DNA of 64,000 bases, taken from contig CM069870.1 of the NCBI GenBank assembly GCA_036172665.1, positions 60,698,212 to 60,762,211 on the forward strand, read 5' to 3'. This document shows positions 1 to 64,000 of the stretch, one piece after another; within the stretch, counting starts at the first letter, position 1; each line of letters opens with the position of its first letter. Below the pieces are notes generated by a model. That model was not told the DNA's origin. It saw only the letters and a list, made by a program, of their open reading frames with translations, and did not search any database. The position numbers and the translations under genes were made by a program. Source of the DNA: Prosopocoilus inquinatus. Taxonomy: Eukaryota > Arthropoda > Insecta > Coleoptera > Lucanidae.

Positions 1-16
1 AATTCGTACGCCCCCA

Positions 17-460
17 TAAACAAAATTTGGGACTTGATTTAATACTTGCTCACTTGCAGCAAACAATTTGTTGTTGCTTCTGAATAATTTGCATGCATTT
101 CATAACTGACATAGCGCCTCTCAATAGTATTAGAAAACGCTCTCCCTCGGTTTGATTCGATTTTTTGAAAACTACACGGGATGTAACTAACGCTGAAAAA
201 AAGAACACCCCCGTCTATTCAACAATAAAAAAAAGTGATTTTGTTTTCTTGTAACTTTTTTCAGCAAAAAAAAACTAAAATTTAAAAATGCTAGAGCAAT
301 AAACAAATTCTGTAAGTCCTGCAATTATAATTAGACAAAAAAAGAAAATAAATTTAGATTTGTACGTGCCAATTATCGCCCCCCCCCCCATTTTATTCCA
401 TAAATAAAATTTTGCTGGTTTGATGTAACACAATAAACAAATTTTTGCTCCCGAATAAGG
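17..460 (+). repeat. Diverged direct repeat, copy 1
   Basis: AT-rich non-coding block that reappears, diverged, at 1900-2400. Shared landmarks in the same order are 'caaaatttgg', 'caacaaacaa...gttgctcctgaataatttgc', a 'gatgtaactaac' stretch, 'cgctgaaaaaaagaa', a 'gattatcgcccccc' run and 'attccataaa'. No protein is encoded. The element type is not recognised, and neither edge shows a clear target duplication. Confidence 0.6.
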
Positions 461-1183
461 GTGTGATCAGATGTCTCTTTTAAGGAGAACATGTTTCCTT
501 ATTTGAGACAAATCTTTCTTTTTCTTTTTGTTTTCTGTGATTAATGTTCTCTTTTGTTCTCTTTCTTTTCTCATAAATACGCCTATTTTATTTGTTTCGC
601 TTTTCCTATTACTTATACATCGCAACCCTTAACTTCGTAATATCGAATCCCATTTCATTGTGTCACTGCATTCTGTTTATTTTTGAGAAAGAAACAAATC
701 CACACAGAAAGAATCAATTCTAGGCGTCGATTTTCCAACCTTGAGAAATCACTTTGCGTCAGGGCGTTACTGAAAAATTTATGTATTTTTAAACTAAAAG
801 GCTACGTTGAAAGTAGAGAATAGGATGGAAAAAGAATGTAACAAGTTTATCGTAACATTTCACATTGCTCTGCTAATGTGTTAGTTGATCTTTACATTTC
901 AAAAATTATTATATTTCTGTCTGAATTTGAAAAGCTTTTCATAAAGCACTGACGTGTGGCAAACTTTTAAGTTTAAGATTAAACAACAAATTAATTTCAG
1001 AAAGTGTCAATTGTATTTTAGACTGTGTTGATTGTACTTGTAAATATCCAGTCTAAATTCTACCTAATTATGGACCATAACTAACAATATATATTTTTTT
1101 TTAATTTGAAGTTGTTTCAAGAACATTGTATTTGAACGTTCTTAGTTTTTTCAGTTATTTTCCAGTAAGTAAAGACTATAATA
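461..1183. other. No gene seen
   Basis: AT-rich sequence with only short chance reading frames. I see no RNA gene, inverted repeat or recognisable element. Confidence 0.5.
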
Positions 1184-1612
1184 TTACGGCTCGGGTTAAG
1201 AGATGGCGCCACAAGTGCTTGTAAATTCTCTCGCTGTAACTTTTTACGTACAAAATTTTTGAATAGATAAACCAGCGACATCATACGATCGCTTTTTGAC
1301 GATTTGCAACAAAATTTTATAAAATCGTTGTTTATTCGAAGTTCTTTTCAGGACATTGTTTTTCAACAAGCTCAGATCAGTTGTTTTGGAATCTCTTCCT
1401 AGCAAATTACGAATTTACGACTCGGGTTAAGAGATGACGCTGCAAGCGTAAATTCATACGCTGTAACTTTTTAAGTACAAAATTTTTATTTTTTCAAAGT
1501 TCTTTCCAGCTCATTGTTTTTGAACAAGCTCAGATCAGTTGTTTCGGAATCTCTTCCTAGCAAATTACGAATTTACGACTCGGGTCAATAGATGGCGCTA
1601 CATGCGTCGTTC
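1184..1612 (+). repeat. Three-unit tandem repeat
   Basis: Three units begin at about 1184, 1416 and 1574 with 'ttacgactcgggttaagaga' or a close variant, followed by 'tggcgc', 'cgctgtaactttttaagtac', 'aagttcttt', 'gaacaagctcagatcagttg' and 'gaatctcttcctagcaaatt'. Start-to-start spacing is about 232 then 158 bp. The excess in unit 1 is a roughly 74-bp insertion at 1260-1333. The third unit is cut short after its 'tggcgc' box. Confidence 0.75.
1260..1333 (-). repeat. Hammerhead-repeat fragment inserted in tandem unit
   Basis: This stretch is missing from the sister unit at 1416-1573, so it is an insertion. Its first half is the reverse complement of the segment around the unit start in the 312-bp ribozyme repeat ('agcgatcgtaagatgtcgct' type). 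Its second half, 'gatttgcaacaaaatttta', matches in plus orientation the part of that repeat just 3' of its ribozyme. The junction therefore joins two parts of the repeat in opposite directions, as the block at 18341 also does at its left edge. Confidence 0.6.
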
Positions 1613-1899
1613 ATTCCAAGTTGACGCTTGAAACGTAGCTTTTTTAGCATTATCCAATTGTTTTCAAATTGCTTCCTCTCTTTTTTTATGTTCCTCTATT
1701 TTTTTTAATTATTCTAGATTGTATTCGGTATTTGAAAATACATATTTTTTCACAAATCTTTGAAGTGTGACTTACAAATAAACGTTCACATTTCCGCGCT
1801 TGTGAATCTTTCTAGAGATCAAGGCAATTTATTTTTCTTTAAAATTTAAAAGGGGGCTCTAGAACAGCCGCCTGTGGGTTGCTTTGCAATTCTCTCAAC

Positions 1900-2400
1900 C
1901 CCTGTAACTATGTCACTGCAGTGACGTATCTCATTCTTCCAAAACGCTCTCTCTCGATCGGCTTGATTCGATTGTTCGAAATCTACTCAAGATGCAATAA
2001 CGCTAAAAAAAAGAATCAAAAAGGAACACTCCGAGCACTGTTTCTTGTAATAACTTACAAGCGATTTTTCTACAAAACAATAAACAAAATAAATTAAAAA
2101 TATTCACAAAAAATGAGTTCTGTGCCTCCAGCGATTCACAATTTCATTTAAAAAAAAAGGAAATGAATTTAAATTTGCGCTGGCGATTATCGCCCCCGTT
2201 TTTATTCATTCCATAAACAAAATTTGGGCGGTTTGATTTAACGCTCGCTCGCTGGCTCGCAACAAACAATTTTTTGTTGCTCCTGAATAATTTGCAAGTG
2301 CATCTCGTAACCGATGTGGCTCTCTCAATTTCGCGCGAATAATTGCTATCTATCGGTTTGCTTCGATTTTTCGAAACCTACACGACGGGATGTAACTAAC
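1900..2400 (+). repeat. Diverged direct repeats, copies 2 and 3
   Basis: Two further diverged copies of the block at 17-460, lying head to tail. The stretch 1930-2220 matches the 130-430 part, and 2205-2400 matches 20-190, ending at the same 'gatgtaactaac' box. Short frames here carry no recognisable domain. Together with copy 1 they suggest an old tandem or dispersed repeat of about 300-400 bp. Confidence 0.6.
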
Positions 2401-2410
2401 CTATTTAAAC

Positions 2411-4361
2411 ATTCTTATCGCAAAACAACCAATTCTGAAGCCACCGGCAAAAATATGTTTTGACATCGACAAATATTTGTCGGCCAAAATGCTGTTCTGT
2501 ATACAGGACATGCATTGTTGTTCGCCTTCGAGTTTGGTTGCGAGCAAATTATTTTTCGAATACAAATATACAAATGTATAATCCAAAGATTAAACCAACG
2601 GAAAAATTAGAACAATGTTATTTAGTTAGTTCTTGGATTATGAGTGGCAATAGTTTAATTATGTTTGTTAAGCCAAAGGCAAAAGCGCTTTTGAAAAAAA
2701 AATCTGTTGTAAGATAATAAAACGCATTGTTTGAGTTTTCAGGTCTACAATATTTAAATGAACCAAGCAGAATGTCGCCTTAGATTGTTGTTAATAACAC
2801 AAATAAACAGAAATAAGTATCGCGGTGGAAATAACAGAACATTATGGATTAATGTATGTGTGTACAGGGCGAGCATGAAAAACATGAAAAGTCTACTTTG
2901 CCAAAGATAACATCAGACTTTAAATGAGCGTTCCAACGTTTTAGGTTATAATGTCATAATAAATTGTTTAAAAAAAAATTACAAATATTACACTGCACTT
3001 AGTGTATCTCATAATTTATTTCATGTTAATGAAATTTTAATGGTGATTATGCAGGTTGCAGTTTTCTGTAATCGAACAGGACGATCTCATATTTAAATCT
3101 CAGGCATTTTAGTTTTAAGACGTGACTCTTTTCTATGTCCGTCACTGTACGTATAATAAGAAGGAGGTACAACAAAATAAATTGTTTAACCTCTTCAACG
3201 TAGAAGTATCTTTTCAATCATTGCATTTCAAACTTATTAAAGATTTTAACTTAATGTTTGTTGCGTTGTATGTACTATTAATTATCCTAATCGGAAAGAC
3301 ATAAATGTTAAGAAAATGTTTTATACTCTCTGAGTAATTTTTGCAGTAGAGAGCGTATTCCTAAGGAAAACAAAAAAATTAAAATATCTCAGAAACTATT
3401 GCATTTTGTGTAATGCGTATTATGGTTAAGTCATATGCAAATGACTGCTAGTAAAATAGGTACATATTAAAACTTTATATGAATCCTTTCATGATTTATA
3501 AATTCCATTAAAATTGTATTTTTAAGATTTTCTTATTTATAAAAAGATAACTCCGATGAATTATATCGGTTGTTAAATTAAAAATTGAGTAAAATCATCT
3601 TTACAGCATTCTACAACGCAGCGCAGTTAAAAAGAAAACTATTTTTCAATAAAATTAATTGAGTTTTATTATAGAAGAAGAAAAAGGAAAACATAGACAA
3701 GAATCTTCAAACAGGTTGTAACAAACCAGTAACAAAAATAAATGATAATTATTTATATTATTTCGTGTTTGGATTCATAACGGATAATTCAGAGTAAATT
3801 GCTAGTCCTTTCTCTAATTTATAGGTCCAAGCAAAAACTAGTTCTAAAACTTGCTTTTTAATATTTGAAAGCAATAAAAATTATGATATTGGGGTTTCCG
3901 TATGAAATTCATCAGCATCATTTCATTGATGAACGCTGACATTTTCCTAATAAATTTTGAAAACTTACATTTCGAGAAAATAACTATAAATTATTTATTT
4001 ATTTTATTGATCACTTTTTCTACTTTGCAACAAAATAAATTTTTCTTTTTCTTCACGGTCTTTTATTGTTCGATGTTTTTTTTTTGTGTAATTTTTGTAA
4101 CTCCTGACTTTTTTCGACATGGTAATATTTAAACCGACATAGAACAAATTTTTATATTTTTTGTTTCAATATTATTGCCCAAAACAATTTACAATAGAAA
4201 AGATTGCATTATGTTCGAAGGAAAAAACAAAACAATAAATAAATTGGAGAAAAAAAAAACAAGCAATAAATAAATTCAAAATTCTATTTCTATTCTATTT
4301 AATAATCTCCCTGTTTTTAACAACGCTTTCTTCACAAGTCTTTGGTTGGTTGAGTTTAATT
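2411..4361. other. No gene seen
   Basis: AT-rich stretch. Short reading frames (for example 3122-3304 and 3902-4132) are low-complexity, Phe/Ile/Leu-rich and show no domain. I found no inverted repeats or RNA genes here. Confidence 0.5.
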
Positions 4362-4386
4362 TATTATTATTATTATTATTATTAAT
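4362..4386. repeat. (ATT)n microsatellite
   Basis: About seven consecutive tta/att triplets run from 4362 to the 'aatatt' at 4386. Confidence 0.9.
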
Positions 4387-4460
4387 ATTTAGCGTCAACT
4401 CTGGATTTTTAATGATAAAATACAATTTCTTTCCTACAAAAAAAATCGAATTTGAAACTT

Positions 4461-4668
4461 GGTGAGTTGGCAAAACTGTGCCGCCTTATTTTGAAGAATT
4501 GTCGAAAATCAGTAGGACGCCTCCTCTCGGATTATTCCGGAAAAGAAATAAACGCAATAAAAAATAATTTTCCACGCAATCCAAGTCTTATTGATGACGT
4601 CAAAGTATGTGCTTCCGATCTCTATTTATTAGAAATAGGCGGAAATACGTTAGAATTATTTGGCGATG
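4461..4668 (+). CDS. Candidate exon of unknown gene
   Basis: An open frame of about 70 codons follows a possible acceptor 'ttggtgag' (AG at about 4464-4465, after a pyrimidine-rich 'tttctttcctac' stretch) and ends exactly at a consensus splice donor, 'gatg|gtaagtaag', at 4668/4669. The residues look protein-like rather than low-complexity: a basic Leu/Arg start, then 'SLIDDVKVCASDLYLLEIGG' and 'LELFGDG'. Base composition is less AT-biased than the flanks. I do not recognise the family. No initiator ATG lies in frame, so it would be an internal exon. It could equally be a transposase exon or chance; it is an inference from the frame plus donor only. Confidence 0.25.
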
Positions 4669-4843
4669 GTAAGTAAGTTTAAAAGTAAGTAGTCGACAGA
4701 AAAGTTTTTGATAGGTTGACAAATAGATGATAGATAAATAGATAATAGACAAATAGACCAAATTTTCACTTGGAAAAATTTGATTTGATTCACGTCACGT
4801 GACAAAATATATTGGCCATTTTAATCAGGTTTTTGCATTAAAT

Positions 4844-6003
4844 CAGCGATTCCCAAACTTTCAGGTTTCGCGACCCCCTTTTGAGCTGTATTACGATTCA
4901 CGCCCCCTCCCGCCACCCCCTCAGCATTATAAATATTAAATAAATAAAAACCAAGAAAAAAAAATAATTGAACATCGCTTCACCAAGAAATGCGTGAATG
5001 TCACTTTTTTTTAACGTAGTTAACAACGATATTTTTGAATTCCTGAGCGACTTTTAATCTGAATCGATGAATTGCATCGTCTAGTCTAGCGCCAGCGGTT
5101 TCCATCTTTTTTCATTTGTTTTCTTATAGTGCAACTCGGTAACCAATCAACATAGACCCATGGTGCGACCCATTAATTCAAGCTAGAATTTACTCGAGAA
5201 CTAAAAAATGTAATTAAAAATGCAATATTTTCCGAAATCGCTTGGCTCATTTTTTTAATAACGCAAAATTCTTCTTAATGCGAAGTCCAATTTTCTTTTA
5301 TTTGTCATGGAAAACTCAAAAGCAAAAAATCTAAAATTTCATTTCAAAATGAATTACAGTAACAAAAACTTGTCGAAAACAAAATTATTCGAGTTCAGAG
5401 ATGCGCTAATATTTGATGATCAGAGGACGGATACAATGACGTCACGTCAGCATTATTTGATTAATTTGTTTCGTTATGCAGAATACTCAGAATTTTTTTT
5501 TTCATTTCAGCAAACTTATTCTCACGGAATATGTACATAAATCAAATCGCAAGCATTAAATTTTGGTGTCATCACTGTCAATCAAAACCTAAATAAATAT
5601 GTAAGAGACTCTTCCTATAGCGCGTTTCAACCTTAATATGAAGTACGGCTATATGTGTCTCATTCTATCTTTCATGGTTTTTCATTTCATTGTTATTCAT
5701 TTCATGTTTTTCAATAAAGCTGTCCTAAACTCTCCGAAATACTATATTCTAAGAGTGAATCGCACTACAGCATTCAAAAATTAAGACACAAATATCCTTA
5801 GTATTATAAAATATACATTCGATGCCAACCTTTCACAATTAATTACGACTAGAATTTATTGTTCGCGATTGTATGTATAGGCAATCTTTTGTAAAAAAAA
5901 TATGATAAATTAGTTGCAATTTTTTTTAAATTTATTTTGCTGCGGCCTCCTTTGTCTTAAGCGCCCCCCTAGGGGGGCGCGCCCCATAGTTTGGGAAACG
6001 CTG
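4844..6003. mobile_element. Non-autonomous hAT element, 1160 bp
   Basis: The ends are 'CAGCGATTCCCAAACTTTCA' and, inverted, 'CAGCGTTTCCCAAACTATGG', the typical hAT form (CAG(N)G plus CCCAAACT). A perfect 8-bp duplication, CATTAAAT, flanks both ends (4836-4843 and 6004-6011), the size hAT transposases make. GC-rich subterminal motifs ('gcgacccccttttga' on the left, 'gcgcccccctaggggggcgc' on the right) are also usual in this group. The interior has only a 77-residue frame (5307-5540) with no recognisable dimerisation or catalytic motif, so it needs a transposase from elsewhere. Confidence 0.92.
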
Positions 6004-6011
6004 CATTAAAT

Positions 6012-7175
6012 GATCAACAAGATTAGAGAATTGATTCTATTTTTAGCGAAACAGATTAATTTTTAGGAGTCTAATTAAAACTTAGGGCTTAGTTCTAGCG
6101 GATAAAAGTTTCGTATGATGACGTTTCAAGTTACTTTTGTGACGGGAAGGGGGAGAGTTCAAACTACAGATTTAAACGGAAACGAGACAACCTCCTAGAT
6201 TTAACCAATCTTGCTATGAACTTGAAAATTTTAAATTGTAGAATGGCTTCAGTGGTAAGTATATCATTTTAGAGTAATTTTAATTATACTTAACGATTTC
6301 AGTTTTTACAAAAGGAAGACCGGACATAAACCTAATCAAAGCACATAAAAAATACTAATTTTTCTAAATTAATTTAGAACGACCGCGTGCGCACTGTGAA
6401 CTTCAAAATTTTAAGATGGCTTGAGTAACAGATCATTTTAAAGCAATTTTAATACACATACACAATACAAAAAAAAGTTCAGAAGTAAATCAAATCAAAG
6501 TACATTAAAAAAATACCCATTCTTGTGATATGTGATATATTACTCGAAAACATCCGCTAGGTGGCGCTGTGCTGTTCTCTAAAGAAAGTATATCCCAAGA
6601 ATTTGTTTTTTTTATACTCTTTGATTTTGTTCGGTTGCAGAATTAACGGAGGGGAAGAAAATCTAAAGTAGCACTGTTTAAATGTAAATTGCTCTTTAAA
6701 ACAGCGTTAAAAAAACTGGCAATGAGCGAGTTTTGTTTACAATTTATTGTTTGATCGCATCAATTATGTACCTACACTTTTAAATTGCGCAGGAATTTGA
6801 AATTCTCAGAGTTTCAGAGACGCCGCATGAGGCCACATTTATTTATACTTAAACGTTTATAAAACATGGATAATAGCGCACTTTGACATTCAACACCAAT
6901 CTTCGCCCCCACCGAAATTCCAAAAGCCAACTTGCTATCTCAAGAGGAATATCTTTGAAAACAAGTATAAGGAATTGATATGCTATTGGGTACACAAATT
7001 TTCGCCATTCGAAAATTTACGACTTATTTTTAGCCGCGTTGTTTTCGCAAACGGCTTGTTTTCTTAAGGAAATCGATAATTGCATCGTGGGCGACAACTT
7101 TTACGGTGGTGAAAATAGTAAGTATGTGCACATTAGATATCCCCTTTGAAAATTTATAAAATGTGGTGGTGCATC
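6012..7175. other. No gene seen
   Basis: AT-rich sequence with no usable frame. Two similar phrases containing 'gaacttgaaaattttaa' and 'aatcaaatcaaagcacatt' (about 6215-6350 and 6398-6510) suggest a weak, old local duplication. No other structure is visible. Confidence 0.45.
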
Positions 7176-10075
7176 TAGGGATGCATGCAACGCTTCGATA
7201 CTTTTATAAGTATCGATATTTTTTGGGTATCGAATGGCATGGGAACATCAATACTGTCGTTTAGATATTTTTAAAGTACCGATACTGTCATTTGGGAATC
7301 GAAAAGTATCACAATCGCCAAATTAATGACAACAGCTCAAACCTACTATAAAAAATAATAATCTCGTCTTCCTCGCTTCAATTACTCAACTTGTTACGGT
7401 TTGAAAAACCGCTTTCAAAAGTCATCCTGTATATTTAAAGTTTTAAATCGCATAAAGAAAGAAGAAAACGAACAAAGTTATCGTGTGAACGACGAGTGGC
7501 GTAGTTTCTCGCTTGCTTCTTTTTATTTATTCTCATTTTCATCGCAGGATGATCGTATTGTTAAAACATAAAATGGCGTCCCACGCCTCGATCTAATTTT
7601 GTGGTGCAGGTCGCAGACTGTTTTTTGTGCACCTCAAAACGCTCCGACAATAAATCCGTATAAGTCCGTAGCTACATTTCACCATATTTCGTGGGAATTA
7701 AATCGAATGTTTATTCTAACCGTCGACATTGATCGTAAAACTCTGCGACGCACAGTGGGACATTAGGAGATAAATCGTGCCAAAAGTACTTTTCATCAAT
7801 TGTAAAATTTGTTAACATAACATTTGTAAGTACAAAGTTTTTTTAATCTCAAGCTTCATGACGAAGCTATAAATCTATAGCGAAACGTTGAGTGTGTTCC
7901 CTTCATTTTTCTGTCCGGTTTGAGATTAATAAAAACTTTGTGCTTACAATTTTCACCGGACAAGAACAAACTTCAATAACATTTGTAGTCGCATACTTAA
8001 TATTCCAATTTATTTAAAAAAATATAATTTAAGTCAATACGAAATTGTTTTCTATGATTTTTAGCTCTTTAAAAAGATGTAATATGCCAAGGTATTAAAT
8101 GACATTTTTTAACCTGTTTTTGTTACCTTTGAAATATCATCTGCGTGAGTAACTTTGACAAATTTAATAGTTCTTTTTAAAAATACTTTACTTATAGTAG
8201 ATTATAGGAATGGTAAGTCGAAATTTATTTCATTCTTTTTTTAAGTACGAGCCTTTACATTGAGGGTTCTTTTTTGCATGCAGATCAATAAATATGTAGA
8301 CTTTTGATTATTATCGGCATTTGCCGGCACCTTAAATTTTATGTTTACATAAGGAATAAATGTCTAAGAACTGTTTCTCTTAAAAGCTAGTTGCATCTTC
8401 TTGCACCTTTTCTTATTATCATGTATTTAAGTTGCTCAAATTTAGGAAATTTTAATTACACTTCAAATTGTGATGGCCTGGCCATGTTGTACAAACATTT
8501 TTGGCAAATATCAAAAACAGTTTTGCAGTTTGTTTAGTTCTTGTGAACTATCATTTCATTGAGAAAGTTGTTAAATTAATAACTATTATTCTCAAAATAC
8601 ATGAACTAAAAATTAAAAATGGTTGTTAATCTACTGTATTTGCTGAAAGTTGAGAAACAAACTTCCCAGTTGCAAAAATATGTTGTTGAAAACTTTTCAC
8701 TTTGCTGATTTAATCATTTTCAAATTTTCCAAATTTGTCTTTTCAGTTAAAACTTATTTAAATAAGTTTTACTAACGTTCTCTTTACCAACGCGCGTAAT
8801 GATACCAGCATCCTTTTTATTGATGTTTTAGTTTCCATTTTTAATAAATTCGCAAACAAATAAATTATAGAGGTAATAAATTTATGATTTAATTCATCCT
8901 CACATTATATTTCTTAAATCGAATGGCGTATTTTGTAATTTATTTTGTTTTTTTTTTTATGAACGTTTTGAACGATACCTCAAACTTCAATAAATTAAAG
9001 GAAGGAAAAAAGAAAAAAGCAAAAATGTTTTTAGAATGTCATATATACAGGGTGTTGGAAAAGAGGCAAATAGTGACGTACCCTACTTCCCCCCATATAA
9101 AGCAAAAGTTCGGATTAAAATTCCCTTATCCCTATTGTTTTATTCTAAAAGTAAAATCAATTTTTATGTATAAAATTGCCAATCTATGAAATAATAATTC
9201 GTATTCAATTAATAGAATCTTTTATTGATGATTTATGAATGATAACGATATTTCTCCAAAATAAAACTATGATACAGGTAAAAAATTATTTCAGAGGAAG
9301 AGAATCTGATTTATTTTAAAATTAATTAGTATCGGTTTTCCTTGATCATTATAATTGAAATTATCCGAATTATATTTCTTTGCTCCTTTTTTGTTTAAAT
9401 TTTTATTTCAATTACGTAAAAGTGATATCTAAGAACTTTTATACTTGATCTAATCAAATCTAATGAAACGAATGCAAAATGATATTTTCAACGACCTGTA
9501 CATCAACTTTACAGTATGTTTGCTCCTTAATTCTGTTTTTCGTGCATCTCTTGTCATTTGTGCCAAATTTCAATTTCATGACGCAATTTTTTTTGAAGTT
9601 ATAGATTTTTGGCACGAAAAAGTGCGTTTTGCTCCACTGTGCGACGCCTTAGAGTTTCGTGTCATCTGGTCTCTGCGATTTATTATTTCGACGGAAACAT
9701 AAATTACTTTCACAATTAATATCTGACGTCATCGGTTATTGCTGATATCATCTTATATACGGTTGGCTTTTGTTTGGTTCATGTTGGATTTGATTCGACC
9801 TAGTCCTTCGCTTCGTAGTTATGGGCGTAGCCAACTTTGGCTTTATTAATTTGTGAGGTGCCTGTAGCAATCAATCGTCATTGAGATATAATATTTTTTT
9901 TTCTATTTTTCCTTCTTAAATTAATAATGTGTGTAATTTAATTGATACTGTTACAGCGCAACGACGCGATATTTCAAAATATCGATACTTTTCTGCCAAG
10001 TATCGTATGGTATGATACTATTAAAAAAAACATCATTCAATACAAAGTATCGATACTTTGTTTAAAATATGCATC
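7176..10075. mobile_element. Possible long hAT-like element, degenerate
   Basis: The left edge begins 'TAGGGATGCATGC' and is followed by inverted 'AAGTATCGATA' motifs. The right part (9972-10075) carries several 'AAAGTATCGATACTTT' palindromes and stops at 'atatgcatc'. The element at 48364-49838 has the same 'TAGGGATG' start and CGAT-rich subterminal region, which supports one family. No transposase frame survives and no target duplication is convincing. The right-end motif is repeated at 14160-14215 together with downstream sequence, so the true right border is uncertain. Confidence 0.35.
7826..7947 (+). repeat. Hairpin repeat with hammerhead-like core
   Basis: Arms 'GTAAGTACAAAGTTTTTTTA...CTCAA' and their near-perfect inverse enclose a short hairpin, 'gcTATAaatcTATAgc', followed by 'GAAACGTTGAG' and a 'gtccgg' box. 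The order 'TGACGA', hairpin, 'GAAAC' matches the core order of a hammerhead ribozyme, but the essential first C of CUGANGA is an A here. Related, more decayed hairpins with the same 'gaaacgttgagtg' and 'gtccggtt' boxes are at 52118-52252 and 58434-58509. Confidence 0.55.
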
Positions 10076-10536
10076 ATTCTTATTGACGCAGGAGTTTACT
10101 AGGTAACATGCGAGAGGCAACAAAATTTTCAAATCGGTTAAATTTCAAATAGATTACAAGTTAGAGGTTGCATATAAACACCCTGCATGACAGTTAATAC
10201 ATGGCTATTCAATGTTCATATTACCTGTAGGAGAATTATCCACAGTTCTGGAAAACACAAAAACAAAAACAAAAAAGTCCCACTAGAATCTTAAAAACAA
10301 GGTAACAAAGTGCAAACTTTCAGGCTTAAGAGAAAACTAACATGAGCGTTTCGTTTACTGTTTTTTGTATTTGGGTTTGAAAGTCCCGCTCTAAAGTTAC
10401 TTAAATAACTACAAATTTTATGATGTCGTCTTAGTAACTACCAAAGTATGTAACATAAAAAAAACATCAAATTTTTTAAATCGGTACTGCTTACTTTTAT
10501 ATTTTTGCACAGCGATTAAGCATTTCGACCACTGTG
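10030..10536 (+). repeat. Foldback-family arm, left of long-repeat copy A
   Basis: Sequence up to 'tttcgaccactgtg' (ending 10536) matches the right arm of the foldback element at 15918-17367: 'gtttactgttttttgtattt', 'agttacttaaataactacaa', then the terminal 'CCACTGTG'. Part of it (10030-10200) is repeated at 14162-14330, including the 'caaagtatcgatactttg' palindrome and 'gaggttgcatataaacaccc'. The host repeat continues at once after 10536 with 'cgtcggcccaattt', so this is probably another insertion of that foldback family. Confidence 0.6.
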
Positions 10537-11040
10537 CGTCGGCCCAATTTCCCGTCGCATGTTATTGCTTTATTTAGCTTAATGAAACTTTAAAACTCTT
10601 TCTGATTATTTTATATATTCAAGTTTTACTACGAGACAAATGAAAATAAATCTAATTTAAGTACGTCTCAAGTAATTAAAATAGACGCTCTCGTCTCAAG
10701 AAACTCCCGAAATTGAAATTAAAATTTTGACTTGTACTATCAACTTTTGGACTAATATAAGTGAGTTTAGCTAAATTGCAATATTTTCTGTGTTCCATTA
10801 CTTTTAGACTATCCTGGATGTTTTTTTACTGTGTGCAGATAAAAAAAACCTCAGTATAAGGACACGAAATATTATTTAGTATAGTATTTTTTGGTGGTTA
10901 TCATAGCCAAAAAAATTCGGAAGGACCACTTGTTTAGAACTGCTGAAATGTGCGAGAAAGATAGGAAGGTAAACTTCGCCTTACTATCGGTATGAACACG
11001 CCCACCGATACCGCACTGGATGTTCTCTTTGCATGTGCCG
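10537..11040 (+). repeat. Long repeat family, copy A (partial)
   Basis: Near-identical in order and sequence to 12150-12655: 'cggcccaatt', 'gcatgttattgctttattta', 'aagtacgtctcaagtaatta', 'gacgctctcgtctcaag', 'ctaaattgcaatattttctg', 'ttactgtgtgcagataaaaa' and 'cgaacacgcccaccgatacc'-like words. It ends near 11040, where similarity to copy B stops. No protein is encoded. Confidence 0.8.
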
Positions 11041-11956
11041 AGTACATCTTTATACTCTTGTTTCTTTACGTATCCCCATAAATTAAGAATAGTACAAGTG
11101 AAAATGGTTTAGTATTAACTTTTTGAAATTTATTTCATACTAATATTAGATTATATCTTTTTATGCGTATTTCAACAGGTACGCTGCCATTTTCAATCAT
11201 CCACACACGCATACCCTTTGGTTGATACGAGCCAGAGGATATTCTCATTGAATCTCCGATAGAAAGGAAGACAGTGGTGTGGCTGTCGAAATACGTATCT
11301 ACAATTATAAACAAATTGTGGTAAGAGAGTATTTTTTTCATTTGTTTACTCATATCCATAAAAGTAGTCGAGAGACAAATCTGGTAACTATGAAGACCAC
11401 TTCAAAGCTTTACAACGTTCTAACCAGCAATTATCCAACCGATTCGTAATGTGTTCTTACATAACCCGAATAAACGGAAAAAAATCGTTCAATTCCTGAA
11501 TTTATATATTTATTTTTATTTAAATCACTAAAAGTGCTATAAATTGTATGGGTAAATATATTAAATTATTCTGAGAGGAATGAAAATATTTTACAGCACG
11601 TTCCTTAAATTAATTATACAGAAGTGATAATAACTCAACTTAGAACTTAACTTACACGGCACATTTTTTGCATAAAATTAAAAATAACTCGGTAAATACT
11701 AAAAATAAGGAAGCACATCATTTTTATCGTCTGTTCAAGTGCTAACCGAAACTACAATAAAATATATAGTGTTCCTTTTAAAAAATAATAAGTTAGGTTT
11801 AGAGTAGAACTTATTAAATGAACAACCTGTATATTTGAAAATAATTTTAAATTATGCGGAATGAAAATCTTCACAACTTTTGCTAAGACTTTTTCTTGAT
11901 AAAATATATTTAAAGGGACATTTTTGGACTTTTTCAGAGGTTTGGAACACCCTGTA
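11041..11956. other. No gene seen
   Basis: AT-rich. The 74-residue minus frame at 11135-11359 has no recognisable domain. A lone 'gaacaccctgtata' end motif lies at about 11946-11959, of the kind found at the ends of several elements in this window. Confidence 0.4.
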
Positions 11957-12422
11957 TAATCAATTATTTCTATTCGTATGTTATCAATTTATTTCTCTTT
12001 TGCCTTGTCTGCAAATATTCTACTATTACCAACCTTAACGGAAGTTAATTTCTCTGCAGCGAGCGCCGATTTGCCATTACATACTGGCCACCGCCGGTTC
12101 GCCTTCGCCAATTCGCAGTAGAACCAATTCGCCGTCGACCCAATTCTCCGTCGGCCCAATTCCCCGCCGCATGTGATTGCTTTATTTAGCTTGATGAACT
12201 TTAAAACTCTTTTTAATTATTTTAGATATTCAAGTTTTACTAGCAGTTAAATGAAAATAAATCTAATTTAAGTACGTTTCAAGTAATTAAAACGGACGCT
12301 CTCGTCTCAAGAAATTCCCAAAATTGAAATTAAAATGTTGACTTGTATTATCAACTTTTGAACTAACATAGGTGACTTTAGCTAAATTGCAATATTTTCT
12401 GTGTTCCATTACTTTTAGACTA

Positions 12423-13228
12423 TCCTGTACAGGGTGGTCTTTTACTGTGTGCAAATAAAAAAACCTCAGTATAAGTACACGAAATATTATTTAGTATAGT
12501 ATTTTTTGGTGGCTACCGTATCATAGCCAAAAAATTTCGGATGGATCACTTGTTTGGAACCGCCGAAATGTGCGAGAAAGATAGGAAGGTCAACTTCGCC
12601 TTACTCTCGGTACGAACACGCCCACCGATACCGCACTCGATGTTCATCGCAGATTCTCGTAGTAATAATCACTGATATCGTTTATTAATTATTTTATTAA
12701 AATTTTAAATCACTAAGGCCCGGTTTTTTCATCTATGAGTAACTTTAACCGTTGATTAATTCCTATAGAAACAATTGTTTCCATAATGGTAACTATGGGA
12801 ATAAATCAACGATTAAAGTTACTCCGAGTTGAAAAGACTGGGCCTAAGCGTAGTAATATTACTAATAATTTAAATATTATTATTTGTTTTACGATATCAA
12901 CTATGGATGAAATACGTATGCACCAATTAGGTAAGCGCGTTAAATATGGTCTTCCTTCACCCTTTTATGTAAATAAGCTTTTGCTGTAATCTCGCTGCTA
13001 GCTATGGAAGTATTACTACTTACGGTCCTTGGAAAAAAAATAAATGTAAAATTTTTATAAGTCTATTAAAAATAATATGGAATGAGAAATTACAATTTGT
13101 TTGTAACTCGCTTTTAATTTGTTCGGCAATTACAAACCGCAGCTTCTTGAATTGCACTAGATTTCAATTTAAAAATACTGAATCTTGTAATTACTTGCAG
13201 TGAAGTTAATTTAAATTCGTAAAAATTA
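12423..13228 (+). mobile_element. TACAGGGTG-ended element inside copy B
   Basis: It starts 'TACAGGGTGGTCTTTTACTG' and matches, inverted, most of the better-preserved element at 45814-46740: 'acctcagtataagtac', 'ttttacgatatcaacta', 'atctcgctgctagctatg' and 'aaccgcagcttcttgaattg'. Copy C of the host repeat passes straight from 'ctatcctgta' to 'tatcgttttaa', so this 0.8-kb piece is an insertion. The right TIR seen at 45814 is missing here. It contains the MITE at 12717-12844. Confidence 0.7.
12717..12844. mobile_element. PIF/Harbinger-like MITE, 128 bp
   Basis: A near-complete palindrome with ends 'GGCCCGGTTTTTTCATCTAT' and inverted 'GGCCCAGTCTTTTCAACTCG', continuing through 'AGTAACTTTAA(C/T)CGTTGATT'. 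It is flanked by TAA on both sides (12714-12716 and 12845-12847), the three-base TWA target of PIF/Harbinger elements. It has no coding capacity. It sits inside the TACAGGGTG-ended element and is absent from that element's copy at 45814-46740, so it inserted later. Confidence 0.88.
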
Positions 13229-13640
13229 AATTAATCGTTTTAAAATGGAACCCCCATTTTTTTATAATTTTAAATTCTGCTGAAAATTTTACATATCTTC
13301 ATATAAGTTACCGCACGTTAAAAGTGAGATTTTGACAATTGAATATTAACGCTTGTAAGTCAGATATTACGTTTTTAATTTGATATTTAAATTTTATTTT
13401 TATATCAGTACAGTGATAATTATTAATCCAATAGAAAAGTAAGATTAAAAAGCAGAGTTAGTTGTACTTCAAAATTTAATGACTTCTTTGCATTGCTTTT
13501 GCATAATCAGTTTCAAAGTTTGGTCGAGTTGGGCGGACTTCTTGATCGTAGTTGGGCCCTCTTTCAACAATTTTAAACTTACGGTTTGTCTAATTTTGAA
13601 AATGATCAACCTGTGGTGACTTTAATTTACATGAAAATTA

Positions 13641-14034
13641 GTATAACAAAGTATAACAAAATCGGGCGTTGTTAAAATTATTGAGTTTATCTGTTACTTT
13701 ATCAGAACATTGTGCCAATGTATCACATTGAATTAATGACAGTTATTTATTTATTTATTTTTTCATTAAATATGTTAGCTTTTTATTTTAAATACGTTTA
13801 ATTATCGTATAATATTATTTGAATATGTACTGCAACCTGCATTTAAAACATTAAAAATATTCTCACGGGGAATTTACCATCGGCGAGTTTGCCGACGGCG
13901 ATTTGTAACTACGGCGAATTGGCGACTGTAAATCGGCGGTCGTAGTTTTTGATGGGCCTACTTGATCTACATTCATACTTCTGCACCTTTAAACCGTGTT
14001 TTTTTTATTAAAGACATTTCGCTTAAATAATCAC
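13641..14034 (+). repeat. Stretch with inverted 'cggcgaatt' module
   Basis: Mostly AT-rich, but 13865-13950 is a GC-rich cluster of 'cggcgaatt', 'cggcgatttg' and 'cggcgagttt' words. These are the inverse of the 'aattcgccgtcg' module at 12085-12172. The two modules may be the inverted ends of the long repeat family, with copy B then spanning about 12060-13950. That reading is inference. Confidence 0.4.
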
Positions 14035-14400
14035 TAAAATGTTTATAATTTACTACTTACTTACTGACAGTGAAGTTAATTTAAATTGTAAACGTTTTGA
14101 CTGACCAGCTGATCAGAGCGGCTGATTTACGTCGTTCGTGCTCAAGATCAAGTGCAGTACTGACCCATCATTCAATACAAAGTATCGATACTTTGTTTAA
14201 AATATGCATTATTCTAATTGATAAAGGAGTTTACTAGATAACATGCGAGACGCAACAAAATTTTCAAATCGGTTAAATTTCACAGAAGTTACAAATTAGA
14301 GGTTGCATATAAACACCCTGCATGACAGTTAATACAGGGTGCCTACAAACTAAAACCCTGCACGGAAGTTGATACAGGTGCTTATAAACACTCTGTATGA
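14035..14400 (+). repeat. Repeat mosaic
   Basis: 14050-14160 continues the TACAGGGTG-element interior: 'agtgaagttaatttaaat', then 'accagctgatcagagcggct' and 'ctcaagatcaagt', matching 46037-46110 inverted. 14162-14335 matches 10030-10200 in direct order, including the TATCGATA palindrome and 'cataaacaccctgcatgaca'. The junction at about 14161 therefore joins two different repeat families. Two short 'tacaggtgc(c/t)tataaac' phrases follow. Confidence 0.6.
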
Positions 14401-15463
14401 AAGTTTTGCTATTCGCAGTTTTTCTTCTGTTATGTTGCTGTTAAACTCATGCATGATTCGCTCACCAATAACTTACGCTTCATCGATAAGATAACAGTAA
14501 GTTTTCACGTTCTTCCTAACAATTTTTCGTATCGCAGCAAATGATTAATGAATTTCATTCTGGGAAGCTGTCTCTAGTTTGTAATTACTTTCCTAATAGA
14601 ATCTGAGTCATTAACGGTGCCGGTGCAGAGTCAATTCATCGGATTTTTTTCCTCGTCGGCGATACCTAAAAACCGCCCGTTAACAACGGGAGATAAGACC
14701 TTCCTTCTCCTTCGTACAAAAATATTTTGATTTGAAATTACTCGCGCTCGCGATTTTTTTTTTCCACCCACCGCCTGGCATTGTTTAATGTTTACGAGAA
14801 GCCGGCTGTTTTCCTCTCCGCCAAGATACCGGCAATCTTGTTTTCGAAATTCTCTCGAATTTATTTTGTAAACGTTGCTAAATCGAGAGCAGTTTTTTTT
14901 TTTTCTTTTTTAATTTATCGGGGAAGTGTGTTCAATTATGAAGAGGCCGAACCACCGAGGGACTATCGAATACGGTCAAGTTTGTAAAACTTGGATGAAT
15001 TAAAATACCGGCTGCCAACAGCTGACGTTTAAATGCGTACATGTATGCTGCAGGTGCTGGTTTATTCAATGTTGGAGCCCGCAATTTTTGTCGTTAGAAA
15101 ATTATTTATCAGCCGTTGCTTGTAAATTGGTCATTTTCATAAGTGTTAGGTAAAATGTTCCTTGTCGCTGAAGGATGATAACCACGGTACTTTAAACTTC
15201 ATAAATTTTCATTCACCGCTGCTTAAATAAAATATTTACAGAATAAAATACGACGACTTCCACAGAGATAGTACATACAATAATGCAGTGTCTGTTACAT
15301 AATTTTAATAAATTTAATAATAAATATGCTTAAACTGGGCTACATAAAAGAGAGAACAAAACTGTGCTACTGTTATTGGGTTCATAAAGCAATGGCATAC
15401 TTAATTTAATTTAGTTTTTTAAATTAGAACCATCCCTGGTTCTAATTAAAAAACAAACACATA
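14401..15463. other. Non-repetitive stretch, no gene seen
   Basis: Unlike its neighbours this stretch matches nothing else in the window, and 14480-14990 is less AT-biased. It contains GATA-like ('cgataagataac'), homeodomain-like ('taatta') and short palindromic words but no convincing frame; the 68-residue frame at 14781-14987 has no domain. It could be single-copy DNA with regulatory content, which only cross-species comparison would show. Confidence 0.35.
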
Positions 15464-15604
15464 CCCTGGTTTTCTTCCACGTTCGTTAGTCGCCAGCAAC
15501 CTCTATCAGTATAAAAATTTTTATTGGTGAGGAGTGTCGTTTAATTGATTGTTGATACTCGGTTGCAGTCATTGACGACCAACAAACGTGGAGGAAAACA
15601 AGGG
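15464..15604. mobile_element. Hairpin MITE, 141 bp
   Basis: The ends 'CCCTGGTTTTCTTCCACGTT' and inverted 'CCCTTGTTTTCCTCCACGTT' extend on through 'TTGGTCG' with few mismatches. There is no coding capacity. No certain target duplication is seen, so the superfamily is unassigned. Confidence 0.75.
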
Positions 15605-15774
15605 ATTTATTTCCTCCTTGAAGCTTGTTCCATAAACCACTACTTGTCATCTTCAGTATAATGTAGACGTATTTTCCAGGTTAGTGGAAATTATCTAAAG
15701 TCTGTCCAGTTTTGAAAACAGATGATGCTGTACTTGTGTCTAATTCAGTACCTGAGCTTTGCTAAAATTTTTGA

Positions 15775-15917
15775 AATTATCCAATTATTCCTATTCGTAT
15801 GTTAGCAATTTATTTCTCTTTTGCCTTGTCTGCAAATGTACTATTATTACCAATCTTAAGGGAAGTTAATATTTCTGCAGCGAGTGTCGATTTGCCATTA
15901 CCTACTGGCCACCGCCG
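15775..15917 (+). repeat. Long repeat family, copy C, left part
   Basis: Matches 11957-12100 with few changes ('ttcctattcgtatgttagca', 'tctcttttgccttgtctgca', 'ttgccattacctactggcca') and ends at 'ccaccgccg', where the foldback element starts. Copy C continues after the insertion at 17368. Confidence 0.85.
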
Positions 15918-17367
15918 CACAGTGGGCGAAATTTATAATCTAGCTGTGCAAAAGTAAAAAAAGTAAGCAGTACCAATTTAGAAAAAAACAATGTTTTTTT
16001 TTGTGTAATACACTTCGGTAGTTACTAAGACGTCATCATCATGTGTTTTTCAAAACTATGGATAATTCTCCTACAGGTAATATGTACAGTGAATAGGCAC
16101 CATTTTAAATTTGATTGATTCTTTTATGTCAACTGACACGCTGTTGAAATTTATGATGTAGTAATCACTCATATCCACTGATTTTCGAGTTGAAATGTCT
16201 TTGTGTACAACCACAAAGAATGTTTGTATTTAATTAATAAAAAAATATGTGCAAGAAATTGCAAACAAAGAGTGAATAAAAAGTAAGGAAGATTGATGCG
16301 ATGATAGCGCCGTTATTATAGGTTTTACAAAAAAATGTTTCAAATAAAAGTTAAATTACTATTTATTTGCCACAAACTGGCGTTTTCCATTTTTCCTTGT
16401 GACGCCATAATCTGAAACTGTGACGTCATAATCTGGGACGGTGACGTCATAATCTGGAACGGTGACGTCATAATCTGGGACGGTGACGTCGTAATCTGGG
16501 ACGGTGATGTCATAATCTGCGACTGAGACGTCATCGGTGATTTTTTTAAATTTCAATTTATTTGTTTATCCAGATTGATAATATATTTTTTCTCTCTTTA
16601 TGGCCAAATAGAATCATAGAATTTTATAAGAAAAATTTTGAAAAGTCTACAGACTCGCAAAATAGAGTTCAGTTACCCGAAATATTTCTTACCTCTATAA
16701 TATTTCATAAAAGCGTGAAGAGAAAAAAATGAAAAAAATATAGATTTTAAAGAAAATTATTGATGACGTCACAGTCAATTATGACGCCATACGTCACAAG
16801 GAAAAAATTAGAAACTCCAGTTCGTGGCAAATAATTAGCCATTTAATTATTAATTCAAATGTTTTCTTGGACAACCTGTAATACCGACGACCTACTCCTT
16901 TTTTTATTCACACTGTATATTTATTTCCAATTTCTTATATACATTAATTAAATAGTAATTTAAACAAACATATCTGAACTCGAAAATCAACGGATATGAG
17001 TGGTTACTATGCAATAGACTTCAACAGCGTGCGAGTTGATTTAAAAGAAGAATTCAATTACCTGTGGAGGAAAGTTTTGGAAAACCGAAATTGAAACAAA
17101 ATCTTTAAAATAACACATTTTTAGACTTAAGAGGAATATGAGAATTTCGTTTATTACTTTTTATATCTGCATTTAAAAGCCCTATCCTTAGTTACTCAAA
17201 TAACTACAATTTTTTTCTTCGAGTCCATCTGGAATTAGGAAACCCGAAGAATCTGAGAATGAAAATGGATAAATTTTATTTAAAAAACTACTTTTCAAAT
17301 CGTTAAAATCAATAAACTTTTTTTCTTTGAATTTTGCGCAGCTAGATTAGGCGTTTCGACCACTGTG
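15918..17367. mobile_element. Foldback-type element, 1450 bp, 5-bp duplication
   Basis: The ends are CACAGTGG-CGAAA on the left and its inverse on the right, followed by 'TAATCTAGCTG(T/C)GCAAAA'. Long, gapped inverted arms continue inward: 'actcatatcc(a/g)ttgattttcg', 'gacacgctgttga', and 'tttgccac(a/g)aactgg(c/a)gttt' at 16366-16405 against 16791-16831. CGCCG is duplicated at 15913-15917 and 17368-17372, and copy B of the host repeat shows the empty site 'accgccggttcg' near 12090. There is no transposase. The loop holds a minisatellite. Arm sequence also occurs at 10200-10536. Confidence 0.85.
16399..16536. repeat. 21-bp minisatellite of TGACGTCA sites
   Basis: Six consecutive 21-bp units of the form 'GTGACGTCATAATCTGGGAC(G)' plus a partial seventh. 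Most contain TGACGTCA, the palindromic CRE/ATF-CREB binding site. Because 21 is a multiple of three, the minus strand stays open in two frames (16340-16534 and 16359-16556) and gives heptapeptide-like repeats. I treat these as by-products of the repeat, not genes. Further 'gatgacgtcac' and 'acgtcac' sites occur at 16763-16798 in the opposite arm region. Confidence 0.9.
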
Positions 17368-17519
17368 CGCCGGTTCGCCTTCGCAATTCGCAGTAGAACC
17401 AATTCGCCGTCGACCCAATTCTCCGTCGGCCCAATTCTCCGCCGCATGTTATTGCTTTATTTAGCTCGATGAACTTTAAAACTCTTTCTGATTATTTTAG
17501 ATATTCAAGTTTTACTAAG
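17368..17519 (+). repeat. Long repeat family, copy C, middle part
   Basis: Resumes with 'cgccggttcgcct', runs through the 'aattcgccgtcgacccaatt' module and 'gcatgttattgctttattta', and matches 12090-12240 until it is broken by the hAT element at 17528. Confidence 0.85.
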
Positions 17520-17527
17520 AATTAGAT

Positions 17528-17766
17528 CATAGATTCTCAAGTGGGCGCTGAAGCGTTCTAGGGGGGCGGTAGCGAGTTCACGGGAAATTGGGTGGCGAAG
17601 TTAATAATAATTTTGAAATCAGAAAATCATTGAAAAGATAAGTTCTGCATTATTGATAATCGATCTCGCGCAGCAGACGATACATCCGGTTTGGCTGTGC
17701 AGGAATTTTTTTTTTGCAGCAATTTTTGGCTTGCAGCGGCGACCGCAAAAAGTTTGGGAACCTATG
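17528..17766. mobile_element. Short hAT-like MITE, 239 bp
   Basis: Ends 'CATAGATTCTCAAGTGGGCG' and inverted 'CATAGGTTCCCAAACTTTTT' resemble the hAT ends at 4844-6003. The 8-bp flanks 17520-17527 (AATTAGAT) and 17767-17774 (AGTTAGAT) differ by one base. Copy B of the host repeat (about 12238-12250, 'actagcagttaaatgaaaat') shows the uninterrupted site. Internal 'ggggggcggtagcg' and 'gcagcggcgaccg' are typical GC-rich subterminal words. Non-coding. Confidence 0.85.
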
Positions 17767-18340
17767 AGTTAGATGAAAATAAATCTAATTTAAGTACGTT
17801 TCAAGTAATTAAAATGGACGCTCTCGTCTCAAGGAATTGAAAATAAAATTTAGTTTTGTATTATAAACTTTTGGACTAACATAAGTGAGTTTAGCTAAAT
17901 TGCAATATTTTCTCGGTGTTCCATTACTTTTAGACTATCCTGTATATCGTTTTAAGATGAAATCCCCAATTTGTTTATAATTTTAAATTCTGCTGAAAAT
18001 TTTTCATAGTTTTATATAAGTTACCGTACCTTAAAAGTAAGATTTTGATAATTGTATATTAACGCTTGTAAGTCAGATATTACATTTTTAATTTGATATT
18101 TAAATTTTATTTTTATTTCAGTACAGTGATTATTAATCCATTAGAAAACTAAGATTAAAAAGCAGAGTTAGTTGTACTTAAAAATTTAATGGCTTCTTTA
18201 CATTGCTTTTGGAAAATCAGTTTCCAACTTTTTCCGGACTTCTTGATCGTAGTTGGGCCATCTTTCAACAATTTTAAATTTACAGTTTGGCAAATTTTGA
18301 AAATGATCAACTTGTAGTGATTGATTTATATGAAAATTTG
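17767..18340 (+). repeat. Long repeat family, copy C, right part
   Basis: Matches copy B first at 12244-12422 and then, without the TACAGGGTG insertion, at 13229-13640: 'tcgttttaagatg', 'acgcttgtaagtcagatatt', 'agcagagttagttgtactt', 'cttcttgatcgtagttgggc' and 'tttgaaaatgatcaac'. It stops at about 18340 where the hammerhead repeat block begins. The frame at 18198-18389 lies across this repeat and is not a gene. Confidence 0.8.
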
Positions 18341-18528
18341 TTGAACAGATAAAATAGCGACATCTTACGATCGCTTTTTGACCTGACATTGCAGTAGGAT
18401 AGACAAATTGAAGCGGGATTGTTAGGTCAAAAAGCGATAGTAAGATGTCGCTATTTTATATGTTCATCATTCTTACATCGCATTTGCGAATAAATTGGGC
18501 AAGTCGTTTTTGGTCTGCAGTGGGAATG

Positions 18529-18593
18529 TCGAGCTACGTTTCTGTTGAAGAAGCCCCAAGCAGGGCTGAAACAGCTGTCCAGAGGCTGCTCGA
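18529..18593 (+). ncRNA. Hammerhead ribozyme, copy 1 (C3 changed to U)
   Basis: The same fold as the copy at 18841. Stem I outer is TCGAGC paired with GCTCGA, the internal loop TACGTT faces GGCT, and stem I inner is TCTG with CAGA. The core strand reads TTGAAGA, so the first invariant C is T. Stem II is AGCCC with GGGCT, perfect here. The second core strand is GAA, stem III ACAG with CTGT without a loop, and the cleavage-site C is at 18579. The C3 change would be expected to stop or strongly reduce self-cleavage in this copy. Confidence 0.72.
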
Positions 18594-18840
18594 GGTTCTC
18601 ACTGCAATCAAAAACGATTTGCACAAAATTTTTCTAAAATCTTTCATTATGCTTTGACAGCAAGCATGGCCGCCTTGCATGGGGGACTCATTAGGAGCAT
18701 ATCCCGCTTCAATTTGTCTATCCTACTGCAATGTTAGGTCAAAAAGCGATAGTAAGATGTCGCTATTTTATATGTTCATCATTCTTACATCGCATTTGCG
18801 AATAAATTGGGCAAGTCGTTTTTGGTCTGCAGTGGGAATG

Positions 18841-18905
18841 TCGAGCTACGTTTCTGCTGAAGAAGTCCCAAGCAGGGCTGAAACAGCTGTCCAGAGGCTG
18901 CTCGA
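18841..18905 (+). ncRNA. Type I hammerhead ribozyme, intact core
   Basis: Every part of a hammerhead can be read. Stem I outer TCGAGC (18841-18846) pairs with GCTCGA (18900-18905). An internal loop of six against four bases follows, a common place for the loop-loop contact. Stem I inner TCTG (18853-18856) pairs with CAGA (18892-18895). Core CTGAAGA (18857-18863) fits CUGANGA. Stem II is 18864-18868 with 18875-18879, including one G-U pair. GAA is 18880-18882. Stem III ACAG/CTGT (18883-18890) is self-complementary and has no loop. Cleavage would follow C18891. Loopless stem III is known from Penelope-like and animal retrozyme hammerheads, which often act as dimers. Activity is inferred. Confidence 0.85.
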
Positions 18906-19059
18906 GGTTCTCACTGCAATCAAAAACGATTTGCACAAAAAAATGTTTATAATTTACTAAAAAATTTGCATACATAATCATTTCTCCGTAGTAAACGACA
19001 GGGAGACGAGGTTTTCTTAACTTACTATTATATATTATATTATATATTATATTACTATT

Positions 19060-19740
19060 ACTAATTACATTATCTATTGTTCTTTTACAAACTTCTTCCA
19101 TTTCTTCCTATCTCCTGCCATTTCTTTCGCGCGGAGTTCCAATTTTCTCCGTTTTCTCTTAGTATGTCTTCTATTGTGGTATTCCACCTTCTTCTGAATT
19201 TTCCTCTTTTATTTTTCCCCAATGGTTTTACCTCCCAGATATTCTTAACTTGTCTTTCCTTCCCCATCCTTACTAGATGTCCATACTACCTCATTTTTTT
19301 CTCTTGTATTATTTCATTTGGTGATTTAATGTCCAGCTTCTTTTGTACATCTTCACTTCTCTTTTATCTAATCTTTTTGTGCCTATTACTTTTCTATGGT
19401 AGTTCATTGCAGCCGCTTACATTCTTTTTTCTTGTTTCTCCAATTCCAATTTTCGCTTCCATGCAATAGTACTGGTTGGTAAATTGTCTTATGTATGGTT
19501 GATTTTGTTTTCCTCAAAATTTCTTTATCCTGGATAAATTACTTGTGTATTTCATAGCAAATTTTATACCTTTATCCTTTCATTTACTTCATCCTTTATC
19601 GATTAATTATTGTTCCCAGGTATTTAAATCTACATACTTGCTTAATTTTCTCTTCGTCTATTTCTAAGTCTGTTTTAATATCTCTATTTAATTCAATATT
19701 CTTTATTTCTCTTATTGATACAATGTTGACACATTGCTGA
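19060..19740 (-). pseudogene. LINE reverse transcriptase C-terminal remnant
   Basis: Read on the minus strand in changing frames, with several stops. About 19740-19600 gives 'KQVCRFKYLGTIINR', the conserved 'FKYLGTII' segment near the end of the RT domain in many insect LINEs. About 19500-19450 gives 'IYQPVLLHGSENW', like the usual 'RPVLLYGSETW'. The 60-residue frame 19085-19267 gives the basic C-terminal tail 'KRGKFRRRWNTTIEDI...NWNSARKKW', typical of RTE/other LINE ORF2 ends. The N-terminal endonuclease and catalytic FADD region are missing, so it is a truncated dead copy. The plus frame 19077-19469 is its antisense. Confidence 0.75.
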
Positions 19741-20284
19741 AGACTGGCTTAATTTAAATTAAAGAAAAACTAAAAAAAATTACTAGAAACAAATGCTGCG
19801 TTTACTTCGTCGAAAATTTTATATATTTCAATATTATAAGCGTACCATGACTGGCAACATTGGTCTCAGTATTAAAAGACCATTAAAATTACACAAGAAA
19901 ACTACTATTTATGCATTATTATCAAGAACATAAACAAAAGACGATCAGATGTTTAACATATACAAGAAACAAAACAAACAAGAAAACGTTTGCATCTTCC
20001 AACTGAATTTCTATTTTTTTAATATACAGTGTTTTTCAAAAAGTGTGCCACAAATGGAACTTCTTTTTCTAATCGATTTTTAAATAAATTTATTGAGGCA
20101 GAACGCTTTTTCATCTCTTAAGATTTGGTCGAGGAACATCAGATGAAATTTATCTTAAGCGATATACAGCGTGGACGCTTATAAATGAAGATCGCTTAAG
20201 TGTAAACTGTTTTAATTAACATTTAACAAGATACAGGAAAATATCATAAGAATATGTCGTACAAACAATAAAATAGAAAAAACG
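19741..20284. other. No gene seen
   Basis: AT-rich, with a lone degenerate 'tacagtgtttttcaaaaagt' element-end motif near 20026. Confidence 0.4.
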
Positions 20285-20545
20285 TTAGAGATTTGGACGA
20301 GTACGAATAAACGAAAACAGGCTGGAGAAGACATTCAAACCAAGAGCTTAGGTCTTTATACAGGAAACAGGAATACTTCAAGTAATAAAGGCATGCGATT
20401 CTTGCGTGGTTGGACCACATTGTCAGGATAAAGGAAAACCGATGGACAAAGAAAGTATTAGACAGAGGAAAAGAAGGAAGAAAGAGAAGAGGGCATTCAA
20501 GGAAAAACTGGTTACACAGAGTGATTCTAAATTCCGTGTACATGG
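20285..20545 (+). pseudogene. LINE ORF2 C-terminal remnant (plus strand)
   Basis: In the plus frame, past stops, 20285-20400 gives 'RRHSNQELRSLYRKQEY' and 'RHAILAWLDHIVRIKENRW', followed by 'TKKVLDRGKEGRKRRGHSRK'. This is the well-known C-terminal pattern of insect LINE ORF2 (TNEELR.LY..., RRLRWLGHV.RM...R..KK.L......GRRKRGRPR.RW). Only the last 85 or so residues remain. It is a different LINE copy from the minus-strand one just upstream. Confidence 0.75.
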
Positions 20546-20884
20546 CTGATCCACAGATTCCTTACTTCAACATAAGACGATATAACCAAAGTTATCTACA
20601 TCTATATGCTTCGTTAAGCCGGTATCCTTGTTCAAAATTCTTAAAGTTAACTTTTTTATAACAAAGGAACGTCTGAATCGATTTGGTATGAGTTCCTACA
20701 AGAAAGTAAATCACATTTACCGATGGTCTTAGTTACTTGCAGTGAACCGATAGCGTGTAAAACAGGGCTACCACAACAAATATCTTACTATAATTTTTTC
20801 AAGGTTAGGTTAGTTAAGAAATTTTTAGAAAGAAGCACTTGATAGGAAACTTTCGTGTACTTTCGTTATTGCATCTTTTTTTAA

Positions 20885-21059
20885 GTATATTGAAACTGAG
20901 CGAATTAAAAATTCTCAAACTGCACAAACAGATTAATCTCGAAGAGTATTTCCAAACACCTAAATGGAATTTTGCCGTATAATAATTAGGGAAGCCAGTA
21001 TTTGAACATTTTAAATTAACATGGAATTTCCTGATTTGCGTTCAACAATGCATCACCCT
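20885..21059 (+). repeat. Single arm of the 22563 foldback family
   Basis: Matches 22965-23129 in direct order: 'aaaattctcaaactgcac', 'gattaatctcgaagagta', 'ggaattttgccgtataataa', 'ttagggaagcca', 'aattaacatggaatttcct' and a terminal 'catcaccctg'. There is only one arm here, so it is a solo or truncated copy. Confidence 0.75.
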
Positions 21060-21751
21060 GTATATACATACAAAAGTTGCAATTAATAACCGAACATGTG
21101 CATGACGAGCATGACTACCTTACCTGTACTTGTTGAAATGTAAGTGTTCAATAAGCTCAATTATTTTTACGAGTTTCTAATAATTAAATTAAAACATAAA
21201 CGAGGAACGAGTTTATTTCTTTTCCTTTTCAAAACAGCAAGGGTTTTACATAGAGTGACTTTAAGACTTTGTTTGTTGCGTTCTATTAACATACCTGTTT
21301 GCTCTTTGCTTCGAATTCGAAATTTAGACAAACAAATCTGTATGAATTAAGAAAGAAACTGCTTTGATAATACAATAATTAAAAAGTCTTCGGTTTCGCT
21401 TGCGCAACTGTGTGATTATAAATTACGGCCGAGCCTTCAACAACACGGTACTTATTATTATTTTATATGTAATTAACAGCCTCGGAAATCGCTGATTTTT
21501 TCTTTAAACTTCACATTTAAATTGCCTGGTTAGGTCGTTCGATGATCTTTCAAATCAAAAGAGCTCGTCTTTTAAATGTTAGGCGTTGGGTTGGTAACTT
21601 AGAACTCAGTTATTTGTGTGCGTTACACAATGAGCGAAATCATAATTTAAATAAAATACAAATTCTTGTAGATCTTTATTATTAACTTAATTTTTGTTTG
21701 TAAGTTTTAAAAATACTTTTTTTTCTAACTTGTGTGTGGTGTGTTCTCTTC
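21060..21751. other. No gene seen
   Basis: AT-rich. The 68-residue frame at 21144-21350 has no recognisable domain. Confidence 0.45.
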
Positions 21752-21915
21752 AGTGTTGTGAAAGATACATTTCTAATAGTATCTAGATACAGATGCAGAT
21801 ATTTTCACAAATATGTATTTAGATGCAGATACAGATACTTTTTCCGGAAAATATCTAGATGCAGATGCATATACAAGAAAAAGTATCTGCAGTTTATCAA
21901 GATACTTGCAAGTCT
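21752..21915. mobile_element. hAT-like end with GATACAGAT subterminal repeats
   Basis: Starts 'CAGTGTTGTGAAAGATACAT' and is dense in 'atctagatacagatgcagat'-type words in both directions, the pattern of repeated transposase-binding words near the ends of some hAT elements. No partner end or 8-bp duplication is visible, so it is probably a solo end. Confidence 0.45.
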
Positions 21916-22309
21916 AAAAATTCAATAACCTATGCAGTAGTGCAGGTACGGTATTATTTGCGATCCAAATCGACTTTTTTTGTGAAAATTGACGAAGTTT
22001 TCGTATGAATATGTGAATAATGTACACACTAAAATCTGTGATAATTTTCACAAATTTTTTCAGCATTACGTCTTTTTAAATAGAAAATTTACCTTTGTAA
22101 ATAAGTTGATCAATAAGCTGATAAGTAATTACCTGGTTTTGTATGAAACCAAGTCAAGTCAACGTAAAATATAAAGTTATCAACAGAAATGACTCTACTT
22201 CCGTATCAGACAATTTAATTGTCAAATGAATCTAGGATTCTTAGTTGCAACCTTGTTGTAGCTAAGAGAGCGTTCCCATAATCAAGGAAAGTTGATAAAA
22301 TCAACAATA

Positions 22310-22471
22310 CAGTCTTTTCCTTTTGATTTTCTCCTTTTGTCAATTATCTTTCCCAATTTTTAAAATAATTTTCAAGTTTCTGAACTATCAAATCGCATTT
22401 TAAATAGAACAGTCATTTGACAAACTGAAAAACATAATTAACAAGAGGGGAAAATCAAAAGAAAGAGACTG
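22310..22471. mobile_element. Tc1/mariner-type MITE, 162 bp
   Basis: Inverted ends 'CAGTCTTTTCCTTTTGATTT' and 'CAGTCTCTTTCTTTTGATTT' continue for about 38 bp to 'AATTAT'. TA flanks both sides (22308-22309 and 22472-22473), the target used by Tc1/mariner transposases. No coding capacity. Confidence 0.85.
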
Positions 22472-22562
22472 TAAAATCGGATGTTGCATTTCCGCCAGAG
22501 TCTGCTGTTTTTATGGATTTAATATACTTTTACAAAAGAAATGTTAACGGAACTTCTATATA

Positions 22563-23129
22563 AGGTGCTGCGTTTTGAAACGCAACATAGGAAATCCCAT
22601 GTTAATTTAAAGGTGCTCGAATAGTGGCTTCCCTAAGTATTTGATGACAAAGTTCTATGGAGGTTTTTTAAAGTACTCTTCAAGATGAATCTGTCTGTGA
22701 AGTTTGAGAATTTTTCATTCGCTCAGTTTCCAGATAATTAAAAATGATCAGTAACGAAACTCAATTTATACTAAACTATCAGCACGACCTTTATCAGTCA
22801 ATGTTAAAATAAATTACTGGAAAACTTTTCCTATTAATCCTTTTCAGAATCAAAATAGATTTATTAATTCTGTTCAGTTTGTACATACTATCATGGATCT
22901 AGGCTGTGCTAATAGTTTGATATAAACTGAATTTCGTTAATGAATCTTCTTTAAATATCATAAAACTCTGCGTATGAAAATTCTCAAACTTCAGAGACAG
23001 ATTCATCTTGAAGAGTACTTTAAAAAACCTAAGCGGAATTTTGCTGTAAAATAATTAGGGAAGCCAATATTCGAGCAACTTTAAATTAACATGGAATTTC
23101 CTAAGTAGCGTTTAAAAATGCAGCACCCT
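22563..23129. mobile_element. Foldback element, 567 bp
   Basis: Two inverted arms of about 170 bp (22563-22735 and 22965-23129) carry the words 'gaaattccatgttaattta', 'agggaagcca', 'aaagtactcttcaagatgaa' and 'gaagtttgagaatttt' on one strand and their inverses on the other, with ends AGGTGCTGC and GCAGCACCCT. The 230-bp spacer is unrelated. A third arm is at 20885-21059. Non-coding; the superfamily is not assigned. Confidence 0.8.
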
Positions 23130-24174
23130 GTATACGAAACAAAACGAATTAATTTATTGTGGCTAATCTAGATCAGCGTTGCCACCTCAACTATTAGGCG
23201 GGAAATTTAAATGTTGTAGTCCAATCTCGTTAAAATACTTGTTAAGTAATTAGAGTGAATATCACTTTTTCTTATAATATTTTCTCTCCTTTCAATAAAC
23301 GATTATGACAGAGGGGGATGGGTCTTATCAGCGATATAAAAATACATACGATACCACAAGTAACCTGTAGGTAAAGGATTAAAAGAAAGCAAATGCAGTA
23401 GAAAAGAACAATTTTTAGCCGAGTTTATTTTTCAACTGCGGCCGAACCGAACGCGGAAAAGCCGATATAGACGATTTAATTAACGTAACGTCAAAACCAA
23501 CTCTGAAAAGGAAAACATCAATTTATTAAAAAAAAAAAAACGCAAAATATAGAGCAAAGAGGCCACACGTACACACACAACAACTGCGTTCATGTTAAAT
23601 AATAAAAACCGCAGATAGGTCGCCTCAAGCAGTTTCATTTACAATCGGGAAAAATTATAATGGTAAAATATCTCCCTAAAAATGGCCGCCCTGCCAAATG
23701 CCATCGAAATCTACTTCCGCTTTCTCTAAAAAACGCGCGCTTCCTGTTTGCGACCGTGCTCCTTGCGAACGGACGGAAATTTTGCGCTGATATTGCGTGA
23801 AAAAGTTTTGATTAAATTGCCTAATTAAGTAAGTTGTTGATAACATTCCGCAGGAAGAAATGCGCATTAATGCAAACGAATTACCTACGCGGCTTTCTTT
23901 TCTTAAGGAAACACGTAAAGATTGTTAAAAAAAAAACATAATTATCCAAGATTTAATTACTTGTCTTGTTTATTACACGAAATGGCGTTTCGTATTATTG
24001 TAAATTCTTTAATTAAAATCATTCCTTCTGGCGGATTGAATATCGAAAAAAAATATCATTAATAACGAAATACTCTTAGTACTTTACTGCTGCTGAGGAA
24101 TTTCTCAGTAATTTTAGATTTTACTTAATTTTACACTAAAACTTAGCTTACAGAGGATATTATAGAGATTATTA
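23130..24174. other. No gene seen; possibly single-copy
   Basis: No repeat from elsewhere in the window recurs here. The 23620-23900 part is less AT-biased ('aaaatggccgccctgcca', 'aacgcgcgcttcctgtttgc'). The 63-residue minus frame 23676-23867 shows no domain. Could be conserved non-coding or upstream sequence of a gene outside the window; that is inference. Confidence 0.35.
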
Positions 24175-25298
24175 AGGTCTAGAATTGATAGCGTTTATCA
24201 ACCGTCATATTTGAAAAATCTGACGTTTTTCGCCTATAATTCTATTGACAGTTCCTATCCAAGTGAACTAGTTTTGTTTGTACAGCATTTGAGAAAAAGT
24301 AATTTTGTGTAAACATGGAAATCTCGCGTGAAAATTTTCATGCCATGATTTTTTACGATTTCAAATGTGGTCTAACGCCGAAACAATGCCTCTATCGGCT
24401 TCATTTGGCTTTTGGAGATGAAGCACCATCAAAGAGCAGTGTTTATAATTGATTTGCCGAATTCCAGCGTGGACGTACCTCTCTCAGTGACGAATTTCGT
24501 GAAGGTCGTCCATCAACATCTATTGTTGCCACTAATGTATGTAGATGCTGTGCGTGAAATGCTTGAGCGAGATCGACATGTGACATACCGTGAGATTCAG
24601 GCATCCTTACGCGTTGACATGAAAGCGATACACCAGATTTTGCATGATCATTTGAACTTGAAGCTTTGCAGTTGCTGGATTCCACACAATTTAACAGAAG
24701 CGCAAAAGCAGGGTCGTGTCAAATGGTGCGAAGAAATGCTCAAGAAATTCAATGGAGGTCGTTCAAATTTAGTTTATAACATCGTTACTGGTGACGAAAC
24801 GTGGATCTATTCGTACGAGCCAGAAAGTAAACAATAATCTATGTTTGGGTATTTCAAAATAAACCGAAACCACCAAAAGTTGTCCGTTCACGCAGTGCTG
24901 CGAAGCAAATGATTGCTTGTTTCTTTGCTTCAACTGGACATGTAGCAACCGTGGCTTTAGAGGATCGAAAAACCGTGAATGCTGATTGATTGATAATTTG
25001 TTTGCCGGAAGTGATCGATCAAATAAGAAAAAACAATCGAAATCGACGAATTATTCTCCATCATGACAACGCCAGCTCTCACTCAGCCCGTCAAACAATT
25101 GATTTTTTGTCCAACAAAAATGTTGAATTGGTGAGCGATTTTCGTGATTTTCGGAAAACGTGCTTTAGAAATTGGTTCGAGCGTATGCAAAAGTGTATTG
25201 ACGTCAAAGGCGAATACTTCGAAAAACAATGATACCGTTTACCAAATTTCATATGCGTTTTTTCATACCTTTTCCAGAAACTTTTCCAGCAGCCCACA
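24175..25298 (+). mobile_element. Mariner element, decayed, 5' end lost
   Basis: Closely related to the mariners at 40235 and 56772. Homology starts at 'ggtctagaattgatagcgtt', inside the left untranslated region, so the left inverted repeat is gone. The right end 'ttttccagcagcccaca' and a following TA (25299-25300) remain. The total is about 1.1 kb against the family's 1.29-1.30 kb. Confidence 0.9.
24315..25232 (+). pseudogene. Mariner transposase pseudogene
   Basis: Begins ATGGAAATCTCGCGTGAAAA at 24315, like the intact copy. Lesions: the NWF tryptophan codon became TGA near 24451; a short insertion 'gtat' lies before 'gtagatgctgtg'; a TAA follows 'PESKQ' at about 24835; and 'TGATTGATAA' replaces the WYTT region near 24985. 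A deletion removes the segment from 'NVEL' to 'RGER', including the third catalytic Asp of SPDLSPNDF. A second deletion follows 'gcgattttcgt', and the frame closes at 'EYFEKQ'. GDETW and HHDNASSH are still readable. It cannot make an active enzyme. Confidence 0.92.
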
Positions 25299-25300
25299 TA

Positions 25301-25711
25301 ACTCTTGTTCTTTTCCGATACCCCCTGAATTAATTTTTCACAGAATTTGCATGGGTTTTACTTAAAACATATCACGAATGACTGAATGACAAAAATAGGA
25401 AGAGATATGAAAGATATGGTATAGTAAATTGTACTTTAACAAGTCGTAGTTTCACGTTGAACTTATAGTATGAGAAAATGATGTACCTACAAAATTGTAA
25501 AAGTATGTGGAGCTAAAAACATAAAATATAGTAAATTTTACTTTTATCGAGTCGTTATTTTACACTGAAATTACAGTATGAGAAGTTAAAGCGCTATTTT
25601 TGCAACGTCGGCGTTGCGTTGGGTCGTAAATTTTTTAATGGCTGTCGCTTTCTTTCGATTGTGAAGCGCGAAATTGTGAAATTACGACTTGATAAAATAC
25701 ATCGAAGTATA
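25301..25711. other. No gene seen
   Basis: Two similar phrases, about 25410-25480 and 25515-25590 ('atatagtaaattttactttt', 'tcacgttgaacttatagtat'), suggest a short old duplication. Nothing coding is visible. Confidence 0.4.
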
Positions 25712-25879
25712 CCAAGTGATTTTTAAAATTTTTTTCAACTCCTGCCGTGAAATTTGGACGGTATGTCTTAGCTTTAGTGTAAAATAACCTTCAGAAGTGC
25801 AGAAATGCGTTGTTTTTCAGTTGAGAAAAGACATGCCGTCACGGCAGGAGTTAAAAAAAAATTGTAAAAATCACTCGGC
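25712..25879. repeat. Inverted-repeat hairpin (MITE-like), 168 bp
   Basis: The arm 'CCAAGTGATTTTTAAAATTT' continuing to 'TTTCAACTCCTGCCGTGA' pairs with 'TCACGGCAGGAGTTAAAAAA' continuing to 'AAAATCACTCGG'. Inside, 'gacggtatgtctta' and 'agacatgccgtc' are a second pairing segment. No target duplication is certain. Confidence 0.75.
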
Positions 25880-26242
25880 CTTTTAAACAACAACTTTTGA
25901 TTCTGAACTTACCGATGTAGTTCAGAACTTATTATTATCGTGGTCCGGAGAGAAAAAAACTTATTAAGTAAATTTGGACGGCTGCGACATCTAACGGGTA
26001 GGTTTTGAAAAATGATAACCGCTCCGCTTCAAATCATCAGGTCCTGAGGGATTCGGTATTAAATTAAACCTTTTAAACAACAAATTTTGATTCCGAACTT
26101 ACCGATGTGGTCCGGAACTTATTTTTATCGTGTTGCGGAGAGAAAAAAAATGAAGTAGATTTTTGAATGGCTGCGATATCTAACGGGTACGTTTTGAAAA
26201 ATGGTAACCGCGCCCCTTCAAATCATTAGGTCCTGAGCGAAA
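25880..26242 (+). repeat. Tandem duplication, period about 186 bp
   Basis: 25882-26060 and 26069-26240 share 'cttttaaacaacaa', 'cgaacttaccgatgtggtcc', 'atctaacgggta', 'ttttgaaaaatg', 'taaccgc' and 'aatcatcaggtcctgag' in the same order, with moderate divergence. Non-coding. Confidence 0.85.
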
Positions 26243-26880
26243 GTTTCATGCGGGGATGGTCACGTGAACGTGGTGATAAAATGTTTTCCGGGAAAGAAAT
26301 CGACAGTTTATTCGCACTTCGTCGCTGACTTTTCTGAAATTATTAATTTTTCTGGTTTAGTAAACTTAATTAATTATTCCTAAGTTTGATTTTCGGGAAG
26401 TGATAAGTGTTTTTGAAGTGCAGATTAAATCTATTCGCCTTATGGAAAATCAGCCTTTTGGAAAATCTTTGTGTTTCTAAAAATTTAAATTACGCTAAGC
26501 GGCGAACGTCGCGTCGATTGGAGGATATTTTCCCGAATGTCCGTAGTTTCGACTTCCAACTAGTGTTGCCAACTATCACAAAATTAATCTGCCAGATAGA
26601 GCTTGAAATTCCGTCGAATTTTGAAAAGATAAGCTGTAAGCTATAATAAACCCTTAAATCATTTGACATTTAGCAGTTAGTTACTGCCAACAAATTTATT
26701 TAATGGGAAATTTTAATTCGACAAAATTCACAAACAAGTTTTGTAAACGGCTGTACTTTAGATGTGTCTCATTTAACGTAATAAAAAGAATCGCCACTTT
26801 TACAGAAAAATTCATAAAGTAGGCAACATTGCTTATGATTCTACCTACCATTTGCCATTTAACATGTCTAACTTTTAATG
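26243..26880. other. No gene seen
   Basis: Short frames (26407-26646, 26696-26887 minus) have no recognisable domain. 26660-26680 contains 'catttgacatttagcagtta', close to the words of the palindromic array at 50640. Confidence 0.4.
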
Positions 26881-27160
26881 TTCTCAAGTAATTCTAGTAT
26901 AGTCTCTAACGTTCTAGGATAGTTTCTAATTTTCTAGGGTAGTCTCTAAGGTTCTAGGATAGTTCTATATTTGTAGGATATCGTTGTTAAACAGATAAGT
27001 CAAGTCATAACTTCGTTACTATCAACTGATTTTTTTTTTCAAAATTTATGTCATATTTCTGCTAAGTAAAACGCTACTAGATGGAAAATTCTGACTCTAG
27101 ATGTAATTTCAACGAAACTAGAACTAGCGCAAAATCCGCTAAGTTGGCAACACTGCTTCC
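26881..27160 (-). repeat. Dispersed repeat with 19-20 bp CTAG minisatellite, copy 1
   Basis: 26893-26985 is a run of about five units of 'gttctaggatagtttctaat' type. It is followed by 'gataagtcaagtcataactt' and ends 'gctaagttggcaacactg'. The inverse of the whole order occurs at 49985-50245, so both are copies of one dispersed repeat in opposite orientation. Confidence 0.75.
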
Positions 27161-27302
27161 AACAGGAACGTATACCGATTGCGCCACATTAAGTAGCCAC
27201 ACCCGAGTGCTCACGAAGCAGCATGCGGTACATGCGATCCGATGCATGCCGATTTAAATTCGGTGTCTACTTGGAGTGATTTTATCTGTATGCTCTATCT
27301 TA

Positions 27303-27875
27303 ACGTGCCTGGCAGTAATTTAAACGCTTATATCTAAGTCTGCAATGTATGAGAACGAAAAAAATTGGCATCGCAATTCCAAATGAAAAGTTCTTTTTTA
27401 TTTAAAAAACGGAATAAGATTTTCTTTTATACAAAAAAATCGTGATTCTTACATCCCTTCCCTCTTAGTTAAAAATCAAAAAAGAAAACCATAAAACAGA
27501 ATTTGACTCAGTTTGATTCTCTGAAAGATTCACTAATTGCAGGGTTCATAACTTTACCTTAAAATTACCTTTGAGTAAAACCTACTCTCCGGTAGATGTC
27601 GCCGCCGTTCAAATATATACTTTATTATTTTTTTCTCTACAGAGAAATAGAAACATGCCTGGCAGTAATTCAAACGCTTATTTCTAACTGTAAGTATGGA
27701 ATTCATGGAAACGAAAAGAGAATTGTGTGAAACTGATATCTTACCTAGTAAAATTGGCGTCGAAATTCGAAATGAAAAGTTTTTTTTTTATTTCAAGAAA
27801 GGAATAATTAATTCATTTCTTTTGTACAGAAAGGAAAACAGAATTTTTACATCCCTTCCCCCTTAGTTAAAAAGA
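27303..27875 (+). repeat. Direct duplication, spacing about 350 bp
   Basis: 27315-27475 and 27655-27870 share 'gcctggcagtaattcaaacg', 'attggcgtcgaaattc', 'aaatgaaaagtt', 'acatcccttcccccttagtt' and neighbouring words in order. Non-coding and of unknown type. Confidence 0.75.
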
Positions 27876-28529
27876 GTTGGCGTAAAGCAGCTCTTTACTG
27901 TACACAATTCAAAATATGAATTTTTTTTTTTAATAAATAAAATTAATTAGAATCAATTTGGCTCAAACTAACAACAGTCTCATTTAGAACTCCCAACATT
28001 TGTACATCTTTTGTAATTATTTCCAATCGGTTTCATTGGTCTTAATTTTGTAATTTTTGTATTGTATTTTTACTTTCTTCCGACTGTAAAGAAGACTTTA
28101 TTTGCCATTAATAAAATCACTCCTGTTGCTGGATTTATTCTTAAAAACAACCCCCACCCCCGTCTCCACCGCCTCCTCACCCTAGTTAACCAAGCAGTGA
28201 TTTCTCTTCCATTTTTTTAAGGTTTACTTATAATTTACATTTTATTGAAGCAAATTCTTTGCAATTTATCATTTGAGACATGTTTGCGAGTGTATAAGGG
28301 TACTGTAGGAGACCGTATGGTGCAAATATCAACCGACAGTTAATTATAAATTATAATACGGCCTGTGTATTACACGCACATTTTAATCTAATTTAGAAGA
28401 AGACGAACTACAGTCACGAAAGCCTTTCGGATAAAATTTTCTAATGTTTTACGTTTAGATTTTAGGTCTTTCGTTGGAAGAAAGTCTTCACGGTTTTTCC
28501 TAAATTAAAAATAAAATCTAATTGACTGT
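27876..28529. other. No gene seen
   Basis: AT-rich apart from a pyrimidine-rich stretch at 28144-28190 ('acccccgtctccaccgcctc'). No reading frame, RNA gene or inverted repeat is visible. Confidence 0.4.
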
Positions 28530-29039
28530 ATACAGGGTGATTCACGGAACCCGTTTGTTAGAAGGTTAGGGACTTATCTTCATTATTTTTATCTGAAAAC
28601 TTGCAATTACCCACAGCCGCCAGTGTACTTTTTAACTAAAACATTTTCAAATTGTCTGAACTTCCGGTTGCACCGGAAGTCGCTGTCAACTTCATTATTT
28701 TAAATGGAATTATATAGTTTTCATAGCGTTTTTGAATTCGGTGTGTAATTTTGAATAGAAAATTATAAGATTTCCCCATATCTAAATGCAACCGATTTTG
28801 AAATATTTTTAGTTTTGTAAATTTTTGTATTTTAGAACCCTTCCCTTTTAAAACTCATATTCTTTATTTAACAAAAATACGAAAGTTCTAAGCTACGCCA
28901 TTTTAAATCGGAATCCTCAGATAATGCGCTGATGTATAAATAGTGTCATAAAAGCTTACGGCCTACCCAACAGATGGTGTTTGCATAAGTAAACTTCCAG
29001 ACACTATAACTTAATTATTTTAAATGGAACACCCTGTAT
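28530..29039. mobile_element. ATACAGGGTG-ended element, 510 bp
   Basis: The left end 'ATACAGGGTGATTC' and right end 'GGAACACCCTGTAT' are inverted relatives. The right end is preceded by 'aattattttaaat', as at 42860. The interior is non-coding and contains 'cttccggttgcaccggaagt', a small palindrome. The target duplication is not certain; TA is possible. Confidence 0.5.
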
Positions 29040-29160
29040 ATTTTTATTCTATCAGATGCAGAATTTAATTATGAATTTATTTGTATTAGCATATACAATA
29101 TTACAACAAGCCCTCAATGTCTTCCAATGTATTTCACTCATTTCTAACACCCTGTGAAGC

Positions 29161-29293
29161 CTGGTTTTTCAATTACAGGTTAACCCTAACTCTCGATTTA
29201 TTTCTATGGTAACAAGTACGAAGACAATTGTTTCTATGGCTATAAACTGAAGGTTAAAGTTAACTTAAAGTTAACTTGTGATTGAGAAACCGA
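29161..29293. mobile_element. Hairpin MITE, about 133 bp
   Basis: Ends 'GGTTTTTCAATTACAGGTTA' and inverted 'GGTTTCTCAATCACAAGTTA'. It resembles the 12717 MITE in layout, including an internal 'acaattgtttctatgg' also present there, so it may be a diverged relative. No clear TAA duplication. Confidence 0.7.
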
Positions 29294-29298
29294 CCCCG

Positions 29299-29665
29299 AG
29301 CGTTTCCATTAGTAACTAAAATGAATATACGTGAAAGCTTTTAGGATTTATTATTTATTATTTATTTATTAAGTCCCTAAAGAATCGAATGATGGTTTGA
29401 AGACACCTAATTAATCGAGCATGACTCGGCCACAGCAACAACGGCCATCATCAGGGAGCTACAAGTTCATGTCTTCCAACCTCTTTTAATCTTTTCTAAT
29501 AAGTGTGAGTGTTTTCATTAGTAACGAAAGTTAATATGTGAAGATAGTTTTTAGAATTTGTTAAAGTTACTAAAGGATTTAAAGATGTTTTCAAGCCATT
29601 TGATTAATCAAGCATGTTTCGGCTAGAACCATGACAGCTATCATCGGGAAGCTACAAGTTCCAGA
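29299..29665 (-). repeat. Tandem duplication with hammerhead-like motif
   Basis: Two direct units about 195-210 bp apart share 'cattagtaac', 'ttaatcgagcatg', 'cggccatcatcagggagcta' and 'caagttc'. On the minus strand the first reads 'CTGATGATGGCC...GGCCGAGTC' and the second 'CCGATGATAGCT...AGCCGAAACATG'. Combined, this suggests an ancestral CTGATGA, short hairpin, GAAAC order, as in hammerhead ribozymes. Each copy has at least one core defect and no good stem I, so present activity is unlikely. Confidence 0.5.
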
Positions 29666-30780
29666 GAAAGACAGAAATAAGTAAAGAAATAAAGCTATTG
29701 TTCGTTTTGGCAGGGGTTCGACTAGTTACCAAACTCAATTGTTATTGGTTCAGTTGTAGATTGATTTCTTTTCGACCTCGGTTCGTGTATTAAGCAAAAC
29801 TCGTTCATTGGCTTTTCAAACTGCTGTGTAACTTCATACTAGTGTATTAAGCTTCGGTTCGAGTAACAATAAGGCGCTTATTAAGTAAGAGGGGTAACAA
29901 AATTTCCGAATAATTAATTAGAGTAATAAATGTAACTTTTTGGGCCTCGCATTTAACACGAGGGTAAATTAATTAGCACACAAGTCTGATCATTGTTTCT
30001 AATGAATTTCATCAATTAAACTCTTACTCTCTCGCTATAATTAAAACCGTGGCACAGACAGTTGGGTGATGGTGCATGTTAAGCTGCCATTGTTTTGCAT
30101 TCGCACCGGATGGGCATAAGAAGAGAAATAATATCGAATCGATATCCTATTTCTAAATTGAACGGACGGTCTTAAAAAAAGTAATATTTTTAGAATGTAA
30201 GGTAAATATTTGGAAATTCACCCTCGGCTCATATTCTTTATTGAGATAGACACCCCTTTTTAATTTGGGCGAGGGTGAGCGAGCTCGCCCCGTGGTGGTG
30301 TTTGCGAGTCTGTAACGTCGCGATTACTACCGTAACGGAAAACGTTGTTTATAACAAAGTGTTTGTTTGTCGTCCGATGAATATTTATTAGGCATTCGCG
30401 GTGCTTTCTTTTCTCTTTTTTTTTGTTTTTCGGCGGGGAAGCACACCTCGCGGGAAGTAAGAAAGAACAAACAAAAATTAAAAGTACTACTTACTCAGGG
30501 CGCGTCGCCGTCGGTTTCATTTCTTTTGCGGTTTGTTTGCTTAAAAAAATAAATTCACAGCTGCGTTTCTTTTTCTTTTGTATAAATTGGAGTTTTAAAA
30601 AAGAAAAGAAAACAGTTTAGTTTCTTTTAGATAAATAATATGATGTGAGCAATTAGAAGAATTTTTATAATTTTTTGAATTCCTTTTGGGGGGTAGTCAG
30701 TACTTTTCTTTTTGGATTCTTTCTGTACCACCATAAAACATATTTTAATTGGAAGCTTTAAAATTTTCTTTCTTTTTTTC
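29666..30780. other. No gene seen; possibly single-copy
   Basis: Not repeated elsewhere in the window. 29940-30330 is less AT-biased, with 'gggcgagggtgagcgagctc' near 30266. Frames 30367-30552 and 30423-30620 are short overlapping frames without a domain. It could be upstream regulatory sequence for the candidate exon at 30913, which is inference. Confidence 0.35.
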
Positions 30781-30801
30781 TTCTTATTCTTTCTCAAGTG
30801 G

Positions 30802-30847
30802 TATAAAAACCAAAAGTATTGTAGAGCTGGAACTTCCTTGGCTCAGT
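30802..30847 (+). promoter_or_regulatory. Candidate core promoter (TATA and Inr-like)
   Basis: TATAAAAA at 30802-30809 is followed by 'ctcagtcg' at 30842-30849, which fits the arthropod initiator TCAGT. The TATA-to-Inr distance of about 43 bp is longer than the usual 30, so if this is a promoter the start may lie before the Inr-like word. It precedes a short ATG exon at 30913. Confidence 0.3.
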
Positions 30848-30912
30848 CGAAAATCTTTTACGATTAAACTGTTCGATTTCTGTTGTATGTTCATCGCTTG
30901 AATTTACACAAA

Positions 30913-30964
30913 ATGAATCATATCACGCAATTATTCGAAAACTCCGGAAACTGCAAATGTGTCG
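30913..30964 (+). CDS. Candidate first coding exon, unknown gene
   Basis: The ATG follows 'ttacacaaa', a good insect start context. It opens 17 codons, 'MNHITQLFENSGNCKCV', plus one base, then a splice donor 'g|gtaagc'. It sits about 70-110 bp downstream of a TATA-like and Inr-like pair, and the DNA around it is not repeated in the window. I do not recognise the peptide. The downstream exons would lie beyond a long intron and cannot be assigned. It may be chance. Confidence 0.28.
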
Positions 30965-31711
30965 GTAAGCATGAATAAATCGCACTGATTTACATAACAT
31001 TTATCACTTGGGCGAACTGACTGTTAAGTTGAGCCAATCGTTTAAAGTGTTCGATAAAGTTTAAACGACTTAATTCGGTTTTGTGAATTAAGAGGAATTT
31101 AAAGAAGAAGAAAATGCAAAAAAAGAAGACCAAATAATAAAAGCTTTAAGCTTTAAGGATTTACTGTATAACCATTTATAAAAATTTGATTGGTTACTTG
31201 GGAAATAATTTTTCTATTGTTGGTACGAAAATCAAGAAGTCAATCATGATCTTCATTTTTGATTCAAGCTTTATTTTACGAGTAGGTACCGTATTTTTTG
31301 TTTTCTTTATGAACCCCGTATCTGTGGCATTTATCGGACTCTTCGTACTTCTGTTAATGCCAAAGCTAGAGAAGAGTTTCTTGTAAACAGAATGCACATT
31401 TTAATATGAAACGAAAATGAAATAAGTCAATTTTAATAACACGTTTGGCGCAAATAAAATTACCCTCGCGCTCAAAAAATTCCGGACACGAAATGCAGAA
31501 ATAATTTTCGAAAACTGTTGTGATTATTAAAAACAAATTAAGCTAGAAACTCTACTTTTCCGTTTTTTTGTAGCAAATTAGACTGTTTGTTCGGTTTAAT
31601 CAATCAAAACTGAATAAAAATAATTAATTATAAATATTTTAACCTAATTCATAAAGTGTATTCTCCTGAAAGAAGATATAAGCTATCATTAACACTATCT
31701 CTCTTTAATGA
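30965..31711. other. No gene seen
   Basis: AT-rich. Overlapping frames on both strands at 31186-31397 are hydrophobic or low-complexity and unsupported. If the exon at 30913 is real, this would be intron. Confidence 0.4.
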
Positions 31712-31719
31712 TTTATATC

Positions 31720-32391
31720 TAGAGAACGGAATCTCGTACATGAGACAGGTGGCAGGGAGCCCTAGGAGTTGGCGATCACGCGTTTTCGCCTTCTACCTTG
31801 ATGTGAATGCTGCTCAGTCTTGGATTCATCGTAGTTGGTGATGAGCGATATCGTGATATCAATATCACTGTGAAATCGCAGATATTTTGTCTGTGACGTT
31901 ATTATAAATTCGCGGTTTTTATCAGAAAGGAACAGTTTGGAAAATAGTTTGACAGAAATCACAGTTTATACTTGGATGGAGCACCGCATTCGCGTACGTC
32001 CATAAAGTCGACTTTCCCTTAACGCCACAAAAAATATACGTGCAACACACGACTTCCTGCCTTGCTGGCATTTGCGTTTCCACAAATGGATAGTCAACTG
32101 CCCTCGTGCAAAATACATTTCTGCGGTCTTTCGTTAAACAAGGTAACTATAATTTATTACGTTTCGAGAGAAAATCTGTTCGTTTTCTGCATCAAACTGG
32201 TAATTTTACATTAATAACAATTATTGGCTGAAACATGCAGCGCGACGGACACCTAGACGTTATTTATAAATAACAATGAAATTCATTTTCATCACTAACT
32301 ACGAGCACTTCAAGGCAGAAAGCGAAAGCGTGTGATCGCCAACTCCTGCGGGTCCCTTCCACCTGTCTCATGTACGAGATTCCGTTCTCTC
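31720..32391. mobile_element. TIR element, 672 bp, perfect 8-bp duplication
   Basis: Inverted arms of about 110 bp: the left begins 'GAGAACGGAATCTCGTACAT' and runs through 'GAGACAGGTGG', 'AGGAGTTGGCGATCAC', 'TTTCGC', 'CTTGA' and 'GTAGTT(G/A)GTGATGA'; the right is its inverse. TTTATATC is present at 31712-31719 and 32392-32399. The interior has no transposase. The 8-bp duplication suits hAT-like transposition, although the terminal bases (TAGAGAACGG) are not a classic hAT end, so the superfamily is uncertain. Confidence 0.85.
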
Positions 32392-32636
32392 TTTATATCA
32401 TAATCGAAATATGTCAAAAATCTCTTTTTTATTTTGAAGTATGTGTGACGTGTTCAAAAACTCTCACGTTTGGAGTTGGCGTTGGATCTATCGCTGTTCT
32501 AGTCGAAAAAAGTTCCAGCGCTTCACTACTTTTGACATTTGAAGGTTAAATTAATTTTGTTGTCCGAGAAATTCTCTCCTCTCTGTAAATTACTAATTTC
32601 TTTACTAAAAAAAAGACTTTTTAAGTACTGTCCAAT

Positions 32637-32847
32637 TCAGGAAAGAATACAGGCACGTCATATACGGAACTCGTCTGTTTAAAATAATTACACAACGTTA
32701 ATCAATATTATAATTAATTTCATGTTTGAACTTGATTTAATGATATAGGTATTTCCTATACGTAAAAATTCTCATAGTTTTAATTAACGTACTGTAATTA
32801 TTTGAAACAGACGAGTTCCGTATATGACATGCATGTACACTTTCCTG
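32637..32847. mobile_element. Inverted-repeat element, 211 bp
   Basis: Arms TCAGGAAAG...'GTCATATACGGAACTCGTCT' and inverted TCAGGAAAG...'GTCATATACGGAACTCGTCT', then 'GTTT(A/C)AAATAATTACA'. It directly abuts the mariner stub that starts at 32850. No coding capacity and no clear duplication. Confidence 0.8.
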
Positions 32848-32849
32848 AG

Positions 32850-32976
32850 TTGGTTCGAGCGTATGCAAAAGTGTATTGACGTCAAAGGCGAATACTTCGA
32901 AAAATAATGATACCGTTTACCAAATTTCATATGCGTTTTTTCATACCGTTTCCAGAAACTTTTCCAGCAGCCCAGG
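32850..32976 (+). mobile_element. Mariner 3' stub
   Basis: Contains the last codons of the mariner transposase ('tggttcgagcgtatgcaaaa' to 'gaatacttcgaaaaataatg') and the right end 'ttttccagcagcccagg', followed by TA. Everything upstream of the final 25 or so codons is missing. The EYFEK reading is followed directly by TAA, so even the tail is one residue short. Confidence 0.9.
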
Positions 32977-33061
32977 TATACAAGGAACCGTAAAAATCTA
33001 AATAAAGGTTGGCCGGACTCGTTTAAGACGTGTCCATAATTTGTTGTAAAATGTGGTTCCA

Positions 33062-33439
33062 CTTGTAAAAATTTTAATTGAGCATGTTGTATTGCTTGTT
33101 AAAAACGGTGACGAATGACGAATTCTTGCACAGTCGGTTAATTAAAATTGTTTTTTCAAGTAGAAGTCATGCAATCGATAAAACCCAAGCAAATATCTAT
33201 ACCATAACAGGGCAATTATTAAGAAAAAGGAAGAAATCTGTGGTACAAATAAAAAGTACAATTAGGTTAGCTGTGGAATTATGCACTCTATTGCAACCTT
33301 TGTCACGAAAATACTTTTCCTTCATTTCCTTCCTTGTGTCACCAATTACATTACGGATTTCCGTGCGTCACAAATCAATTTACAGACGGTATAATATTTT
33401 TTGTAAGTTGAGAGTTGTTCTATAATCTCATGTCTCACT
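33062..33439. other. Unrecognised frame of 115 codons
   Basis: 33078-33425 is open for 115 residues on the plus strand with a mixed, fairly basic composition. No domain, signal peptide or splice context is recognisable. Given the AT-rich repeat setting it is more likely chance than a gene. Confidence 0.2.
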
Positions 33440-34020
33440 CTCATTCGTCCTCAAATGTGTACGCACCTTAATAAGAATAATAAATAAGAGTGAGCAATAA
33501 ATACACGAATTTAATCTGTCCGGAAATAAATAATCTGAGTGATTCGACAAACTAATTCATAAACCAACAGAAAGCTAAATTGAATTTAAGAGAAATAAAT
33601 TTAAGTTTGCTTGCTGGCAAGGATTTCGCTCACGTTCGAAAACGATTATAAAGGCCGCAAAAATTTTTCACAAATAAATAAATAAGCGTTAATCATTTGC
33701 CAGTGAACAACTATGTTACCAAGTGAAAGAATACAACGTATTTCGTACGTGTACACCGATCACCAATTTTCTTTGGTGTACCGTATTCGAATCGAGGCCC
33801 CGCTTACATTTCTGCGCAGCCTCGATTTGCCTCATTCGCGCTCGCCCTTAAGTATGTACGCGCCTTAATGAGAATAGTGTGATAAATGCAGCTGTTTGTA
33901 AATAAATAATCTGCGTGGTTTGGCAAACTAATTCATGAATGAACAGAAAGCTAAATTTGATTTAGGAGAAGTGAATTTAAGTTTGCTGGCAAGGATTTCG
34001 CTCACATTCAAGAACGTGTC
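33440..34020 (+). repeat. Direct duplication, spacing about 395 bp
   Basis: 33455-33650 and 33850-34017 share 'gtacgcaccttaataagaat', 'aaataaataatctg', 'acaaactaattcat', 'aacagaaagctaaattga' and 'ggcaaggatttcgctcac' in order. The 62-residue frame at 33935-34123 lies over the second copy and is not supported as a gene. Confidence 0.8.
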
Positions 34021-34397
34021 TTACGCAAGAAATACATACAACAGAAATAGTTACATGTTTTCTGCCTTTATGAATGCCAAGGAAAACTTAATGAAATTTT
34101 TGACATACTACAAATTTAAATAATTTTCGAAGCTGCAGAGGCTTTAAAGGTCTAAATCAATTTCAAAAATACACAGAGAAAAAACAACGGAGTTTGTCAA
34201 TACAATTGTAGAAATTATGCCTGAATTGAAGACAGGAATAATAAATGCGAAACGTTTACTTGCAATTATAGAGTGATATTTGTAGTAAATCATTACACTT
34301 TATTGAGAAAATCGTTTAACACATACATATTTAAGAGTAAGTGCATTGTCCTTAAGAGTGTAACTTAAATTTGTAAATAAAATATAACAGTATCTTA

Positions 34398-34542
34398 GAG
34401 CCAGTTGCACCAAATATTTAAGGCTACCTTTACTTTAAGCACCACTTAGAATATGACGTATACAATGTCGTGTAAATTCCAATGTCACATTATAAGCAAT
34501 ACTTAAATTTAAGCTCGGTTTAAGCGTTTGGTGCAACTGCCC
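34398..34542. mobile_element. Harbinger-like MITE, 145 bp
   Basis: Ends 'GAGCCAGTTGCACCAAA' and inverted 'GGGCAGTTGCACCAAA' match the ends of the 53411 element (GGGCCAGTTGTACCAA), so they are one family. The left flank is TTA and the right flank ATA, an imperfect three-base duplication. Non-coding. Confidence 0.75.
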
Positions 34543-35418
34543 ATAAATCACACATTTTTTTGTGCTAGCAATTATTTTAAATACTTTACACCTAATAGTA
34601 CAATTCAGTACATTTTAATAATAATTGTACGATTTGTTGTTAATAATCATTTGTTAATGATTCAGTTTATGAAATACATATCGTACGATCCTCACAGAGA
34701 TGCAAAAAGCTTGGAGAGACTGCGCTGAGATTCATTTCGGCACTTGTTCGACAATCTTCTACATGGGCCTTGTGTAGGTTAAGGAAGTAAATAAAAAAGA
34801 GTGCATATATTTAACTGAAATATTACATAATTACATAACATGATTACCCACAATCCCACTGTACTGCCAAATAGTTGCATTGTCTTAGAAGGATGCAAAC
34901 AAACAAGTCGATTTGAGTTCGTTCTTGCTTGTGACGTTACAATAACGTATACGCATATTTTTTTAAGCTACGTATTTTTTTAAGCCACCTGACTCAGGTC
35001 ATGAGTGAGTTTAAAGCACATTGAGCTGACGTGACATAAAAAGTTTTGCCCAATAGAAAACTATGCAAATAATCACGTGATTTATAACCTACTTTCATCC
35101 TATTCAAACTGGTGCGTGAAATAAAACATTAACACTTCCGATGGTAATTTTCTCTAGCGGGTTAGTAATTTAATCAGTTTCAAAATGTAGAGGCAACGTT
35201 TCTTGTGATTTTAGTGCATTTTTCCCTCCATTGTAGTTTATACAGCAAAATATCAAGATATTCTCTTCACGATTATAAGAATTTATTGCAGGACAAAAGT
35301 CAAAGTGAGTGTTTAATTCTTTACTCCAGAATTGAGCGATAATTTGGCTACAAACGTATGTAAATATTTTTCAGGTCGAGGTGGAAATTTTTGAAACAAG
35401 TTGTGTTAAAAATATCTA
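34543..35418. other. No gene seen
   Basis: AT-rich. The 66-residue frame at 34528-34728 starts inside the MITE end and is unsupported. Confidence 0.4.
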
Positions 35419-35859
35419 CAGTGTGTCCCTGGATTGAATTCGCGATATGTACAATGCACGAACAATTTTTGAATTTAGATTTCATATTTTGCAATTCAGG
35501 TCTGCTTGGTGCTAAATGAATTTGTGCCAAATTTGACCTTGAAAGTCTTCAAGGGAGCGAAATTAACACAAGAAGAAATAAAATATGTGTGGGTAATGTG
35601 GTGTTCCTTTTAGATTTAGGATTGGATTTTACTAAAATAAAATGATTCTCGTTTGAAATTATAGAAATATACTAAATTTCGACGTCCTGTTCATTCATTT
35701 GTTTTTCTTTCTTCATCGTAATTACCTCATTTTTAATGTAATAATTTTTTGATTCATCTGCTTAATTTAAATGGTACAATTTAATTTTTCGTACTTTTTT
35801 ATATTCTACTTTCATTTTCATTTTTTTTAATTTATTAAAACATGAGTGTTATCGTCTTG

Positions 35860-37420
35860 TATCATTGATCTAATCTAAGCGATTGTCTTTTGTTTGTGAG
35901 ATTTGTTGTTGTCTTTGTTTGTTGCTTGCGCAAAGAATATTCTGTTTTCATTTTTCCTTTCTTTTTTAAGCTATCGATTTTTTTCTTCGGCTTTCCTTCG
36001 TCCAGGGTCTCTTTTTATTTTGGTTTAAGTTTAAGTATTCGTTTTTATTTTAATTTCTAAAATTTGTTTTTTTTTTTAATTTATTGCTCGCGCAAGTTAT
36101 TTTTCATTTCCTTTAACAATGCTTTTTGCTTTTTTTGTTTAATTTACTTTTTCCTATTTTGTTTTGAATTTGTCTTTTTGTATCTAAATGAGAGTTAGTT
36201 TTTTTAAAGTATTTTTTTGGTTTAAATTTAAGAGATGGCATTATGTTTCTGAATTTTGTTTTTTTTTAATTTTCGAAGAAGAGAATCCCCTCTAAGACAC
36301 TTTCATATTTGTCTTCGATTTTTAATTTTATTAGGTTCAAGATTTCTTCTTTTTGATTGCAGCGATCGTCTCTTGTTTCTGAAAAGTATTAATATTTTGT
36401 TTGTTTGTTGCTTGTGCAAAGAACGTTGCTTTTTCATTTTCTAGCAAGATCTTTTGATTGTCTCTTGATTTTGCTATTTTATTTTATTTTTAAAATTTTC
36501 CGATCTTTTTTCCTCAATTTGCCCTTGTCCATTTCAAGGTTAGGTTTTTTCTTTGTTTTGACTGATCTTTTGTTGTTTAAGTTTAAACAGTCGTTTCTGT
36601 TTCTGAAATTTATTGTTTATTTCTTTTCCACATTTTCGAAAGAGAATCTTTCCGATTTATGTATCATTCGACCGTCTTTTGCTTTTTTTTGTTTAATTTA
36701 TGTTTAATTTCTTTTCCTATTTTGTTCTGAATTTGTCTTTTTTTATCCAAATCAAAGTTAGGTTTTCTTTATTTCATTTTAAGTATTTTTTTTGTTTAAA
36801 TTTAAGAGATTGCGTTGTTTCTGAATTTTGTTTCTTTTTTCTTCAAAATTTTCCAAGAAGGGTATCTCGCCTAAGATACTTTTATATTTGTTTTCGATTT
36901 CTAATTTCTTTCTAATTAAAGCGATCGTCTTTTGTTTCTGAAATTTATTAATTTTTTGTTCGTTCGTTGCTTGTGCAAAGAACGTTCTATTTGCTTTTTC
37001 ATTTTTTTTGTTTTATTTATTATTTTTTGCCCTTGTCCATTTCAGGGTTAGGGTTTTTCTTTATTTTTTTACTGATCTTTTGTTGTTTAAGTTTAAGCCA
37101 CCACTTTTGCTTCTGAAATTTCTTGTTGCTTTTTTTTAAATTTTCGAAAGGAAATCCATCCCAAGACACTTCCAAACGTGCCTTCGATTTTTATTCGATT
37201 TTCTTGTTTTAAAAATTGAAGCGATCGTCTTTTGTTTCTGAAATTTGTTTTTGTTTCTTCTTTATTTGTCGCTCGCGCAAAAAAAAATTCTGTTTCTTTT
37301 TTTCATTTTATTTAGAAACATGATTCGATCGTTTTTTTTGTTTCTCTTTTCTTCTATTTGCATTTTATTAACTTTTCCGACTTTTTATCAATTCGCCCGA
37401 TCTCAGTTATTTTTATTTTG
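35860..37420 (+). repeat. T-rich imperfect tandem array
   Basis: Recurring words on a T-rich background: 'gcgatcgtcttttgtttctg' near 35878, 36362, 36920 and 37220; 'gtttgttgcttgtgcaaaga' near 35918, 36403 and 36961; 'aagacacttt(c/t)atatttgt' near 36294, 36870 and 37160; and 'ctgatcttttgttgtttaag' near 36561 and 37072. Spacings are near 290-300 bp or twice that. Long Phe/Leu-rich plus frames (36256-36915) come from the T-richness and are not genes. Confidence 0.8.
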
Positions 37421-37987
37421 ATTATTTATATTTCAGTATAGTTTTAAGAAATTAACGCCGCGCCGTCTGTTGCTAAGAGGGGTGGACTATTATTTGAATG
37501 ATCACTTTTTCTTTGTATTTTGGTCGATAAAAATGTAGCTGGCGTTAATATTTTCCAACTTTACTGAAGTATTGTTTATAACGGGGGTGGAATATGAAAC
37601 ACTCGATGCTGTAACGTCCTTATTTCGTATCCAATTTTAATAAATGATACGTCAAACAAAATTACTTAAAAGAAGCCACAATTTGAATCGATTTAACATT
37701 TTTTTCTCCGAGTTCCAATTTTGACAGAAGACAGTCAACTTTTGTTTTTCAAATTGCACCACTATTTCTTTTTTACTCATTTTTATTGTTTTTCCGGAAT
37801 TTGAAAATCTATACAATTATACCCACGCATGGAAAAAGAACGGAAGGAAGTAATTTAGAATTTTTAAAAATGAAACAATCACGTTAAACAAAGACTGAGT
37901 GGGCTGTGCATATCTTATATGTCAGTCGCGTATATTACTAAAATTAACTTTAAAAATTCTCACATTTTGTAATTAAAAAAAATTAAA

Positions 37988-38106
37988 ATGGATAATCAGA
38001 ATTAGGTGGATATTATTGAAGCATACTTTGGATGTGGAAAAAATGCTGCAGCTGCCTTGAGACTTTACAGAAATTGATTTCCTATCAAATCACAACCTAG
38101 TCCCGA
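37988..38106 (+). pseudogene. DUF4817 transposase N-terminal remnant
   Basis: The plus strand reads M-D-N-Q-N-stop-'VDIIEAYFGCGKNAAAALRL'-Y-R-N-stop-F-P-I-K-S-Q-P. This matches the start of the DUF4817 helix-turn-helix region in Tc1/mariner-like transposases of insects, usually of the form DI...YG.C..NAAAA.RLY.ERFP. Two in-frame stops, and no sequence beyond this point, make it a dead stub. It is not the same subfamily as the transposase at 54464-55520. Confidence 0.65.
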
Positions 38107-38260
38107 TAAATAAATAACAAAATAAAATAAAAAAAATTAAAAATAAATAAATTGTAATATTGATGTATTCAGAAGCAAAATTTGCAATAAAAAAACAAAG
38201 AAAAATAAATAGTGTAATTAAAAAATATTTAAGTCAAAAAATAGACAAAATTTTGTTGAA

Positions 38261-38309
38261 ATGTCAGGTCAGAAAGCGATCGTAAGGGGTCGCTGTTTTA
38301 TCTGTTCAA
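38261..38309 (+). repeat. Hammerhead-repeat fragment, 49 bp
   Basis: 'atgtcaggtcagaaagcgat' followed by 'cgtaaggggtcgctgtttta' and 'tctgttcaa' matches the start of the 312-bp unit (18420-18470). It ends at the same 'tctgttca' word where the inverted pieces at 1260 and 18345 end, suggesting a preferred boundary. The ribozyme part is absent. Confidence 0.7.
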
Positions 38310-38727
38310 AAAATAGACGTTAAAAGGAAATTTATTGCAGGTCCGGTTAACATGTTTTTGAAGCGATTTTTTTGACGTATAATTTCTTAAAATCGGATAA
38401 AAAATAAGCAAGTTAGCATAGCATCAAAGGTTTTTCATATTCCACCCGGTTTGTGATTAGTAGTAATTTTTCGTAATACAATTTATCTTTCTGGAATGTT
38501 GAAATTGAAAATTCAAAAAGAAGGCAGCTTTACCTACACAGATTTAATAAAACATGAAATCTGAACTCAAAAATTTTTGGTCTATTATACGTATCGCCGA
38601 GTCAATCCGGGGACACACTGTGTAACTCCTTGTTACACGTACATAATTGTAGATAATTTCACTTTGTCATTTTTCTCTGTGTATTAAATGATGAGCCACA
38701 AAATTGTGATACGAAAAAGAATCGAAA

Positions 38728-38947
38728 ACATGAGTGGATGGGGGTGTTAAGTCGTAAAATTCGAAGTATATCTAAAAGTTTCATTAGAACTTACTCGTTC
38801 TTTTTTTATTTATTTTTATTGGCGACTGCTTTTGTGCTATTGTATCATTGGTTAATTTCCAACATTTATGGCAAAGTCGTTTAAAAAAATCAATAAAAGT
38901 ATATACCGATTTTAAAAATCCGGCCTGACACCTTCATCCACTCATGT
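38728..38947. mobile_element. TIR MITE, 220 bp
   Basis: Inverted ends 'ACATGAGTGGATGGGGGTGT' and 'ACATGAGTGGATGAAGGTGT'. The interior is AT-rich and non-coding. No certain duplication; superfamily unassigned. Confidence 0.75.
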
Positions 38948-39099
38948 CTTCAATTTTTTTTTTTTAATTTTGTTATATTTAAGCTTCTAGTTTAAAAAAA
39001 TAAAATTGTGGAATTACTAACGTGTGTGATTTATTTAATTTGAATTTGAGATTAGAAATTGTGTGGAGTAACATAAAGCTCATTATTAATTTTGCGTGA

Positions 39100-39460
39100 G
39101 TCGTATCTGCAGGCAGGTTTTTTTTCTGCGGAGCAGTTTTGACAGCGCCTCGTTGCAATCGTAGGGGTGTAAGAAGTTGGAGCACTATTGATCGTATTTT
39201 TTGATCCCTAAGCTTCCCCTTCTTCCGACTAAATGCACCAAAACGTTGCAGTCCGACTAATTGCACGCTACTTTCGAATATTCCGTGCAAACAAGGAGGC
39301 TGAAACCGGGCGACCGACGACGTGGACGACGCCGTCGTCGCCACGCCGCCGTTTTTCAGGACGCATACATAATTTAGAGATGGTGTGCGTGTGCATCGGA
39401 ATAAATGCGGCCGCGTTGAAAATCCGCAGCCTTGGAATTAATTGCGAAATTGCGTCAATC
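39100..39460. other. GC- and CpG-rich island, no gene assigned
   Basis: Clearly less AT-rich than the surroundings, with CpG-dense words such as 'gcgaccgacgacgtggacga' and 'cgccgtcgtcgccacgccgc' at 39308-39352. Overlapping frames on both strands (39233-39463 plus, 38979-39344 minus) give Ala/Ser/Arg-rich peptides without a known domain. It does not repeat in the window. It could be a promoter-proximal or single-copy exon-bearing region; I cannot decide. Confidence 0.35.
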
Positions 39461-40101
39461 TAGTGAATCACGGATAGTATGTGCTGTTGGTGCTTTAAAA
39501 TTTAATGGTTAAATTTGCTTTCTGTCAAGGTCGACTACATTTCCGTATTTAGTATATCTTGTTTTGATTACGCGACTGGAAACAAAATGTCCGTTTCGAT
39601 GATTATTCCATGCGCTTTGTATTCGGCGGACATTCTATTTTTCTTCTTGCACACTCACTTACCACGTTCAGCTGTGCCTCTGCACAAGGTCTCGAACCAA
39701 ACGAAAATTATCATCTGCCAGGTGATGTTGCAGTTACAATATGCGACGCCCCTATGCAATTTACACTTGTAACTCGTTTTAAGTACATCAAGGATGTTTG
39801 TTTTAATAGAGAGAGGCATTTGAAAGTATAAAACGAATTATTCACTAATTTAATACAATTTGCTGAATGCATTCGAAAATAATTCTGTATTAAGTTTCAA
39901 CAAAACATAAACAAAAATAAAACAATTATTGCTATTATTTATAATAATAATAAATAATTTACGTATTAATTTCATTTGGATGGCAAGATGTGACGAGAAA
40001 TCAATCAATACCATCTGCTGCCCCATAGCTCGTAACATCCTCATTTTCCTTCTAGTTACTAAAGTATTTTTGGTAAAATGTTTGGATTAGTTTTTAACGT
40101 A
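39461..40101. other. No gene seen
   Basis: Frames 39515-39772 and 39610-39831 overlap in different phases and show no domain. The second passes a hydrophobic 'IFLLAHSLTTFSCASAQG' that resembles a signal peptide followed by a short tail, but there is no convincing start or splice context. AT-rich from 39830 on. Confidence 0.3.
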
Positions 40102-40232
40102 CAGCAGGTTTCCCAAACTGTGGGGCCCGCTAGAGAGGCGTGTAAGTAAGTCTTCAAAGAGGGGTGCAGCATAATAAACTTAAAAAAATATCATATTATT
40201 TTTTTACAAGAGATTGCATGTACATATCTAGG
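40102..40232 (+). mobile_element. hAT left-end remnant
   Basis: Begins 'CAGCAGGTTTCCCAAACTGT', close to the hAT ends at 4844 and 17528, followed by GC-rich 'ggggcccgctagagaggcg'. The body is cut by the mariner at 40235, and no right end is seen beyond 41744. Confidence 0.6.
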
Positions 40233-40234
40233 TA

Positions 40235-41526
40235 CGTGGGCTGCTGGATAAGTTCTGGAAACGTTATGAAAAAACGCATATGAAATTTGGTAAACGGTAT
40301 CATTGTTTTTCGAAGTATTCGCCATTGACGTCAATACACTTTTGCATACGCTCGAACCAATTTCTAAAGCACGTTTTCCACTCTAAAGATGGTACCTCAG
40401 AAACCAATGTCCGGAATGTTTCAACCGCTGCTTCAGCAAACGAAAATCGCTCACCACGCATTTTATTTTTGATATTTGGGAACAAAAGGAAATCATTAGG
40501 TGATAAATCAGGTGAATATGTACAATGAGTCATTAATTCAACATTTTTGTTGGACAATAAATCAACTGTTTGACGGGCTGAGTGAGAGCTGGCGTTGTCA
40601 TGATGGAGAATAATTTGTCGATTTCGATTGTTTCTTCTTATTTGATCGATGACTTCCGGCAAACAAATTGTAGTATACCAATCAGCATTCACGGTTTTTC
40701 GATCCTCTAAAGCCACGGTTGCTACATGTCCAGTTAAACCAAAGAAACAAGCAATCATTTGCTTCGCAGCACTGCGTGAACGGACAACTTTTGTTGGTTT
40801 TGATTCATTTTGAAATATCCAAACGGTAGATTGTTGTTTACTTTCCGGCTCGTACAAATAGATCCACGTTTCGTCACCAGTAACGATGTTATAAACTAAC
40901 TTTGAACGACCTCCATTGAATTTCTTGAACATTTCCTCGCACCATTTGACACGACCTTGCTTTTCTGCTTCTGTTAAATTGTGTGGAATCCAACGACTGC
41001 AAAGCTTTCGTACGTTCAAATGATCATGCAAAATCTGATTTATTGCTTTCATGTCAATGCGTAAGGATGCTTGAATCTCACGGTATGCCACATGTCGATC
41101 TCGCTCAAGCATTTCACGCACAGCATCTACATTAGTGGCAACAACAGATGTTGATGGACGACCTTCACGAAATTCGTCACTGAGAGAGGTACGTCCACGC
41201 TGGAATTCGGCAAACCAATTATAAACACTGCTCTTTGATGGTGCTTCATCTCCAAAAGTCAAATGAAGCCAATCGAGGCATTGTGTCGGCGTTAGAGCAC
41301 ATTTGAAATCATAAAAAGTCATGGCACGAAAATTTTCACGCGAGATTTCCATGTTTAAACAAAATTACTTTTTCTCAAATGCTGTACAAACAAAACTTAT
41401 TCACTTGGATAGGAACTGTCAATAGAATTATAGGCGAAAAGCGTCAAATTTTTCAAATATGACAGTTGATAAACGCTAACAATTCTAGACCTACTAGATT
41501 CCAGGAAAATTTTCCAGCAGCCCGCA
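40235..41526 (-). mobile_element. Complete mariner element, 1292 bp
   Basis: TA flanks both ends (40233-40234, 41527-41528). The terminal inverted repeats are 'CGTGGGCTGCTGGATAAGTT' and, inverted, 'TGCGGGCTGCTGGAAAATTT'. Length and layout fit the mariner family (about 1.3 kb, single intronless gene). The gene reads on the minus strand. Both ends and the frame survive, so this could be a potentially mobile copy. Confidence 0.95.
40300..41352 (-). CDS. Mariner transposase, intact, 350 aa
   Basis: Cut-and-paste DDE transposase that binds the terminal repeats and inserts at TA. It is full length for mariner (about 345-350 residues). Residues 1-115 hold the two helix-turn-helix DNA-binding parts ('GRPSTSVV' near 65-71). 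The WVPHEL-type motif is WIPHNL at 121-126. The catalytic triad is D160 (in GDETW), D252 (in HHDNASSH) and D287 (in YSPDLSPNDF). Thirty-four residues separate the last two, the DD34D signature. It starts at ATG 41352, the start shared by related copies, and ends EYFEKQ. No stop or frameshift. The element would use host transcription; its promoter is not recognised. Three decayed relatives lie in the window. Subfamily not assigned. Confidence 0.96.
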   Translation of the reverse strand: MEISRENFRAMTFYDFKCALTPTQCLDWLHLTFGDEAPSKSSVYNWFAEFQRGRTSLSDEFREGRPSTSVVATNVDAVREMLERDRHVAYREIQASLRIDMKAINQILHDHLNVRKLCSRWIPHNLTEAEKQGRVKWCEEMFKKFNGGRSKLVYNIVTGDETWIYLYEPESKQQSTVWIFQNESKPTKVVRSRSAAKQMIACFFGLTGHVATVALEDRKTVNADWYTTICLPEVIDQIRRNNRNRQIILHHDNASSHSARQTVDLLSNKNVELMTHCTYSPDLSPNDFLLFPNIKNKMRGERFSFAEAAVETFRTLVSEVPSLEWKTCFRNWFERMQKCIDVNGEYFEKQ

Positions 41527-41528
41527 TA

Positions 41529-41744
41529 CAGTCGGGAGCAATAAATTTTGGTTGCCACTAATTGTCAAAGGTTGTCACCGAACAAGTATTTTATTGAAAC
41601 TAAGGAGATTCTTAATTTTGAATGCTAGGAATAGTCTCTTGCATATTTAATTTATTTATTATTTATGAAAATGTTAATTTTTGGAATTAAAATTGACGTT
41701 CTGATTGACAGTGACGACCAAAATTTAATGCCTACTCCCGACTG
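41529..41744. mobile_element. Tc1/mariner-type MITE, 216 bp
   Basis: Inverted ends 'CAGTCGGGAG' followed by similar words, with 'aaattttggttgcca' on the left and 'tggtcgtcac' in inverse on the right. TA flanks lie at 41527-41528 and 41745-41746. The left TA is also the right target base pair of the complete mariner, so the two elements touch. Non-coding. Confidence 0.85.
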
Positions 41745-41746
41745 TA

Positions 41747-42718
41747 CGTATACCATGAGTTTCTTTTTTACTTTGAACATAAATACAATGTAAATATTCC
41801 CATGTTTAGTTTTATACAAAACCTAGTCCATGCGTTGCAGTTATGAAACGTAATGTGAGTCTCAAATATTTAAAAAAATACTATGAAAACATTTGATCAG
41901 CATCAGTCGTCAGGTTCGACGTTCGAAGTGGCTGGGGGAGGGGGACGTGAATCATAACACAGCTCAAAAGGTGGTCGCCAAACCTAAATCTTTGAGAAAC
42001 GCTGACGTACACGGTAACTACCCGAGAATTCCTACCCCCTTTAACTCTTTTATTTTTGATTTCAGGAAAAAATGCTTAATATAAAACTTAAAGAAACTAA
42101 TTCAAAGTTTCTCTGTGTGCTCGCAGAAAACAATTGATTCTCGGATAAGCGAGATATAAACTAAACTTAATTTTTTTTTAACAGAACAGCCTGTATGTTA
42201 CTACAATTTTCGATTTTAAATTAAATTCTACTGGGACCATGTATATATCGAAACTAATAATGTAGAAGGTGTCTATAAAATAATTATTATTTCATTTTTT
42301 TATTTTTAGATTATAAATAAATTAAAATAAAAGAAATAAAAGAGTTAAAGGGGTAGGAATTCTGGCTTGGTCACCCTGTACTAATTGTAACTTGAATATT
42401 AGGTTATTTTGCTTTAAATTCATCAATGATCGTTTGTATAAGTTTAATTAATTTTTTGATCTCGGTTAATCCGATAAACGAAACGAAATTTGTTTAGATA
42501 ATTTTTTTTTAGAGAATAAATAATTTATATTTTATTATTATTACGAAGAAAAAACTTATTCCTTATAAAAGTTTTCGCTTTCATTAAAAACTACATTAAG
42601 TAATTTTATTTATAAAATTAATTTAAATATATTCATTCCTGAATTTTTTATCATTTCTGTAGGTTTTAATGCAAGCAAAAACTTTTATAAAAAAAATAAA
42701 ATATATAAATAAACAATT
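41747..42718. other. No gene seen
   Basis: AT-rich. Element-end motifs 'cagcctgtatgtta' (42190) and 'gtcaccctgtac' (42370) occur without obvious partners. The 63-residue frame at 41893-42084 has no domain. Confidence 0.4.
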
Positions 42719-42879
42719 ATACGGGGTGTTCCAACAGTACGTTCTTGGGCTATACCTCGATGACTACGGAAGTTACAAAAAAAAAAAGTTTAAAGGCATT
42801 TTTGTTTTAAATTTTACAGTGTATCAAAACAGGGGTAACGCATGCAACTTTCTTGTTTTAAATGGCACAGCCTGTATAA
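42719..42879. mobile_element. ATACAGGGTG-like MITE, about 160 bp
   Basis: The left end 'ATACGGGGTGTTCCA' and right end 'TGGCACAGCCTGTAT' are inverted relatives, and 'ttgttttaaa' precedes the right end, as in the 28530-29039 element. The frame 42669-42890 runs across it and is not a gene. Confidence 0.5.
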
Positions 42880-44424
42880 TATCACATTGAATTTTACACA
42901 TTTTGTATAAAAACTGGCATTTGCAGCCATTATTTTATTTGTTCGTATTTTATTTATTTTTAACTGTAAAAGAAAGATTTTTGGTACAGGTGTAGTTGAT
43001 TCTTAGGGGTATCACAAGCCATTTTAAATGTATTTTTGTCGTTACAATGTGATCATGGTAATAAATAAAATATTAGAAATTTGAAAATGACAGTTAATTT
43101 TTAAATAGCAAGCCCCTTATTTTTCGATCTTAAATTATTTCTTCAATACTTTCATTTTTGTGATGCACATACCTACCTGCAATATTTCTTGAGAACCTTA
43201 CTATATTATTTATTATTATATTATTCAACTAATTTCTTTTAAAACGAATAATTGTATAAAGTGGGTGTGGAAGACAAACAAACTAATTACACTGTGTTAT
43301 AAAAGAAAAAAATCAGGTTTTACTTTTTATGTCGTATAATGTAAGTTGTAGAGTTGATCGAATAGTAAATTGCAGTACAAAGGAAAAACTCTACACACCC
43401 CAAAAAATGATGCTGTGATCAAGAAATCGCTTTTCGGTACCTGCACCCACTTAAAAAATTATAAATTCGATTTTCTTTTATTGATTTTTGATTGTAACAT
43501 TGCGTTGAAAAGAGGAAAATGAACCTTTCCAACGTAATATTTAAAAATTGGTTAAAAATGGTTCCATATATAAACATTACATAAGATGTTCAACACTTTT
43601 TTCTGCATTCAACGACAATTTACAATTTACAATTTTTCATCTTTTAATTTTTATCTAAAAGTAACTACAGTTTTGCATTCAAAAAACTCGAGATTTTTAA
43701 AATTTGTTTGTATTTGTGATCGAGATATTCAATTTTAGATAAAGTGGAGTATAAATATTAAAGACGAAGATGCAGCTATAATAATGCACTTATATTTGCC
43801 TTTAGATTCACAATTGTAAATATCAACAATGTCATAATCTCAAAAAATACTAAAAACTTAAACTAAAACTGTACTTGCATACGTATGAGGTCAGATGTAA
43901 TGAACTGCACGTTATACGCCGAGTCTCGTTACAAAAGTGAACCACTAATTTTACTTTACATTGAATTTTCGGCGTGAAATACAAAAACATACATTTTTAT
44001 AAACAATAGAAAATTTGAATAAGGCATAGTTTACCAGGGCCTGGAATCCGACATCAATAAAAAATTTAGCATTTTAGCATAATCATAACAATAATTTTTA
44101 TGAAATTTGAAGATACTTCAAAAACCGTTAAAAAACATTTAAGAGTAGAGAAGCCTCAACGATTGTTGCTTAGAAAAACGTGTTGATTTGAAATTTGTAA
44201 TAAAAAGTATAGGATTTCTTTTAAAATAAGAAAATTAATGGCAACTTCCGGCATAACCGGAACTAATTGAAGAGAGAAAGTATTTTAGTCTGAAAGATTA
44301 CTTGTTCCTAGGATGGTAAGTGTGTTAATTTTCAGAATGTTTGTATGTTTCTTTCCCCGAAAACTTTTAATAGTCCACTCAATTTGGGATACCCTGTATA
44401 ATATATTTAAAATTCAGTATTTCA
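42880..44424. other. No gene seen
   Basis: AT-rich with no supported frame. An 'ataccctgtataata' end motif lies near 44389. The apparent 135-residue frame beginning at 44313 is carried mostly by the repeat that follows. Confidence 0.45.
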
Positions 44425-44675
44425 TGGACGTCCCTGCTGAAGAAGCCCCAAATAGAGCTGAAACAGCTGTACGGAAGCTGCTCGAGGTTTTCACTGCAAT
44501 CAAAAATGATTTGCAAAAAAATTTTTTAAAACTTTCATTATGCTTTGACAGCAAGCATGGCCGCCTTGCATGGGGTAGCTTATTAAGTAGCAAACCCGCT
44601 TCAATTTGTTATCCTACTGCAATGTCAGATCAAAAAGCGATCGTCGGATGTCGCTGTTTGATGTATAGATTTTTT
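44425..44675 (+). repeat. Hammerhead-repeat copy, decayed
   Basis: Matches the 312-bp unit from within the ribozyme through its end and into the next unit's start: 'gctgctcgaggttttcactg', 'aaaaatgatttgca', 'tgctttgacagcaagcatgg', 'ccgccttgcatgggg', 'gcttcaatttg', 'cctactgcaatgtcag', 'atcaaaaagcgatcgtcgga'. The joined end-to-start order shows it was copied from a tandem or circular form. The frame 44313-44720 merely reads through it. Confidence 0.8.
44431..44485 (+). ncRNA. Hammerhead ribozyme remnant
   Basis: Core CTGAAGA (44437-44443) and GAAAC (44460-44464) are intact, and stem III ACAG/CTGT is perfect with an A at the cleavage position (44471). Stem II keeps four of five pairs. Stem I has lost its outer TCGAGC half, and its inner part pairs weakly. 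Probably inactive. Confidence 0.55.
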
Positions 44676-44817
44676 ACTCTCCGGATTATTAATGCTCATC
44701 AAATTTCGCAGCTTTGTTAAATTTAAATATAGCATCTATCTCTTAAAATAAGCGAGGTGCCCATGGTGAGGGTCAAATTTAAAGCAGCTTGTGAATCTGT
44801 TAGTACGACCGGTACGT

Positions 44818-45105
44818 ATAGAGTGATTCGGAATAAGTATCCGGTCCATTGAGAGCGTATTTGCTAAGACCATGCAAATACGAAATTGCAAAAATAAATT
44901 CGCCTTTGTTGCGATCGTATGATGTTGCTGTTTAAACTATTCAATACGAGGAGGCTGTTTGCAAAACGTACGTCTCCAACTTAATTTAGTTGGTCGAGTG
45001 CTTTTTCGCTTCTCAGGTGTATACCTATAAGTACGACTGGGTACATAATGCCCCGTTATTAAAATAAAACAATTAAATTATCTGTTTTACCATCAAATCC
45101 GATTT
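44818..45105 (+). repeat. Direct repeat, left copy
   Basis: Contains 'tagagtgattcggaataagt' (44819) and 'gtttgcaaaacgtacgtctc' (44956). Relatives occur at 45535 ('cagggtgattcataatataa') and 45432 ('agtttgcaaaacacacgttt'), in the other order. The SINE at 45125 lies between them. Probably an old duplicated element; non-coding. Confidence 0.6.
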
Positions 45106-45124
45106 ATTACAAAAGGTTATGTAA

Positions 45125-45350
45125 ACACCTGAACGGTTCAGTGGTAAGGGACAAGCCTTGCAATCGTAAGGTCGTGGGTTCGCACCCGCTCGGGATATTT
45201 CTTGGGGATCTTTGGGGAGAAAATTCGATACTGCTACCCCCAACGGCGAGGAGGTTTGGAAGTAAAAAAGTCATGGAAGACTTTACACACACAAAAATAC
45301 ACTTCCGCTCCTAAGTCCATGACTTAGGACCCCGTTGGGCAGACACCACA
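45125..45350 (+). repeat. tRNA-derived SINE
   Basis: The 5' part looks like a tRNA: the A box 'GGTTCAGTGGTAAGG' (about 45135-45149), an anticodon-arm-like 'CCTTGCAATCGTAAGG', and the B box GGTTCGCACCC (45177-45187). Acceptor ends do not pair well and the anticodon loop is off by one, so it is not a tRNA gene. It is followed by an unrelated body ('gaaaattcgatactgctacc', 'tcatggaagactttacacac') and a purine-rich 'cagaaaaaaaat' tail. RNA polymerase III promoter boxes are internal. Target duplications are not evident. Confidence 0.75.
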
Positions 45351-45421
45351 GAAAAAAAATTTGAGAAAATGCAAGAAATAAATTGGCTTCTGTTAGATCC
45401 TTTTTATATGTTAGTAAATAA

Positions 45422-45610
45422 TGACGAGGCAGTTTGCAAAACACACGTTTCCAACTTAATTTAATTGGTCCAGTGTTTTTCCAACATGCCAAGTGTACAC
45501 ATTTAAGCACGTCCGACGCGACGGTTAGATACAGGGTGATTCATAATATAAGTCCGGCACGTTAGGAGCGCATTTACGAAGGTCTACAAGTAAGAAGTTG
45601 CATTCAAAAC
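45422..45610 (+). repeat. Direct repeat, right copy
   Basis: Partner of 44818-45105. 'gtttgcaaaacacacgtttc' plus 'aacttaatttaattggtcca' matches 44956-45000, and 'atacagggtgattcat' plus 'ggagcgcatttacgaaggtc' matches 44818-44875. The minus frames 45107-45292 and 45283-45510 lie over repeats and are not genes. Confidence 0.6.
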
Positions 45611-45813
45611 ATCCTTTGATTCCGAAATGGAAACCAAAATTCATTTCTTTCGTATGCATACATAAAAATACGAAATCCGTATGAATAAATCGCGTGTTAT
45701 ACATTTTCTTCTCCGGAACAAAAGTTGTTAAATAAACAATGTTACGTCACGTTAACAATTACGCGGTACTGAGAACAAAAATGGTTAGTAACAAATAATA
45801 AACAAGTAACAAT

Positions 45814-46740
45814 ATACAGGATGTACTTTTACTGTGTGCAAATATTTAAACCTGTAATATATCACCATAAATGACAACGATTGAACTCATATGGTCTTAA
45901 CACAAATTTAATAGTTTTCGAGAAAAATGCAGTGGCAGATTTTTACTAATCCGTTTGAGAACTGCTGGCATAGCTAAAAGTGGAACGCGGCCGCCGCTTC
46001 AATTAAGACCCGCAGTCGAATTAGGCTAGGGTTAGTGCGTTACTTGATCTTGAGCACAAACGACGTAAATCAGCCGCTCCGATCAGCTGATCGGTCAAAA
46101 CGTTTAAAATTTAAATTAACTTCACTGCAAATAATTACAAGTTTAAGTATGTTTAAATTAAGATCTAGTGCAATTCAAGAAGCTGCGGTTCGTAATTGCC
46201 GAACAAATTAAAAGCGAGGTACAAACAAATTCTAATTTTTCATTCCATATTATTTTTAATAGACTTATAAAAAATTACTTTTTTTTCCATGGACCCTAAG
46301 TGCTAATACTTTCATAGCTAGCAGCGAGATTACAGTAAAAGTTTATTTACGTAAAATGGTGGAGGAAGAACATTTTTAACGCCCTTGCCTAATTGGTGCA
46401 TAAATTTTAAACTTATTCGTCGATAGTTGATATCGTAAAACGTATTACTTCGCTCAGTGAATTAAAATTTTAAATAAAATAATTGATAAACGATATCGGT
46501 GATTACTATTACGAAATGGGTTTGAATGCGGAACTCAGCGCGGTGTCGTTATGTAGGAAAGTGCTGCGACCTTACAAGTGTTTCTCTCTCGCACATATCA
46601 ACGGATCCAAACAAGTGGAACCTCCGAAATTTTTTTGGCTGTAGTACGGTAACCACCGGAAAATACTCATAGAAGGTGGCATTTCATGTACTTATACTGA
46701 GGTTTTTTTTAATTGCATACAGTAAAAGAACACCCTGTAT
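45814..46740 (-). mobile_element. ATACAGGRTGT-ended TIR element, 927 bp
   Basis: The left end 'ATACAGGATGTACTTTTACT' and inverted right end 'ATACAGGGTGTTCTTTTACT', both then GT(G/A)TGCAA, define the element. Most of it matches 12423-13228 (inverted), including 'ccagctgatcggagcggct'-like and 'atctcgctgctagctatg' words, so this is the better-preserved copy of that family and shows both ends. No transposase frame; the target duplication is unclear. Confidence 0.75.
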
Positions 46741-48363
46741 TTCAAAAACTTTAACACACTTATTTTACTATTCAAAGCTATTCAAAAGAATTAGAAATCA
46801 TAAGACAAAAAGGTTGATAAATGATAATTAATGATAATTAGAAAAGAAAATCAAAATAATTAATTCATCGTTTTTCCGTTCACAAAGAATCAGAAATTAT
46901 CTTAATTTTTTCTTTTTGACTGGAGAAACGGTCTTTAAATGACCAACAAAAAATAGTCTGAAAATTCAGGAGAACTGATAGATAACTATTTATAAATAAA
47001 GCAATGAGATTAATAACGAACTACGTAATGTTAAATGTTAATTACCTGAAAGAAAACTGCTTCCTAATGCTGTTTTCTTTCTTTTTAGTAAAGTGCAAAT
47101 AGTAAAATGGAACGTTAATTGCAACAATAAATTACTTTACGAAGCAGACCAGACGTACAAAAATGAAGGCAAAAAGTGGACGGCGAAAAATTATGAAAAT
47201 TTGTTTTCAGTTTCAATTATGCAACCTTTGCTTTTATTACTAACAGGAGGAAGAAGTGAAGATTAATAAATTTAATTAGGAAAAATAAATAACAGCACTT
47301 CTTAATGTATGTACCTAGAAAATATCGAATAAAACAATGATATCTAGTTAATGACTTACAAATGGTTGGTTATGTCAATACAAAAAAATTAGAAAATAAA
47401 TTTTCATTTAAAGTAAAAATGTTCCTTTAATTTTTGTTCGAATTCTTAATTTATTTTTAATTTTTTCGTTTAAAATCTTTTTTGTGTATTATTTTAACTT
47501 TATTATTTTCATTTTGTTTTAACTGTGACATACACCATTACTTGGATACATTTACCATGTGATATATTTACGATTCTTCACTACTGATTTTGTACGTTGT
47601 TTTTTTTTTTAATACAAAACGATATACTATTTTATCATTAAATTATTAATTCGCAAATAGTAGGTTGTAGGGCGCACTTGCTCTAATTTACCTTCGTTTA
47701 TTTAAATAGTTCCCTGAAAAATCGTACCGTACCCCCTTCATATTTTATTTGCTAAATATAGTTATTAAAAAATATTTTTTTGTATAACCCTATAAAATTT
47801 TGTTCCAGATTTTTTATCTGCACCGTATAAATTTCAACACAAAAATGCAAGGCACCCACTGAAAATAATCTAACACATTTGAATTTGGATTAGATTTAAT
47901 TTTATCCAGATCTGTTATATATTATTAGATAGACGATAGACGCGTCGTTTATTATTACATATTGATACTGTTATTATTACTTTCATTGATAAGATACACG
48001 CTGACGTGTGCAGGCATCATCAATAATTCATTGAAAACTGAATAATAAAATCAGCTGATGAAAATGGACGTCACATCGGATTTTTCTTTGAAAATGCGCA
48101 TGTTTACGTTAGATGAGGTACTATTTATAATCGAATTAATCGAATAATTTTGAGCGTTGTAAACACTTCGAGGATAATTTTAAAGCAGATTTCGTGTGCA
48201 TCGCAGCAATAACGAAGTTCTTAAACAGAAAGAAACAGAATTAGGGCTTGTCCCAGAAAATCTCTCCAGGAAGCAAATTTCGTAAAAATTAATGTTTTTT
48301 TTTTAGATTTTAGACAACAGTTTAGGTTGCGACATCGCGCAGTTAATTTTTGACCAAAACTTG
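46741..48363. other. No gene seen
   Basis: AT-rich. 48000-48130 contains two near-palindromic words. No frame, RNA gene or clear element boundary is visible. Confidence 0.45.
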
Positions 48364-49838
48364 TAGGGATGACGATTCATTAATCGATTTTTCAGTTAAA
48401 AATATCGATTAATTTTTCGATCCTTTTTTCATCTCGATCTTATTGAATCGATTTTATTTTTTACGAAATCGAATCGAAAATAATGTTCAAATTATTTCTT
48501 GGTTTGGGTTGGGGAAACGGAAAATATATTAGAAATAGACTGTCGTGTGAAAGATTGTTAAAATTGCTATATTTGAGTTTATTTAAGTTTTAAAATTACA
48601 AATTTTGTAATCTTTACAAAATATATTTTGGGTTATGGTTAGGTTATGTAGGTTCTTTTCCATTTAAATAGTACTTGATAGACTTTGTAAAATTGGTTTC
48701 GGTTTTTAATATATTTTTAATTTTGAAGATTATTTATTTATGTTAGTTATTTTAGTAGAAAAAATTAAATTTGACTTTGTGTTTAATTTTGGAGAAAATA
48801 CAGGATGGCTCACCGACAAGCTCTGCGGTATAATGCCCACATAATTTTAAGAAAAAAATTATTTATTTGATTTTTTAAACAAAATGCTGTTACTAAAATT
48901 AGAAATCAACCACACGAATCAAAAGAAAGAACTGAAACAAAAAAATAATATAATGAACGAGAAACAAAAGAATATCGACGATTTGGGAGCTTAATCCTAA
49001 TACCTTTCTGTTTAAAAAAATTTTCCTTTGTTTTAACGCTTTCTTTCGGCGGTGGTTGGCCCTGAAGCGGGTTGTTCCTGATTTTCGTTGATTTGTTTAA
49101 TTTTTTGGGTTGGACTGTGTTAACCTCGACATTAGTTGCGCTTAATTTTTGATTAAAAAAAAATAATGGACAAAGCTAGAGGACTAATAATAATACAAAA
49201 ATTATCAAAATACACAGGACGTAACGAACAAGAAACAAAAGAATATCGACGATTTGAGGGCTTAATCTTAATAATTTTTTCCTTGGGTGGAAGTTAACGT
49301 TGATCGTTAGTCCTAATTTTCATTGATTTTGTAAAAATGTCCGGCTTTCACTTTTTCTTTTTTGACTTTGAGATTGGTTGGGCTTAATTTTGATTGATTT
49401 TGATACTCGACGAAAAAATAATAGAAACTAAAGAGACGTAGAAGACTAAAAAGGCAGTTGAAATACCTACATAACATCACTGTATTTGTGAATATTTTAT
49501 ATACATTGAATTTATGTATACTTTTAATACTGTATATTGGAAAGGTGTAAAAAAGCAAGAGTCTGAACCTCTTTGTTGGAGTGAAAAACTCTAGATGCTT
49601 CGTTGTAAAACATTCACTGAAGCGGGAGGACATGATTTTGAATTTTGAGCAATTCATATATTTAAGTGAGCTTTCGTTTGGCAAAGCTTCTCAGTGAGCT
49701 AATAAATCTCACCTTGTATAAATCGATCTTGGATACATCGATACTTTCTTGCTGGATTTTTACTCGAATCGATATTTAACATACACGATCTGAATCGATT
49801 CAAAGATCGATGCTTTTGACAAAAAATCGGCATCCCTA
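48364..49838. mobile_element. hAT-like element, 1475 bp
   Basis: The left end 'TAGGGATGACGATT' and right end 'AATCGGCATCCCTA' are inverted. CGAT-rich subterminal words ('attaatcgatttttc', 'gaatcgattcaaagatcgat') occur at both ends. The flanks AAAACTTG (48356-48363) and AAACTCTG (49839-49846) agree at six of eight bases, a plausible old 8-bp duplication. No transposase; the 123-residue minus frame 49313-49684 has no domain. Same end type as 7176. Confidence 0.65.
48900..49400 (+). repeat. Tandem duplication inside the hAT-like element
   Basis: 'aacaaaagaatatcgacgat' recurs at about 48963 and 49222, each followed by 'ttg(g/a)g(a/g)gcttaatc(c/t)taata' and a T-rich tail with 'gattgatttt'. The period is about 259 bp. 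Confidence 0.75.
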
Positions 49839-49984
49839 AAACTCTGTGAGAAATTAACAACCAATTTGCTGCCTAAAGCCTCGTCCACATTATGCCCATA
49901 CAAGCCAATTGCCACCGCCCATGCAAACCACAGTGTCCACCACATAAAAATGGCATGCGACGAACGCGTCCACATCACTTTTGG

Positions 49985-50245
49985 CACCAGTGTTGCCAAC
50001 TTAGCGGATTTACCGCTAGTACTTATAAAATGTTACAAAATTCAGTTGTCAAAATTCAGTTGTTAGTAACGATGTAATTGACAAATAAAGACTTATCTAT
50101 TTCGACTAAGATATCCTACAAATTTAGAAACTATCTTAGAACGTAGGAGACTATCCTAGAAAGTTAGAAACTATCCTAGAACGTTAGAGATTATCTTACA
50201 AAATTAGAAACTATTTGAGAACATTAGAAGCTAGACAAATTAGTT
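49985..50245 (+). repeat. Dispersed repeat with CTAG minisatellite, copy 2
   Basis: Begins 'agtgttgccaacttagcgga', passes 'agttgttagtaacgatg' and 'aagatatcctacaaattt', then about six units of 'gaaactatcctagaacgtta' type (50113-50235). It is the inverse of 26881-27160 in both content and order. The frames at 49866-50077 overlap its start and are unsupported. Confidence 0.75.
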
Positions 50246-50639
50246 AGTGTAATGATTTATATTTGTATCAATGTTCAGGAGTTGGCCGAGGATTAAAAAG
50301 TCCCTGCCTCAGTTTATAAAGCAACTTTCTTCCAGATTTCCCATTTCTTCTTGCGGCTCACGATTACTATTTACAACACTACTGCCTAAGGAAACGCAGA
50401 CCAAAATTTCGACGTAAATCAACTGGCAGAGCGTGTATTAAGCATCCGATCAAAATCGGGACGGTACTATTTCATCCACACTTTATTCATGAGCAACGTT
50501 GTCATCTTGACGAATTTATCTCTAAAAGTAGCGATTTTTAACTAGTGATTGCGACCCTCTTACCATAAATGAGACATTTTATCGAACTGATTTTTTTCAT
50601 TAAATAAACTTATTGACAGTAGGTAACTAACTCATGAGG
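50246..50639. other. No gene seen
   Basis: AT-rich single stretch; nothing coding or repeated recognised. Confidence 0.4.
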
Positions 50640-50945
50640 TGTGTTGAGTAATTGCTAAATGTCAAATGATGTTGTAGTAATATGAAAGCTTTATGATTAG
50701 TTGTTAGTATATCATTTGACATTTAGCAATTACTCAACAACATTAATTGCTAAATGTCAAATGGTATAGTAACAACTAATCATAAAGCTTTATGATTGGT
50801 TGTTACTATAACATCATTTGACATTTAGCAATTATTCAACACACCTCATGAGTTAGTTGTTGTTAGTTAAAGCTTTATGACTGATTGTTGCTATAATATC
50901 ATTTGACATTTAGCAATTGCTCAACACACCTCATGAGTTAGTTGA
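50640..50945. repeat. Nested palindromic array
   Basis: The word 'tcatttgacatttagcaatt' and its inverse occur alternately at least five times, together with 'ctcaacacacctcatgagtt' (50636 inverted, 50838, 50920) and 'aaagctttatgatt' palindromes. The block is a set of hairpins arranged head to head and tail to tail, like several short foldback elements inserted or amplified next to each other. A single related word is at 26660. Non-coding. Confidence 0.85.
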
Positions 50946-51103
50946 CATGTGCAATGTTTTAAAGCTGTTGGTTGCAAAAGCTTACGCAATCTAACCTCAA
51001 TTGCAAGAATTTGTTAAATTTATTACCAAGTTAAAAATGACGGCCTACTGTACTACAAAGTCGCCTTCAAAACTATGGCAGAGTTTTTGCAATCTCACTT
51101 CAA

Positions 51104-51123
51104 ATGAAAAAAAAAAAAAAAAA
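51104..51123. repeat. Poly-A tract
   Basis: A run of about twenty A bases. No retroelement 3' end could be recognised before it. Confidence 0.7.
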
Positions 51124-51589
51124 CGTCAAGCTCGTTAGTAACTTAAACATGAGAACCTACTGTCCAGGGCCGGAGGGAGGGTAGTTGGCGCACCTATGCA
51201 AAAAATGAAAGAAATTCACGTGAATTTACACAGTCTCAAAAAAATTCTAATTCCATAGTTGCCAGATTTTCTTTTAATGTGAATATAGCTTTTCCAAATT
51301 TGTGTTCGAAAGTTAATTTTGACAAATTTTTGCTTAACTTTGATCCAGTTTAAATGATTGCTACTGGAATTAACTCGTAACTTAAAAAAATAACCATCAT
51401 AGGAAAATTTCGTATATTTGTGATTTTAGAGTCAGACAGTGTTGCTTACCAACCGTGGCGATTTATCACTTGCCGAATCGGCTACTTTTGGTAACCGTTT
51501 CGCGTACTTTTTCTACAATGGCAGGAAACTGTTGGCCAAAATGGACGAATTAATTTTCATTTACCTGCGACTGACAATTATAAAGTAAG

Positions 51590-52560
51590 GAAGTATTAAG
51601 TATCGCATTTAACCGATTTATTTTTTTTTTATTTAATTTTTGCTTGGGTTAAACTAGGAACTAACGTTGACATTAAGATTGATTGAGCTTAATTTTAACT
51701 GACTTTTTAATTTTTAACAAATTTTATATTTTTAATTTTTCTTGCAGTTTTTAATTTTTGTTTGTGTTAAACGAAGTTAGATGGATATCAGTTGAGTGGA
51801 TTAACTTTGACTTGGTTGAACTTTTAATTGATTTTATTTATTTTTTTAATGTATCCTTTTCATTATAATTGTCGTCATTTTTAATATTTTACTTGTACTA
51901 AATGAAGTTAAGTTGATATCAGTTGGCTTTCATTTTTTACTTTTTGTATTGTTTTTTGATATTTAAGCTTTTTGCTTGGGTTGAATAGAATCGAATTCAG
52001 TTGTTGGGTCGAGTTTGGTTGACCTTGACAATGGTCGAACTTCGCTGTAATCGTTTCTTAATAGGTCAATAAGTCAAAACTCTTGTTGTTGTTCGATAAA
52101 AATTGTAAATAATTAGTTTTTAAACTATAACTGGACATAACTTAAAACGTTTCACTGTCAAGGCCATTAATCCGTAGTACCGAAGCTATCAATCGATAGT
52201 GAAACGTTGAGTGCTATTTCCAGTCATAATTATGTCCGGTTAAAGTTTAAAACCCATTTATTTTTAATTTTTACATTTTTTGCTTTTAATTTTTTTGCAT
52301 TTCAAATGTTTTACTTCAATTGAATACAGTTGGGTTGGGTTCAGTTGAGTTGGGTTGACCTTGAGATTTGTTGAATTAATGTTTTAAAAATCCTACTTTT
52401 TTACCTGAGTTTTTTTTCTTAATTTTTTGTCTACTTTATTATTTTTATTTTTATTTTTTAAGCTTTGTTTTTTTTATTTTTTTTTAGGTTAAATAAAGTT
52501 GAGTTCAGTTGTTGGATCGAGTGTGGCTGACCTTGAGATTGTTCGGGCTGCGCTTTAATC
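51590..52560 (+). repeat. Low-complexity 'gttga/tttaatttt' stretch
   Basis: Recurring phrases such as 'gttgaccttgagattgttga', 'aaatgaagttaagttgatat' and 'ttttttaatttttgcttggg' on a T-rich background, similar to words in 49030-49400. It looks like slippage-expanded sequence inside the element. Confidence 0.6.
52118..52252 (+). repeat. Hairpin repeat with 'gaaacgttgag' motif
   Basis: Inverted arms 'TTTTAAACTATAACTGGACA' and 'TTTTAAACTTTAACCGGACA' enclose 'ccgaagctatcaatcgatag' then 'tgaaacgttgagtg'. Related to 7826-7947 and 58434-58509. The hammerhead-like first core strand is degenerate here ('taccgaa'). Confidence 0.6.
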
Positions 52561-52647
52561 GTTTTTTAATTAACGTATTTTGGCGCACCTCTTACATCGG
52601 CGCCCTCATGCCTTGCTTACCTTGCTTATCGCCTGCTGTCGGCCCTG

Positions 52648-53211
52648 GACGCCGTTTACCAACAAAATTAAAAATTTGACGCACACTCGCAAAGAGTTTG
52701 AACGTTTAGCTTCAATAAAATCATTAGAAATAGACAATAATTCGCTAAAATTTTCATCAGAAGCAAATGCCAAATTATCAAGTTTTATTTTGACTTTGTC
52801 GAAGTTACAGAGTGATTATCAATTTCTGAGATTTACTTCTTAGATTGGCAACACTTTTCAATCTTTAGGTTATGTCCTCAGTATTCCCAATCTACTAACT
52901 TTGCTTCAATAACAAGTTATTATTAAATTAAAAAGCCGTAGGTATTACAAAGATACAAGGACAATTGCTTCTAAGGCTGTGCTAAGGTTGTTCACTGAAG
53001 GTTTAAACTACGTTTAACGTTAACTAGAATTTCATCAGACAGTGATTAAGATGTAAAAAGGTAGTTTAACTATGAAAGAATACTGTGATTTTATACATAG
53101 CCAGCAGTCAATAATTGTTGGTTTAATGGGAGACTGAGCAATGCACCCTAAGATAATAAATCAAAGATTAAAAATAACTAAGAGGTGTCGATTGCTTACC
53201 ATTGGTAAAAA
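52648..53211. other. No gene seen
   Basis: Mostly AT-rich; the 87-residue frame 52580-52843 starts inside the preceding element end and has no domain. 52960-53010 contains words like those of the Harbinger-like MITEs but no clear ends. Confidence 0.35.
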
Positions 53212-53331
53212 AAATTTAAGCCAGGATTAAATTTAAACCTAATTTAGAATGTCACACAAAATCCTATACATCATCAAGTCTATCGCATTCTCACTTAGGA
53301 TTAAATTTAATCCCGGCTTAAATCTTTTAGG
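53212..53331. mobile_element. Hairpin MITE, about 120 bp
   Basis: Arms 'AATTTAAGCCAGGATTAAAT' and inverted 'GATTTAAGCCGGGATTAAAT' are near-perfect for about 30 bp. It shares 'aatttaatcc' words with the element at 53647. No certain duplication. Confidence 0.65.
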
Positions 53332-53410
53332 CGCAACCTAACCTAAAATATGTCGATGGAGTTAATCTTGAATTAAGTTTATTCAACATCGATGAATACC
53401 ACAACCCTTA

Positions 53411-53582
53411 GGGCCACTTGTACCAAGAAGCTTTAAACTGACCAGGTTCACATTAAACAAATTCGCACAGGATCTTAGACATATGGCAATGAATGCATTC
53501 ATAAATAAGAATTTATGCTGTTTTGTTCACTTTGAACGTTGAAGTTGAACGTTGATTTAAACCCTTTTGGTACAACTGGCCC
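53411..53582. mobile_element. PIF/Harbinger-like MITE, 172 bp
   Basis: Ends 'GGGCCACTTGTACCAAGAAG' and inverted 'GGGCCAGTTGTACCAAAAGG', then 'TTTAAA'. TTA duplicated at 53408-53410 and 53583-53585, the usual three-base TWA target. Same end type as 34398. Non-coding. Confidence 0.88.
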
Positions 53583-53646
53583 TTAAAGTGGCGTTTTTTT
53601 AAACTAAAGTCTCCTGGCTCTTGGCCAAGTAATTGCTACTTACAGG

Positions 53647-53781
53647 CTGGGTTGCATTTAAACCAGGATTAAATGTAATCCCAAGATAGAATGTGACAGA
53701 TAGGATGACGTACAGCTTACTGTATAATGCTTTCTATTTGGCTTAAATTTAACCCTGGCTTAAAAGTTTTATGCAGCCCAG
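53647..53781. mobile_element. Hairpin MITE, 135 bp
   Basis: Ends 'CTGGGTTGCATTTAAACCAG' and inverted 'CTGGGCTGCATAAAACTTTT', then 'AAGCCAGGGTTAAAT'. Internal words match the 53212 hairpin, indicating one family. Flanking duplication not evident. Confidence 0.7.
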
Positions 53782-54320
53782 TCATGACCTCTTTTCAAAA
53801 ATAGTTTCGTCAATCATAATGCAATACCAAAATGTTCACGAATCCTGATCGTAAACTTTTCGAGCTTGCAATTTGCAGACGATTTCCTTTTCTTCAAATT
53901 GTTCTGATGCAATCAGTACGTTAAAACTGTTTAAAGTTTTTGTTTTTTTCAATTCTTTGTGTTGGAGATCTTGAAACATCTGTTTTGTCAGCCACGTCCC
54001 TCATTGAAGTGTTGGAAATCCTTTTTTTTTTAATTTTCAATTCATTTTTTTGTGTGCAGTAGATTTTTTTTAACTTGCTGACATCGTTTAAAATCCTGGA
54101 TTATTTTCGTACTGTTTCTTGTAAAAAAAGGTATATCAGCTTGTTCCTTTCAGTTTATCCCTGTTTGGTGGACTGGTCCTAGTAAACTCTTCCAATTTTT
54201 CTCTTTTCTATTCTTCCACGGTTATCGTCTGCTATAATAAAATCATGAGGAACATGCTTCTTGTACAAAAAAAAGTTAGTATGCCAACTTGTTTTTTTAA
54301 ACCACCCCTGTTCATTGGAC
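53782..54320. other. No gene seen
   Basis: AT-rich; no supported frame or repeat. Confidence 0.4.
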
Positions 54321-55668
54321 TAAGTACCGTGCCTTCAATTGAATTCCGCATTAAAGTAAGCTGTGATTTTTTTATTGAAGTTGACGACACAATTCTAGAG
54401 AAAACAGTTGTCATTAACTGTCTGTACTGATCATAACATCAAATAAAAACGCAACATTAATGTTTAAAGTAGATGCTCAAAGTGCTCTCCTTCAGCTTGA
54501 ATACATAAGCGTACTCTGCGTTTCATGTTTTCAAACCCGTTTGCTAAGTGTTCGGGGGTTATGTTAGCACACACATCTGTAATACCCGCACGAAGTACTT
54601 CGATTGTGTGACGCGTAGTTCTAAAAACTGTATTTTTCATGTGCGGATAAATGAAGTAATCCATAATTGTGAGATCCGGAGACCTTGCAGGAAAATTCAC
54701 AATCCGATTATCGAAAAACTGCTGCAGGAAAGTCATTGTTTGATGAGCTGTGTGGGCAGTAGCATTGTCTTGCTGAAAAAAACCTTCTGTAAGTTCATCA
54801 TCATGTAGTTGATTAATGAAAGGTTCTAATAACTCATTTCGGTATCTTTCAGCAGTTACTGAGTCGTTAAAAAATATTGGTCCGATGGTACGCCTTCTTG
54901 ACACTGCTAGCCAAACACCAATTTTTAATGGATGTAATGGAGTTTCCACAAATTCATGGGGATTTTCTGCTGCCCATATTCTCATATTCTTTTTATTTAA
55001 ATACCCTGAGAGATGAAACCAGGCCTCATCGGAAAAGAAACACTTGAATGTCGTCGTTGTTTAAGTTATCAAGAAACCACTGACAATATTCTGTTCTTCT
55101 GTGAAAATCTACTGCCCTGAGTTCGTGGACTGCTTGAATCTTATATGGATAAAGCTTTAAGTCTTTTTTAAGAATAGTGTGACATGTTTCCACTGACAGC
55201 TGAACTTCTTGTGAAAATTTCGCAATAGATTTCTTGGGAGAGTGTTCCATTCGATACCGAACATCTTCAATGTAGGCTGCAGTCCTTTTTTTAGCTGCTC
55301 CACTCCCTGTTATGCGACCAAGTGATCCTGTTTCACGAAATTTAAGAACACAAGTATGGATATGTTTAACTAGCTGTTCATAAGTAATGGCAAAATTAGG
55401 AAACTGCTGTCGAAACTTCTGTACACACTGATTAATTGAATAAACTAATTGTCCATTTTCTATTCTATTGGTTTGAAAATAACTTTCAACAATAAATATT
55501 TTCTGCTGTAATTCTAACATTTTGAATTAATTGAAAATACAAAGTGTCAATTTGACATTTGTTTAATTAAATAATTGAACAGCTATCAGTGCTGCAAATC
55601 TTAGGAGAAAGAAACAGTGAAATCGTAGCCCACTTTAATGAGGCATTCAATTGAAGGCACGGTACTAT
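54321..55668 (-). mobile_element. Tc1/mariner-like transposon (DUF4817 type), 1.35 kb
   Basis: Terminal inverted repeats of about 47 bp: the left 'AGTACCGTGCCTTCAATTGA' and the inverse of the right, identical over those bases, continue through 'CATTAAAGT.GGCT.CGATTT' with few mismatches. TA lies near both ends with one extra A on the left. A transposase gene on the minus strand fills the interior. Length and structure are complete; only the gene is broken. Confidence 0.9.
54464..55520 (-). pseudogene. DUF4817/DDE transposase, one frameshift
   Basis: The N-terminal part (55520 down to 55026, 164 codons, ATG start) holds the DUF4817-type helix-turn-helix region, with 'KFRETGSLGR' and a second segment ending 'YPYKIQAVHELRAVDFHRRT'. 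The C-terminal part (54985 to 54464) continues in another frame with the DDE domain: 'ENPHEFVETPLHPLKIGVW', D in FFQQDNATAH and D in ARSPDLTIMDYF, with 35 residues between them by my count. The first catalytic Asp, in SDEAWFH, lies in the short stretch between the two frames (about 55010-55030). The frameshift falls just before it, so no active enzyme is made. Otherwise full length, about 350 residues, hence fairly young. Confidence 0.9.
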
Positions 55669-56771
55669 AAAGCCTTAAAGTAATACTTTCAGATTTTTCT
55701 TCGTCAATTCTAAATATCGGCGTAAAATCTTTAGAAACTACTCTTAAAGGTATGAGTAATTGTCGTCACAAATATGTGGAATTAAAACAGGATCACCATA
55801 TAGCAATCGTCTCAATAATATCCGCAGATGCATTAGCATACCAGAAAATGCGCGGCAGGTAATTGGCGAGCTCGGAATGCGTCCTTTTGTTTTTTTTTCC
55901 AAAGAAATCCGTCTTTATTTTAAGGTTAATTAAAGTGAGAACGCTTTTAGTTCATTAAATTGGATTTCTGAGTTAACGTCCGACATAGATTAGCCGTTAG
56001 CTGGAGGACTGCATCAGTAAAATACGCAGTTGTACCGAGGCCTGAATTAAGTCCGTAATATGTTTGCTACTTTATTGCAATTGGAGATCGCTGCGTATCA
56101 ATTAAAAGCAACTGTTGTTGCTGATACATTGCGAGGAGAACTCGTATATGCACCAAATTCTGTGAAAGGCTTGGTATAGACTCAGATAATTGCACACATG
56201 GAGTGGCTCTCGAACAGACTAAATATGGTACGAGTTTTACATTTCTTTCCTCCTCACAATTGTATAAGTAATAAGATTGTATCGTTTAAGTTTTCAGGAA
56301 TTTTTGAGCTTCAAAAGTAAACTTGCGTTAAATCGTTCTAATCACATCAGTGGTCATTAAAGCATAAATACATATTTTTTTATCGGTTCTTCTTTTACTT
56401 CATGTGTCCATTAACATCTTCTTCCATGCTTCGCTAATACAAAGCTGCTTATTAATAATAGTATAGTCATCACAATAACCTAAACGCGTCCAATTTATGC
56501 TCACCAACTGATTGATTTCTTACAAATTGAAATTGCGACTCCTGTAGGAAAATCTGTTTCCGAAACTTTCCCCGCCAGACAAACAGCAACGAAGCAACGA
56601 AGAAAGCCTTTAGTAATTTGACAGCCAGCTGTCCTGACGATCATTCATAACTACTCTGTACACATGTGGTAGTTAATTATAAATGAATAGAATTCGTATT
56701 TCTAGTTGAAATAATCTGCATCACTGGAGCTGGGCTTATATGCAAGCTGAAATAAAGAAAATATGCGAATA
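55669..56771. other. No gene seen; possibly single-copy
   Basis: No repeats shared with the rest of the window. Base composition is mixed and no frame is supported. Confidence 0.35.
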
Positions 56772-58073
56772 CGTGGGCTGCTGGAAAATTTTCTGGAATC
56801 TAGTAGGTCTAGAATTGTTAGCGTTTATCAACTGTCATATTTGAAAAATTTGACGTCTTTCACCTATAATTCTATTGACAGTACCTATCCAAGTGAACTA
56901 GTTTTGTTTGTACAGCATTTGAGAAAAAGTAATTTTGTGTAAACATGGAAATCTAGCGTGAAAATTTTCGTGTCATGATTTTTTACGATTTCAAATGTGG
57001 TCTAACGCCGAAACAATGCCTCGATTGGCTTCGTTTGGCTTTTGGAAATGAAGCACCATCAAAGAGCAGTGTTTATAATTGGTTTGCCGAATTCCAGCGT
57101 GGACGTACCTCTCTCAGTGACGAATTTCGTGAAGGTCGTCCATCAACATCTGTTGTTGCCACTAATGTAGATGCTGTGCGTGAAATGCTTGAGCGAGATC
57201 GACATGTGACATACCGTGAGATTCAAGCATCCTTATGCATTGACACGAAAGCAATACACCAGATTTTGCATGATCATTTGAACGTACGGAAGCTTTGCAG
57301 TCGTTGGATCCCGCATAATTTAACAGAAGCTCAAAAGCAGGGTCGTGTCAAATGGTGCTAAGAAATGCTCAAGAAATTCAATGGAGGTCGTACAAATTTA
57401 GTTTATAACATCGTTACTGGTGACGAAACGTGGATCTATTCGTACGAGCCAGAAAGTAAACAACAATCTGCCGTTTGGGTATTTCAAAATGAACCAAAAC
57501 CAACAAAAGTTGTCCGTTCACTCAGTGCTGCGAAGCAAATGATTGCTTGCTTCTTTGGTTTAACTGAACATGTAGCAACCGTGGCTTTAGAGGATCGAAA
57601 AACCGTGAATGCTGATTGGTATACTACAATTTGTTTGCCGGAAGTCATCGATCAAATAAGGAGAAACAATCGAAGTCGACGAATTATTCTCCATTATGAC
57701 AACGCCAGCTCTCACTCAGCTCGTCAAACAGTTGATTTTTTGTCCAACAAAAATGTTGAATTAATGACTCATTGTCCATATTCACCTGATTTATCACCTA
57801 ATGATTTCTTTTTGTTCCCAAATATCAAAAATAAAATTCGTGGTGAGCGATTTTCGTTTGATGAAGCAGTGGTTGAAACATACCGGACACTGGTTTCTGA
57901 GGTATCATCTTTAGAGTGGAAACGTGCTTTAGGAATTGGTTCGAGCGTATGCAAAAGTGTATTGACGTCATAGGCGAATACTTCGAAAAACAATGATACC
58001 GTTTACCAAATTTCATATGCATTTTTTCATACCATTTCCAGAAACTTTTTCATACCATTTCCAGCAGCCCACG
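56772..58073 (+). mobile_element. Near-complete mariner element, 1302 bp
   Basis: TA on both sides (56770-56771, 58074-58075). Ends 'CGTGGGCTGCTGGAAAATTT' and inverted 'CGTGGGCTGCTGGAAATGG'. The right end contains a small duplication, 'tttttcataccatttccag' twice within 58022-58064, which accounts for its extra length. Otherwise it aligns end to end with the intact element at 40235-41526. Confidence 0.95.
56945..57996 (+). pseudogene. Mariner transposase pseudogene, few lesions
   Basis: Same frame and start as the intact 350-residue gene. Lesions: codon 4 is TAG in place of Ser; KWCEE reads KWC-stop-E (TAA at 57359-57361); and one A is lost in 'gagtggaaacgtgc' near 57918, shifting the last 25 or so codons before EYFEKQ at 57994. 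A 'gtcatagg' change also sits in the tail. GDETW, DNASSH and YSPDLSPNDF are all intact. The first two lesions are single-base changes, so inactivation looks recent. Confidence 0.93.
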
Positions 58074-59484
58074 TATATGTGCAAGCTTTTTGGTTAAAAT
58101 GTGCCTTAACATAAGAAATATTATGCATAAAGATGCATATATGCTTTATCACTTATAAATAAAAAAACTGTCTTTACGGATTTATTTATTAAATAACAGA
58201 GATAACAGTTTTGTTTTTTATTTTACAAGATTTGGTTGAACTTAAAAAGAATTTACGCGTTCGTTTCGTGAATGACCAGCTAACGCCACTAATATTTTTA
58301 GACCGTTACTGAATGATATTGTTTCCTAAATTTTTTCAAGACCGTCAATTTCGATAAACTTAAATTCTGAAAAGTGATTCAAAAAAATTTCAAAATTAAC
58401 TGCTTTAGTATTATGTGAAGATTGTTTTTCATTTATAAACCGGACGTACAAAATCTTAAAATTTCACTTCCGATAGTGAAATTGAGTGTTTGTAGTGTCC
58501 GGTTTAGAGATTTAAAAGAATATTTTCCATTTCAAAGCAAATGAACGTATTGTCACCGTACAAAAAAGTTGATTAAGATTAATTTTCCATTTTTGCCTTA
58601 GCTATATAATTGTGAGCCAATACTTTTCAAGATGAAACATTCATAGACATTTATTAATTATTGTCTGTCGTAGGTGTCAGTTAATAATTATAGCCACCCA
58701 ACAAAATTCTTAGCATTATTAAATTTATGTCAAAAAAGTGCCAACTTTTTTTGCAGCGACAGTATGACATAAAACAGTTCTATTAAATACATTCGTTTCC
58801 CCTCTACGATCATGTAAATTTAAAGTTTTGAATTGGTTCAAAATAATAAACGAATTTACAAATTTATTTAAAAAGTTTACCTCATTAAAAAAATATACCG
58901 ATCCACCTAATTACTTATTCATGAAAGAAAGTTTGATTGGATACCGAAAACGACAACCAATGAATAATAGTAACTGAAATTATTTTATATATGCCCTGAA
59001 CTCAGAAACCAAATGCACAAATAATTCGGAATATGGAAGTACTTGTGAACAAATTTATCAGGAAAATCATTAAAATTGGTAAATTTAGTTTTCAATTGCT
59101 GTTTATCCCTTATGACCCAAATTAGTTGCCGGAAATTTATTATCTGTAAATATTCTACGCAGATTTGCAAAGTTTTAACCAGAAAATAAGTAAATTAAAA
59201 AAAATACTTAATATTCAGCATTCAGATCTCCCAATAATACGAAAATATCTTTTTTTGGGAAACCGAATTCATTACATTATTCAGTGTACTGTAAAACGTT
59301 TTTTTTTTTTGCTTTTTCATTAAAGCTCGGCTACTTATTTCGGAGCGTAGAATTGATGAGTTTGTTTTCATTTAGGTTTAGTATTACCTCGATAATTCCA
59401 AAATAAAATAAAACTGGCGTCCTGAACCACGTTGTTACGAATAATAAATGTGGTCGGGTTTTAGGACTGTTCAAATATTAAAAG
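58074..59484. other. No gene seen
   Basis: AT-rich apart from the hairpin at 58434-58509. Nothing coding recognised. Confidence 0.4.
58434..58509 (+). repeat. Small hairpin repeat, third copy
   Basis: Arms 'AAACCGGAC' and 'GTCCGGTTT' enclose 'atttcacttccgatagtgaa' and 'attgagtg'. Smallest and most decayed relative of 7826-7947 and 52118-52252. Confidence 0.5.
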
Positions 59485-59569
59485 ATGATTGGGCCGATAG
59501 CTTTGGCTTTATTTTATACTTTCTTCACAGTCTGTATAATTGCATTGTACTTCGCCTCTGATTCTGAAG
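59485..59569 (+). CDS. Candidate first coding exon with signal peptide
   Basis: ATG at 59485 ('aaaagATGa') opens 28 codons, 'MIGPIALALFYTFFTVCIIA' then 'LYFASDSE', ending at a donor-like 'ag|gtaatt'. The peptide has one hydrophobic stretch (residues 4-23) as in a signal peptide or membrane anchor, followed by a polar DSE. I do not recognise a family, and no second exon can be assigned, because a minus-strand LINE follows directly. It may be chance. Confidence 0.25.
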
Positions 59570-59589
59570 GTAATTTAAAATAAATCCTT

Positions 59590-62200
59590 TTTTTTATTTA
59601 ATAAAATAAGATGGTCGATAGTTGTAAATCCAAACTGTTGGCAAGGAATCAGATTTTTTTTCTTCTGTAGGCTCTAGTCTCTTCGGGAGTATTTTTTCAT
59701 ACAATTTAGAAATGATCATCAGCAACGATGTGGCTCTGCATGATGATGCGCCATGAGGAGATTTCCCTGATTTCTGCGACTTTCCACATCTTAGGAACGT
59801 ACCCCAGTCTGAAAGATGTGTTAATAAAATTGGTAAGTGTTATGGCAGCTTTTCTTGGAAGTTGGTTCAAAACTTCGCCAGTGATTAGACCAAAGCCAGG
59901 AAGAGCTTTCTTCGTGCAGATGTTTGTTTTAATTTCACCTGAGACTTGTTTCGTTGAAGTAGTTCTAATAGGCAACATCTTCTTGCTCTCGTTCCATCCA
60001 GTCTTGAGGATCTTGCTCATAATTTGGTTGGAAAATGTTCTCGAGGTATTCTGCAAACCGATGAGCTTTGTGGGTATTATTTCGGGCCCAATTTCCATCC
60101 AACTCTCGGATTGGGGGATTACGCAGCCAGCACTGGTTTTCTTAAGCACTTAGTGGTTTTCCAGAATCAATAATCTTTCTGTAATCATTTCTTAGTTCAC
60201 TCAGGTAGCCTCCGATCGATTCATTTTTGATATATTGAATTTCTCTCTTTAACTGTTAAATTGCTTTGTTCAGAGTTGTTTTGTTTCTGGGCGCTCTAGG
60301 CTTTTGCTATTTCCGTCTGAGCTTTCTCTCTTCTGAAATTAGGTTCTTAATCTCTTTAGGATACTTATTTCCTTTTGTTTTGCATGTTACCTGGGGTGTG
60401 TTGTCGCATGCAGCTTGTTGAACGTTTTTGACAAACAGATCAACTTCGTCATCTAGTTGATCTTCTGTTCTTAGTCGAAATGAAAGCCCGCTCAATTAGT
60501 ACCCCAAGTTGAATTTTAAAGCTTTACCAATGTGTCATCTTGTTAGTTAACCTCGGTAGATTTTCTTTTTGGATTACACTGTCGCTTAGTGCGAATAGTA
60601 TCGGAGAGTGATCTGAGTTCATATTCTATGTTTTTTTCAACATGGATATAAGAGATATTCCGGATTACAACGAAGTCTATGAGATTTTTTGCGGGTTGGT
60701 AGGCCAGTACGTTGGTTTACCAGATGACAATACTCTGCTCTGTTGCTACTGCTTTCCCTTTAGTTGCAGTTAATCTAGATCCCCGGAGTGTGTGCTTTGC
60801 ATTAAAGTCATTTCCAATGAGTAATCTATTTCCTTGGCTACTGAGAAAGTCTGCCAAATTGTTCTTTCTTGATAGCATTGTCAATGGGCAATGTATTGTC
60901 GTGATCACTATTTCATATAATTTGGTTTTAATATTTTCTGGTGTCGCTTGTATTTCTGCTGTTTGGTAATCCATTTCTTGGTGGTGATAATTGAGGAGCT
61001 TATTTTCAAAACGCAACAAATCCAAAATTTGATGAAATTTTGAGATACAGGTGTCATTATGTATTCTGTAACTTTCTCTATAAGTTGGTTGTTGTACCTT
61101 CATGACAAACCACAATCGATCCGATTATACAGGATGGCTAATAATTCTTAAATTTTCAAACTGCAATAAATCCTGTTTATTTTCTTTTTCTAACAGCAGT
61201 ATATCCATTCAGTCAATCAGTAATCTCGATATTTTTACATAGTTAGCTTGTTATACTTATTTTGTTGCTTCAAACGTTGGAGCTCAAAGAAGTAATATTA
61301 AAGGTTTTTTATTGTAACATTAATTTTTGGGTGTTTTGTAAGGTTTGTTTTAGTTACTCTTAATAAAGGGTTTTCTCCTCAACTACTCTTTTTTCAAATC
61401 ACGGCTCTTTTCAAAACGCAACAAGTCCAAAACTTTTTTCTCATTTTTGTATAAAGTATCCATTAGATAATCACCAAACTATGTACACGGCGTCCACAAA
61501 TCAATACCTATTGAAGAAAGCAAAATAGTTTGACAATCTCAACCCATTATTGAGAAACATGTTTTAGCCATTTATCTCGAAAAACAATTTTTGAACATGT
61601 TGCACTTTGAAAATAAGCTCATCAATTGCACTTCCCCTTTTGCTGCATTGCCTGGGTGAACTGTATAATCCGTTAAATTTGATGTATGACCCTTGGGTAA
61701 AATGAGTCTCAGATATGAGACACACATCATTTTTTTCTATGTGAATGAATGAAGGATTGCATCTCTTGTCGATGTGACAGCAATCCATTGGCATTAGATT
61801 CCAGTATTTTTAACTGGTTAGCCATTCTGGTTTTAAGCTCCTTGTGCACGATATTCTAGTTTGGAGACACGTTCATCCATCTTATTTATCTTTTGAACTA
61901 GTACTTGCTGAAGCATTTGGTGAGTGGATGAGAACTGCCTTCATTTGTTTTCTCTCTCATCGTTGTTATTTGTCTTACCGGACACTGCTTGGCTGGAAGT
62001 CTTACTTTTAGATCCGATTCCTTGCTGCGTTAAAGTTGCATTTGATGTTTTGGGTTGAGTAGATGGTAGATCTTTGAAGCTATTTAGGTAAGCTCGGTTT
62101 CTTGAGCTGTTTATTCTTGATATTTTGCATCTCTTTCGCTTACTATATTTGGCTGAATGTCAATACACACATTTTGGTGTTGCATCCTGTAAGAAATTTC
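59590..62200 (-). pseudogene. Jockey-like LINE, decayed, with nested insertion
   Basis: Minus strand, 5' to 3'. About 62190-62150 gives 'PKCVY' then 'HSAKYSKRKRC', a relic of the gag zinc-knuckle end of ORF1. At about 61810 ORF2 starts, with 'NDVCLISETHFTQGSYIKF' (61740-61680), the N-terminal part of the APE-type endonuclease. 60950-60720 gives 'DYQTAEIQATPENIKTKLYE' and 'IGNDFNAKHTLRGSRLTATK', the endonuclease GGDFNAKH segment. 60495-60307 is the linker. 59950-59750 gives 'LPGFGLITGEVLNQLPRKAA' and 'GYVPKMWKV', the start of the RT. 59690-59590 continues to an RT motif-2 relic ('LPKRLEPTEEKKSDSLPTVW'). The catalytic FADD region is missing, with many frameshifts. Confidence 0.88.
60993..61623. 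mobile_element. TIR insertion inside the LINE, 631 bp
   Basis: The ends 'GAGGAGCTTATTTTCAAAAC' and inverted 'GATGAGCTTATTTTCAAAGT', both then 'GCAACA', split the LINE endonuclease coding between 'GSAI' and the HH(Q/E)MD segment. AATT flanks both sides (60989-60992, 61624-61627). A third, direct copy of the end ('tcttttcaaaacgcaacaag') lies inside at 61406. The interior is non-coding, with an 'atacaggatggc' motif at 61130. Superfamily not assigned. Confidence 0.8.
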
Positions 62201-62359
62201 TTAGTATTTAAATAGTGCCAAAATCCAATCATCTTTACATCTTGAGGATTTTGTCATTAAGTGAATTCATCAATTTTATGCTTACTTCTTATGGCTACTT
62301 TTATTTCTATTAATTTTATTGTAGGTCTTCTTCCTTCTCTGAAGGAAGGCTTTCCTTAT
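62201..62359. other. No gene seen
   Basis: AT-rich stretch upstream of the LINE 5' side; may hold more of ORF1, but I could not read it. Confidence 0.3.
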
Positions 62360-62850
62360 TTAAAGCTTCTAAATTCCATGTTACTGTTTTATCATTTTTC
62401 CCTCGTTTGATCACCCTTCTAACATCGCATTTATAGTCCTTATTTTTATCCTTTCTTCTTAGACTGTTTTCTCTTTCATGTTCCTCGTTGTCATATTCGA
62501 GCCCATCTTCTCCCTGCTACTTCTAATTTCACTCTATTTACTTTGCTCCGATTCCATTCTTTTTCAGTGACTGTCTGCTTTTGTGTAAGCCTCTTTTATG
62601 TCTCTCGTTTTCTTTGTTTAAAGTTTTCCTGATTTACAGCTTCTAAATTCTATGTTCCTGTTTCATCTTTGTTCTTCCATTTGCTCATGCCTGTAACATC
62701 GAATTTATGCTTCTTATTCTTATCCTTCTTTCTTAGACAGACGACGAGACACAACTTTCGTGTGTCTTGTTGTGATATTCCAGCCTATTTTGTCTCTTCT
62801 AATTTCACTTTATTTACTTTACCCCGATTCCAAGTTTGTTTTGTATTTCT
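62360..62850 (+). repeat. Tandem duplication, period about 277 bp
   Basis: 62360-62560 and 62635-62840 share 'cagcttctaaattctatgtt'-type, 'catcgaatttatgcttctta'-type, 'cttatccttctttcttagac', 'tcttctaatttcacttta' and 'tttactttgctccgattcca'-type words in order. Pyrimidine-rich and non-coding; the plus frame 62669-62878 is unsupported. Confidence 0.8.
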
Positions 62851-62984
62851 TGTTCCCTTGAAGCTAGGTGACAATTAATTAATAAGTTTGGCATTTTACG
62901 TTGCATATTTTTGTTTAATTTTATCAATAAAATGATATGTATATATTCTATTTTACTTCAAACCCATCAAACTCAATTCACTAG

Positions 62985-63045
62985 GGACTCATCTTTAGTT
63001 TGCGCCCGCGGCAAATACCACCTTCTCCACGCCCTAGTTACGGCT
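62985..63045. mobile_element. TIR element end, solo
   Basis: 'gcgcccgcggcaaataccac' and 'ccctagttacggctctg' read, inverted, as CAGAGCCGTAACTAGGG plus a GC-rich subterminal box, the form of many hAT-type ends. No partner end is seen in the window. Confidence 0.4.
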
Positions 63046-64000
63046 CTGAAGTGTCCCAATTCTCTTCTCTTCTCAGAAATACAGAAATGTTATTTTGAAA
63101 AATTGTTTGCTTTTGCATCGTTTTCTTTTCTTTTCAATAATTTACAGCTGTATAGATTCCTTAGTGATTCTGAATCCTTTTTGGCAATTTTTACGATGTT
63201 TTTGCTTCTTATACGTTGTTCGGTTCTAAAATGAATGAATTAATTAATTCTCTCTGAATTTGGAAAGTTTTCCACAATGCACTGACGTAGAACAGACTTT
63301 TAACTTCCAAAGGTTAAGTATTAAACAGGGTCAAATGTTTTGATTATTTGTCTGTAATACAATTCTTTTAAAAAAAAAAACTGGATTCAAAAAAAAGATT
63401 ATTACGTAAGATCATGTAGGTAGTATGAAAACAGGGAATGTTATTCAAAAGTCTCAAAAAGATACCCTTTTCGCATTACCTTTTAGCAAAATTTGTAACA
63501 TCATATTCTTTTATTCTTTTATTCACTATTGCTGCATTAAAGTGCATGTGCGGCAGAAGATATACATACAGTGATCGCCAAAAGGTCTCTTTAAATTCCG
63601 TTAAAATTGAATTATTCAATTTTTAGAATATTCTCATAATTTCACATACTAAACCTTAGTTCAGAATTTAATATTTTTAGGGCGAAAACTTTAAAGATTG
63701 ATAATTTGGAAAAAAATGATTATGAAAAATTAACAAATTTTCTCAAATTCCCTCTTGATGTAAAATTTTTTAGAATTTTATAGCGGTAGTTTTATATAAT
63801 TTTTTTAAATGCACAATTTCTTTCTGTCTTTTTTATTTTAGGAATATATCTGAGAAAAGTGAATAATGAATTTGATTTAAGATTGGAATTTAAAAAAACA
63901 ATTCGATTTAAATTTAAAACGTCAATCGATTTAACAACTTTCCAGTAATTTTATCGTATGAAGTAGCTTACAATAAACTTGATTTAAATCAAGATTTAAA
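63046..64000. other. No gene seen
   Basis: AT-rich to the end of the window. Short frames (for example 63438-63626) have no domain. Confidence 0.45.

Follow-up and report, generated by a model that had tools for sequence, protein, structure and literature searches.

A 312-nt hammerhead retrozyme of the beetle Prosopocoilus inquinatus inserted as two head-to-head arms with two fixed ends, a pattern shared with a Penelope-like element

Introduction

Animal retrozymes have been defined by Cervera and de la Pena (2020; PMC7229834), with insects among their carriers. According to excerpts of that article, metazoan non-LTR retrozymes are tandem repeats of non-coding units that measure about 170-400 nt and contain a type I hammerhead; their GC content is below 50%, their RNA is stable and self-paired, their target duplications exceed 4 bp, and Penelope-like elements coexist with them. 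LINEs and Penelope-like elements are named there as candidates for their mobilisation, the latter being called strong. The element described here shares all these features. It differs in being inserted as two head-to-head arms with two fixed ends (A and B below), a form not found in the excerpts of PMC7229834, and in the core of its monomer, which is predicted to be blocked whereas, according to that article, that of most animal circles is not.

Penelope-like elements are the second system of comparison. A typical animal Penelope carries an inverted pLTR, optionally a tail at one end and, where present, a target duplication of 8-10 bp, and the head-to-head form is the commonest of its inversions (PMC3846280, excerpts). 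One Penelope enzyme has been shown to cut and extend both target strands and to start inside the RNA (PMC11167929). Head-to-head arms, a tail at one end, AT-rich targets and target duplications, together with the extension of both strands from internal starts and the association with a hammerhead, are points in common with the insertions and the mechanism presented below (PMC3846280, excerpts; PMC11167929). On the other hand, our retrozyme unit has no reverse transcriptase or GIY-YIG domain, both of its arms are laps of one 312-nt unit, and within the unit its ends A and B are separated by about 140 or 172 nt, according to the way round, to be compared with a tail of 30-40 nt.

Three further systems are more distant. 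Satellite-type retrozymes of newts and axolotl share with our unit a weak helix III and a palindromic loop favouring dimers; they measure 330-350 nt, belong to vertebrates and were compared by description, not by sequence alignment (PMC7229834, excerpts). The pDo500 satellite of Dolichopoda cave crickets is likewise an insect hammerhead repeat for which a dimeric form is discussed, but in its dimer stem III lies within one strand, whereas it would form between copies in the dimer predicted here (PMC2837043, excerpts). Plant LTR retrozymes share a hammerhead-released circular RNA as presumed template, but have a type III hammerhead, LTR, PBS, PPT and 4-bp duplications (PMC4918200, excerpts); in our case the type I model fits best and the duplications are mostly longer.

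Results

The window, that is the whole stretch of 64,000 nt of P. inquinatus DNA analysed here, contains two 209-bp direct repeats (18420-18628 and 18732-18940), offset by 312 bp and 99% identical. Their two differences concern position C3 of the hammerhead core (C at 18857, T at 18545) and one base of stem II. A 312-bp unit is present 1.67 times across 18420-18940 and has a GC content of 42.9%; we number it from the first base past the predicted cut (u1 = 18580) to u312 = 18891. These results bear out a preliminary description of the locus as a tandem 312-bp repeat with a type I hammerhead and a sister copy in which C3 is changed to T. The same description treated the stretch from 18341 as a plain tandem repeat, which has to be corrected: 18339-18419 is the reverse complement of 18701-18781, so that the element consists of two head-to-head arms (Table 1). 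A microRNA-like hairpin, suggested for the same region by Rfam microRNA matches that all fell below cut-off, was rejected, the region being the inverted arm.

Table 1. Coordinates of the retrozyme, its parts and related features in the window
Feature	Positions	Strand	Remarks
Inverted arm	18339..18419	-	from u202, at site A (outer end), to u122; reverse-complementary to 18701-18781 at 95%; same layout in genome copies
Direct arm	18420..18940	+	1.67 laps, u153 to u49 (outer end, site B)
312-nt unit	18580..18891	+	u1-u312, from predicted cleavage site to predicted cleavage site
Hammerhead, intact core	18841..18905	+	type I; cleavage predicted after 18891; Rfam 22.5 bits and descriptor
Sister hammerhead	18529..18593	+	core C3 changed to T at 18545; putative cleavage position after 18579; Rfam 19.6 bits
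Stem III palindrome ACAGCTGT	18883..18890	+	predicted to pair over 8 bp with a second copy when the hammerhead is dimeric
Stem III palindrome, sister copy	18571..18578	+	predicted from cofold of two copies and pairing probability in the precursor
Site B region	18628..18650	+	u49-71; where one arm of genome insertions has its outer end
Site A region	18768..18788	+	u189-209; outer end of the opposite arm in genome insertions
Target repeat	17946..18347	+	copy of another repeat; sister 13234-13648 is 87.5% identical
Third copy	44428..44662	+	single arm, u269 to u192 (site A end), 87% identical, broken off within the hammerhead
Very short copy	38247..38305	+	site A end; other end ACAAAATTTT-like, too short for alignment; classed single-armed
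Very short two-arm copy	1260..1335	.	minus arm u199-159 and plus arm u35-71, i.e. A and B ends

The very short copy at 38247-38305 is bracketed by 13-bp target duplications, TCAAAAAATAGAC (38234-38246 and 38306-38318); a target duplication was also sought for the 1260-1335 copy and not found. At the main locus, the right flank of the insertion (18940-18959) equals 14036-14055. A clean empty site at 13.6-14.1 kb was considered and rejected: the flanks agree, but about 390 bp between them differ. The repeat family to which the target belongs is dispersed over 10031-18135 and 46029-46740, together with CCAATTCGCCGTCGAC arrays. As an insertion, the window locus is not representative, its upstream ribozyme having no C3 and its target duplication (6 bp) not being clear.

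No sign of protein coding was detected in the unit: the frame of the third copy has no homologue at E<=10 (9 candidates) and no Pfam match above cut-off. The possibility that the unit is the start of a coding Penelope pLTR was abandoned on the same ground, the lack of a homologue of this frame. Lacking a frame that encodes the reverse transcriptase and GIY-YIG domains, the unit is not a Penelope-like element in its own right. Because its length is 3 x 104 nt, one frame meets a single stop per lap and is open over 103 codons round a circle. Two exact-pattern scans of IMG/VR gave 0 matches. Other features of the window include a 21-bp satellite (16399-16534, 6.5 copies) with TGACGTCA, a CRE-like palindrome, in most units, three Mos1-like mariners (24175-25288; 40253-41512, with an open frame of 354 aa; 56785-58052) and another DDE-type element (54464-55526). 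Among the 120 relatives listed, of 572, for the mariner transposase of the window, the animals named are bee, ants and gall midges, and one entry is named as a bacterium; this would point, though weakly since mariners pass between species, to an insect host.

Each hammerhead comprises a CTGAAGA core (with T at C3 in the upstream copy), a stem II of 5 bp closed by a loop of 6 nt, GAA, the palindrome ACAGCTGT, site 17 occupied by C, and a stem I in two parts, and at 18841-18905 these elements are found where they had been placed beforehand (core positions C3 and site 17 follow hammerhead numbering). Rfam Hammerhead_1 aligns to 18851-18897 with 22.5 bits (E 0.0079 for 701 nt and all 4227 families) and is the best family for all three copies of the window (22.5, 19.6 and, at 44431-44476, 16.7 bits), all below its cut-off of 34. 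At gathering scores, Rfam release 15 finds nothing in the whole window. The covariance-model check proposed in the preliminary description gave a mixed answer: the score is below cut-off, yet for a 76-nt stretch Hammerhead_1 is the only one of 4227 families to match at E<=1. The Rfam consensus has the same loopless 4-bp stem III that had been pointed out in the window, and its loop II, CAAAUA, is identical in the third copy. We further used a strict descriptor made up of core, stem II, GAAA, stem III, H17 and a 4-bp stem I: it matches one place in the window, the downstream copy, and gave no match when both strands of 175 Mb of first-order random sequence were scanned.

Across the genome copies described below, 121 hammerheads were collected in 48 chains (counts that include a few duplicated loci). 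Full-length sequence is available for 117; in 95 of them the core, site 17 and the stems are all intact, and at least one intact hammerhead occurs in 42 of the 48 chains. The T at C3 was seen once in these 117 and is therefore private to the window locus within this sample. In 50 distinct sequences, differences per position amount to 0.89 in the core, 1.57 in the stems and 3.12 in the loops, the last value being inflated by one common polymorphism. Site 17 varies between C and A only, and the common polymorphism of stem II is C-G/U-G. Whether the stems mutate without compensation had been raised as a test of the ribozyme; 97.7% of stem cells are paired in the 50 distinct copies, but no clean two-sided compensation was seen among them. 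Diversity of the hammerhead (0.0435) equals that of the rest of the unit (0.0441) and hence gives no independent sign of selection on the hammerhead. We regard the hammerhead as probably a self-cutting RNA. Three divergent relatives score higher with Hammerhead_1: L051 (C4:54091586) 42.6 bits, L052 (C1:52807350) 40.1 bits and L053 (C7:10364934) 36.3 bits. The last has kept the two-arm A/B form but carries a G at site 17.

We searched the host genome (649.6 Mb, 173 contigs) with the 312-nt unit and obtained 123 matches from the best 40 of 432 candidates. The first analysis covered 18 of 30 loci (12 having been replaced by longer stretches), 20 regions and the third copy of the window; 3 of 8 places with other Hammerhead_1 matches and 20 of 30 places from a second query were added later. 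Since the genome searches score the best candidates (40 of 432, 30 of 30 and, for GIY-YIG below, 150 of 2232), all counts are those of samples. A typical copy consists of two tandem arms placed head to head, of at most about seven laps; of its outer ends, one lies at site A (u186-212) and one at site B (u45-75). After chain splitting and removal of short poor matches and three duplicated rows, the first sample comprises 55 pieces: 30 A/B, no A/A, 2 B/B, 14 single-armed (A or B) and 9 that are of other types or run off the locus. In A/B pieces the minus arm lies on the left and the plus arm on the right. Of the outer ends, 94 in all, A accounts for 39 and B for 46, which leaves 9 at other places. 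The 20 loci of the second sample gave 11 A/B, 0 A/A and 0 B/B, the remainder being single-armed or having an end unassigned or cut off. Overall, 41 of 43 two-ended insertions are A/B; with independent ends, the chance of at least 41 of 43 is 1e-10. Both B/B cases are doubtful, L033 being devoid of a target duplication and L047 having inverted flanks. L018 was rejected as an A/A case: it duplicates the L015 locus, since its left flank, reverse-complemented, matches the right flank of L015; moreover, its second end (u219) misses site A and is accompanied by no duplication. Arm length varies between tens of nt and 2268 nt, a maximum reached in a locus whose left edge is cut.

Of the 41 A/B insertions, 35 are flanked by exact target duplications of 10 bp or more, compared with 14 of 600 mismatched flank pairs. 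Their length is mostly 10-14 bp, about 12 bp; two of the 35 are overlong (17 and 25 bp), which may reflect repeats in the flanks. The window locus is among the six A/B insertions with a shorter duplication. A genome-wide search for tandem copies with target duplications had been suggested from the window alone. The duplications exist, but the copies are typically head-to-head arms, and the starting locus has 6 bp only. The 24 target duplications of the first sample are 88% AT (67% in the window). At the inner junctions, where the two arms meet, microhomology of at least 2 nt is found in 27 of 41 rows (two of which are duplicated loci), against 16% expected, and 8 rows carry extra bases. Inner junctions fall at many positions of the unit, and three of them, u127/u72, u30/u134 and u140/u223, recur across loci.

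In the predicted fold of a lone hammerhead (-24.1 kcal/mol), C3-U4-G5 pairs with stem III. The active monomer fold reaches -13.0 kcal/mol and would have a probability of 5e-9 under the energy model. By contrast, for two copies folded together the prediction is a hammerhead dimer in which stem III has 8 bp and the cores are open, at -52.1 kcal/mol versus 2 x -24.1. In a 521-nt precursor, the probability of stem III forming between copies is 0.36-0.42, and that of the blocking pairs about 0.57. The energy models leave out tertiary contacts. The circular monomer would be strongly structured, with a fold of -109.4 kcal/mol compared with -75.4 (sd 5.0) for shuffled sequences, 0 of 100 being as low, and 62% of its bases paired. 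This predicted circle has two unpaired runs longer than 7 nt, u48-69 (22 nt) and u186-210 (25 nt), which contain 42 of the 46 B ends and 39 of the 39 A ends, respectively. Equally unpaired ends are obtained in 5 of 312 rotations. Over the folds of 30 insertions both runs are unpaired to 0.82 and 0.83, compared with 0.37 overall. AT-rich stretches are both unpaired and easily primed, so that structure and composition are confounded at A and B, and composition by itself might account for the position of both the ends and the runs.

We compared the laps and arms of the insertions, leaving out arms shorter than 60 nt and two duplicated loci from the percentages. Mean difference is 1.76% between adjacent laps, 1.83% between opposite arms of the same insertion and 4.23% between different insertions. 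For 31 insertions, the mean distance to their own opposite arm is 0.026, compared with 0.047 between arms of different insertions, and none of 2000 permutations was as low. The own opposite arm is the nearest arm in just 11 of the 31, and for L041, L006, L036 (3056-3528) and L001 most other insertions are nearer than the own arm. At 13 shared polymorphic sites, an identical pair of laps across the arms was found in 24 of 30 insertions (best pair), compared with 72 of 1472 pairs between insertions; the window locus is the sole one of the 30 comparable insertions with arms that differ at two or more of these sites. These similarities are consistent with both arms being usually copied from a single RNA circle. 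However, the haplotype changes at two or more shared sites in 9 of 33 multi-lap arms, and the 13 shared sites account for 75 of 297 differences within arms and 86 of 429 between arms, where chance predicts 4%. The switches and the excess at shared sites imply that the template would not always be one monomeric circle, template jumps or a multimeric RNA being needed; pure copying of monomeric circles is weakened by the switches. One single arm of about 5.4 laps (L048:3154-4810, C7:22664553-22666209) shows successive laps that alternate between two haplotypes, as if copied from a dimeric circle or duplicated later as a 624-bp segment.

A search for GIY-YIG (PF01541) in the same genome found all 150 scored places (the best 150 of 2232 candidates) above cut-off, 130 with equal score, in open frames of up to 788 aa. 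A 1,251-base stretch upstream of a GIY-YIG in a 788-codon frame matches RVT_1 (E 7.6e-14) and the arm frame of L081 matches GIY-YIG (E 1.7e-7); the former was seen in L082, the latter in L081, and the two overlap in sequence. From these domains, we read this abundant young element as a Penelope-like element. Among the 37 rows listed for contig C2, there are 14 minus-then-plus pairs, one triple and 6 singles, with no plus-then-minus GIY-YIG pair within 10 kb. The eight close pairs examined (L074-L081) are inverted repeats, 98-100% identical. An AC-rich tail of about 37 bp is present on exactly one end in all eight, four times on the left and four times on the right, and their target duplications measure 9 (a T run, weak), 13, 11, 12, 14, 14, 13 and 14 bp. 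The eight copies were chosen by their close GIY-YIG pairs, so that their head-to-head form results from selection, while the tail rule does not. Sequence likeness between the ends of this element and sites A and B was not clearly significant: for the untailed end, 42 of 1000 shuffles were as good, at a place other than A, and for the tailed end 950 of 1000. Recognition in trans is therefore not explained by sequence. The Penelope-like element itself contains a hammerhead-like motif (L081:2140-2187, and likewise in L074-L080), with CTGAAGA, a hairpin, GAAA and the 8-nt palindrome ATACGTAT, its putative cut position lying 48 nt ahead of the untailed end. It was not retained as evidence, as Rfam does not find it and one extra base precedes stem II.

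Discussion

With a type I hammerhead, a non-coding unit within the range of 150-450 bp, target duplications longer than 4 bp, a GC content below 50% and a self-paired predicted RNA, the element falls into the class of animal retrozymes, as the preliminary description had supposed along with the absence of enzymes of its own; only the plain tandem form has to be given up. The reading that we consider likely is that this metazoan (non-LTR) retrozyme with a 312-nt unit is moved in trans by a Penelope-like enzyme, through a circle and priming at two sites. In this mechanism, arrays would be transcribed and neighbouring copies would pair via the palindromic stem III into a dimeric hammerhead that cuts, the core of a lone monomer being predicted to be blocked. 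The 312-nt monomer would then be closed to a circle. A Penelope-like enzyme, with its reverse transcriptase and GIY-YIG endonuclease, would make a staggered cut in AT-rich DNA, and the two target 3' ends would each prime on the RNA circle, single-stranded site A serving one of them and single-stranded site B its counterpart. Extension of each primer would cover anything from part of a lap to several laps, after which the cDNA ends would be joined to each other, as a rule by way of 2-4 nt of microhomology. The expected product has two head-to-head arms, one A and one B end, within a duplication of about 12 bp. The insertion rule common to the retrozyme and the Penelope-like element points to the enzyme that may move the retrozyme.

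It is rather unlikely that the same retrozyme is served instead by a LINE reverse transcriptase and endonuclease, the head-to-head form resulting from L1-type twin priming. Target duplications of 10-14 bp and twin-primed inversions are known from LINEs, which agrees with this explanation. Retrozyme duplications of 15 bp in Nematostella have been likened to those of LINEs (PMC4918200, excerpts). The window also holds a weak match to Exo_endo_phos_2, a LINE-type domain (19.9 bits, cut-off 27.4). Twin priming by L1, however, uses variable internal sites, whereas both ends of the retrozyme are fixed and nearly always one of each, as they are in the Penelope-like element, the sole element compared.

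A second question is whether the hammerhead is a relic that no longer cleaves, the element moving as an ordinary structured RNA. The score below the Rfam cut-off, the blocked core of the predicted monomer fold and a ribozyme diversity no lower than that of the rest of the unit would agree with a relic, and hammerhead mutants of Penelope still insert in vitro (PMC11167929). We nevertheless find this improbable in view of the large majority of intact copies (95 of 117), of a core that varies less than the loops even if the loop value is raised by one polymorphism among the 50 distinct sequences, and of the restricted changes at site 17 (C/A) and in stem II (C-G/U-G).

The palindromic form could also be inherited, from a transcript of a head-to-head copy serving as template, or arise by fold-back self-priming of one cDNA. 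Self-priming has been proposed for Penelope inversions (PMC3846280, excerpts) and three junctions do recur in more than one locus, but the remainder of the 41 junction rows occupy different positions of the unit, and fold-back predicts the same site at both ends where 41 of 43 insertions have A and B; this origin is thus very doubtful. Finally, although hammerhead tandem units of newts, cave crickets and schistosomes have been classed as satellites (in the excerpted literature), a satellite that carries the hammerhead as a passenger and owes its spread to unequal crossing-over deserves hardly any credence in the face of dispersed insertions on many contigs, target duplications, fixed ends and arms from tens of nt to 2268 nt.

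Returning to a Penelope-like enzyme acting on a retrozyme circle, the retrozyme family is new and its class ordinary; what stands out is the insertion rule shared with the Penelope-like element. We found no description of two-armed, two-ended retrozyme insertions in the excerpts of PMC7229834, PMC4918200, PMC7761336 and PMC11722881, which does not establish their absence from print. As the one-of-each rule is observed in the retrozyme and in the Penelope-like element alike, it would be a general insertion mechanism. The chances seem to us evenly balanced that a Penelope-like enzyme primes both target strands on one circle, once per fixed single-stranded site, with each cDNA running round it for up to several laps, and that inverted Penelope copies generally arise in this way, the retrozyme being the minimal substrate.

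The rule described here turns the question of which enzyme moves animal retrozymes, and of whether the circle is the template, into an in vitro test with a defined RNA, defined start sites and a defined enzyme. It also provides a genomic signature that may be looked for in any retrozyme-bearing genome.
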